Virus record (IMG/VR): IMGVR_UViG_3300047319_000748
Location: 1-34,539 of that record
Source: a virus
DNA length: 34,539 nucleotides
Direction: 5' to 3' (one strand)
Position numbers and translations under genes: made by a program. Below are positions 1 to 34,539 of this stretch, piece by piece; positions within the stretch are counted from its first letter, which is position 1; every line of letters begins with the position of its first letter. Under the pieces are notes generated by a model. That model ran no database searches and was not told the DNA's origin. It saw nothing but the letters and a program-made list of their open reading frames with translations.

Positions 1-816
1 GTCTCCGAGATACCACGGCGGATGAGGGTCATCATCAGGCGGTTGATCGGGCGGTCGCGTGTAGAGCGAGCCAATGAGCCGCGGCGTGATCTGCCACGTC
101 GAATCTTGATGGAGATTGTTCGGGCTAAACTCCACGAGCAGCGTATCGTAGTCCTTCATCCGCCCCGTGCGCGTCCAATCGGATGGGCCTTCCCCGAGTG
201 GGATGTGGCCTTCGCTCATCTCGATCCCGAGGTAGCCGTTTGGGCAGAGGGACCGGAACTGCGCGCCGAGCTCCACGATGTGCTCCGGCGTGTAGCCGTA
301 GAACACGCCATCCCAGCCGGGCATAATCAGCGTGTGCTGCATCAACTCGCCCAGCGCAGAGACAATCAGCGGGAGTTGGACTTTGGCGATTTCGTAGCCG
401 CGTTCGCCGTCGTCGCCACCAAGGAAGACAACGGGAATGAACCCATGCTCCACTAGTTCTCGCACCAGTCCTGATAGTTGCGGGTCAATGTGCGTGTTTC
501 CACTCGTCCAATCGAGCGGTCCAAATTTATCTGGGCTGTAGGCTTGATTCGCTTCGTCATAAAGAGGCGGTCCAAATGGCAACTGCATGAGACAGTGCGT
601 GTCGCCGGCCGCATGCTTCGCGTCGTACACCGCAAGCCGGTCTTCCGGTGTCAGCCACGGCAGCGCGGCATCCCACCACGGCAGCCGGCCGAACTGCGCG
701 GTGTCCACGAAGAGTCCCTGCATCCCACTCGTCAGCACGTCACAGACCTGTTCACGGGTGGGAATCGTCACGGGCGGCGCCGGCGCGCCGCCGCTGGCAA
801 AGAGCAGCACGCTCAC
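1..816 (-). CDS. Partial TIM-barrel, glycoside-hydrolase-like tail-associated protein
   Basis: An open frame of 272 codons runs from a GTG at 816 to the window edge without a stop, so the C-terminus is missing. The GTG overlaps the stop of the upstream gene by four bases (GTGA), the junction used throughout this block. The protein reads as alternating strands and helices rich in aromatic and acidic residues, with segments such as GFIPVVFLGGDDG (about residues 126-138) and MPGWDGVFYGYTPEHI (about 165-180). This pattern is like TIM-barrel glycoside hydrolases seen at the distal end of phage tail modules. I cannot assign catalytic acids. Its position after the tail-tip genes suggests a receptor-binding or glycan-degrading tail protein. 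Fold assignment is inference from pattern; the reading frame itself is secure. Confidence 0.72.
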   Translation of the reverse strand, partial: MSVLLFASGGAPAPPVTIPTREQVCDVLTSGMQGLFVDTAQFGRLPWWDAALPWLTPEDRLAVYDAKHAAGDTHCLMQLPFGPPLYDEANQAYSPDKFGPLDWTSGNTHIDPQLSGLVRELVEHGFIPVVFLGGDDGERGYEIAKVQLPLIVSALGELMQHTLIMPGWDGVFYGYTPEHIVELGAQFRSLCPNGYLGIEMSEGHIPLGEGPSDWTRTGRMKDYDTLLVEFSPNNLHQDSTWQITPRLIGSLYTRPPDQPPDDDPHPPWYLGD

Positions 817-2426
817 GGATAGACCTTATCGATCGGCGCGCAGCCGAAGGCGTACAGATGCCCGTCGCTGTTGAACGTCGCCAAGCTGCCCGTCTGCTGC
901 GCCTGCTCCCACGGCCCATCGGTCCCCGGCGGTCGGTTTCCCATCGAGCCGTCGCGCTGGCATGAAAACACCGTGTCATCGTGGAGGATGAAGTTGACGC
1001 AGCCACTCCGGTTGGAAGGCTTCGCCGTTTTGTAGAGAATGACGGTTTTGGGGTCAATCATAAGGCTCCAACTTTCCGAGGGTGTCGGCGGCAGTGTAGC
1101 ACTGCCCGCGGCCGTCTCAGCCGACAAAAGATTGTGAAAGGCCGTTTGCAACTCCGCGTGCGCGACGATGCCGTTGGCGCGTTGATACGCGAAGGGCGCA
1201 ATCTCCACGACGCGAGGCGAGAGATTCACGAGATCGGACAGCGCCCCGAGGCCGTCCAGCACCTCCTGCACCGTCCAGAGCTCGTCCGGGGGCGCCCCGC
1301 CTTGACAGTAGAACATGGGGATGACGCCGCAGGTGTGCGGCCACTGCTCGAGCAGGCTGGACAGTTGCCGATGCCAGCGCGCGACAGAGGCTGACAAGGT
1401 TTCCGCCGTCGTTCGGTAACACTCGAGCAGCGGGATGTCGTAGGACCGCAAGCCTGCCGGGAGGGCCCAATCCGCTGGGCTGTCATGGCCCAGCAGGAGC
1501 CGATCCGCCGGCATCGGCTGCGGCAGGTCCGGGGCTTCCGTGTAGACGCCATCCGTGAAGATGTCCGGCACGCCTGACCCAGACGCAAAGAACGGCCGCA
1601 CCCGCACGGGATGCGTGAAGTGGAAGCTCGGCTGCGTCACGGGCGTCACCGGCACGAGCGGCACGCGGGGTTGCGTGGTGTCGATTACCAGCGTCACGAT
1701 GTCCGTGGGGGCTTCCCCTTGCGTGGTGCTCCAACAGACCCGCAGCTCCCCGTTGGCGACGACCATGTCCCGGTTGTAGGCCAGTTGTCCCGGTGTCGTC
1801 AGTTCATAGCCGTCCGTCTGCCCTGAGATGTGGAGGACGACCGTATTCGTCTGCGGGGACCAGTAGCACAGCCAGACATTGCCCTGATAGACGGCCCGCC
1901 GCACCTTCTCCGGCGTGACCGCGAAGACCGGCATCGGGATGCCGACGACCCGCACGGTACTCCCGCCTTCGTACCAGATGGCTTGCCCCGGCCCGAGCAC
2001 CTGGATGTCCTGCACCGCCGCATCCGGCACAGAAACATCAGGAGAGCCGTCAGGGGCGTTCAGGACGAGCCCGTAGCCGATGCCGTAGTTCGGCACGTAG
2101 GCGAGGGTCCCGTCCAGCCCAGCGCCCAGCACGCCCGCCACAGGGTTGCTCAGCGTGCCGAACATGCCCTGTCCTGGGTTGGAGCCGATCCATCGCCCGT
2201 TCCCGGCGGCCAAGAAGTTGGCCCCTCCTGCATAGATTTCAGTCACAACGCCGTCTGCCGTGAGGGTAGCGACTTCCCACGCGCCAGAGGAGAGGCCGAT
2301 GTTGGCGAGGACGAGATCGTTCGTGAACGGGCAGCCCTTGCCGCCTGGACCGTACAGGACGTTCCCGTCGAGGCTGACTTCGCTGTAGCCCGCGATAACG
2401 TTCCCGTTAGCGTTGAACTTCGGCAT
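813..2426 (-). CDS. Tail fibre/receptor-binding-like protein with C-terminal barrel-like domain
   Basis: 537 residues from an ATG at 2426, nine bases after the stop of the preceding gene. The first 270 or so residues are short glycine-rich beta repeats (GNVLYGPGGKG, GANFLAAGNGRWIG, NVWLCYWSPQTN), suggesting a beta-propeller or similar all-beta domain. Residues about 275-430 have a different, helix/strand character with Trp and Pro (SYDIPLLECY, CGVIPMFYCQGGAPPDELW, VVEIAPFAYQRANG), resembling a glycoside-hydrolase-like barrel. The tail end returns to beta-rich sequence. No clear Shine-Dalgarno precedes the ATG, so it may depend on coupling to upstream translation. It overlaps the next gene by four bases. 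Probably a virion protein that contacts the cell surface; the exact function is not recognised. Confidence 0.8.
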   Translation of the reverse strand: MPKFNANGNVIAGYSEVSLDGNVLYGPGGKGCPFTNDLVLANIGLSSGAWEVATLTADGVVTEIYAGGANFLAAGNGRWIGSNPGQGMFGTLSNPVAGVLGAGLDGTLAYVPNYGIGYGLVLNAPDGSPDVSVPDAAVQDIQVLGPGQAIWYEGGSTVRVVGIPMPVFAVTPEKVRRAVYQGNVWLCYWSPQTNTVVLHISGQTDGYELTTPGQLAYNRDMVVANGELRVCWSTTQGEAPTDIVTLVIDTTQPRVPLVPVTPVTQPSFHFTHPVRVRPFFASGSGVPDIFTDGVYTEAPDLPQPMPADRLLLGHDSPADWALPAGLRSYDIPLLECYRTTAETLSASVARWHRQLSSLLEQWPHTCGVIPMFYCQGGAPPDELWTVQEVLDGLGALSDLVNLSPRVVEIAPFAYQRANGIVAHAELQTAFHNLLSAETAAGSATLPPTPSESWSLMIDPKTVILYKTAKPSNRSGCVNFILHDDTVFSCQRDGSMGNRPPGTDGPWEQAQQTGSLATFNSDGHLYAFGCAPIDKVYP

Positions 2427-2435
2427 GATCGTTTA

Positions 2436-2789
2436 TTACTTAATTTTTTCGTCCACAGTTTGGCGCCAGCGCTCCAGCGCGGTGAGCCGCTCACGATTCT
2501 GCTTCGCGGTGTTCAGCAACCAATCGGGCGCCGAGGCGGGCTGTGGCACCATAATCGCTTTTGCCCCAAAGATGAATGATTCCAATACGCTAAGCCGATT
2601 GTCCTCTTGTTGATTGGACACGGCCAGCCGATGGTCTGCATCGACCCTGGCCGCAGCGGCCACGTCCATAAGCAACTTGAGATCGTTCATGCGCCGACCT
2701 AACGCCATCGTATAGCCCACAAGTGATGCGAACATGATTGCGATGACCGCATGGAACAATAGTTGCGGCCCGGTCAGTTGTCGAAGCAC
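2436..2789 (-). CDS. Small single-membrane-segment protein with C-terminal coiled coil
   Basis: 117 residues if started at the GTG at 2789, which lies 13 bases inside the end of the upstream gene. The frame is open further upstream, so the start is uncertain; I chose this one because it places the hydrophobic segment at residues about 10-29 (LLFHAVIAIMFASLVGYTMA) right after a short N-terminus. The remainder is polar, with heptad-like helices at 35-70 and 95-117. With its upstream neighbour it forms a pair of overlapping genes each encoding one membrane helix plus a soluble helical tail. That layout is compatible with holin or spanin partners, but there is no lipobox or other diagnostic motif. 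Function not established. Confidence 0.6.
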   Translation of the reverse strand: MLRQLTGPQLLFHAVIAIMFASLVGYTMALGRRMNDLKLLMDVAAAARVDADHRLAVSNQQEDNRLSVLESFIFGAKAIMVPQPASAPDWLLNTAKQNRERLTALERWRQTVDEKIK

Positions 2790-3163
2790 CGCTGCCGCTC
2801 GCCATCCGTCTTTGCCGTGTTGGCGCAAATTCTCTGCAACAGACGATACGTTTGGTCCTGCTTGACCGCCTGCTGATCCTGGATCTTTCGTAGCTGTGCC
2901 ACGTCCGTCTGCGTGTTGAGTTCCATCGCTTGAATCCGCGGCCCCCACGTACTGTTCTGATAGACCAGGAACATCGCGATCGCGCTCGGTACGCCCACCA
3001 GACCGATCGCCCGCAAAAGGATATTTATCCATGTCGAACCCGCTCCTTCAGAGAACGACGCGAACATGTCAGTATCCTCGCCGCGTCGGTGATTGTTCCG
3101 ACGCTCTTCCAGTTGCTCGTTATCGTAATCGTAGTCACGGCTTTCCGGAGTAATGCTGGGCAT
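2774..3163 (-). CDS. Small single-membrane-segment protein, holin-like candidate
   Basis: 129 residues. The ATG at 3163 is preceded by GGGAG at a good distance (GGGAGCGCCGCCG before ATG), which decides it over an in-frame TTG at 3190. The N-terminus (1-40) is highly charged, with DYDYDNEQLEERRNNHRR. One hydrophobic segment follows at about 46-68, then a polar Gln/Lys-rich helix with likely coiled-coil character (75-115). It overlaps the upstream gene by 29 bases and the downstream membrane protein by 16. Position after the tail genes and the topology suggest a lysis or membrane role. No enzyme of lysis is seen in the window, so this remains a guess. Confidence 0.65.
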   Translation of the reverse strand: MPSITPESRDYDYDNEQLEERRNNHRRGEDTDMFASFSEGAGSTWINILLRAIGLVGVPSAIAMFLVYQNSTWGPRIQAMELNTQTDVAQLRKIQDQQAVKQDQTYRLLQRICANTAKTDGERQRCFDN

Positions 3164-3407
3164 CGGCGGCGCTCCCGTGGTAGGGCCCAAGGTCCGTGAC
3201 GGTCATCACGTCCAGGTCTTCCTGTGGGATAAAAATCATCCCCTTCTCTTCGCTGCGTATGCGCACCTCAAATCCATACCAATTTCGCGTGCCGTCCCAC
3301 ATGCCGATGAACACGCCAACAATGCTTGACGGCTTACCGTACAGCGGATGTGCAGCCTGCCACATTCTCCGCTTCATCCCCTTGAGATGATACGCGTGAT
3401 GCCGCAC
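3135..3407 (-). CDS. Small conserved-looking phage protein of unknown function
   Basis: About 90 residues from a GTG at 3407. An ATG at 3377 is the alternative start, but its AAGGGG sits directly against the ATG, and neither start has a well-spaced ribosome site. The central part (MWDGTRNWYGFEVRIR) is a compact beta-like stretch followed by an acidic patch and a short polar tail. It lies 32 bases after the preceding gene and overlaps the next by 29 bases. I do not recognise a family. A two-codon ATG ATG TAG mini-frame lies just upstream (near 3420-3428), out of frame with the gene, and is probably chance. Confidence 0.5.
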   Translation of the reverse strand: MRHHAYHLKGMKRRMWQAAHPLYGKPSSIVGVFIGMWDGTRNWYGFEVRIRSEEKGMIFIPQEDLDVMTVTDLGPYHGSAADAQHYSGKP

Positions 3408-3439
3408 GAGTCGTTTTTCTACATCATGAATCCCTGGTC

Positions 3440-3856
3440 TCACCTGCCTTCGTCCTGCCAACACACCAGTGGCCCAAGGGCGTCCAAATCCGCCGCGGTG
3501 ATGTCCTGGTCGCCGAGCCACGCGAGATCGACCGGCCCCACCGGAAGCGTGACCTCGGCGCTACTCAGTTCCATGATCCGCGCGTGAAACGTCAGGAGGT
3601 GCTCCGGCAACACGTCCCAGATCGGCGCGGCCCCGGCGAGCGCGCGTTCGACGTCGGTTGGAGGACGCTCGCGCCCAAGTTCTTTGATGAGGTCGTTGCG
3701 GAGCTCGTGGAAGTGCTCGAGCTCGGGCCGTACAACGGCCAGCAATTTTTTAACGTGATACGCGGCTTTGATCGCGAGTTTCATCGCGATGAGGCGCTCG
3801 AACGCGTCCTTCGATGTCGCGAGTTGCCCGAGTGTCGTGGTAATCGTCGTGTTCAC
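3440..3856 (-). CDS. Tail-module protein, DUF1617-like
   Basis: 138 residues from a GTG at 3856. The sequence is helical, with LATSKDAFERLIAMKLAIKA at 13-32, a Leu-rich linker, ELRNDLIKELG at 51-61, and a C-terminus ending in DITAADLDALGPLV. This layout (N-terminal helix with Leu-Pro/Ala-Ile-Lys, an E-x-RN-x-LIKE centre and a D-I-T-x-D-L-x-L end) matches my memory of DUF1617-type phage proteins found just after tail genes. The family is widespread but uncharacterised. It follows the tail-tip gene by 40 bases. Assignment is by pattern and should be treated as moderate. Confidence 0.65.
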   Translation of the reverse strand: MNTTITTTLGQLATSKDAFERLIAMKLAIKAAYHVKKLLAVVRPELEHFHELRNDLIKELGRERPPTDVERALAGAAPIWDVLPEHLLTFHARIMELSSAEVTLPVGPVDLAWLGDQDITAADLDALGPLVCWQDEGR

Positions 3857-3896
3857 TGCCGTCGCTCTTTCTTCTGCGTTTAACGTTGCGTCCCAC

Positions 3897-6800
3897 TTAC
3901 TTCCAACACGGAATGAAGACCGCCGATCCGTCCGCCGAGATCGCGGAGATCCACGTGTAAGGGTTTGCCGCGTTCACGGCCGGACAGTTGGCGCCCCACG
4001 CGGTGCCGCCGGCGCCGGTCGAGTTCGTGCCGCGAAACTTCGGCAGTCCCGTGACGTCCATGTCGACCGTCGACACTTTCAGCCAGCGAAAGGACGCATT
4101 TCCGCAACTGACGACGTTGTCGGTGGCTGGGAGAAAATCAGCGCCCACCGAGATGTAGGGGCCGGTAGGACTGCCACTCCCCGTTTCATTGTTATTGACA
4201 GACAAGATGGCTTGTGTGGACGCGCCAGCGGCCATTAGCTGCGTCTGGATCAGTTGTGATGCCTGGGTCGTCGAGTTCACGAGCCCGAGAATCCTTGGTG
4301 ACGCCCCGCTCTCTTGTGCGACCATCCCGATAAGATTCGTGCCCGTTAGCGCGGTCGTGAACGAATAGGAGTGTAAGAGGCTAAAAGATGGCGTCGTCGT
4401 GATGCGAATGCCGTTCTGATCCATCGTCACGTTGCCGGTCGCAAATGACGCGTTCCCGCTCGTGTCGATTTGCGCGTGGACTGTGCCGCCATAACTAATA
4501 CGCAGCCCGTTCGTGTCATCAAGCGACATCCACGCCTTCGCGCCATTGCCGATGGCGACGCCGAACGTCGTCGATCCGTACCCGTAGGCGGTGATGTTGA
4601 TCAAATTGCCGATGGCCCACCGCGGCGACCAGTCGTTGTAGGTACTACTGTTACGGACGTTCCCGACAATCGTCGGACCAGCTTCCAATGTGCTTTTCAG
4701 GCTATTGATCGCATACAAGTCAATGAACCCTGATCCTGTCTGTCCGGTGTTCATGCACGTCGCCCCGGCCGGCCACGTGTGCGCCGAGAACGCCCCGCCA
4801 TAGTTGCGCGTCACGGTGTAGCTATAGGGTCCCGTGCCGCTGGCGGCGCTCGTGACCTTCATGAACTCTGTCGAGTAGCTCCCAGATTGATCCGGCCCTT
4901 CAAAGACGATGATGTCGCCGTTCGTCAGGTCGTTGTATTTGAACGTCAGTGTGCCCGCGCCAGATCCGATCGCCGCCGAGAGAATGTCTGCGCCGGAGGC
5001 AATGATGGCGCGTCCGCCGAGCGTCGTGATCGTCTGCTGCGCCACGAGCGTTTCGACGTGCAGCTCGGCGGCGTAGAACGAGGCGTATTTCAGGAGCAGC
5101 GACCCGATGTCAACGTCGAAGGTATTGACAGGCAGCAGTTTTTTCGTGACAGGATTCGTGATGATGTTGCCCGTCGGCTGGATGATGAGATCGGTCGCCG
5201 CTGGCGTGGTGATCACATTGCCAACCGTCAGCGTGTTGCTGCTGAACGCGAGGTTCGCGTTGCCGATCGCCGTGTTCGCGCTGCCCGCGACGAGCACCTG
5301 ATTCGCCGTCACTGTGCCGCTCGTCCGTACGACGATGGCGGAGGAGGAGATCGCCGCGCCGCCGCCCCAACCGAGTGTGCTCGTGACAGCGAGCGTCCCT
5401 GTGACGGTCAGCGCGCCGCTGCTCTCGCTGACGATCGAGTCACCCAGCGTGGTCGGCGCCGTCCATTTCGGCAGCTTCCCAGGCGTGCCCGACCCCGTGA
5501 CACCGTCGCCGCCACCGCCGCCGCCACCGGCGATGACTGGCGCTGAGCCGCCGCCGCCACTCGACCATTGCTTATAGGTATCCTGCCAACGAGGGACGGC
5601 GCCGAACGTGAACGTCTCGATCGCGGCGACCGTCCACTTGACGCTGTTCCCGACGTCGTTCACGCCCGTGACGTCGGTCAGCATGAAGTCGTTGTTCAGG
5701 TTCCGCGTCGTGAGATTGATGTTCTGTTTCTGTCCTGGCAGGAGCCCACGCTTGCGCGTCGCATAGTTCACCTTCCGCGGCACCGGCAGGTTCACGGCGA
5801 GAATCGCCGCGGCCGTGGAGTTCGCGAGCGCGAGCGTCGTGATGTCGGGCGCATCAATCAGCGCCTCCCAGATGCCGTGCGTCGCCTGCTCGCTCGTGTT
5901 TTCTGCGATAACGACGCTCGTCAGCGCGGCGTCGGCACCGAAGCCGAACGTCGAGGTCGCCCCGCCGCCCTCCGTGAACCACGACGCGTGCGACGATGAC
6001 GCGGCGACGCCGATCGAATTACCGACCGCGCCGACGGCCTGCGCGAAGGCTTTCATGGCGGTCGGATTGAGGTTGATCGCTGAGACCTGCGTGTTCGCGG
6101 TCATTGACGCTGCGAACGCCGAGCCAGCACCAGGCCCGAGATTGATCGCGTTGATCAGGTTGCTGATGCTGTCTGAGTTCGCGGCGCCAATGTGCACGTG
6201 GCCGTCGGCATCGGTCAGCGTCGTCTGAAAGAGGTAGGTGCGAGAGCCGATCGTCACCGTGTCGCCGTCCGCGACGTTCGTGCCCATGCCCAGGAACGCG
6301 TAGGCCGAAATCGCGGCGGACGTGAAACGCAGGATGATCCGGTTCGCGTAGTTCGTGCGCGCATACTCGACGCCCACGTCGCCCTCGACGTGCTTGTCGC
6401 CGGTCGCAATCGTGAACGGACAGACTTCTCCAGACGGTTGATACATCCGGAAGAAGCCATAGGCGTCGTACTCCCAGACGTAGCCGCCGGCGAGATTGCC
6501 CAGCAGGTTCAGCACGTCTGAGAGCTTCGAGTAGACGCACGGCACGGCGGCGAGCGTCGGGCCCGTCGGCTGATTCGGATCGAGCGCGATGCCGGGCATG
6601 TAGTTCGCGACGAGCGTCGTCACCATCGACTTCAGCGTGCCGGCCGCCAAGACGGTATTCACGAATCGACGATCAGCCATCGCGTCGAACGACACGGCCG
6701 TGATCGATGTCACGATCCGGCCCCATCCCACGTCGCCGAGTCCCGTCTCACGAGGCAGCACGCTATTGCCGTAGAAGACGTTGCGCTGCGTGTAACCGCC

Positions 6801-7160
6801 ACTCCCAGCGATGGTCACGTTGAACGGGATCGTGAACGTCGTCGGCGTCAGGACCGTGCAACGGCTATAGCCATTGATGACCGGCGTGTTGCCGACGACG
6901 TTCGAGATGCCGACGAGCCGTCCCGATACCAGCCCGTGCTCCTCCTTCGTCGTGATGGTCGTCGGGTTCGCGACGCTGATGCTCTGGATGTCGACCTGTT
7001 CGTAGAGGATGACCTGGTCGTCGAGCGCCGGGCGGTAGGAACCGTCGAGGGAGATCACGCGACCGGTGAAGCGGTTCCGACCGTTCTGCGTCAGGTTGAC
7101 CGTCCAGCCAATCTGGAGTTGGCGCGTCACGCCGGCGACGACGAACTGCCAGTGGCTCAT
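3897..7160 (-). CDS. Tail-tip hub/fibre protein (receptor-binding)
   Basis: 1087 residues; ATG at 7160 overlaps the tape-measure stop by four bases. The gene immediately after the tape measure in siphophages encodes the distal tail or hub protein. The N-terminal half (to about residue 525) is beta-rich and ends in a segment (TTRNLNNDFMLTDVTGVN, about 480-497) typical of hub proteins that also bind the tip. A Gly-rich linker with runs of G follows (about 533-557). The C-terminal half carries fibre-like repeats (GKLPKWT, LGDSIVSESSGALTVTGTLA, then Ser/Thr-rich beta segments). Thus it looks like a hub fused to a tail fibre in one chain, replacing separate Dit/Tal genes. Function is inferred from position and architecture. 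Confidence 0.8.
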   Translation of the reverse strand: MSHWQFVVAGVTRQLQIGWTVNLTQNGRNRFTGRVISLDGSYRPALDDQVILYEQVDIQSISVANPTTITTKEEHGLVSGRLVGISNVVGNTPVINGYSRCTVLTPTTFTIPFNVTIAGSGGYTQRNVFYGNSVLPRETGLGDVGWGRIVTSITAVSFDAMADRRFVNTVLAAGTLKSMVTTLVANYMPGIALDPNQPTGPTLAAVPCVYSKLSDVLNLLGNLAGGYVWEYDAYGFFRMYQPSGEVCPFTIATGDKHVEGDVGVEYARTNYANRIILRFTSAAISAYAFLGMGTNVADGDTVTIGSRTYLFQTTLTDADGHVHIGAANSDSISNLINAINLGPGAGSAFAASMTANTQVSAINLNPTAMKAFAQAVGAVGNSIGVAASSSHASWFTEGGGATSTFGFGADAALTSVVIAENTSEQATHGIWEALIDAPDITTLALANSTAAAILAVNLPVPRKVNYATRKRGLLPGQKQNINLTTRNLNNDFMLTDVTGVNDVGNSVKWTVAAIETFTFGAVPRWQDTYKQWSSGGGGSAPVIAGGGGGGGDGVTGSGTPGKLPKWTAPTTLGDSIVSESSGALTVTGTLAVTSTLGWGGGAAISSSAIVVRTSGTVTANQVLVAGSANTAIGNANLAFSSNTLTVGNVITTPAATDLIIQPTGNIITNPVTKKLLPVNTFDVDIGSLLLKYASFYAAELHVETLVAQQTITTLGGRAIIASGADILSAAIGSGAGTLTFKYNDLTNGDIIVFEGPDQSGSYSTEFMKVTSAASGTGPYSYTVTRNYGGAFSAHTWPAGATCMNTGQTGSGFIDLYAINSLKSTLEAGPTIVGNVRNSSTYNDWSPRWAIGNLINITAYGYGSTTFGVAIGNGAKAWMSLDDTNGLRISYGGTVHAQIDTSGNASFATGNVTMDQNGIRITTTPSFSLLHSYSFTTALTGTNLIGMVAQESGASPRILGLVNSTTQASQLIQTQLMAAGASTQAILSVNNNETGSGSPTGPYISVGADFLPATDNVVSCGNASFRWLKVSTVDMDVTGLPKFRGTNSTGAGGTAWGANCPAVNAANPYTWISAISADGSAVFIPCWK

Positions 7161-10099
7161 CGATGGATGCCCACGCCAAGCGAATCAGCCACGGACGGGA
7201 TGTACGGCACGACGGTTTCGGCGAGCATGCGGCCGTCCTGGAGCACGAGCTGGACCTGCATCGACGACCCGCCGGCCGGCGCCGCAGACGTCGGCGACGG
7301 CGTCCGGTAGGTCGACGGCGACTGGTAATCCTGCGGCAGGCCGGAGCTGTCGTAGATCGGCTTGATCCGCGGGCTGACCGTCTTGTTACCGATCGTTTCG
7401 AGCGCGCCGCTCAACGAGTTTGAGCCTGAGCCGGTCAGCGCATTAACGAGGTCCTTGAGCGTCTTGTTCAGGTTGTCGAGCGATGTCTGCATGGTCTCGC
7501 CGAACTTCACGGTGCTGAAATCCGTCACCTTCTTGCCGTTCGCGTCGAGCAGCTGGCCCTGGTCGAAGAGCGCCTTCGCAGCCGTCTTGAGATTCTCAGG
7601 AATGTCGACGCCGGCCTGCTCGGACGCCTGGATGTCACCCTGGATCGCCGTGCCCAGGCCGGAAAGCGCCTTCGCGCCGTCGTCGCCGACGCTGAAGAGC
7701 GCCGCGTTCACGTCCGCGCCGCCGCGCGTCAACTCGTCCATGTCGTCGATGAGCGACTGGAAGCTCGAGTGGACCGACGCGGTCTGGAACGACGGACCCA
7801 TCTGCGCGGCCGTGAGGTTGTATTTCTTCTGGAGGTCCGTCAACTGCGTGTACGTCGGACCGGTCGTCCCGCCAAGGGCTTCGATTTGACTCTGCACAGT
7901 GGCAATCTTCGTTGCCTGCGCGTCGAGCGCTGCGTTCACGGCATCGATCGCCTTCTTCGCCGCCCCCGGGTCGTTCTTCCCAACGCCTTGCGTTAGGTTG
8001 ATCCAGAGTTGCTGCCCTGCCGCACCGAGCTTCTCCAGTTTCTTCTGGAGCACATCAAAGCCGCCTAACGATGCGGCAAACGTGGTGACGGCGTCACGGC
8101 CTGCTGAACCGAACAAGTGATCCCAGATCGCTTTTCCTGCCGCTATTGCTGCCGAGGCAATCCCCATAATGCCTGAGGCCATGCTGGCTATGCCGGCGAG
8201 CGTGTTGCCGTCCGTGAACGCCGCGGAGGCATCGGAGAACGACTTGAACGACAACTTGACGGCGTTGGTCATTTGGCCGAGCGTCGAGATGATCTGCCCA
8301 AGATCGCCACCGACCGAGCTCCCAAGTTCCTGGAACGCGCGAGACAGATCCGCGAGCCCGATGATGGTTTCCCTGTTGTAGCGGTCGATCGCGTCGGCGC
8401 CCTCCTTGAATCCGTCGCTGACCTTGAGGCCGAGCGTGCCCACTCCCGAGAAGCCGTCTTTGATTTTGGCGGACAGCTTGTCGATCTCTTCCTCCACGAG
8501 GATGATGTTGGGAAGCGTGACATTCCCCATCTTCTCGCCGAGCTCGCCCATGCCGGCGATGCCATCCTTGACCGGCGGGAGCAAGCCGTTGAACTTGATC
8601 GCGATGTCCAGCAAGAGCGGCGGCAGCCTAGCGCCTTCGTGGAACAGCTTCGCGGCCGCGTCAGCCACGCGCTGCAATTCTGCTGCGGAAAGCGGACCCG
8701 CACGCTGGACGGACGTCAAGGCATCGGCCAGCTCATGCACCTTCTTCGCGACATTCTCGCCGGTGATTTGACTAGCGACCTGCGCGACCTGCTCGGCGTA
8801 TTTCTTCGCCGCCTCGGCCGCTTTCTTCCACGCCTCCTCCAAGTCGGCGATAACCTTCGCCGAACCCGTCGAGGCATCAAGCCCAGAGTTGAGCGTCTTG
8901 ATGTCTGGAACCTGAAACGATGACGGCGTCGGCGGCTTCATCCGGCCGATCTCGTTATTCAGGTCTCTCAGCGCCTCATCAGCCGCGTTGATCCAGCCGA
9001 CGGCGACTTCCGCAATCGTGCTCCCGGACGTCCATCGCACCCAATAATCCGACACCTTCGGGGCGTACGTCTCAGTATCCTGACCAAGCGAATCAAGACT
9101 GCCTTTCAAATCGTTGATCGCCGCCTGAATTAATACGTCTTCGACGATGGCTTTCCCGACGGATTCCTTGAGATCGTCCCAAGCGTTACCGAGTTGCTTG
9201 ATCTTGCCGGCGTAGGTGTCGATCTCGGCTTGCGCCTGGCCGCCGACCTTCCCCTGGATCGCGTCGAGGACGTAGCCCATCCCCTCGGCCTTCACTCTGG
9301 AATCATCCAGGATGATGCCGTAGCGAGCGAGAGCCGTGGTGTGGCCCTCGAACGCCTTCGAGAGCAGCTTGACCGCAGAATCGAGATCGATGCCGAGACC
9401 AGCGGAGAGGTTCGTCGCGGCCTCGAGCGCGCGGCCCATCATGTCCGGCCCGACGTTCCCGAGCTGAACGAACAGGGCTTCTGCGCCTTCGACCGCCGTA
9501 TGGCTGAACGTGGTCGTCTTTTCGTATTCGACGCCCAGCGCTTTATACTGCTCGGTGAGCCCTGGAATCGCGAAGCCTTGCGTCTGCACGGCGACCGACA
9601 ATCGACGGGCGGCCGCCTCGGCGTTGGCGTAGACCTCCACCGAGCTGGTGACGAATCCCACAAGCGCGCGATAGGATTCCTTCGCGAGGTCCCAGATCAC
9701 GCGGGCTTCAAGATAATGCCCGACGAACCCAGAAAGCGCGCTGGACGACTTCTCCGTAGATTCGCCGACCTGCTTCGTCGCGTCTGCCAGCTCGCGCATG
9801 CCTGGAGGCGCCTGCTGGCCGAGCGCGGCATACTTATCAAGCGCCTCAGTAATGGTCGCGTTGACCTTCTTCTGTTCGGCTGCCGTCAGCGCCGACGCAC
9901 CGCCGATGTCCTCGATGGCCTTCGTGATCAGCGCCGCCTGCTGGATGACTTTCACGCCGCTGAACGAGTCGCCGACGCGAGACAGTTGCGCCTCGACCTT
10001 CTCGCTGCTGGTCTGAAACCCCTTCAGCGAGACGTTCGCTTGTTCAACCGCTGTCTTAAACTTCGAGAAGTCCGCCTCGAAGACGCCGGTAATGGCCAT
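7157..10099 (-). CDS. Tail tape measure protein
   Basis: 980 residues. It starts at an ATG at 10099, which directly abuts the stop of the frameshifted chaperone product (TGA then ATG), the standard order for siphophages. The N-terminus is helical (FSKFKTAVEQANVSLKGFQ), and there are hydrophobic stretches at about 121-153 and 636-663 (MASGIMGIASAAIAAGK) as is usual for proteins that are ejected and insert in the membrane. Long Ala/Lys/Glu coiled-coil segments occupy the rest. Using the known relation of about 0.15 nm per residue, a tail near 150 nm is expected. The C-terminus is Ser/Pro rich. No peptidase domain was recognised inside it. Confidence 0.93.
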   Translation of the reverse strand: MAITGVFEADFSKFKTAVEQANVSLKGFQTSSEKVEAQLSRVGDSFSGVKVIQQAALITKAIEDIGGASALTAAEQKKVNATITEALDKYAALGQQAPPGMRELADATKQVGESTEKSSSALSGFVGHYLEARVIWDLAKESYRALVGFVTSSVEVYANAEAAARRLSVAVQTQGFAIPGLTEQYKALGVEYEKTTTFSHTAVEGAEALFVQLGNVGPDMMGRALEAATNLSAGLGIDLDSAVKLLSKAFEGHTTALARYGIILDDSRVKAEGMGYVLDAIQGKVGGQAQAEIDTYAGKIKQLGNAWDDLKESVGKAIVEDVLIQAAINDLKGSLDSLGQDTETYAPKVSDYWVRWTSGSTIAEVAVGWINAADEALRDLNNEIGRMKPPTPSSFQVPDIKTLNSGLDASTGSAKVIADLEEAWKKAAEAAKKYAEQVAQVASQITGENVAKKVHELADALTSVQRAGPLSAAELQRVADAAAKLFHEGARLPPLLLDIAIKFNGLLPPVKDGIAGMGELGEKMGNVTLPNIILVEEEIDKLSAKIKDGFSGVGTLGLKVSDGFKEGADAIDRYNRETIIGLADLSRAFQELGSSVGGDLGQIISTLGQMTNAVKLSFKSFSDASAAFTDGNTLAGIASMASGIMGIASAAIAAGKAIWDHLFGSAGRDAVTTFAASLGGFDVLQKKLEKLGAAGQQLWINLTQGVGKNDPGAAKKAIDAVNAALDAQATKIATVQSQIEALGGTTGPTYTQLTDLQKKYNLTAAQMGPSFQTASVHSSFQSLIDDMDELTRGGADVNAALFSVGDDGAKALSGLGTAIQGDIQASEQAGVDIPENLKTAAKALFDQGQLLDANGKKVTDFSTVKFGETMQTSLDNLNKTLKDLVNALTGSGSNSLSGALETIGNKTVSPRIKPIYDSSGLPQDYQSPSTYRTPSPTSAAPAGGSSMQVQLVLQDGRMLAETVVPYIPSVADSLGVGIHR

Positions 10100-10650
10100 T
10101 CAGGATTGTCTCCGCGCCTCAGCCGCAGCTTCAGCCGCAGCCTCGTCTTCAGCCTTCAACTCCTCCACGAGCACGTCATGGACGTCTGGGTCTAGCTCGG
10201 CAACCCATTCAATTCGCCAGTTGCATCGGCGGGCGATGGCGAAGTCGCTGACGATTCGACGGCGCCATTCTGGGCGTTTTTTTCTGCGGCTCGTGCGGCA
10301 CTCTCGGCATCGACGTGCGTATCGATCGCCCCCCGAATCTCCTCGAAGTCTCCAGGCTCCATGTCGTTGAGGATCTCGATTAGTTCGTCTTCCGACTTCC
10401 CGACGATCGCTACGTGACGTCCCTCGAAGTCCACGATGGACCAGTCGACGAGATACGCCGCCACCATCGCGACGCCGACCTTGAGCGGGTTCGCGCGGAG
10501 CGGCTTCCCGTCCTCGCGCTCGTACGCCATTTTGTCGAACGCCGCGCGTTGCTGGCCCATGTTGAGCCGCCGCCGGACTGTAATCGTGTCGCCGTCTGAG
10601 ATGGGAATCGTCTTCGTCTCCGGTCGCACGAATCGTGAACGTGATGCCAT
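10100..10650 (-). CDS. Tail assembly chaperone, frameshifted long form (G-T analogue)
   Basis: A -1 slip at the heptamer A AAA AAC (10282-10276) joins the first 125 codons of the short chaperone to a 58-codon extension in the -1 frame, giving about 183 residues. After the slip the frame resumes at 10276 and reads RPEWRRRIVSDFAIARRCNW, then an acidic Ala/Glu-rich end. It stops at TGA 10102-10100, immediately before the tape-measure ATG. The extension has no start codon of its own. This is the arrangement known for lambda gpG/gpGT and conserved in many long-tailed phages, where the long form binds the tape measure and recruits tube subunits. Frameshift use is inferred; the heptamer and the open frame are visible. 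Confidence 0.82.
10192..10650 (-). CDS. Tail assembly chaperone, short form (G analogue)
   Basis: 152 residues from an ATG at 10650 with AAGGG about ten bases upstream. The N-terminus contains TITVRRRLNMGQQRAAFDKM, followed by a central helical region (VGVAMVAAYLVDWSIVDF, FEEIRGAI). The C-terminal 30 residues after the slippery site are low in structure and Ser/Ala/Pro rich, as expected for the terminated product. It lies between the tail tube genes and the tape measure, the fixed place of tail assembly chaperones. These proteins are not in the mature virion. Most ribosomes should stop at TAG 10194-10192. Confidence 0.83.
   Translation of the reverse strand: MASRSRFVRPETKTIPISDGDTITVRRRLNMGQQRAAFDKMAYEREDGKPLRANPLKVGVAMVAAYLVDWSIVDFEGRHVAIVGKSEDELIEILNDMEPGDFEEIRGAIDTHVDAESAARAAEKNAQNGAVESSATSPSPADATGELNGLPS
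10276..10282 (-). promoter_or_regulatory. Programmed -1 ribosomal frameshift site (A AAA AAC)
   Basis: Seven consecutive A residues followed by C on the minus strand, phased as GA|A AAA AAC in the chaperone frame, fit the X XXY YYZ slippery pattern. The -1 frame is open from here to the base before the tape-measure start. I did not identify a stimulatory stem-loop with certainty, although the sequence just downstream is GC-rich. Confidence 0.82.
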
Positions 10651-10685
10651 TTCATACCGCCCTTCGTTGGATCGTTTCAGGTTGT

Positions 10686-10955
10686 CTAACGTGCCATCGG
10701 TTCCATAGATTGGATCGTCGCCACGAGCGCGCTGCCTGAAACGTCCATCGAGACGACCGACCACCGCCAGCCATTCGGCGTAACGACGGTGAGCGGACGC
10801 TGAGCGATCCGAAACGAATTGCTCTTCGCGATCTCGGCCGTGAACTTCCACGAGCTCGGATCGCCGGTGACGGACCACGCCCCGAGCGACGCCGCGACGG
10901 AACTCCCCCACCGAAGTTCCGCCGCTGCGCCGGTGATCGAGAGCGTGTCAGACAT
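10686..10955 (-). CDS. Small tail-module protein of unknown function
   Basis: 89 residues. The ATG at 10955 abuts the stop of the tail tube gene (TAA then ATG), so translation is surely coupled. The protein is beta-rich (SITGAAAELRWGSSVAASLG, then NGWRWSVVSMDVSG) and has no catalytic signature. It sits between the tube and the chaperones, a slot where some siphophages carry a small tail or tube-associated protein. I do not recognise the family. The following gene starts 35 bases beyond its stop. Confidence 0.7.
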   Translation of the reverse strand: MSDTLSITGAAAELRWGSSVAASLGAWSVTGDPSSWKFTAEIAKSNSFRIAQRPLTVVTPNGWRWSVVSMDVSGSALVATIQSMEPMAR

Positions 10956-11354
10956 TTAGAAGTGGCCCCAGCTGCCGCGCGCGACGAAGTTGGCCGAGAC
11001 CGTCACGGCGCCTTTGACGTCGGTATCGACGGCGGTCGTCAGCCACGCTGGGCCGTAGTCGTATTTGGTCGGCGTGTTCAGCCGATCCGGATAGAGATAG
11101 AGCGTGGTGCCGCCGGCTGACAGGCCCGCGACATAGAGCGGATCTGATGCCGAGTCCCAGAACCCGGTCAACGTGCCCTTGAGATCGGGCAAATCCAACA
11201 GATAGACCTTGTTGAGATCCCCGAAGGCCGTGACTTCGATCGTGCCCGCGTTCCGATCAAGCGTCCACTTCGTGAGGTTGAGAACCGGCGACGCCGCCGC
11301 GATCCCATCCGGCGACACGTAGACTGCGCCGTTCTTGCCTGATGCTCTCGCCAT
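10956..11354 (-). CDS. Major tail tube protein
   Basis: 132 residues. The ATG at 11354 has GGGAG nine bases upstream, and this decides it over an in-frame start at 11390. The sequence (LNLTKWTLDRNAGTIEVTAF, LKGTLTGFWDS, TKYDYGPAWLTT, GAVTVSANFVARGSW) shows the alternating beta pattern and the LtgtltG.wd type centre usual in siphophage tube proteins. It lies after the head-tail completion genes and before the chaperones and tape measure, the canonical place. The odd point is that a glycosyltransferase gene ends inside it: the first 98 bases overlap the 3' end of the upstream gene in another frame. Confidence 0.82.
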   Translation of the reverse strand: MARASGKNGAVYVSPDGIAAASPVLNLTKWTLDRNAGTIEVTAFGDLNKVYLLDLPDLKGTLTGFWDSASDPLYVAGLSAGGTTLYLYPDRLNTPTKYDYGPAWLTTAVDTDVKGAVTVSANFVARGSWGHF

Positions 11355-12444
11355 GATTGTCTGCTCCCTGCTTCCGGCCGAGATCGGCAAGAAGGCTTTG
11401 GAGATCCCCGATTATCTGGGCCGACCGTTCGACCCAGGACATCTCGGCTACGCGAGCCGGCAATTCGGACGAGACGCGCGCGCGCCCTTGCGGGTCGGCG
11501 AGCCACGAACGAATCAAGGCCGAGGCCTGGGTCGGGTGCGTGAACGTCGGCACCAGATCCCCAAAGACCTCGCCTACTTCCTCACGATGCGACGATATGT
11601 GAAACGCGCCGCAGGCGGCGAGTTCGTACGCCCGAGGGTTCATCGATTCGGCGTGCTCGATGCTCGGCGCGTCCGTGCCCCAGCCTTGCGACGTGCGATA
11701 GAGATTGAGTCCTATCTTCGCCCGACGATAGAGCGCGGCCGTCAGACGATTGTCGATCGTTCCCCCGCGCAGGAACGGTCGGAGCTTCGGCGGCATCTTC
11801 TTCAAAAACCATTGACCGTAGATGCCCAGGTCAATACCGGTCCAGTCGATCGCCGAGAACCACTCGGTGCGTTCACGGAACGGCGAGCCGACGAAGACGA
11901 CGTCGTGCGCTGGCACGGCCGCGTCGGTCTCCTGCGCGCCGGGCCGATGCTTCAGCGGATGCCACGCGTGCGGTACGTAGCCAGACCGCGGGTTCACCGC
12001 ACGGAACGCCTCGACGGCCGACCGCTCGTTCGTCCAGCAGCCGTCGACCAGCTTCGCCGTCCGCAGCTCCGGCTCGTCGTAGGGTGACTCCGTGAAGAGA
12101 ATCGTCACCGGAACGCCGGCCCGGCGGAGCATGATCAGAACGTCCGGGTGCAGGAACATCGCCGACACGACGAGCACGACATCGACCTGATGGCGGAGCG
12201 CCATACCGATCGCGCCCTCGCTCGCCTGATAGAAAATGTCGGCCGAGTTCGGCTTCTCGAATGTCGGATCGCTCTTGCGTGCGGCCAGCCATGCCGAGCG
12301 GAGCCACTTCGACGCGCGAGCGATCCGCGCATCGAGTCGGTAGTCCACGATCTGGACGCCGTGCGAGGCCAGCCCGAAGCGCAGGCCGTCCGAGACGTCG
12401 GCCGTGCTCCACGAAGCGCCTGGATGGACGAGGAGGACCTTCAC
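11257..12444 (-). CDS. CgeB-like glycosyltransferase (GT-B) embedded in the tail module
   Basis: 395 residues from a GTG at 12444 that overlaps the tail-completion stop (GTGA). The N-terminal half looks like a Rossmann domain: MKVLLVHPGASWSTADVSDG, then VDVVLVVSAMFLHPDVLIML and VPVTILFTESPYDEPEL. The C-terminal domain has DVVFVGSPFRERTEW (181-195) and the nucleotide-sugar-binding-like signature SMNPRAYELAACGAFHISS (267-285), as in CgeB/YkvP-type and Glyco_trans_1_2 proteins. It probably transfers a sugar from a nucleotide donor; acceptor unknown. The last 33 codons overlap the tail tube gene, and that end (RQERRSLRVAGW) looks like unselected read-through sequence. It is separated from the main sugar island by the neck genes. 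Confidence 0.8.
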   Translation of the reverse strand: MKVLLVHPGASWSTADVSDGLRFGLASHGVQIVDYRLDARIARASKWLRSAWLAARKSDPTFEKPNSADIFYQASEGAIGMALRHQVDVVLVVSAMFLHPDVLIMLRRAGVPVTILFTESPYDEPELRTAKLVDGCWTNERSAVEAFRAVNPRSGYVPHAWHPLKHRPGAQETDAAVPAHDVVFVGSPFRERTEWFSAIDWTGIDLGIYGQWFLKKMPPKLRPFLRGGTIDNRLTAALYRRAKIGLNLYRTSQGWGTDAPSIEHAESMNPRAYELAACGAFHISSHREEVGEVFGDLVPTFTHPTQASALIRSWLADPQGRARVSSELPARVAEMSWVERSAQIIGDLQSLLADLGRKQGADNHGESIRQERRSLRVAGWDRGGVAGSQPHEVDA

Positions 12445-12857
12445 AGGCTCGCCCAGACACGGTAGAGGCCGCCGGCATGCTGCCAACGGAGCGACGAATC
12501 CACCGGGTCGGGCTCGATGTAGCGCACGTATTCGGTCCGCTCCATGTTCATAAACGTGTAGCCGGTAATCGCCAGCGTCTTACCATCGAGCAGCGCGTCG
12601 ATCCGCGCGGCCGCGGCCGATGATCCGGCGCTGCCGGTGCCCATCTCGACATACTTCACGCGGTAGACCACGTCCTCGTAGGACCGCGCGTTGAAGACGA
12701 GCTCATCGAACGCAATGACGACGCTGACGATGACGAATTTCTGCGCGTTCGGCACGGCGAAGTCGAAAAATATGCCGCCGGTCGCGATCGCCATCAGTGC
12801 GGCGTCGGACGCGAGCGCTGCGACCAGCGCGACGTCGATGTTCGCACTATCGCTCAT
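12441..12857 (-). CDS. Tail completion/terminator protein (DUF3168-like)
   Basis: 138 residues; ATG at 12857 overlaps the preceding gp10-like stop by four bases. The pattern (VALVAALASDAALMAIATGG at the start, then FVIVSVVIAF, ARSYEDVVYRVKYVEMG, AARIDALLDGKTLAITGYTF) matches small tail terminator or completion proteins of the DUF3168 type that follow HK97 gp10-like genes. The protein caps the tail tube for joining to the head. A clear second copy of this domain forms the C-terminus of the repeat protein at 22244-23908, with shared ARIDxLLDGxTL, YEDxVY, SLRW and GGLYRV elements. Confidence 0.83.
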   Translation of the reverse strand: MSDSANIDVALVAALASDAALMAIATGGIFFDFAVPNAQKFVIVSVVIAFDELVFNARSYEDVVYRVKYVEMGTGSAGSSAAAARIDALLDGKTLAITGYTFMNMERTEYVRYIEPDPVDSSLRWQHAGGLYRVWASL

Positions 12858-13264
12858 TCGGTGCCCCTGACCTGCAGACCGTTGTCGACGAGCATCTGCT
12901 TCAGCCGCTCATACATCGCGCGACGATTCCGGATGACCGGCGGCAGGAAGTAGTTGCCAGGCGTCGGCTTCGCGATCTGACCACGCGAGGCGCCGGACGC
13001 AATATGCCGGACGGCTGTGCCATGCTCGAAGATCTGCGCGAGCTTCGACGTATTCTTCGCCACGACCTTGACGCCGAACTTTCCAGCGCTGACGACGTCG
13101 ACGCGAAGACCTTGATTCAATTCGTCCTTTGTCCCGCCCGGATACTTGATCTGGCTCTTCGCCGTGTTCGCGGCGTCGAGGACGATGTGACCGGCCTGAT
13201 TCGTAAGATCCTCCGGCAATCTCCGCAATTCCTCTTGTAACTCATCAAGCCCGATCCATTTCAC
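12854..13264 (-). CDS. HK97 gp10-like neck/tail component
   Basis: 136 residues from a GTG at 13264 that overlaps the previous stop (GTGA). The sequence has the typical start of the family, helix-rich with LDELQEELRRLPEDL and a following ANTAKSQIKYPGG. It continues with VVAKNTSKLAQIFEHGTAVR and then the ending NYFLPPVIRNRRAMYERLKQ, close to HK97 gp10. It is one of the head-tail joining proteins placed between head closure and tail terminator. Gene order on both sides agrees. Confidence 0.87.
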   Translation of the reverse strand: MKWIGLDELQEELRRLPEDLTNQAGHIVLDAANTAKSQIKYPGGTKDELNQGLRVDVVSAGKFGVKVVAKNTSKLAQIFEHGTAVRHIASGASRGQIAKPTPGNYFLPPVIRNRRAMYERLKQMLVDNGLQVRGTE

Positions 13265-13626
13265 GACGTGACCTCCGTGATGGCCGCCACGGTCTCGACG
13301 CCTGCGCCTTCCGTGTCGTCGATGTCGATCACGTTGCCGACGTGAACGGCGCCGGCGTAGTCCGTCCACGTCGCGCGCGTGTTGATGTTCATCTCCGGAT
13401 TGAAGCGCCCGTTGAAGACGTGCGTCGCGTGCGCGATGATCGCCTGCGAGAAATGCTTCTCGGCGTTCGATAGCGTCACCTTCTGGATCGCGCAGCGCCA
13501 TGGCGAGTTCACCAGCGGCGCATAGACCTGCGTGAACCCACCATCGCCGTCCGGTGTCGGCGGCCCGCTCGGATTCGTGAGCGTGGCCGACTGTCGGAGG
13601 TTGCCGATAACGATGACGACGCTCAC
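13261..13626 (-). CDS. Head closure/head-tail adaptor protein
   Basis: 121 residues; a GTG at 13626 overlaps the connector stop (GTGA). It begins with beta-strand sequence (VVIVIGNLRQSATLTNPSG) and contains SPWRCAIQKVTLSNAEKHFS and ATHVFNGRFNPEMNINTRA, the pattern of SPP1 gp16/HK97 gp7-type adaptor proteins. The T-H-x-V-x-x-R-[FY] element is common in this family. It sits exactly between the connector and the gp10-like gene, so the role follows from both sequence and context. Confidence 0.82.
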   Translation of the reverse strand: MSVVIVIGNLRQSATLTNPSGPPTPDGDGGFTQVYAPLVNSPWRCAIQKVTLSNAEKHFSQAIIAHATHVFNGRFNPEMNINTRATWTDYAGAVHVGNVIDIDDTEGAGVETVAAITEVTS

Positions 13627-14378
13627 AGCACGATGCTCCCGCCGACCGCGATGGCGTAGGGCGATGCGTAGCCGTAATCGCGCAACACCTGCGCGGACGC
13701 CGCCGTTTTCTTGAACGCGTCCATCGTGACTTCGACGCCGTAGGGCAGTTCGATGACCTGGCCGCGGCGCGCCTCATGGACGGCCGAGCGGAACGTGTCG
13801 AAGTGCGCGACGAGCAGGCAGAGAATGCCACGCACGAGCGCCGGCACGGCGGCCGCTGTGTCGCCGTAGCCGCACTTGTAGCGGATCTTGACCGAGCCCG
13901 TCTGGTCACGCGCGATCGGCCACGTCTTCCCATAGAGCGGCTCGACGAAGCCAGGGACGGCGTAGTCGCCGGCCGGGATCACGGTCGTAAAGAGGTTCGT
14001 CGCCGGCGACCCGCCGTCATTGAAGTTGCGGAGCACGCCGGTCGAGTCCACGTACTGGACGCTCAAGACGGACTGGAGCGGCGGGTGCGGCAGTTCGATG
14101 CGTGCGCCGCGGCCCATCGCGCCGATGAACGGGAACCGGTCAAGCCAGAACTCTCGCGTCTGCGTCAGCGGAGATCGACTCGTCTGCTCGAAAAAATACG
14201 ACGTCGCGGCATCGATGAAGACGGAGATCTGCGCCGCGTCGAGCTGGCCGAGGGCCCTGACGTGCTGCTGGGCGTAACTCAGCGTGACGGCCTGGTTCAC
14301 TGGCGACCCGCCCTGCACGGTCGAGACGAAATTATCGATCGTCGTGATCTCTCGGCCGTAGCTGTGGATGCTAGACAT
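13623..14378 (-). CDS. Head-tail connector protein (gp6-like)
   Basis: 251 residues from an ATG at 14378, which overlaps the end of the upstream glycosyltransferase by eight bases. Features are LDAAQISVFIDAATSYFFEQ (helical N-terminal part), then the typical FWLDRFPF, ELPHPPLQSVLSVQYVDSTG and the end GSVKIRYKCGYGDTAAAVPA. The last is the hallmark of gp6-like connectors, in which I(R)Y-x-x-GYGD precedes the C-terminal helix that contacts the portal. It starts the neck module, 13.6 kb away from the portal. Confidence 0.87.
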   Translation of the reverse strand: MSSIHSYGREITTIDNFVSTVQGGSPVNQAVTLSYAQQHVRALGQLDAAQISVFIDAATSYFFEQTSRSPLTQTREFWLDRFPFIGAMGRGARIELPHPPLQSVLSVQYVDSTGVLRNFNDGGSPATNLFTTVIPAGDYAVPGFVEPLYGKTWPIARDQTGSVKIRYKCGYGDTAAAVPALVRGILCLLVAHFDTFRSAVHEARRGQVIELPYGVEVTMDAFKKTAASAQVLRDYGYASPYAIAVGGSIVL

Positions 14379-14904
14379 GTGGTTGACCGATCTCGACGAG
14401 CACCTCGTCACGCCAGGCGATCTCGTCCGGCGTCCAGCCCATCGTCTGAAGGAAGTGGAGGTCGCCACAGTCGCGCTGCTCGCCCCACTGCCCCATCTTT
14501 GCCGGGTTGTTCGGCGTGAAGAACATCGGCGTCCCGACGTTGCCCCACCGGATCTCGCGTTCCTTCCAGAGCAGCCCGCCATTCGGCAACCGCATCCTGA
14601 ACATCGACACGCCGGTTGGGTTGGCAATGATGGCCGACGCGAGCAGCATGCGCGCGCCGGGCGCGTACGTGTCGTCGTCGTCGATGTGCGCGAGATACTT
14701 ACCGCGCGCCAGCGGCGTCGCGATGTTGCGCTCGGTGCTGCCCCAATCGTGGCCGGGTTCGCAGGAGACGCAGCGGACGTGGCCGACCGCTCGCGTCTGG
14801 ACGTTGCCGACGACGATGATCTCGTCGCCGGGCCAGCACTCAATAGACGCGAGCGTCGCCTTGAGCGACGGCCGGTTGACAGTCGCGACGATGTAGGAAA
14901 TCAC
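14371..14904 (-). CDS. Family 2-type glycosyltransferase, short form
   Basis: 177 residues from a GTG at 14904 (GTGA overlap with the previous gene, AGGAG nearby). The start MISYIVATVNRPSLKATLAS and GDEIIVVGN match the nucleotide-binding part of the GT-A fold. The metal-binding acidic motif is AHIDDDDTY, preceded by STERNIATPLARGKYLAHI. The C-terminal part is short (GTPMFFTPNNPAKMGQWGEQ) and near the lower size limit for the family. This enzyme should transfer a sugar from a nucleotide donor. It is the last sugar gene before the connector, and the eight-base overlap with the connector argues for late co-expression with the virion genes. Confidence 0.82.
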   Translation of the reverse strand: MISYIVATVNRPSLKATLASIECWPGDEIIVVGNVQTRAVGHVRCVSCEPGHDWGSTERNIATPLARGKYLAHIDDDDTYAPGARMLLASAIIANPTGVSMFRMRLPNGGLLWKEREIRWGNVGTPMFFTPNNPAKMGQWGEQRDCGDLHFLQTMGWTPDEIAWRDEVLVEIGQPHV

Positions 14905-15569
14905 GCCGCGCTCCTGAGCTTCGCGACCGCGTCGGCGACGGCTGACGCGTGCGTGCCGTTCCAGTAGTCCGGGTCGCGCCGATAGATGTCGTTCTGGTTC
15001 CCCTCGTTGAACGTCTGGTCTGGCGCGAAGCCGATCCAGTCGTGCGCGATCTCGACGTGCGTCAGGATCTCCGACCGACCGAAGACGGCCATCACGTCCC
15101 GCAGGAAGACGTCGCCCCACGCAATGCCTGGATGCCAGAAGTAGCCCATGCGATCGGCAGCCGCCTTCGAGATGGCCGCGAATGGGTAATGGCTCTCGTT
15201 GTGCGTCCGCGTGCCGAAGCAGAACAGGCCGTCGCCGAACTTGTTGGCGGCATCGAGGATCAGCTCGTCCCAACCGAGCGTCTTGAAAATCATGTCGTCG
15301 TTCCCACACATGAGCACGTCGCCGAGCGCGGCGGCGTAGAGCTCGTTGAAAAACGTCGCCATGCTCGCGTAGCCGCCGAGGCGCTTGCCGACGACGGCAC
15401 GACACCCGAACGCCTCCAGCACCGGCGGCGTCAGGACGTCGTCGTCGTCGATGCGGAACACCAGCTCGGACGCCGCGCCGCTAGCAGTCGCCTCGTACGA
15501 CTCAATCATTGTCGCGAGGCGCGTCGGGCGCCGGCGCGTCGGCACCAGCACGGATATTTTTGTGAACAC
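14901..15569 (-). CDS. Family 2-type glycosyltransferase
   Basis: 222 residues. The GTG at 15569 has AAAGGAG seven or so bases upstream, a good ribosome site, so I accept a 68-base overlap with the zinc-ribbon gene. The N-terminus ISVLVPTRRRPTRLATMIES is the usual GT-A beginning, and FRIDDDDVL is the acidic donor-site motif near residue 40. CGNDDMIFKTLGWDELIL follows at about 88. It then has SHYPFAAISKAAADRMGYFW and a GDVFLRDVM element. Substrate unknown. It overlaps the next gene by four bases. Confidence 0.82.
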   Translation of the reverse strand: MFTKISVLVPTRRRPTRLATMIESYEATASGAASELVFRIDDDDVLTPPVLEAFGCRAVVGKRLGGYASMATFFNELYAAALGDVLMCGNDDMIFKTLGWDELILDAANKFGDGLFCFGTRTHNESHYPFAAISKAAADRMGYFWHPGIAWGDVFLRDVMAVFGRSEILTHVEIAHDWIGFAPDQTFNEGNQNDIYRRDPDYWNGTHASAVADAVAKLRSAA

Positions 15570-15738
15570 GCGGCTCCTTTAGCTTTAGGATCTCGCTCGG
15601 CGGCGTCGCGGCAGCCTCGACCGCCACGGTCGCGGTCGCAGCCACGTGACGGCAGTCGGGGCACTGATGCTGGCCGCCGCCGAGCGATTCCATCTCAACG
15701 TCCTTCCCGATCGTCTCAGAGCATTGCTCGCACTTCAT
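15502..15738 (-). CDS. Small zinc-ribbon protein
   Basis: 78 residues, ATG at 15738 with TAGGGAG upstream. The N-terminus has two Cys pairs, MKCEQC (residues 3 and 6) and QCPDC (26 and 29), consistent with one zinc site. The C-terminal 45 residues are Ala/Pro-rich and probably disordered, and the last 22 codons overlap the next gene in another frame. No function can be given; such proteins are common in phage operons. It lies in the sugar island between the membrane peptide and a glycosyltransferase. Confidence 0.7.
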   Translation of the reverse strand: MKCEQCSETIGKDVEMESLGGGQHQCPDCRHVAATATVAVEAAATPPSEILKLKEPRVHKNIRAGADAPAPDAPRDND

Positions 15739-15751
15739 GTTTTTCCACTCC

Positions 15752-15862
15752 CTACCGAAGGAGGCGAGCCACGATCACCGCAGCCAGTGACCAGCCGACT
15801 CCGGTGAAGAAGCCGACGCAGAACCATGCGCCGATCTGATAGAACGTCACGGTGCTAGGCAT
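15752..15862 (-). CDS. 36-residue single-pass membrane peptide
   Basis: The ATG at 15862 is preceded by TTGAGGAG at a good spacing, one of the clearest ribosome sites in the window. The frame encodes 36 residues, MPSTVTFYQIGAWFCVGFFT at the start and ending in a positively charged ARLLR, then TAG at 15754-15752. About 20 central residues are hydrophobic (GAWFCVGFFTGVGWSLAAVI), one membrane span with an inside-positive C-terminus. It sits between the radical SAM gene and the zinc-ribbon gene. Function unknown; it might anchor a glycosyltransferase complex or be a small toxin- or holin-like peptide. Confidence 0.68.
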   Translation of the reverse strand: MPSTVTFYQIGAWFCVGFFTGVGWSLAAVIVARLLR

Positions 15863-15881
15863 ATGTACTCCTCAACGAAAA

Positions 15882-17480
15882 TCAGTGACCGGCGTAGCTG
15901 AGGCCGCTCGCAGCCGTCAGGACGCCGTGGGCTTCTGCTTCTTCCTGCTGCTTCCTGATGCGAACGTCTTCGTCCCACTCGGCCTTCGCCCACCCTTCCG
16001 AGACGAGGAAGTCGAACATCTCGCGCTTGATCTGGAACATCTCCTCGACCGTCGCGCCGTGCGGCCGGACGAGGATCTCGTCTCGCGCCGAGAACCCGAC
16101 GATCCACTGGTTGTCGTAGTTGTAGTCGACGATGTCGAGACCGCTCTCCTGCGGATGCGTCCACCAGCGGCTCCCCGGATACGGGATGCCAACGGCGAGA
16201 TTGCAGGAGTCCAGATACGGCTTGACGGTCTTGAGCCACGCCATCGTCTCGCGCGCCGTCTCGAGCGTCTCGCCGGCGAGCCCAGCGACGAGGAACGCGA
16301 TCGTGTAGAAGCCGTGACTCTTCGCCGTCATCAGCGCACGCGTGTTCTGCTCGACGGTCGTGCCCTTCTGGTTCGCGTCGAGCACACGCTGGCTGCCGGA
16401 TTCGATACCGAAGCACGTCACCTTGCAGTTCATCCGCTTCAGCGACTCGGCGACGTGATCGTCCATCGTGTTCACGCGAGTGTGAATACGCGCGGCAAAC
16501 GATCCGGGCCCGAGGTCGGCATGGATGGCTTCCGAGAGTTCGCGGAGCTTCGTGCGATGCAGCGTGTAGGTGTCGTCCTGGAACTTGAACATCCGGACGC
16601 CCTTGTCCATCACCGTCCGCATCTCGGCGATGATGTTCTGCGGCGAACGGTAGCGCGGCTTCTGGCCGATCCACGGCGTCGAGCAATAGGTGCATTTGTA
16701 CGGACAACCGCGCGTCCCGATGAGCGACATGACGGCGCCGCTCGCGTCCGGATGCGCGTCGTTGGGGAAATACCGCTTTTTCATCACCGCGACGCCGTCG
16801 TTGTAGATGTGATCGTGCGGCAGGAGATCCCAGGCCGGAAATGGGATCGCGTCGAGGTCCATCGCGTCGGCCTTGTCGCCGTAGTAGTACGGCTGGAGTT
16901 GCCCGGCGTCCCAGTCGCTCAGGAGTTGGAGCGTCGCGGCCTCGCCTTCCATCACGACGACCGAGTCAAAGAGCGCGCGACCGTCGGCAGCGCGGTAGTC
17001 GCGGCGCTCGCGCAGCACGCCCTTATAGTGGTACGCGTCCTGGCGCCCGGCCTCCTTCGTCTCGCGCGGCTCGTAGGACGGGTGCGGGCCGCCGGCGACG
17101 ACGAGCGCGTCCGGCGAGCGGTCCTTGATGTAGGCGGCGAGCTCGAGCGCCTCGCCGAACTGCGGCGTGCAGAAGCCGAACATATGGACGTCGGCGTCCA
17201 TAACCGACTCCGGAAGATGGATGTTCCCCTCGTAGCGCTTGTCGAGCATCGATGTGACTGCGACATCGTGGCCGTGCGCGCGGAGCAGGCCGGCGATGTA
17301 GAGCACGCCGAGCGGGATGTTTGTCTTCGAGTCGGCCAGCCACGGCGACGACGGCAGAACGAGATGAATCTTCCGGCGCGCGATCTCTCGGATCGGTAGA
17401 CCGGATGTGGGCGCGTCGCATGCGCTCCGATCGCTCATCTGGTAGCCTGACGCGGCCATCGACAGTGGCTTACCCATCAC
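15882..17480 (-). CDS. B12-binding-domain radical SAM protein
   Basis: 532 residues from a GTG at 17480 (GTGA overlap with the methyltransferase; an ATG follows at once). The first 140 residues look like the cobalamin-binding Rossmann domain: PLGVLYIAGLLRAHGHDVAV, then ALVVAGGPHPSYEP. I do not see a clear DxHxxG motif. The radical SAM core starts at TRGCPYKCTYCSTPW with the C-x3-C-x2-C cluster motif at Cys259, Cys263 and Cys266. FKFQDDTYT (298-306) and FGIESGSQRVLDAN (357-370) are typical of class B enzymes, which often methylate unreactive carbon or phosphorus. It ends with a helical domain. Substrate unknown; a sugar is plausible here. An SAM methyltransferase is directly upstream. Confidence 0.88.
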   Translation of the reverse strand: MMGKPLSMAASGYQMSDRSACDAPTSGLPIREIARRKIHLVLPSSPWLADSKTNIPLGVLYIAGLLRAHGHDVAVTSMLDKRYEGNIHLPESVMDADVHMFGFCTPQFGEALELAAYIKDRSPDALVVAGGPHPSYEPRETKEAGRQDAYHYKGVLRERRDYRAADGRALFDSVVVMEGEAATLQLLSDWDAGQLQPYYYGDKADAMDLDAIPFPAWDLLPHDHIYNDGVAVMKKRYFPNDAHPDASGAVMSLIGTRGCPYKCTYCSTPWIGQKPRYRSPQNIIAEMRTVMDKGVRMFKFQDDTYTLHRTKLRELSEAIHADLGPGSFAARIHTRVNTMDDHVAESLKRMNCKVTCFGIESGSQRVLDANQKGTTVEQNTRALMTAKSHGFYTIAFLVAGLAGETLETARETMAWLKTVKPYLDSCNLAVGIPYPGSRWWTHPQESGLDIVDYNYDNQWIVGFSARDEILVRPHGATVEEMFQIKREMFDFLVSEGWAKAEWDEDVRIRKQQEEAEAHGVLTAASGLSYAGH

Positions 17481-18193
17481 GCCGACCTTTTCCTGAGACA
17501 GATATTGACGAAGGAATACGTGTGAACGAAATTGCCTCTGTATTCTAAGTCGGTTCCTCCGACGAAGGTGGCCGGAATCATCGTCGGAATCGCGCGAACC
17601 AGGTCGGCCGTGTAGGCCGTGAACTGGAGGTGTCGCGATGGTGACGACTCGAAGTGCTGATCGGCATCTCGGAAGTAGTCAGACGTGACGAAGAGATAGC
17701 CGCCGGGTTTCGTGACGCGGCAGAGTTCAGAGAGCGCGCGGTCGTGATGAGCCGCGTCGACATGCTCGATCGTCGAGATGCACATTACGACGTCGAAGGC
17801 GTCGGATGCGAGCATCACCATGTCCTCGCACGGCACATCGTAGAGCGGAAGGGCGATGCCGTAGTGCGAGCGTTGCGAAGCAACGTCTCCGGTCACGTCG
17901 CCGTACTTCATCGAGTCGGTCAGCGAGACGTTACGCCAGCCGGCGACGGCCGCCAGATACGGCGGAAAGAACGAGCCGCCGCTACCGACATCGACGATCG
18001 ACGCGGTCTTCGGCACGGCGAGTTCTTCCAGCTGTTGGAGGATCGACGCGTATTCCCAGAGCCGGTGCTCGTGCCAGTCGCGATGACCAACGCCGCTGGC
18101 CCGCATGTCGCGCTCGAATGAGCGGAGCGGCTCGGCGTGCGGCAGAAACTCGTAGTCGCTCGGATCTAGCGAGCGCGTGTAGGGTCTCGTCAT
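17477..18193 (-). CDS. SAM-dependent methyltransferase (class I)
   Basis: 238 residues from an ATG at 18193, one base after the stop of the upstream glycosyltransferase. Motif I is SIVDVGSGGSFFP (65-77), an acidic residue follows in LTDS, then FDVVMCISTIEHV (133-145) and KPGGYLFVT (162-170). This is the class I methyltransferase layout (Methyltransf_11/Ubie-like). The N-terminal 60 residues (SLDPSDYEFLPHAEPLRSFE, RLWEYASILQQLEEL) resemble sugar-pathway methyltransferases found with glycosyltransferases. It is likely to methylate a sugar or a small precursor. It overlaps the B12 radical SAM gene by four bases, so the two are made together. Confidence 0.86.
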   Translation of the reverse strand: MTRPYTRSLDPSDYEFLPHAEPLRSFERDMRASGVGHRDWHEHRLWEYASILQQLEELAVPKTASIVDVGSGGSFFPPYLAAVAGWRNVSLTDSMKYGDVTGDVASQRSHYGIALPLYDVPCEDMVMLASDAFDVVMCISTIEHVDAAHHDRALSELCRVTKPGGYLFVTSDYFRDADQHFESSPSRHLQFTAYTADLVRAIPTMIPATFVGGTDLEYRGNFVHTYSFVNICLRKRSA

Positions 18194-18194
18194 C

Positions 18195-18947
18195 TTAGTA
18201 GGGCTTCGCGCCGTCGTGACGGCTCCACAGGTCTCGGACATCGACGCCCTCGGCCGCGAGTTGCCGGTGCGCCTCAGTAAGGTCTCGCTCGGCCGCATGC
18301 GCCGGGTGGAAGAACAGCGTCTCGCGAATGCGGATACATTCAGCGCCAGCCGCGTGGAGTTTGTACTGGAAGAGCGTCTGCGCATGGCCCCACGACGACA
18401 GCCGCTCGTTCAAGCCGCCGACGCGATCGAAGACGTCTCGACGCGCCATCCAGACGCCGGCGTCGATGCAGGTGTACTCGAAGTCGATGCCGCCGAGCAC
18501 GCCGGCGCCGGTCGTCCGCCAGCCCATCCCCTCACAGGCCGCAACATCGCAGTGCATGTGCCGGCCGTTGCTCGTCACGAAGCCACTCCAGCCGGCCGGT
18601 TGCGCGTCGACGATCGCCGCGAACTTCGCGACCGCCGAGAAGTCGAGCAGGTAGTCCGCACGCGTAAAGAAGACCCACGGCGTCGCGGCCTCCCGCACGG
18701 CCGCGTTCGTCGACCACGCATGCGTTCGGGACTGGTCGCCATGCTTAAACGAGCGGACGACGACCGGTACCGTGAAGTCCTGCTCGGCGACCATGCCGTC
18801 GATCGCGTCGCGCGGGTCGTCAGTCGCGTTATCGATGACGACGATGGCCGCGACGCGCGAGAAGTCCTGGCGCCGGATCGAGTAGAGCGCGGCGGACAGG
18901 TTCGCCAGCGTCAGGCTCCGGAAGTACGTCAGGCAGATAGTAATCAT
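18195..18947 (-). CDS. Family 2-type glycosyltransferase
   Basis: 250 residues from an ATG at 18947 (ATGA overlap with the previous gene). The start MITICLTYFRSLTLANLSAA, then AAIVVIDNATDD, is the GT-A nucleotide-binding region. The donor-site motif is FFTRADYLLDFS, a variant with RAD in place of the usual DxD. It continues with GWSGFVTSNGR and GGIDFEYTCIDAGVWMARRD, then LNERLSSWGHAQTLFQYKLH, typical of the acceptor part. Size is normal for the family. Sugar and acceptor are unknown. Confidence 0.83.
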   Translation of the reverse strand: MITICLTYFRSLTLANLSAALYSIRRQDFSRVAAIVVIDNATDDPRDAIDGMVAEQDFTVPVVVRSFKHGDQSRTHAWSTNAAVREAATPWVFFTRADYLLDFSAVAKFAAIVDAQPAGWSGFVTSNGRHMHCDVAACEGMGWRTTGAGVLGGIDFEYTCIDAGVWMARRDVFDRVGGLNERLSSWGHAQTLFQYKLHAAGAECIRIRETLFFHPAHAAERDLTEAHRQLAAEGVDVRDLWSRHDGAKPY

Positions 18948-19570
18948 CGGAGCGCCTCGACGAGCGGCGGATACGCCTCGAGCCGGAAGATGAACGTCGC
19001 GCGGTCGACATGCGCCCACCGGACGCCGCGCTCATAGACGAGCGCGCGGATCATCTCCCAGTCCCACGAGAAGACGCCGTTAAACGGCAGGCGATCATCA
19101 GTAAAGTGCTCGCGCAGCACCGAGCGCCGCCACAGCGGTTGACCGAGGTCGATGCCTGCGCCCATCGGCGGAGCCAGGCGGAGTTCTCGCGTCCCTGCGT
19201 AGAGGCACGAGCTGTAGACCATGCCCAGTCCGCGGTCGCTGTCGAGCGCGGCTACGAGCGGCTCGAAGTGGTCCGGCAGATACGCGTTGTCGTCGCTCAG
19301 GAAGCAGATGTATTCTCCGGTCGCGTAGCTCAGGCCGAGCGACGCCGGAGAGTTGCCCCAATCGTTCGTCCGAAACGGCATGCTGTAGAGTGCGACGTCG
19401 TTGTCGGCGCAGAGCGTCGCGATATCGACGAGCGCTTCGGACGGCGGATCGTCCGCGACGACGATGTGCTCAACGTTCGGCATGGTGAGCTTCTTCACGG
19501 ACGCCACGCAGCGACGCAGGCACACGACGCGATCGTAGACGGTCGTGATGATTGAGACCTTCGGCGTCAT
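18944..19570 (-). CDS. Family 2-type glycosyltransferase
   Basis: 208 residues from an ATG at 19570; an ATG at 19588 would add six residues. The N-terminus VSIITTVYDRVVCLRRCVAS and VEHIVVADDPPSEAL are typical GT-A elements. LSYATGEYICFLSDDNAYLP holds the acidic donor motif SDDN. The C-terminus has GVFSWDWEMIRALV, with an aromatic-acidic pair as in the catalytic base region. It is the first minus-strand gene after the plus-strand insertion and is divergent from it, so it must be reached by transcription across the insert or from an unseen promoter at about 19571-19660. Confidence 0.84.
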   Translation of the reverse strand: MTPKVSIITTVYDRVVCLRRCVASVKKLTMPNVEHIVVADDPPSEALVDIATLCADNDVALYSMPFRTNDWGNSPASLGLSYATGEYICFLSDDNAYLPDHFEPLVAALDSDRGLGMVYSSCLYAGTRELRLAPPMGAGIDLGQPLWRRSVLREHFTDDRLPFNGVFSWDWEMIRALVYERGVRWAHVDRATFIFRLEAYPPLVEALR

Positions 19571-19581
19571 ACCGACACCGC

Positions 19582-19608
19582 TTGACATTGGATACCCTGT
19601 GGTATACT
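19582..19608 (+). promoter_or_regulatory. Sigma-70-type promoter for the plus-strand two-gene unit
   Basis: TTGACA at 19582-19587 is a perfect -35 and TATACT at 19603-19608 a near-perfect -10, separated by 15 bases, which is shorter than the ideal 17. Only six bases (GCCCAA) separate the -10 from the ATG at 19615, so the transcript would start at or next to the start codon and be leaderless or nearly so. The site lies in AT-richer DNA and is the best promoter-like match that I noticed in the window. Confidence 0.68.
19592..19605 (+). promoter_or_regulatory. Inverted repeat overlapping the promoter, operator candidate
   Basis: ATACC-CTGT-GGTAT is a perfect five-base inverted repeat with a four-base centre, lying between the -35 and -10 and overlapping the -10. 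A ribbon-helix-helix protein is encoded two genes downstream (20012-20143), and such proteins often bind short inverted repeats at their own promoter. Autoregulation is inference. Confidence 0.45.
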
Positions 19609-19614
19609 GCCCAA

Positions 19615-20019
19615 ATGCCGACACATTTCTTGCTTGCGCTGGCAGACCAGACAAATGACTTGACAAATGCTGAATATGATTCGCTTGAAAAAGAAACGCG
19701 GAGTGCCCTTCTGTCTATTTTCGTTCCAGAATCCGATCTTGATTTCGATGCCGGATCGGCCAACAACAATTGGCCAGGAGATGACCGATACCTGTATTTG
19801 GGCACGCATCGTTGCGGCAACAGGAAGACGGGAGATGTCTCCCATCCATCCATAGAATTGGCGGCATATATAGCCGAAGGCGCAGACGACGACACTGGAC
19901 AAGATTATGTCGACTGGTGCTTTGTGACAGCCGCTTATGGCGGTGCGGACTGGTCGCCGATTATTTACTGCCCGTTTTGCGGAATGAATCTCAAAAAAAC
20001 AATTCATGCCGATGATTAA
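19615..20019 (+). CDS. Plus-strand hypothetical protein with C-terminal CxxC motif
   Basis: 134 residues from the ATG at 19615, just downstream of the promoter. The base composition is visibly richer in A and T than the flanking glycosyltransferase genes, and codons such as AAA, GAT, TTT and ATT are common. The sequence is acidic and polar (DQTNDLTNAEYDSLEKETRS, then DDDTGQDYVDWCFVTAAYGG) and ends in IIYCPFCGMNLKK, a CxxCG zinc-type knuckle. Other Cys and His residues upstream (GTHRCGN, residues about 62-68) could complete a zinc site. No family is recognised. The gene overlaps the next by eight bases. It is a typical moron-like insert in the opposite direction to all other genes. Confidence 0.75.
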   Translation: MPTHFLLALADQTNDLTNAEYDSLEKETRSALLSIFVPESDLDFDAGSANNNWPGDDRYLYLGTHRCGNRKTGDVSHPSIELAAYIAEGADDDTGQDYVDWCFVTAAYGGADWSPIIYCPFCGMNLKKTIHADD

Positions 20020-20143
20020 GCAGATGATCTCGTTTACCGATCCACAGAGAGTTTTTATCAAACGCGAAGCGAAACGACTCGGCATTTCTATCGCTGAATT
20101 CGTCCGTCGCATCATCGACGCGCATATTGAAACCCAAAAATAA
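20012..20143 (+). CDS. 43-residue ribbon-helix-helix (CopG-like) protein
   Basis: The ATG at 20012 overlaps the upstream stop region by eight bases; a second in-frame ATG lies at 20024. The frame ends at TAA 20141-20143. The protein MIKQMISFTDPQRVFIKREA followed by KRLGISIAEFVRRIIDAHIE shows the strand-helix-helix pattern of CopG/Arc-type DNA-binding proteins, with polar residues in the strand and G-I-S-I-A-E-F-V-R-R at the turn and second helix. It probably dimerises and binds DNA, perhaps the inverted repeat at 19592-19605. The stop is seven bases from the convergent stop of the glycosyltransferase. It is easily missed because of its size. Confidence 0.8.
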   Translation: MIKQMISFTDPQRVFIKREAKRLGISIAEFVRRIIDAHIETQK

Positions 20144-20150
20144 CGCAGCA

Positions 20151-21092
20151 TCACGTCGCCACCTCTACGGCCATCGTCTTCAAGACGGTCGAGAGACGCT
20201 GCGCATACGTGTCGCCCTTGAGTTGGTCGGCGCAGCGAGCGCGGACCAGCTCTGCGGCGTCTGGCTCGGCGAGCAGCGCGCGCACGATTTCGACGCACTC
20301 AGCGTCAGAGCGGAACATCGGCAGGCTCGGAATCCTTCTAGCGATCTCCTCGCGCCACTCGCTAACCACGAGCGCGCCGCAGGCCAGCGCCTCGTAGATA
20401 CGCGGGTTCATCGCGGTCGCCTGAACGCCGGCGGCGTTGTAATGGTGCTGCTCACGGAAGACATTCACGACGATCCGCGTCGATGCGTAGAGTTTCGCCG
20501 TCACGGCCGGCGGGACGTTGTCCGAGAGCGTCACGGCATTGATGGCCGGATCGCTCCAGTAGCCGCCGACGACGTAACTCAAGAGCTTCGCCTGGGCGAG
20601 CGCGCCGAGCACGCGTTCGCGTCGCGGATTCGCTCCGCCGACGAAGCCGACTGCGTGTACCTTCGGACCGTCGGCCGAGACGTGGACATACGGGTCGTAG
20701 CAGACCGGCAGATACGACGCGCGCGGGTGGCGGCCGAGTGTCGCCTTGTCGTTCACGAAGACGTGATCGAAATGGCGCGAGAACGTCGCCGTGTCGTCGA
20801 CCTCGTACGGCTCATCAAGTAGCCAGACGGCGGACCGGCAACCCATGCCGGCGCAGAAGCGCTGCGTGAACCGACGGCCATGCACGACGAGGAGCAGGTC
20901 CGGCCGAAAGGCGCTGATGCGCAGGTCGAGATCCTCAGCGTCCCACGCCGCATGCCTGTACGCGATGTCGAAATCCATCGCGGCGTTCTCGAGACCCTTT
21001 GTGAAGACGTCTCCACAGGAGAGGAACTGGTAGTCAACGCCAAAGACGCGGGGCGGCAGTTGGATGGCCGTGCCGACGGAGAACGTCGTCAT
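20151..21092 (-). CDS. CgeB-like glycosyltransferase (GT-B)
   Basis: 313 residues; the ATG at 21092 overlaps the DUF115-like stop (ATGA) and has GGAGG just upstream. The N-terminal half has FRPDLLLVVHGRRFTQRFCA and SAVWLLDEPYEVDD (87-100), in the place where CgeB proteins have W-x-x-D-x-P. The second half has VGFVGGANPRRERVLGALAQ and MNPRIYEALACGALVVSEW (228-246), the donor-binding signature of Glyco_trans_1_2. The other CgeB-like gene at 11257-12444 shares this signature but is longer. Likely transfers a sugar to a virion or envelope acceptor; substrate unknown. It ends convergently with the plus-strand unit. Confidence 0.84.
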   Translation of the reverse strand: MTTFSVGTAIQLPPRVFGVDYQFLSCGDVFTKGLENAAMDFDIAYRHAAWDAEDLDLRISAFRPDLLLVVHGRRFTQRFCAGMGCRSAVWLLDEPYEVDDTATFSRHFDHVFVNDKATLGRHPRASYLPVCYDPYVHVSADGPKVHAVGFVGGANPRRERVLGALAQAKLLSYVVGGYWSDPAINAVTLSDNVPPAVTAKLYASTRIVVNVFREQHHYNAAGVQATAMNPRIYEALACGALVVSEWREEIARRIPSLPMFRSDAECVEIVRALLAEPDAAELVRARCADQLKGDTYAQRLSTVLKTMAVEVAT

Positions 21093-21697
21093 GAGACCTC
21101 CACTGGAGCGCCGGGCGCGAGCGAGTCCAGCGCGTGCTCGAGCTCGACGACTGGGAACGCTGTCAGCGCCGTCCGTCGGGAGCAGTTCCACACCTCGACG
21201 CCGGCGAGCGCGAGCGGCTGCCGGAGCGTCTCGAACAGATCGCGCATCTCGGCATAGGGCGAATAGTCGCGGACCGTCGGCGGGTGCTCGCCGAACCAAT
21301 GCGATCGCCCGTCGGCGCTGAGGCTCATGTCGTAGCCGAGAAGCAGGATGCGCGTTGCGCCGAGATGCACGGCCAGGTTGATCGCCTGATAGCCGCCGTT
21401 CTTCCCAGCGCGCAGACCGGTCGGATCGGTCTCCAATCCGTCCGGGCCGGTATTGCGGAGCACCGTCACGCCCGGCCAATAGACGTCGATCGATGACTCA
21501 ATCGAGCACTTCAGGCCGGTGAAGTCCGGCGCGCCTCGGTGATACTCCCACCACTTGTAGTCAGCCGCGTAGAGCACGTCGGCCCACGGCGCGAGACGAT
21601 ACGCGTCATTGATGGCGATAACCGAGCAACGGCCGCGAAGCAGGTCGACATCGGCCTGCGTCAGGCTCGGGCCGCCGCCGATGCACGCGAACGTCAT
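21089..21697 (-). CDS. DUF115-like (MptE/Maf-related) protein
   Basis: 202 residues from an ATG at 21697, which shares one base with the collagen-like stop (TGATG). The start MTFACIGGGPSLTQADVDLL contains the GGGPSL loop of DUF115 proteins, followed by VIAINDAYRLAPWADVLYAA (positions 26-45). NGGYQAINLAVHLGATRILL and LLGYDMS (119-125) complete the family pattern. Relatives include archaeal MptE and flagellar glycosylation Maf proteins, and phage copies sit with glycosyltransferases. The likely role is sugar transfer or activation of a sugar or sugar-like substrate. It opens the sugar island directly after the collagen-like protein and is coupled to it. Confidence 0.82.
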   Translation of the reverse strand: MTFACIGGGPSLTQADVDLLRGRCSVIAINDAYRLAPWADVLYAADYKWWEYHRGAPDFTGLKCSIESSIDVYWPGVTVLRNTGPDGLETDPTGLRAGKNGGYQAINLAVHLGATRILLLGYDMSLSADGRSHWFGEHPPTVRDYSPYAEMRDLFETLRQPLALAGVEVWNCSRRTALTAFPVVELEHALDSLAPGAPVEVS

Positions 21698-22230
21698 CAC
21701 GATGAGAAGTTCCTTCCCGGCGTGCCGGTCTTGCCCTGCATGCCTGGGACGCCCTGCGGGCCCGGCTTGCCCTCGCGCCCGTCGCGGCCGGCCTTCACGG
21801 CGAGCGTCCACTTGGTCGCGCCCTCGCCAGGCCGCTCGTTCGTCGCGTCCCTCGCATACCACATCCCGCCGGCATGCGTAACGACGTCGCCCTTCGCGTA
21901 CGTGGTGGTCGGGTCGTAGACGCCGCGGTAGAGCGGCGCGCTCGCGAACTTGACCGCGCCGTCGATGACCGACCCGTCAGGACGGACGAGCCGATACGTC
22001 CGCTCGTCGACCTGCTCGAGCCGGGCGCCGTCAAGCGTCCCGTCGCGACCGGGAGCGCCGTCGGCTCCATCCTTCCCGGCAATGCCCTGCGGCCCGGCCG
22101 GGCCAGCCAGTAGGTCTGCGGTCTCCAGCGCCGCCAGGCGGTCGTCGATCGCCTGCTCCAGCGACTCGAGGTAGTCGCGGATGACCGGCGCGATGCCGTT
22201 GATAACCGCGACGAGATCAGACTTCAACAT
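21697..22230 (-). CDS. Collagen-like protein with carbohydrate-binding-like module
   Basis: 177 residues from an ATG at 22230 with GAGGGGAAG upstream. Residues 1-40 form an amphipathic helix (likely trimerisation), then Gly-X-Y repeats at 43-64 (GPAGPQGIAGKDGADGAPG). A middle domain at 65-145 contains YRGVYDPTTTYAKGDVVTHA followed by GGMWYA, as in CBM5/12 chitin-binding-like folds with exposed Trp. Gly-X-Y repeats return at 148-173. The protein likely forms a trimeric fibre or spike. The N-terminal layout parallels the collagen-like gene at 27502-27942. It overlaps the DUF115-like gene by one base, which suggests that the fibre could be an acceptor for glycosylation. Confidence 0.82.
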   Translation of the reverse strand: MLKSDLVAVINGIAPVIRDYLESLEQAIDDRLAALETADLLAGPAGPQGIAGKDGADGAPGRDGTLDGARLEQVDERTYRLVRPDGSVIDGAVKFASAPLYRGVYDPTTTYAKGDVVTHAGGMWYARDATNERPGEGATKWTLAVKAGRDGREGKPGPQGVPGMQGKTGTPGRNFSS

Positions 22231-22243
22231 CTGCTACTTCCCC

Positions 22244-23908
22244 TCAGAGGACGGAGACCTGCACGCGGTAAAGCCCGCCGCGCCGGAGCCACCGGAGCGA
22301 CGGATCGACCTCGTCCAGCGAAACCAATCGCGTCCGCTCTTCGCGCTGCATCGTCATCCATGTGTAGCCGGCGACAACGAGCGTCTGCCCGTCGAGCAGC
22401 ACGTCGATCCGCGCCGCGGCGGATGCGATGTCGCTGCCGACCTGCGCCGACTTCGGATCGAAGAGGATCAGCGCCTCGATGAGATAGACGCCGTCCTCGT
22501 ATGCGCGCGCGCCGAAGGCCGTGACGTCCTGCTCCGTCGCGAGATGGACGATTACGAACCGCTTCACATTTGGGGGCGCCCAGTCCAGCCAGACGCCGCC
22601 TGGACAGAGCGCCGAGAGCGTCGCATCGGCGGCGAGCGTCGCAATAATCGCGTTGCCGATCGCCGCCGAGCCGTGCGGCGACGGCGGGATGACCGACGCG
22701 AGCATCGGGACAATGCTCTGGAGTCGTTGGACCGGCGGCAGATCCGGCGGCTGCGAGGCAGCGTAAACATGCGCCGGCAACGGCAGCGCACGCACGGCCA
22801 GCGGGATCGACGGGACGTTCCAGGACGCGTTTTTCGGACCGGTCTGCGCATCCCAGGTGACCGTCCACGTCGCGACGATCTGCGTAATCTCGACGACGGA
22901 CAGCGGCGGCTGGGGCGTCGGTTGGCTCGCCGTCGGCCGCGTCGGAACGATGCTCCTGAGACGCTGAACCGGCTGAGGGTCAGGGAGCGCCGAAGCCGCA
23001 TAGACGTGCGCTGGGAACGGCGGCGACGGCACCGACGGCGGGATCGGGGGCACGTTCCACGCGGCGCTCTTCGACGCGGCTTGCGCGTCCCACGTGACGG
23101 CCCAGACCGAGACGAATTGCACCATCTCCGTGACGGAGAGCGGCCCTTGCGGCGTTGGCTGTATGCCCGTCGGCAACGTGAGCGGAGCGACCTTGACCGG
23201 TGCGTTGATCGGCCAAGGCAACAGTGGTCCGCTGTCCGCTGGCCACGCGGAGACAATCTGCGCGAGTTCGGTGACCGACAGCGGCGATTGCGGTTGGGGC
23301 TGACTGACCGCCAGGAAGTTCGGGACGACACTCAAGAACCGCTGGACCGGCAGCGGATCGGGCGTGACCGTGTAGAGCGGATCTCGCCGGAATGGGACGG
23401 ACGTAATGAGCGGCGGGACGTTCCAGGCCGCACTCTTCGGCGCCGACTGCGCATCGTTGCTCGATTGCCACGAGGAAACGAGCTGATTTAGTTCCGTCGC
23501 GCTGAGGAAGGCGCTCGGGATCGGCTGCTGTCCAGTCGGCAGCGTCAGCGGAGCAATCTGTTGCTGTCGATCGTTCGGGCGCGGAAGGATAGGACCGACG
23601 TCCGTCGGCGGCCAGGATGCGACGATCTGGCCCATCTCCGTCGCGGAGTAGAACGCCGTCGGCGGCGGCTGCGACCCATACTTGAGGGTCAGCGGCGCGA
23701 TCTTCTGTCGTTGATCGTTCGGCCGCTGGAGGCGCGGCTCAAGATCGGCCGGCCACGAGGCCAGCACGACCATCATCGTGACGGCGAGCGCGGCCGCGCG
23801 GCGCGGCGGCACGCTCGTCCCCTGCGCCGGGATCGGATCGTGCGGCGTCGGCGGCGTGCCGCTAGAACCGATGACCTGCGGGGGCGGCGGCGGTGACCAG
23901 AGACTCAT
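22244..23908 (-). CDS. Trp/Pro-repeat protein fused to a tail-completion-like domain
   Basis: 554 residues; ATG at 23908 abuts the previous stop (TAG then ATG). Residues 1-35 are Pro-rich. Residues 39-413 hold six tandem units in a short form of about 48 residues (SWPADLEPRLQRPNDQRQKI, then APLTL) and a long form of about 75-79 residues (WNVPPI, PAHVYAAS, VQRLRSIVP), in the order short, short, long, short, long, long. Most units start with a helix like LSVTELAQIVSAWP. Residues 415-554 are a copy of the tail completion protein at 12441-12857 (ARAYEDGVYLIEALILFD, AARIDVLLDGQTLVVAGYTW, DPSLRWLRRGGLYRV). I know no protein with this combination. It may be a neck fibre or extended tail adaptor. Confidence 0.85.
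   Translation of the reverse strand: MSLWSPPPPPQVIGSSGTPPTPHDPIPAQGTSVPPRRAAALAVTMMVVLASWPADLEPRLQRPNDQRQKIAPLTLKYGSQPPPTAFYSATEMGQIVASWPPTDVGPILPRPNDRQQQIAPLTLPTGQQPIPSAFLSATELNQLVSSWQSSNDAQSAPKSAAWNVPPLITSVPFRRDPLYTVTPDPLPVQRFLSVVPNFLAVSQPQPQSPLSVTELAQIVSAWPADSGPLLPWPINAPVKVAPLTLPTGIQPTPQGPLSVTEMVQFVSVWAVTWDAQAASKSAAWNVPPIPPSVPSPPFPAHVYAASALPDPQPVQRLRSIVPTRPTASQPTPQPPLSVVEITQIVATWTVTWDAQTGPKNASWNVPSIPLAVRALPLPAHVYAASQPPDLPPVQRLQSIVPMLASVIPPSPHGSAAIGNAIIATLAADATLSALCPGGVWLDWAPPNVKRFVIVHLATEQDVTAFGARAYEDGVYLIEALILFDPKSAQVGSDIASAAARIDVLLDGQTLVVAGYTWMTMQREERTRLVSLDEVDPSLRWLRRGGLYRVQVSVL
22670..23794 (-). repeat. Six tandem Trp/Pro repeat units, two size classes
   Basis: Units lie at about residues 39-86, 87-134, 135-208, 209-256, 257-334 and 335-413 of the host gene. 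Short units share SWP, LPRPND, APLTLPTG and QQPIP-type ends; long units share VTWDAQ, KSAAWNVPPI, HVYAAS and VQRLxSIVP. The repeated DNA is diverged, so the array is old or under selection. The mixed order suggests unequal exchange after a first pair formed. Confidence 0.75.
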
Positions 23909-24511
23909 CTAGTAGGCCCCCGCCGGTGCGAGCAGATACGCGGGCTGATAGGGCACCTGCGCCGCCGCGCCGGCGATGTCCCCTGTGGCATACCAGTCGT
24001 CCAGTTGCGGAGAGGTTCCGCCGCCGCCGACATTCAGAAAGATCCCGCCGGAGCCAGACGACACGCCGCTATCGGTCTGGTCGGTCCCAACTTGCGTGCC
24101 ATTGCGGAATAACTTGAACGTGGTCCCTGACACCTGCAACTCAAAGATGTCGCCATCCACGGCCGTTCCGCTGAAGGATGCTATCTCGGTTTGTGTGCCA
24201 GCAACCCACTTCCATAGACGAATCGTGGCGCTGGCCGGATACGACAAGATGTGATACCCGTTCAGACCGCTCGCATTGGAAAACCGCACGGCAGGGCCGC
24301 CCCAGCCAAACGAGGAATTCTGTACGGTCACAAACGTGACGCCGCAGGTTTGGGTGTCGGTAAAACTGACCGCGCTGTAAAACGCACTCCTACTACCGGC
24401 GCCATCGTTGGGCATCACGGCCACATTGCCGGAGACGAAGAGACCGGAGACCACATCGGTCCAATTCGCCCCGAGCGAGGCACCGTTCACATTGAAGTGG
24501 TCGTTGACCAT
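23909..24511 (-). CDS. Concanavalin/LamG-fold-like virion protein
   Basis: 200 residues; ATG at 24511 abuts the previous stop (TAA then ATG). The sequence is an all-beta pattern: FNVNGASLGANWTDVVSGLF at 6-25, then QTCGVTFVTVQNSSFGWGGP, GYHILSYPASATIRLWKWVA and FELQVSGTTFKLFRNGTQVG. The N-x-x-G-x-x-LGANW opening and RNGTQVG turn are typical of jelly-roll lectin-like domains of the LamG/ConA type, which are common in phage fibres and in bacterial surface proteins. Likely a sugar-binding virion protein. Specificity unknown. Confidence 0.76.
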   Translation of the reverse strand: MVNDHFNVNGASLGANWTDVVSGLFVSGNVAVMPNDGAGSRSAFYSAVSFTDTQTCGVTFVTVQNSSFGWGGPAVRFSNASGLNGYHILSYPASATIRLWKWVAGTQTEIASFSGTAVDGDIFELQVSGTTFKLFRNGTQVGTDQTDSGVSSGSGGIFLNVGGGGTSPQLDDWYATGDIAGAAAQVPYQPAYLLAPAGAY

Positions 24512-25084
24512 TTAAAAGGATTCGCCCATCAATGTGTTCGTCGGCAACTGTTGGACGACGGTGCGAAGGATGGTCCGCAGTGTCGAGGTGCTCGTGATCG
24601 TCGAGGTGTCTAGCGGGGGATCGAACGACGCCGCCACATCCTGCAAGGCGGTTTTCTGTGCCTGCGTGAGTTGGTTCCATTGGGTATCCAACGTCAGGCC
24701 GACATCAAAAAAGACCTTCCGTTCGCGCGCATGGAACCGCTGCATGAACGCGAAGACCTTGGCCGTAATCCGCACCACGTCACGATACGTGTTAGCCGTC
24801 GTCACCCAATTCGCCGGAATGTCCATGCCTTCCAGTGTGGACTGCACCGTCGAGAGCGCGGACGGCGCGATGGTATTGTCGAGCGCGAGCGGGATCGCGA
24901 TGACGTCCGTTTCGGCTGACAGCGCGGTATGCTGCCCGGCGTCTACGTCTGCGCCGACCAGATAGGCGTTTTCGAGTCCGTAATCCATCGCCTGCCAGGA
25001 CACGCCGAGCGCAGTAATGTATTTCGGCGCGATCGCCCCGATGTCATTCGTCGTCTTCGGCACGACGTAGAAATGCACGGCCAT
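24512..25084 (-). CDS. Unrecognised protein in the accessory virion-gene block
   Basis: 190 residues from an ATG at 25084, chosen over an upstream start at 25096 because GAGGT lies upstream and the remaining N-terminus (MAVHFYVVPKTTNDIGAIAP) looks complete. The centre has LVGADVDAGQHTALSAETDV, IPANWVTTANTYRDVVRITA and FAFMQRFHARERK, then a Thr/Ser-rich end. No domain is recognised. Its place among presumed virion genes and its regular order (alpha/beta mixture, hydrophobic core) suggest a structural or assembly protein. Confidence 0.7.
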   Translation of the reverse strand: MAVHFYVVPKTTNDIGAIAPKYITALGVSWQAMDYGLENAYLVGADVDAGQHTALSAETDVIAIPLALDNTIAPSALSTVQSTLEGMDIPANWVTTANTYRDVVRITAKVFAFMQRFHARERKVFFDVGLTLDTQWNQLTQAQKTALQDVAASFDPPLDTSTITSTSTLRTILRTVVQQLPTNTLMGESF

Positions 25085-25086
25085 AC

Positions 25087-25500
25087 TTACGCACACCTCG
25101 AAAGGTCACGACGAGGCTGAAGGGACGTCGGCGATGGGCCGACGCGCTGACAGGTCGCACACGCGCAGCCCGGACGCGCCCAGATCGCCCGCATCGCGCG
25201 CAGCTGGGTCGCCCCATCCACGCGCCCCGTGCCCCCACAGACGCAACACGAGCCCGCGTGCGCCGCGCAATGGGGACAGGTGAACGCGAGGCGAGGCGCG
25301 ACGAGCGGCCACGTCTCGGACGCACGCGTTTCGCACGCCTGACACGAGCGCAGATAACGCCCGCAGTAGAGGCGGAAGTCGCAGAGCGGCTTCACGGTCT
25401 GACAGCGCAGACAGCGACGGATCGGCACGTTCGTCACACGGGTATTCCCACGATATCCGTCCGGTGCCGGGCCACGCGGCCCAGCACCATCCAGACCCAT
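25087..25500 (-). CDS. Cysteine-rich zinc protein
   Basis: 137 residues from an ATG at 25500, ten bases after the previous stop. CLRCQTVKPLCDFRLYCGRY followed by CQAC resembles the N-terminal zinc ribbon of HNH/recombination endonuclease VII-type proteins (C-x2-C-x3-KPL-x-DF pattern). A second set CPHCAAHAGSCCVCGGTGRV resembles DnaJ-type zinc knuckles, and a third CACATC is near the end. There is no HNH catalytic motif. It may bind nucleic acid or protein; the function is unknown. The Pro/Gly-rich N-terminus may be disordered. Confidence 0.68.
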   Translation of the reverse strand: MGLDGAGPRGPAPDGYRGNTRVTNVPIRRCLRCQTVKPLCDFRLYCGRYLRSCQACETRASETWPLVAPRLAFTCPHCAAHAGSCCVCGGTGRVDGATQLRAMRAIWARPGCACATCQRVGPSPTSLQPRRDLSRCA

Positions 25501-25510
25501 GAGCCGCGGC

Positions 25511-26008
25511 TTAGCCGATTTCCCGATACAGAACGCCGAACGACCAGCCCGTGAGCGTGCCTGGCGTCGAGGAGAACTGCTCGAAGAACGACGACGTGCC
25601 GCCCGGCATGAAGATCATCGTCTCAGGCGGCGTGGCGACCCACAGCCAGCCGTTGAGGACGTTGAAGTTGTCTGGGTAGACGCCGATCTCCGTGCCGGCG
25701 CCGTTCGCCGAGCTGTTGATACCGGCCTGCCCCGCCGCGCCCGTCGTGCCGCCCACCAAGTTCGCGGTCGGGTCGCCGAGCTTCGTCTTCGCCGGCGTGA
25801 CCGTGACGAGCGTCGGAAAGACCGTGATCTTCGTCCCAAGGCGGATGCCCTGCTGGGCTGAGGTAGCGTTCGCACGCTGCGAGGCCCAGCAGCGCAGGAC
25901 CTCAAAGCCAGGGATGCCCGCGCCGCCCGCGGACGGGTTGAGGTGGACGAGTTGCGGCGCGGCCACCACGGTGATGTTGTCTCCGGAAACACTATACTCA
26001 CGCGCCAT
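25511..26008 (-). CDS. Virion-like protein of unknown family
   Basis: 165 residues; the ATG at 26008 has AAAGGAG eight bases upstream, one of the best sites here, which suggests high expression. The protein is beta-rich with NITVVAAPQLVHLNPSAGGA, LRCWASQRANATSAQQGIRL, then VTVTPAKTKLGDPTANLVGG and a Trp/Phe-rich end. The pattern resembles a class of head or fibre surface proteins that I have seen in metagenomic phages, with a statement of sample mean-like domains around P-A-x-K-L. I cannot name the family. A strong ribosome site and the small size fit a head decoration protein, but that is inference. Confidence 0.72.
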   Translation of the reverse strand: MAREYSVSGDNITVVAAPQLVHLNPSAGGAGIPGFEVLRCWASQRANATSAQQGIRLGTKITVFPTLVTVTPAKTKLGDPTANLVGGTTGAAGQAGINSSANGAGTEIGVYPDNFNVLNGWLWVATPPETMIFMPGGTSSFFEQFSSTPGTLTGWSFGVLYREIG

Positions 26009-26059
26009 GTGTAGACTCCTTTACGAGGTGAACGAACCGTTTCGATAACAATGACTGCG

Positions 26060-26371
26060 TCATCCGGTGATGATGATCCGCGACGGCGCCACAACGTCGG
26101 ACGCCGTCACGGGCTTCATGGCGCCAGTCTTGACAAACCGCTGCCCTGGCCGCTCGTAGTCGATCTCCTGCCCGGTGCGGATATCGATGTGCTTGAATCG
26201 CTCAACCTGTCCCGTGCCCTTGCACGCTGGACAGTCGATCACAAGGTCTTCTCCGGTGCGGCTATAACCGAGCCACATCTTACCGGGCTGCTTCTTGAAG
26301 TCGCTACACGCGATGCACGGCATCCAGCCGACCGGCACGGTCACAAACGGCACAACTTCGAGCGTCTTCAT
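26060..26371 (-). CDS. Small DnaJ-type zinc-knuckle protein
   Basis: 103 residues from an ATG at 26371. The sequence has CIAC (residues 19-22) and CPACKGTGQVERF (47 onward), the CxxCxGxG knuckle of DnaJ-like zinc centres, so the four Cys likely bind one zinc. The rest is short beta-rich sequence ending in VVAPSRIIITG. It may be a chaperone-like or scaffolding accessory of the neighbouring virion genes; no known homolog is recalled. 51 bases separate it from the next gene, with no feature seen. Confidence 0.68.
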   Translation of the reverse strand: MKTLEVVPFVTVPVGWMPCIACSDFKKQPGKMWLGYSRTGEDLVIDCPACKGTGQVERFKHIDIRTGQEIDYERPGQRFVKTGAMKPVTASDVVAPSRIIITG

Positions 26372-26375
26372 GGCA

Positions 26376-27044
26376 TCATTTCACCGTCACCGTCAGCAGG
26401 TTTCCAAGTGCATCCTTCGTCGCCAGCGTCGAGCAGCCCGATGAGTTCGCCGCCAGGAGCGTCACGGGATATGTGCCCGCCGGCGATGGCGTCGTGAACC
26501 AGATGCCGCCCGTCTTCGTCAGGTTCGCACCCACCACCGGTTGATCGGCCGTAACGCCGTTCACCGAGACGGTCAGCGATGTGATCGGCGCCGGGGAGCC
26601 GAGTTGGAAATTGAGCCGCGCTTGCGAACCGACGCTCCCCGTCGTGTTCTCGATCTTCGTAATAAAGATGCTTACGCAAGCTGAGCCAAGAGGGCAAGCG
26701 CACGGATCGGTCACCTGCGGCACTGGCGTCGACACCTCAGCGCTCGGCCCGCTCTCCACCGTTGGACTGTAGGCGGTGACGACAAAGTAGTACGTCGCAG
26801 GCGTGAGAGATGCCGACGTCCAGGTGAGCACGTTCCCGGCATCCACGACGGTCAACTCCTCGCCCGACGCCGTGCCGTACCACACGCGGTAGCCGGTGAC
26901 ACCATCGGCCTGCGGGTTGGCGTCCCACGCGAGCGTCACCGTGTTCGGCAGCGGCCCCTGAGAGAGACGCGGCGCGGCCGACGCGGCTGCAGGGAGCAGC
27001 AGCCACGTCAGCAACGCGAAGACCCACGCGCGCCCTGTCTTCAT
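26376..27044 (-). CDS. Secreted FN3-domain-like protein with signal peptide
   Basis: 222 residues from an ATG at 27044. The N-terminus MKTGRAWVFALLTWLLLPAA followed by ASA-A is a standard signal peptide with a likely cleavage after residue 23. Residues 33-105 show a fibronectin type III pattern (NTVTLAWDANPQADGVTGYR, then TPATYYFVVTAYSP). A Cys cluster CACPLGSAC follows at about 114-122, then an Ig-like second domain (ARLNFQLGSPAPITSLTVSV) to the end. A signal peptide is unusual for a phage virion gene: the product should be exported to the periplasm or surface of the infected cell. It could affect surface properties or superinfection. Alternative: a virion protein with a hydrophobic N-terminus. 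Confidence 0.82.
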   Translation of the reverse strand: MKTGRAWVFALLTWLLLPAAASAAPRLSQGPLPNTVTLAWDANPQADGVTGYRVWYGTASGEELTVVDAGNVLTWTSASLTPATYYFVVTAYSPTVESGPSAEVSTPVPQVTDPCACPLGSACVSIFITKIENTTGSVGSQARLNFQLGSPAPITSLTVSVNGVTADQPVVGANLTKTGGIWFTTPSPAGTYPVTLLAANSSGCSTLATKDALGNLLTVTVK

Positions 27045-27046
27045 GA

Positions 27047-27412
27047 CTATGCTGGCGGAGTGTTGGCGACGACGGCCGCATCGAGCGTCGACTTCGCGGA
27101 CGTCGCCGATGCGCTCGCCGCCTGCGCCGCCGTGTCAATGGCACCAAGTCCGGTCCCGAGCGACGTGACCGACGCATCAAGCGCGTCGAGTTTGGCGAGC
27201 GTCGCCGGATCGGTGATGTTCCCCGCCTTGAGCGCCGCGATCTGTGCCGAAAGACCGTCGAGGTCCGTCTTCGCCGCCGCAACGGACGGCCCGATCGCCG
27301 CCACATTGAGGCCGACCGCGTCGACGTCCGTCTTCACGGACGCGACTGCCGTCGTGAGCGTCGCCACGTCGGTCGTCAGCTTGTCGATCTTCTGATTGAG
27401 AGTGTCTGCCAT
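27047..27412 (-). CDS. Coiled-coil protein, fibre or tail-spike stalk candidate
   Basis: 121 residues from an ATG at 27412 with AAGGGG upstream. A GTG at 27481 in the same frame would give 144 residues and leave a shorter gap; both contain the KIDKL element, so the start is not settled. The sequence is heptad-like over most of its length (LNQKIDKLTTDVATLTTAVA, VKTDVDAVGLNVAAIGPSVA, then LDALDASVTSLGTGLGAIDT), suggesting a long parallel coiled coil, with an Ala/Ser-rich end. It sits between a collagen-like gene and the FN3-like gene, so a trimeric stalk is plausible. Confidence 0.7.
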   Translation of the reverse strand: MADTLNQKIDKLTTDVATLTTAVASVKTDVDAVGLNVAAIGPSVAAAKTDLDGLSAQIAALKAGNITDPATLAKLDALDASVTSLGTGLGAIDTAAQAASASATSAKSTLDAAVVANTPPA

Positions 27413-27501
27413 GTGTGCCCCTTGTTTGATCAGTTTGTCAATTTTCGCGGAAAGATCCGCGAGTGACGGTCGCTTATTCACCACTCTGGATCTTCGATGG
27501 C

Positions 27502-27942
27502 TCAGACATGCAGCCCTCGCTGGCGACGGCCGGCCGGGCGTCGCGTCTGCGCCAGCGCGGTCCGCAGCAGCCCCTCGCACGTTGCCGCGATCTCCGCCGG
27601 GTCGAGCTGCGTCCCGGCGCGCTGGACTTCCATCGCCTGGACGCTCGTCTCGAGCCAGTTGACGCGCTCATCCAGAACCCCGAGCGTCGCCCAGAGTGTC
27701 TCGAGTCCGTCGATCCTCGAGCCGACGTGCGCCTCGATGGACGCGAGGCTCAAGACGCCGTCTCGACCGGCGGAGCCGTCCTTCCCGTCGGCGCCAGGCG
27801 TGCCCGCCGGACCTGGAAGCCCCTGCGGTCCAGGCACTGCGGCCCGCGCCTCTAGAGCCGTCAGGCGGGCTCGCACGGTAGCCGTGGCCACGTTCACGCA
27901 GGAAGCGATGACGTCGGCGATGACTTCTTCCTGCTCGGTCAC
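27502..27942 (-). CDS. Collagen-like protein
   Basis: 146 residues from a GTG at 27942 with AAGGAGG just upstream (GTGA overlap with the portal stop). Residues 1-37 form a helix (VIADVIASCVNVATATVRAR), Gly-X-Y repeats run from 38 to 62 (GPQGLPGPAGTPGADGKDGS), and a helical C-terminal part has LGVLDERVNWLETSVQAMEV. The layout of helix then short collagen resembles the first half of the gene at 21697-22230. Such proteins make thin trimeric fibres on phage heads or tails. Its direct coupling to the portal gene suggests that it belongs to the head or neck. Confidence 0.8.
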   Translation of the reverse strand: MTEQEEVIADVIASCVNVATATVRARLTALEARAAVPGPQGLPGPAGTPGADGKDGSAGRDGVLSLASIEAHVGSRIDGLETLWATLGVLDERVNWLETSVQAMEVQRAGTQLDPAEIAATCEGLLRTALAQTRRPAGRRQRGLHV

Positions 27943-29321
27943 GCTGCCTCCTTAACGCGCGAGAGGGCCATGGCGCGGATGCCCTCGCGATCGAGACCCT
28001 TCGCCGGCGGCATACCAGGCGGCATCGGCTTCGGACCATCTCCGGGCGGTACCGGCGGCGCGGGCGGCGCAGAATCCGTGCCGAGCTTCGTGAGCGGCCA
28101 GTTCTGCTTCTGCATGTAAACCTGATCGCCGCCGGGGACCTTCGCCAGGTTGAACCGATTCCGACCCTCGTCCGGCTTCAGGATGCCGCCCGTGACGCCC
28201 TTCACGGCGACCTCCATCCGCTGGACGGAGTCCATCCGGTCAAGCGCCGAGATGTCGAGCTCGACCTCGTAGCCGCTCTTCAGCTCAAGCCCTTCCGTGA
28301 GGCAGAGCTCGAGCGATTCGATGAGCAGCTGGAGACATGAGCTGTAGTAGATAAGATCGAGCGCCTCGACGTTGTTGTAGCTGGGGAGCGGCCCAACGCC
28401 GACCTTGAACGGCGGCACATGGAACGCCGAGCAGATCTTCTCGTCGTCCCAGCGGAGCTGCTCGATGAGCTGCGCGTCCACGTTCGACATAATCTTCGGC
28501 GTCTCGAACTTTAGGCCGTCGCCCAGCACGGCAACCTTCCCGACGTTCTCCTCACCGGCGTAATTCTCCTGCCAGTGCTTCTCCAGCCGCTTCGCCGACT
28601 GCTCGCTGATCATGCCCGGCGCGACGATCAGGCCGCCGATCTGCGAACCGCGCTTGAAGAGGCGCGTCGCGTTGTGAATGATCGTCAGGCCTTGCGACGT
28701 CGTCGCCGCGCACGCGTAGGTCGGCGAGAGGCCGGACAGCGGGTGGTAGAGCGTGTACATCGGGTCGTGGATGATCTCGCTCGCCGGCACGAGCAGCGAC
28801 TCAACCTGAACGCCGGCCAGCACGTCCTGCTGCAATGAATAGTAAACGTCACCGCTCGGCGTCACCATCGGGCGGACGCGCATCGGGTCGAGCATGTAGA
28901 GGTCGGAGACGGCGTTCCTGTTGTCGCGCGCCTTCAGCGCGTAGGCGTTCCCGCGCAGGAGCTTCGACATGATCCAATACATGATGAACTGGATGCGGTT
29001 CTGATAGTGGTTCGGCCGCCGCAGCACCGACGAGTAGACCGGTACGTCGACCTCGACATCGATGCCATCGACCGACTCCTGCATCAGGCACGGACAGCAC
29101 TTCGCAACGTCGCCGGCGATCAGCGTCACGCACGCCCAGAACGTCGGGTGCGCGGCGCAGTCCTCAAGCGGCATCGCGATCGAGCGCTGCCACGCGCCGG
29201 CGAAGCTCTCGCGGATGACTGGCCACCAGCCGGCCGATGGGAGATGCGTGATGTAGTCGTCGCCGACCGCCTTCGTCACGGGACGGCCGGCGAACGCGCG
29301 GAGACGGTCGCGGAGCGTCAC
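27939..29321 (-). CDS. Portal protein (HK97 family)
   Basis: 460 residues from a GTG at 29321 that overlaps the previous stop (GTGA). Motifs are IAMPLEDCAAHPTFWACVTL (47-66), VLRRPNHYQNRIQFIMYWIM (99-118), NAYALKARDNRNAVSDLYML and SAFHVPPFKVGVGPLPSYNN (298-317), all typical of HK97-type portals (PF04860-like). The C-terminus is Pro-rich (APPVPPGDGPKPMPPGMPPA) and then helical. Length is normal for the family. The portal forms the dodecameric ring at the head vertex. Unusually it is downstream of the capsid gene and 13.6 kb from the connector. Confidence 0.93.
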   Translation of the reverse strand: MTLRDRLRAFAGRPVTKAVGDDYITHLPSAGWWPVIRESFAGAWQRSIAMPLEDCAAHPTFWACVTLIAGDVAKCCPCLMQESVDGIDVEVDVPVYSSVLRRPNHYQNRIQFIMYWIMSKLLRGNAYALKARDNRNAVSDLYMLDPMRVRPMVTPSGDVYYSLQQDVLAGVQVESLLVPASEIIHDPMYTLYHPLSGLSPTYACAATTSQGLTIIHNATRLFKRGSQIGGLIVAPGMISEQSAKRLEKHWQENYAGEENVGKVAVLGDGLKFETPKIMSNVDAQLIEQLRWDDEKICSAFHVPPFKVGVGPLPSYNNVEALDLIYYSSCLQLLIESLELCLTEGLELKSGYEVELDISALDRMDSVQRMEVAVKGVTGGILKPDEGRNRFNLAKVPGGDQVYMQKQNWPLTKLGTDSAPPAPPVPPGDGPKPMPPGMPPAKGLDREGIRAMALSRVKEAA

Positions 29322-29545
29322 TCTTCGGCTCGCTGATCGCGGCGCAGATGGCGGCCCGGTTCAGGCTTGTGGCGCGGAGTCACGGCGGCGACCGGCTCGT
29401 CCGCGTACTCGACGCAGGCGACGTCCGGATGCGTGAGCACGTCGGCGACGTCCTGGGTAACGGAAAAGACGTCGCCCGGCTTCTGCCCTTGCGGGCATTC
29501 CTTGACGGCGCGAACGGTCCGAGGCGTGTAGTTGTCGTACGGCAC
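29318..29545 (-). CDS. Small protein between capsid and portal
   Basis: 75 residues from a GTG at 29545 with AAGGGAG ten bases upstream. The centre, QGQKPGDVFSVTQDVADVLT then HPDVACVEYAD, has the form of the short SH3-like beta proteins found next to capsid genes, and the C-terminal 20 residues are charged and likely disordered. Its role is unknown; a capsid-stabilising or head-fibre role is possible. It is coupled to the portal by a four-base overlap. Confidence 0.72.
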   Translation of the reverse strand: MPYDNYTPRTVRAVKECPQGQKPGDVFSVTQDVADVLTHPDVACVEYADEPVAAVTPRHKPEPGRHLRRDQRAEE

Positions 29546-29631
29546 GATGAACGCTCCCTTGACGCAGGGCCCGAACGGACGATCGGGCGCCCAACCAGAC
29601 GCGGTCAGACGCCCGTCGCGACTCGGTCGGC

Positions 29632-31647
29632 TTACGCCTTGTAGGCCGAGTTGTAGATGTAGCGCGCCGCGCCGGTGCGGCGGAGCTTCCAGTTGACCTC
29701 GCGCGTCGCCTTCAGGCCGACCAGCCCCGACTGCCAGAAGCTGACCAAACTTGCGCCCGTGCCGGTCACGCCGCTCTGCGAGGACGCGTCTACCATTTCC
29801 ACCGACGCCTGATCGCTCGCATCCACCGTAACCACGCCGTCGTCGGCCAGGTAGATGTCGCCAGCCTTGACCGCAACGATGATGTTCGAGATCGGCGACC
29901 CGATGTTGACCATCGCCGTCGTCGTGATGACCGGGATGCCCACGAGGAGCCCGCCCGCCATCGTCAGGCCGGGGAACAGCGGCACGCCGAGCGAGCTGAC
30001 CATCAGCGAGATGTTCAGCGCATCGATCGTGGACATGATCAGCACCATGTCATCGACCGAGAAGTTCAGCGTCGTGAACGTCGCGAGCAGCGTCGTCAGG
30101 TCCGTGCGTAACTGCGTCGACGTCGTGCCGGTCGTCAGAATAGGCGTCGTCTGGTTCGTGATCGACGCCGGCGAGACGTTGGCGACCGCGTTCTTCGACG
30201 GGTCGATGAGGTCCTTGTCCATCTTCGCTATGAGCGCGGCCGCGATGTCGTCGCGCACCTTGAGCTCAGCGTTCGGATTCGAGAACCGGATCTCCTCCTT
30301 CGTCAGGACCGCGAGCGCCGCGAGCTTCGACCAGGTGAGGGCGGTCGTGAAGCTGGTCGCCTTGCTCAGCAGCGCCGGCAAGCCTTCCCCAACCCAGCTC
30401 GCGGTGAGCCCGGCCGAGAAGCCCGTCACGCGCGTGTTGAACGGCACCTTCCGAAGCGACGGGATCTGAACGCCGGCGACGTTGGTCCCAAACTTCCCGA
30501 GGATCGTCTGCGGCCGCAGGAAGTTGATGAAGTCGTCCATGATGTTGTACGGGACGAGTTCCGACGCCCACCCGCTGACGGTCGTCGCGGCGCCGCCGAC
30601 CGCGGCGCGCTGCTGGAGCGCCTGCCGCTGGATCGGGTCCATCATCTGGTAGTCGATCATCTTGATCAACTCTGGCGCAGCGTCGCCGTAATTGCGCTTG
30701 GCGATCTCGCGCGCCTCGAACTCGTTGCCGCGGGCCATGCCCACACACATCGAGTATCTGGCGAACATCACACCTGGCTCGAGTTGCCGCGACGCAACCG
30801 AGACGTGCAACGGCTGCACGGGTCGCGCGGCGCGCGTGTCGGCCGCCGCTTCCGGCGTCGTGCCGTCGATCGGCCGCGCCGTCTGCTTCGCACGCTCTTC
30901 CGCCGCGCGGAGCCGCACGAGCTGCTTATCGATCTCCTTGACCTCGCCCTCGAGCTGGTCGTGCTCGTCCTGCTCCTCAGCCGCGAGTGTGACGCCCTCG
31001 TCGCTCGACTTGGCGAGCAACTCGTCCATCCGAGCGGCCTTCGCCTGGCGCTCGGCTTCCCAGGTCTTGATCTGTTCCGTAAAAGTTTTCTTCATGGTTG
31101 GTTTGGGACGGTCCGAGGCGCCGGACGTTTGACGAACGACGCGCGGGCGGCCGGGCGCGGCTGGGCCGACGTCGAGTGAACGAATCATCTGGATGGTGCA
31201 GTCGGCGTTCGCAGGGATCGTCACGGCGGACAATTCGACCCACGCCCAGCGGATGAACCTGAAGCCGCCAGTCACCTTGTCGTAGGTCTCCTCGAGCGAC
31301 CGGAAGCCGATCGACAGGCCGGTGACGAGCCCTTCGCGCATGCTCTGCCACGCCATGTCGAGGCGGTCCTTCAGCATCCCCGGCTCGGCGACCTTGGCGA
31401 TCTGCGCCTTGATCTCGATGCCGTCCTTGGTCGTCTTCGCGGCGATGACGTTGCCGATCGGCGAGCGTGAGTCGTGTTGCCAGAGGAGCGGGATGGGGAG
31501 CGTGTATTCGGCGCCGTCGGATTCGACGACGTCACCGTAGGAGTCGGTTGATGGCGTTGTCGCGATGCCGGTCAGGATGCGCTGCTCGGCGTCGACTGAT
31601 TTGATTTTGATGATGGAGTATGCGCGGCGCAGTTTTGGATCTGCCAT
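29632..31647 (-). CDS. Fused prohead protease and major capsid protein (HK97 fold)
   Basis: 671 residues in one frame. Residues 1-160 are the protease: LLWQHDSRSPIGNV places His58 as the catalytic His, and TGLSIGFRSLEE places Ser112 as the nucleophile (S78-like). A linker follows, then a charged coiled-coil delta/scaffold region (185-260: MKKTFTEQIKTWEAERQAKA and on). The capsid domain begins near 285 and includes VPYNIMDDFINFLRPQTILG, LTASWVGEGLPALLSKATSF and DDMVLIMSTIDALNISLMVS. An internal ATG at 31095 (Met185) has no ribosome site, so separate capsid synthesis is unlikely. Self-cleavage after assembly would release the capsid protein. The start lies in a small hairpin. Confidence 0.92.
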   Translation of the reverse strand: MADPKLRRAYSIIKIKSVDAEQRILTGIATTPSTDSYGDVVESDGAEYTLPIPLLWQHDSRSPIGNVIAAKTTKDGIEIKAQIAKVAEPGMLKDRLDMAWQSMREGLVTGLSIGFRSLEETYDKVTGGFRFIRWAWVELSAVTIPANADCTIQMIRSLDVGPAAPGRPRVVRQTSGASDRPKPTMKKTFTEQIKTWEAERQAKAARMDELLAKSSDEGVTLAAEEQDEHDQLEGEVKEIDKQLVRLRAAEERAKQTARPIDGTTPEAAADTRAARPVQPLHVSVASRQLEPGVMFARYSMCVGMARGNEFEAREIAKRNYGDAAPELIKMIDYQMMDPIQRQALQQRAAVGGAATTVSGWASELVPYNIMDDFINFLRPQTILGKFGTNVAGVQIPSLRKVPFNTRVTGFSAGLTASWVGEGLPALLSKATSFTTALTWSKLAALAVLTKEEIRFSNPNAELKVRDDIAAALIAKMDKDLIDPSKNAVANVSPASITNQTTPILTTGTTSTQLRTDLTTLLATFTTLNFSVDDMVLIMSTIDALNISLMVSSLGVPLFPGLTMAGGLLVGIPVITTTAMVNIGSPISNIIVAVKAGDIYLADDGVVTVDASDQASVEMVDASSQSGVTGTGASLVSFWQSGLVGLKATREVNWKLRRTGAARYIYNSAYKA

Positions 31648-31659
31648 CGTGAGATGGCA
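31642..31659 (-). promoter_or_regulatory. Hairpin containing the protease-capsid start codon
   Basis: TGCCATC-TCAC-GATGGCA on the minus strand is a seven-base perfect inverted repeat with a four-base loop, and the ATG lies in its second arm. No good Shine-Dalgarno precedes it. This could lower or time initiation of the most abundant virion protein. Effect is inferred. Confidence 0.35.
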
Positions 31660-31674
31660 TCTTACGCCTGGTCA

Positions 31675-31700
31675 GATGACACCTGAGTATTTATTACAAA
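31675..31700 (-). promoter_or_regulatory. Possible promoter patch before the capsid gene
   Basis: A short AT-rich run (TTTTGTAATAAATACT on the minus strand) overlaps the end of the ribbon-helix-helix-like gene and stands out from GC-rich surroundings. It contains TG-T-AATAAT-like extended -10 elements, but no convincing -35. Weak support only. Confidence 0.2.
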
Positions 31701-31903
31701 ACCCCATTCGGCTTCAGGTGCAGGATGACAATCGAGCGAAGGACGGACGAGACTGATTCGCCCCGTTCGGTTGCGAGCGCTTCTAACCGGCGATGTGTCG
31801 GCGCGGAGAGCCGCGTCAGCGCCGACACGGACGGGACGCCTGGCGAGAGACTTGGTCTGCCGCCTCGCCGCAAGCGCGCCGTTCTTGGATCGTCGTCGTT
31901 CAT
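31694..31903 (-). CDS. Small ribbon-helix-helix-like protein
   Basis: 69 residues from an ATG at 31903 that overlaps the terminase stop (ATGA). After a basic, Pro-rich N-terminus, SALTRLSAPTHRRLEALATE then RGESVSSVLRSIVILHL has the strand-helix-helix pattern of RHH proteins. It may bind DNA or regulate late gene expression. It sits between terminase and capsid genes, where a regulator is unexpected. Confidence 0.72.
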   Translation of the reverse strand: MNDDDPRTARLRRGGRPSLSPGVPSVSALTRLSAPTHRRLEALATERGESVSSVLRSIVILHLKPNGVL

Positions 31904-33591
31904 GATGCCCCTCCAGCCCCAATAACCAGGAGTTGATATTTCGGTTCAATCGTGACCGGTTGCCGGACCCACAACGCCAGTCCCATGTCGAGCGCCACTT
32001 GTCCGTCAATCTTCTCCGCGGCCCGTTCCTTGTCCGGCCGCACTTCGCCGCGCAGCCCATGCCGCAGAATATAGTTGCTCGCCATCCACGTCAGGATCTC
32101 GTTGCCGCCGTGACAGAGCGCGCCGTTCGCAATGAGCGCGCCCTTGCGCTTGATCGCCTCGTTCAACTGGAAGCCCTGCGGCTGGTCGACCATGTCAACG
32201 CCGGCGCCGATGAGGTGCTGCGCCATCTGCTCCGCGAACCGTTTGTCATACCCGACCGACTTGATGCCCTCCTCCAGACAATCGCGTTTCACCGTCTCCT
32301 CGATCTCGTCGTAATCCGTCGTTGGCCCTTCCGTGACATCGAGCAGACCGAGCCGACGCCAATGGGCATAGGACCGATCCGGATACTTCTCGAGCGCGAT
32401 ATCAGGCAACCAGAAGCGCGCGCGGACGCCGACGCGGCCATCGACCAGGAAGTAGAGCTTGACGAACGCGCTGATGTCGTCCGTCTGGCCGAGGTCAAGG
32501 CCGCCGAGCTTCAGCGGCGCGGCCGAGAGTTCGGCGTCGGTCGGCGACGGCCGGCACGCCTGCCACGCGCGCATGTCGATCCCCGGCGTCCGCGACTGCG
32601 TCCAGACGCAGAAATTCAGACGCAGGACCGTGCTGCGCTCGCTCGGGATATGCTGCGCGTTCGCCACCTGCCGGTCGAGATAATCCTGCATGATGACCGC
32701 GCCGAGATTGGGGTTCGCCTTCGGATGACAGGTCGTGTCCGTAAACGGATCGTCGCCCTCGTCGAGCGCGCAGACGTAGGCGAAGAGCTGCTCATCGTGG
32801 ACAACGCCGGTCAGCATCTTCTCGGAATGCTCGTGGTGTTGCCAGCAAATCGTCGTCCGGTCGAACCCGCTGTTCGTAATGCTGAACGAAAGTGGCTGCT
32901 TCCGGCGCTTCATGCCAGCGCGCATCTTGTTGACGACGACGGCATCGGCGTATTCGTGCTCCTCGTCGAAGATGACGACGTGCGGCCGCGGGCCCGACTT
33001 GCCGCGCTTCTCTTTCGTCAGCGGTCGAAACCATGAATAGGTCGGCGCGTAGGCGAGATTATCCTTGCCGCGATAGATGAGTTCGCAGAGGTCGGGCGAG
33101 ACCTCAACCATGCGGTCAGCGTCCCGCCAGCAGATCCGCGCCTGGTCCATGCCCGTCGCGACCGAGTAGACCTCAGCGGCTTGTTCGCCGTCGAGCAGCA
33201 TCGCATACAGGCCGATGCCGGCCGCGAGCGGCGTCTTCGCGTTGCCTTTCCCTTCTTCGATGTAGACGTCGCGGAATCGCCGATACCCAGTCTCGAGCAT
33301 CCACCCGAAGATCGACCCGACAATGAACGTATTCGCTGGCGTCAGGAGGAAGCGGATCGGTTCACCCGTGATCTCGTCGAGCGTGTCCGGCAAGCGGAGC
33401 GTCTGCTCGAAGAACTCGATGATGAGATCCGCCTTCTTCGCGTTGAACCGGAAGCCCTTCGGATGCCCGCTTTTCTGCGCCTCCATCGTCCGATCGTTGA
33501 GATGGCGCTGGCAGGCGAGCCGCACGAGCGGACCGGCGACGATCTCGCGGTCGACGACCTGCCGGGCATAGAGGTCGACGCGGTGGGTCAT
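31900..33591 (-). CDS. terL: Large terminase subunit
   Basis: 563 residues from an ATG at 33591, thirteen bases after the small subunit. The first lines match the HK97-type family: YARQVVDREIVAGPLVRLAC. Motifs are a Walker A-like GKGNAKT (114-120), Walker B VVIFDEEHE (205-213) and the nuclease part with GGLDLGQTDDIS (363-374), VGYDKRFAEQM and DGQVALDMGLALW (529-541). It is the ATPase and nuclease that packages DNA into the prohead. The C-terminus ends with a four-base overlap into a small RHH-like gene. Confidence 0.95.
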   Translation of the reverse strand: MTHRVDLYARQVVDREIVAGPLVRLACQRHLNDRTMEAQKSGHPKGFRFNAKKADLIIEFFEQTLRLPDTLDEITGEPIRFLLTPANTFIVGSIFGWMLETGYRRFRDVYIEEGKGNAKTPLAAGIGLYAMLLDGEQAAEVYSVATGMDQARICWRDADRMVEVSPDLCELIYRGKDNLAYAPTYSWFRPLTKEKRGKSGPRPHVVIFDEEHEYADAVVVNKMRAGMKRRKQPLSFSITNSGFDRTTICWQHHEHSEKMLTGVVHDEQLFAYVCALDEGDDPFTDTTCHPKANPNLGAVIMQDYLDRQVANAQHIPSERSTVLRLNFCVWTQSRTPGIDMRAWQACRPSPTDAELSAAPLKLGGLDLGQTDDISAFVKLYFLVDGRVGVRARFWLPDIALEKYPDRSYAHWRRLGLLDVTEGPTTDYDEIEETVKRDCLEEGIKSVGYDKRFAEQMAQHLIGAGVDMVDQPQGFQLNEAIKRKGALIANGALCHGGNEILTWMASNYILRHGLRGEVRPDKERAAEKIDGQVALDMGLALWVRQPVTIEPKYQLLVIGAGGAS

Positions 33592-33604
33592 GAGCCGTGG
33601 CGGG

Positions 33605-34156
33605 TCATGCGCCGATGTCGGGCTTCGCGACAGCAATCGGCTGACGGAGCGACCGGGCGCGGGCCTGCAGCTCGGCAATCTTCGACGTCGGCCTGGTCCG
33701 CGGATCGGGGAGCTGGCTGTGACCCGTCCATGCCGTCTTCGTCCGGGCAATCGCCGTCAGCCCGAGCTCGCCGGCTAATGACGTCTTCTTCTCCACCCAA
33801 CCCCGCGCCTGCGCGTCCAGCATCTTGATGAGATGGACGTCGTAGTCCTTCTGCCGCCACGCCGCATGCAGCCGGCGCGTCGTCGCCTCCGTCCAATAGC
33901 AGGCGCGGCAATAGTCGACAAGCGTCAGTGTATCCGCAGGTGTCAACATTTTGGCGCTCGCGAGGATTGGCGCGATGCGGTCCCAGAACTTCCGCTCGAT
34001 CGGCTGCAAATCCGCAGGCGCGGGTACGTCCGACTCAACCGGAGGCAACGTGTCCGGCTTGTCGGCGTCCGGCACCGTGTCGTGATGATGCGGCCGCGTC
34101 CGCGCGCCGCGCAGTTCGCGGAGACCCGCTGGCGTCGGATGTCTACCTCGTCCCAT
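33605..34156 (-). CDS. terS: Small terminase subunit (P27-like)
   Basis: 183 residues from an ATG at 34156 with CAGGAG nearby, which decides it over upstream Met codons that would add an Arg-rich, unlikely N-terminus. After GRGRHPTPAGLRELRGARTR the typical P27-type pattern appears: ADLQPIERKFWDRIAPILAS, KMLTPADTLTLVDYCRACYW, then LAGELGLTAIARTK, which is the conserved LG-L-x-P/x-R element near the end. It recognises the packaging site. The start overlaps the preceding gene by 14 bases. Confidence 0.88.
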   Translation of the reverse strand: MGRGRHPTPAGLRELRGARTRPHHHDTVPDADKPDTLPPVESDVPAPADLQPIERKFWDRIAPILASAKMLTPADTLTLVDYCRACYWTEATTRRLHAAWRQKDYDVHLIKMLDAQARGWVEKKTSLAGELGLTAIARTKTAWTGHSQLPDPRTRPTSKIAELQARARSLRQPIAVAKPDIGA

Positions 34157-34469
34157 GGGTCTGCTCCTGATTCTGATTCTGGTTCTGATAGAGCGCCTCG
34201 CGCGCTGCGCAAAACGGGCATTGAGGCGGCGCATCAGCCCAGGCCTTGTGCCTGCCGCAGCCAAAGTAGAGGCCCGGCCCCTCGTCGTCCGGCACGGAAG
34301 CCGCATCAAGGACTGCGTCTGGTATCCAAATCGACGCCTCTACAAACGCTCCCCCGACAGTCGGCCACACCGTCGCCGTCTCGGACACCCGCACCGCGGC
34401 CGTCCTCAACTGCATCGCCGCCCGACGATACGCCTGATACCGATACCGCGCCTCCGCATGCTCGCTCAT
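34143..34469 (-). CDS. Small protein with Cys/His motif before the terminase
   Basis: 108 residues; the ATG at 34469 has GGGAGGAT nine bases upstream, so it is preferred over an upstream start at 34526. LYFGCGRHKAWADAPPQCPF followed by C gives a C-x2-H... C-x2-C zinc-like arrangement. The C-terminus has three Gln-Asn repeats (QNQNQNQEQT) encoded by a short DNA repeat near 34167-34189. Possibly a DNA- or terminase-associated protein; no family recognised. Confidence 0.68.
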   Translation of the reverse strand: MSEHAEARYRYQAYRRAAMQLRTAAVRVSETATVWPTVGGAFVEASIWIPDAVLDAASVPDDEGPGLYFGCGRHKAWADAPPQCPFCAAREALYQNQNQNQEQTHGTR

Positions 34470-34497
34470 CACGCCTATCCTCCCAGCTTCGCTAGAC

Positions 34498-34539
34498 TTA
34501 CGCCCGACGACGCGATTTACGTCCAAGCGTGTGTTTGGT
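34498..34539 (-). CDS. Possible 3' end of an upstream gene
   Basis: The frame from the window edge reads TKHTLGRKSRRRA and stops at TAA 34500-34498. The basic end would fit an HNH-type or other small DNA-binding protein that commonly precedes terS, but 13 residues are too few to decide. Confidence 0.25.
   Translation of the reverse strand, partial: TKHTLGRKSRRRA

Follow-up and report, generated by a model that had tools for sequence, protein, structure and literature searches.

The window, by which we mean the whole stretch of viral DNA analyzed here (34,539 nucleotides, positions 1 to 34,539 of the IMG/VR record IMGVR_UViG_3300047319_000748), encodes two proteins of the tail terminator type, one of which stands alone and the other of which forms the C-terminal part of a fusion with a long repetitive arm (Table 1). 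Both genes lie on the minus strand, and the plus-strand reading across the fusion gene is broken by stops.

Table 1. Coordinates of the fusion gene, its parts, and the genes discussed with it
Feature	Position in the window	Strand	Evidence or remark
Fusion gene, 554 aa	22244..23908	-	single open frame without internal stop
Pro-rich leader, residues 1-41	23786..23908	-	kept in L030 and L003
Repeat array, residues 42-413 (three short and three long units)	22670..23785	-	
Domain with predicted tail terminator fold, residues 412-554	22247..22675	-	AlphaFold2 pLDDT 92.1; Foldseek top match 6tba_4A
Own standalone tail terminator, 138 aa	12441..12857	-	between the neck genes and the tail tube
Virion structural gene, neighbor	23909..24511	-	phrog_2804 virion structural protein, E 1.3e-8
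Collagen-like gene directly downstream of the fusion	21697..22230	-	PF01391, 33.1 bits (cut-off 27.2)

The units of the repeat array are arranged head-to-tail, starting with two short units, then a long one, another short one and finally two long ones; the short units span residues 42-88, 89-136 and 212-258 (47, 48 and 47 aa, respectively) and the long ones residues 137-211, 259-337 and 338-413 (75, 79 and 76 aa). Pairs of units within the same class score 13.8-25.6 SD above shuffled sequences, compared with weak scores between the classes (-0.8 to 4.5 SD). The initial annotation had recognized six tandem units of two size classes, as found here, but had assigned to the array a length of 375 residues, which is corrected to 372 following a 41-residue leader. 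Altogether, proline accounts for 19.5% of residues 1-411, which also include 13 tryptophans (3.2%) and no cysteine; neither a Pfam family above the cut-off nor a relative in the PDB was detected for the arm in searches of the two databases. In the full-length structural model, where the alignment behind the arm is very shallow, most of the arm residues have pLDDT values below 50, and short helices are predicted, within this low-confidence part, near the start of units 2-6. The model fits a flexible, Pro-rich arm, and the designation of this region as a fibre, if taken to mean a rigid one, is not borne out.

Residues 414-553 of the fusion align with the standalone 138-aa protein at 46% identity and 63% similarity (blastp E 2e-35), in agreement with the match between the C-terminal 140 residues and the tail completion protein described in the initial annotation. 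The standalone protein belongs to PF11367 (Tail_completion_gp17; 27 bits, cut-off 24.5); the fused domain itself does not match this family at E 0.01, and 33 of its 45 aligned homologues do. An AlphaFold2 model built on these 45 homologues (pTM 0.87) was compared with solved structures using Foldseek; the best match is the tail terminator of the Rhodobacter gene transfer agent (RcGTA; TM 0.63/0.67), and the further matches are mostly caps, collars, terminators and necks, from monocin, Bxb1, pyocin R2, Mu, T5 and lambda. At the sequence level, a profile of the domain produced a single, weak match in the PDB (E 0.022), which again is the RcGTA terminator. We predict with confidence, on the strength of the model, that the fused domain adopts the tail terminator fold. 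Every one of the 20 columns that are invariant in the family alignment is kept, and, in a comparison of 56 conserved columns over a balanced set of sequences (as opposed to rows picked by likeness to the fused copy), the domain deviates at 7, inside the range of the standalone members; the standalone copy from the same genome deviates at 12. The preservation of residues typical of neck-type terminators suggests that the usual interfaces of the domain are still used.

The same architecture is found in a sister phage that was assembled independently of the window and is represented by two 99.9% identical contigs from two metagenomes (L001 and L002), both of which carry the fusion with the same junction. 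The terminator domain of the sister phage is 98.6% identical to that in the window and evolves under strong purifying selection: 20 synonymous and 2 non-synonymous differences separate the window from L001 (dN/dS 0.031, from one genome pair), which argues firmly for the fused domain being in use. For the same pair, dN/dS is 0.108 for the standalone terminator, again indicative of purifying selection, and 0.275 for the last unit of the arm. Among 98 distinct homologous terminator sequences from IMG/VR, where the records are mostly fragments, the fusion and the presence of two terminator copies were seen only in this one lineage, with checks of whole records included. Such rarity would fit a non-functional relic or an assembly chimera, but the recurrence of the junction in two contigs from other metagenomes besides the window, together with the excess of synonymous differences across the domain, already contradicts this explanation, which we regard as highly improbable; a degenerate relic, in particular, is ruled out by the low dN/dS and the kept conserved residues. 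The fusion is real, conserved and unusual; it belongs to a known family, of which it is a variant in architecture. The initial annotation was aware of no such fusion, and we found no description of one in the literature searched, which does not prove absence.

In the sister phage, a GDSL-type hydrolase domain with the motifs GDSI, GAND and DGVH (PF00657 in L002, 30.6 bits, cut-off 23.6), a candidate carbohydrate-active domain, is inserted into the repeat array; neither this hydrolase nor any other enzyme domain was found by the Pfam search in the window copy. The presence of the hydrolase suggests that the arms present surface-acting domains. Searching other phages for the repeat recovered the arm in L001 and L002 as well as in two further contigs. 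The first of these, L030, comes from the same sample as L001, likely belongs to the same genome, and contains the N-terminal end of the arm gene, preceded by a gene that on visual inspection resembles LamG. The second, L003, derives from a more distant phage and encodes a 501-aa protein that is related to the arm and has no terminator domain, adjoining homologues of window genes 25511-26008 and 26060-26371. The N-terminal 85 residues of the fusion are 78% identical to L030 and 62% identical to L003. Scans of the collections with short peptide patterns detected the arm in none of the remaining viral contigs, species genomes or phage records, no relatives of the arm or terminator were confirmed in species genomes, and none of the fusion were found among the INPHARED phages. 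Weak matches to Erwinia sequences (E 9) were dismissed as chance.

Read leftward, the late genes comprise the terminase, a protease-capsid fusion, the portal, a decoration cassette of collagen-like, fibronectin-like and virion structural genes, the arm-terminator fusion and a second collagen-like gene; next come glycosyltransferase-like genes, a B12-binding radical SAM protein and candidate adaptor, stopper and gp10-like genes (the last three named by position, their family matches being weak or absent), followed by the standalone terminator, a glycosyltransferase, the tail tube and the tape measure. The stopper candidate occupies 13261-13626 and the tail tube gene 10956-11390. The standalone gene holds the usual place of a terminator, and the fusion does not: it sits in the virion-decoration cassette. 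Its ATG directly follows the stop codon of the upstream virion structural gene, and the same abutment is seen in L030. The two upstream genes (23909-24511 on the minus strand of the window and L030:6613-7836) have no detectable match to each other, and the products of both end in VPYQ immediately before the ATG of the arm gene; this slot looks exchangeable. The downstream collagen-like gene is kept in the sister phage (95% identity to L001).

Several other features of the late operon were observed. The head maturation protease and the major capsid protein share one fused frame of 671 aa (29632-31647, minus strand; phrog_617 and phrog_80). The glycosyltransferase-like cluster, with a methyltransferase-like gene and the B12-binding radical SAM protein, occupies 14371-21706 (minus strand) between the portal and the neck genes, one more glycosyltransferase lies between the terminator and the tail tube (11260-12444, minus strand), and related phages have parts of the cluster in common. 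The portal, capsid and adaptor genes resemble those of phages such as L009 and L047, and the genes from gp10-like through tape measure those of L050, L051, L066 and L099; a recombination border between the head and tail modules at about 12854-13626 (minus strand) is possible.

With regard to the origin of the second terminator, the proposed duplication of a neck protein by the phage finds no support in the phylogenetic analysis of a balanced sample. The tree comprised 100 rows, drawn from the surroundings of the fused copy as well as of the standalone one; in it, the fused domain falls in a 43-row clade of standalone terminators from other phages (support 98/93), and the standalone terminator of the same genome belongs to a separate 8-row clade (95/85), in which its close kin are L110 and L111 (100/98). 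The sisterhood of the two terminators is rejected in this sample (AU p=0.027) but not in a smaller one gathered only around the fused copy (AU p=0.20), so that the conclusion on origin leans on the sampling; the terminator alignment is short, and several branches, including those of both copies, are long. Many other phages possess terminators that resemble the fused domain more closely than does the standalone copy encoded in the same genome, with identity up to about 61%. An ancient duplication of the standalone terminator within the genome, followed by fusion and fast divergence, would account for the presence of both copies in one genome and for their long branches, and the smaller sample leaves the required sisterhood standing; against the separate supported clades, the rejection of sisterhood in the larger tree and the closer terminators of other phages, we consider it unlikely. 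The likeliest origin of the fused domain, judging from these sequence comparisons, is the capture of a terminator from another phage lineage. In an analysis of module congruence, the fused domain showed no significant correlation with the head genes, and the standalone terminator tracked only its gp10-like neighbor.

The leading reading of the function is that the fused protein is a neck appendage or an alternate terminator. Under the former, to which we assign an even chance, the protein would be a virion appendage of this soil phage, in which the captured terminator domain would anchor flexible arms, in some cases bearing enzymes, at the neck or upper part of the tail. The domain would form or join a terminator-like ring at the end of the tail nearest the head, the N-terminal Pro-rich repeats would project outward, and the arms, which could bear enzymes like the GDSL-type hydrolase of the sister phage, would help the particle to bind or cut surface polymers; the presence of the protein in the virion, its assembly into a ring, its location and the binding or cutting activity are all inferred. 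The position of the fusion among virion genes and the retention of the arm in L003 beside homologues of the same cassette favor an appendage; the distance from the usual terminator position and the absence of the hydrolase from the window copy speak against it.

Alternatively, the fused protein might replace the standalone terminator, or mix with it, in some or all virions, the arm being a by-product. Such a substitution would agree with the conserved residues kept by the fused domain and with the greater divergence of the standalone copy (12 vs 7 deviations), but appears unlikely given that the standalone gene remains in its usual place beside the tail-tube gene under purifying selection and that the arm itself is conserved and bears a hydrolase in the sister phage. 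Use of the terminator fold elsewhere, in capsid or tail-tube decoration or as an assembly factor with the arm as a spacer, would be in line with the gene lying past the portal among decoration genes, at a distance from those for neck and tail; it is at odds with the conservation of residues of neck-type terminators, and we deem it quite unlikely.

Returning to the appendage, we suggest more tentatively that one virion could contain two terminator rings of different phage origin, one ending the tail tube and the other docking six exchangeable enzyme-bearing whiskers, the terminator fold having been repurposed as an anchor. If the arm is indeed docked by the terminator domain, phages would be able to acquire appendages that act on surfaces by taking up a spare component of the neck, without evolving a new anchor. 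It would also follow that one phage can maintain two terminators of different origin, and their division of labor would be directly testable.

Compared to the tail terminator family (SPP1 gp17/PF11367, lambda gpU, RcGTA Rcc01690), the fused domain is alike in predicted fold, conserved residues and sequence homology to standalone members, whereas the fusion as a whole adds a 411-aa repeat arm, is encoded among decoration genes and occurs alongside a standard terminator from a different lineage. Domain gain by a terminator is exemplified by gp53 of phage phiCD508, in which an extra domain of similar fold yields a double-layered ring (PMC13324602); both proteins combine a terminator with an added domain, but in the present case it is a second terminator that carries the extra part, a repeat arm unrelated to it. 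Two different hexameric cap proteins occur in one particle of the Anabaena contractile injection system, namely Cis16A and Cis16B, which end the tube and the sheath, respectively, and neither of which is described there as having a repeat arm (PMC8894136). A parallel to the proposed role is provided by the neck passage structures of the lactococcal phages 936 and TP901-1, six neck appendages with carbohydrate-active parts; modules that bind carbohydrate are known from one report (PMC6669499) and a part resembling a glycoside hydrolase from another (PMC4493119). No homology to these proteins was found in the Pfam and PDB searches with the arm. The 936 model comprises a collar bearing helical fibres and binding modules; in the fusion described here, anchoring would fall to the terminator domain, and a Pro-rich repeat would form the arm. 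By analogy, the role of the fusion would resemble that of a neck whisker, with an architecture that appears to be new.
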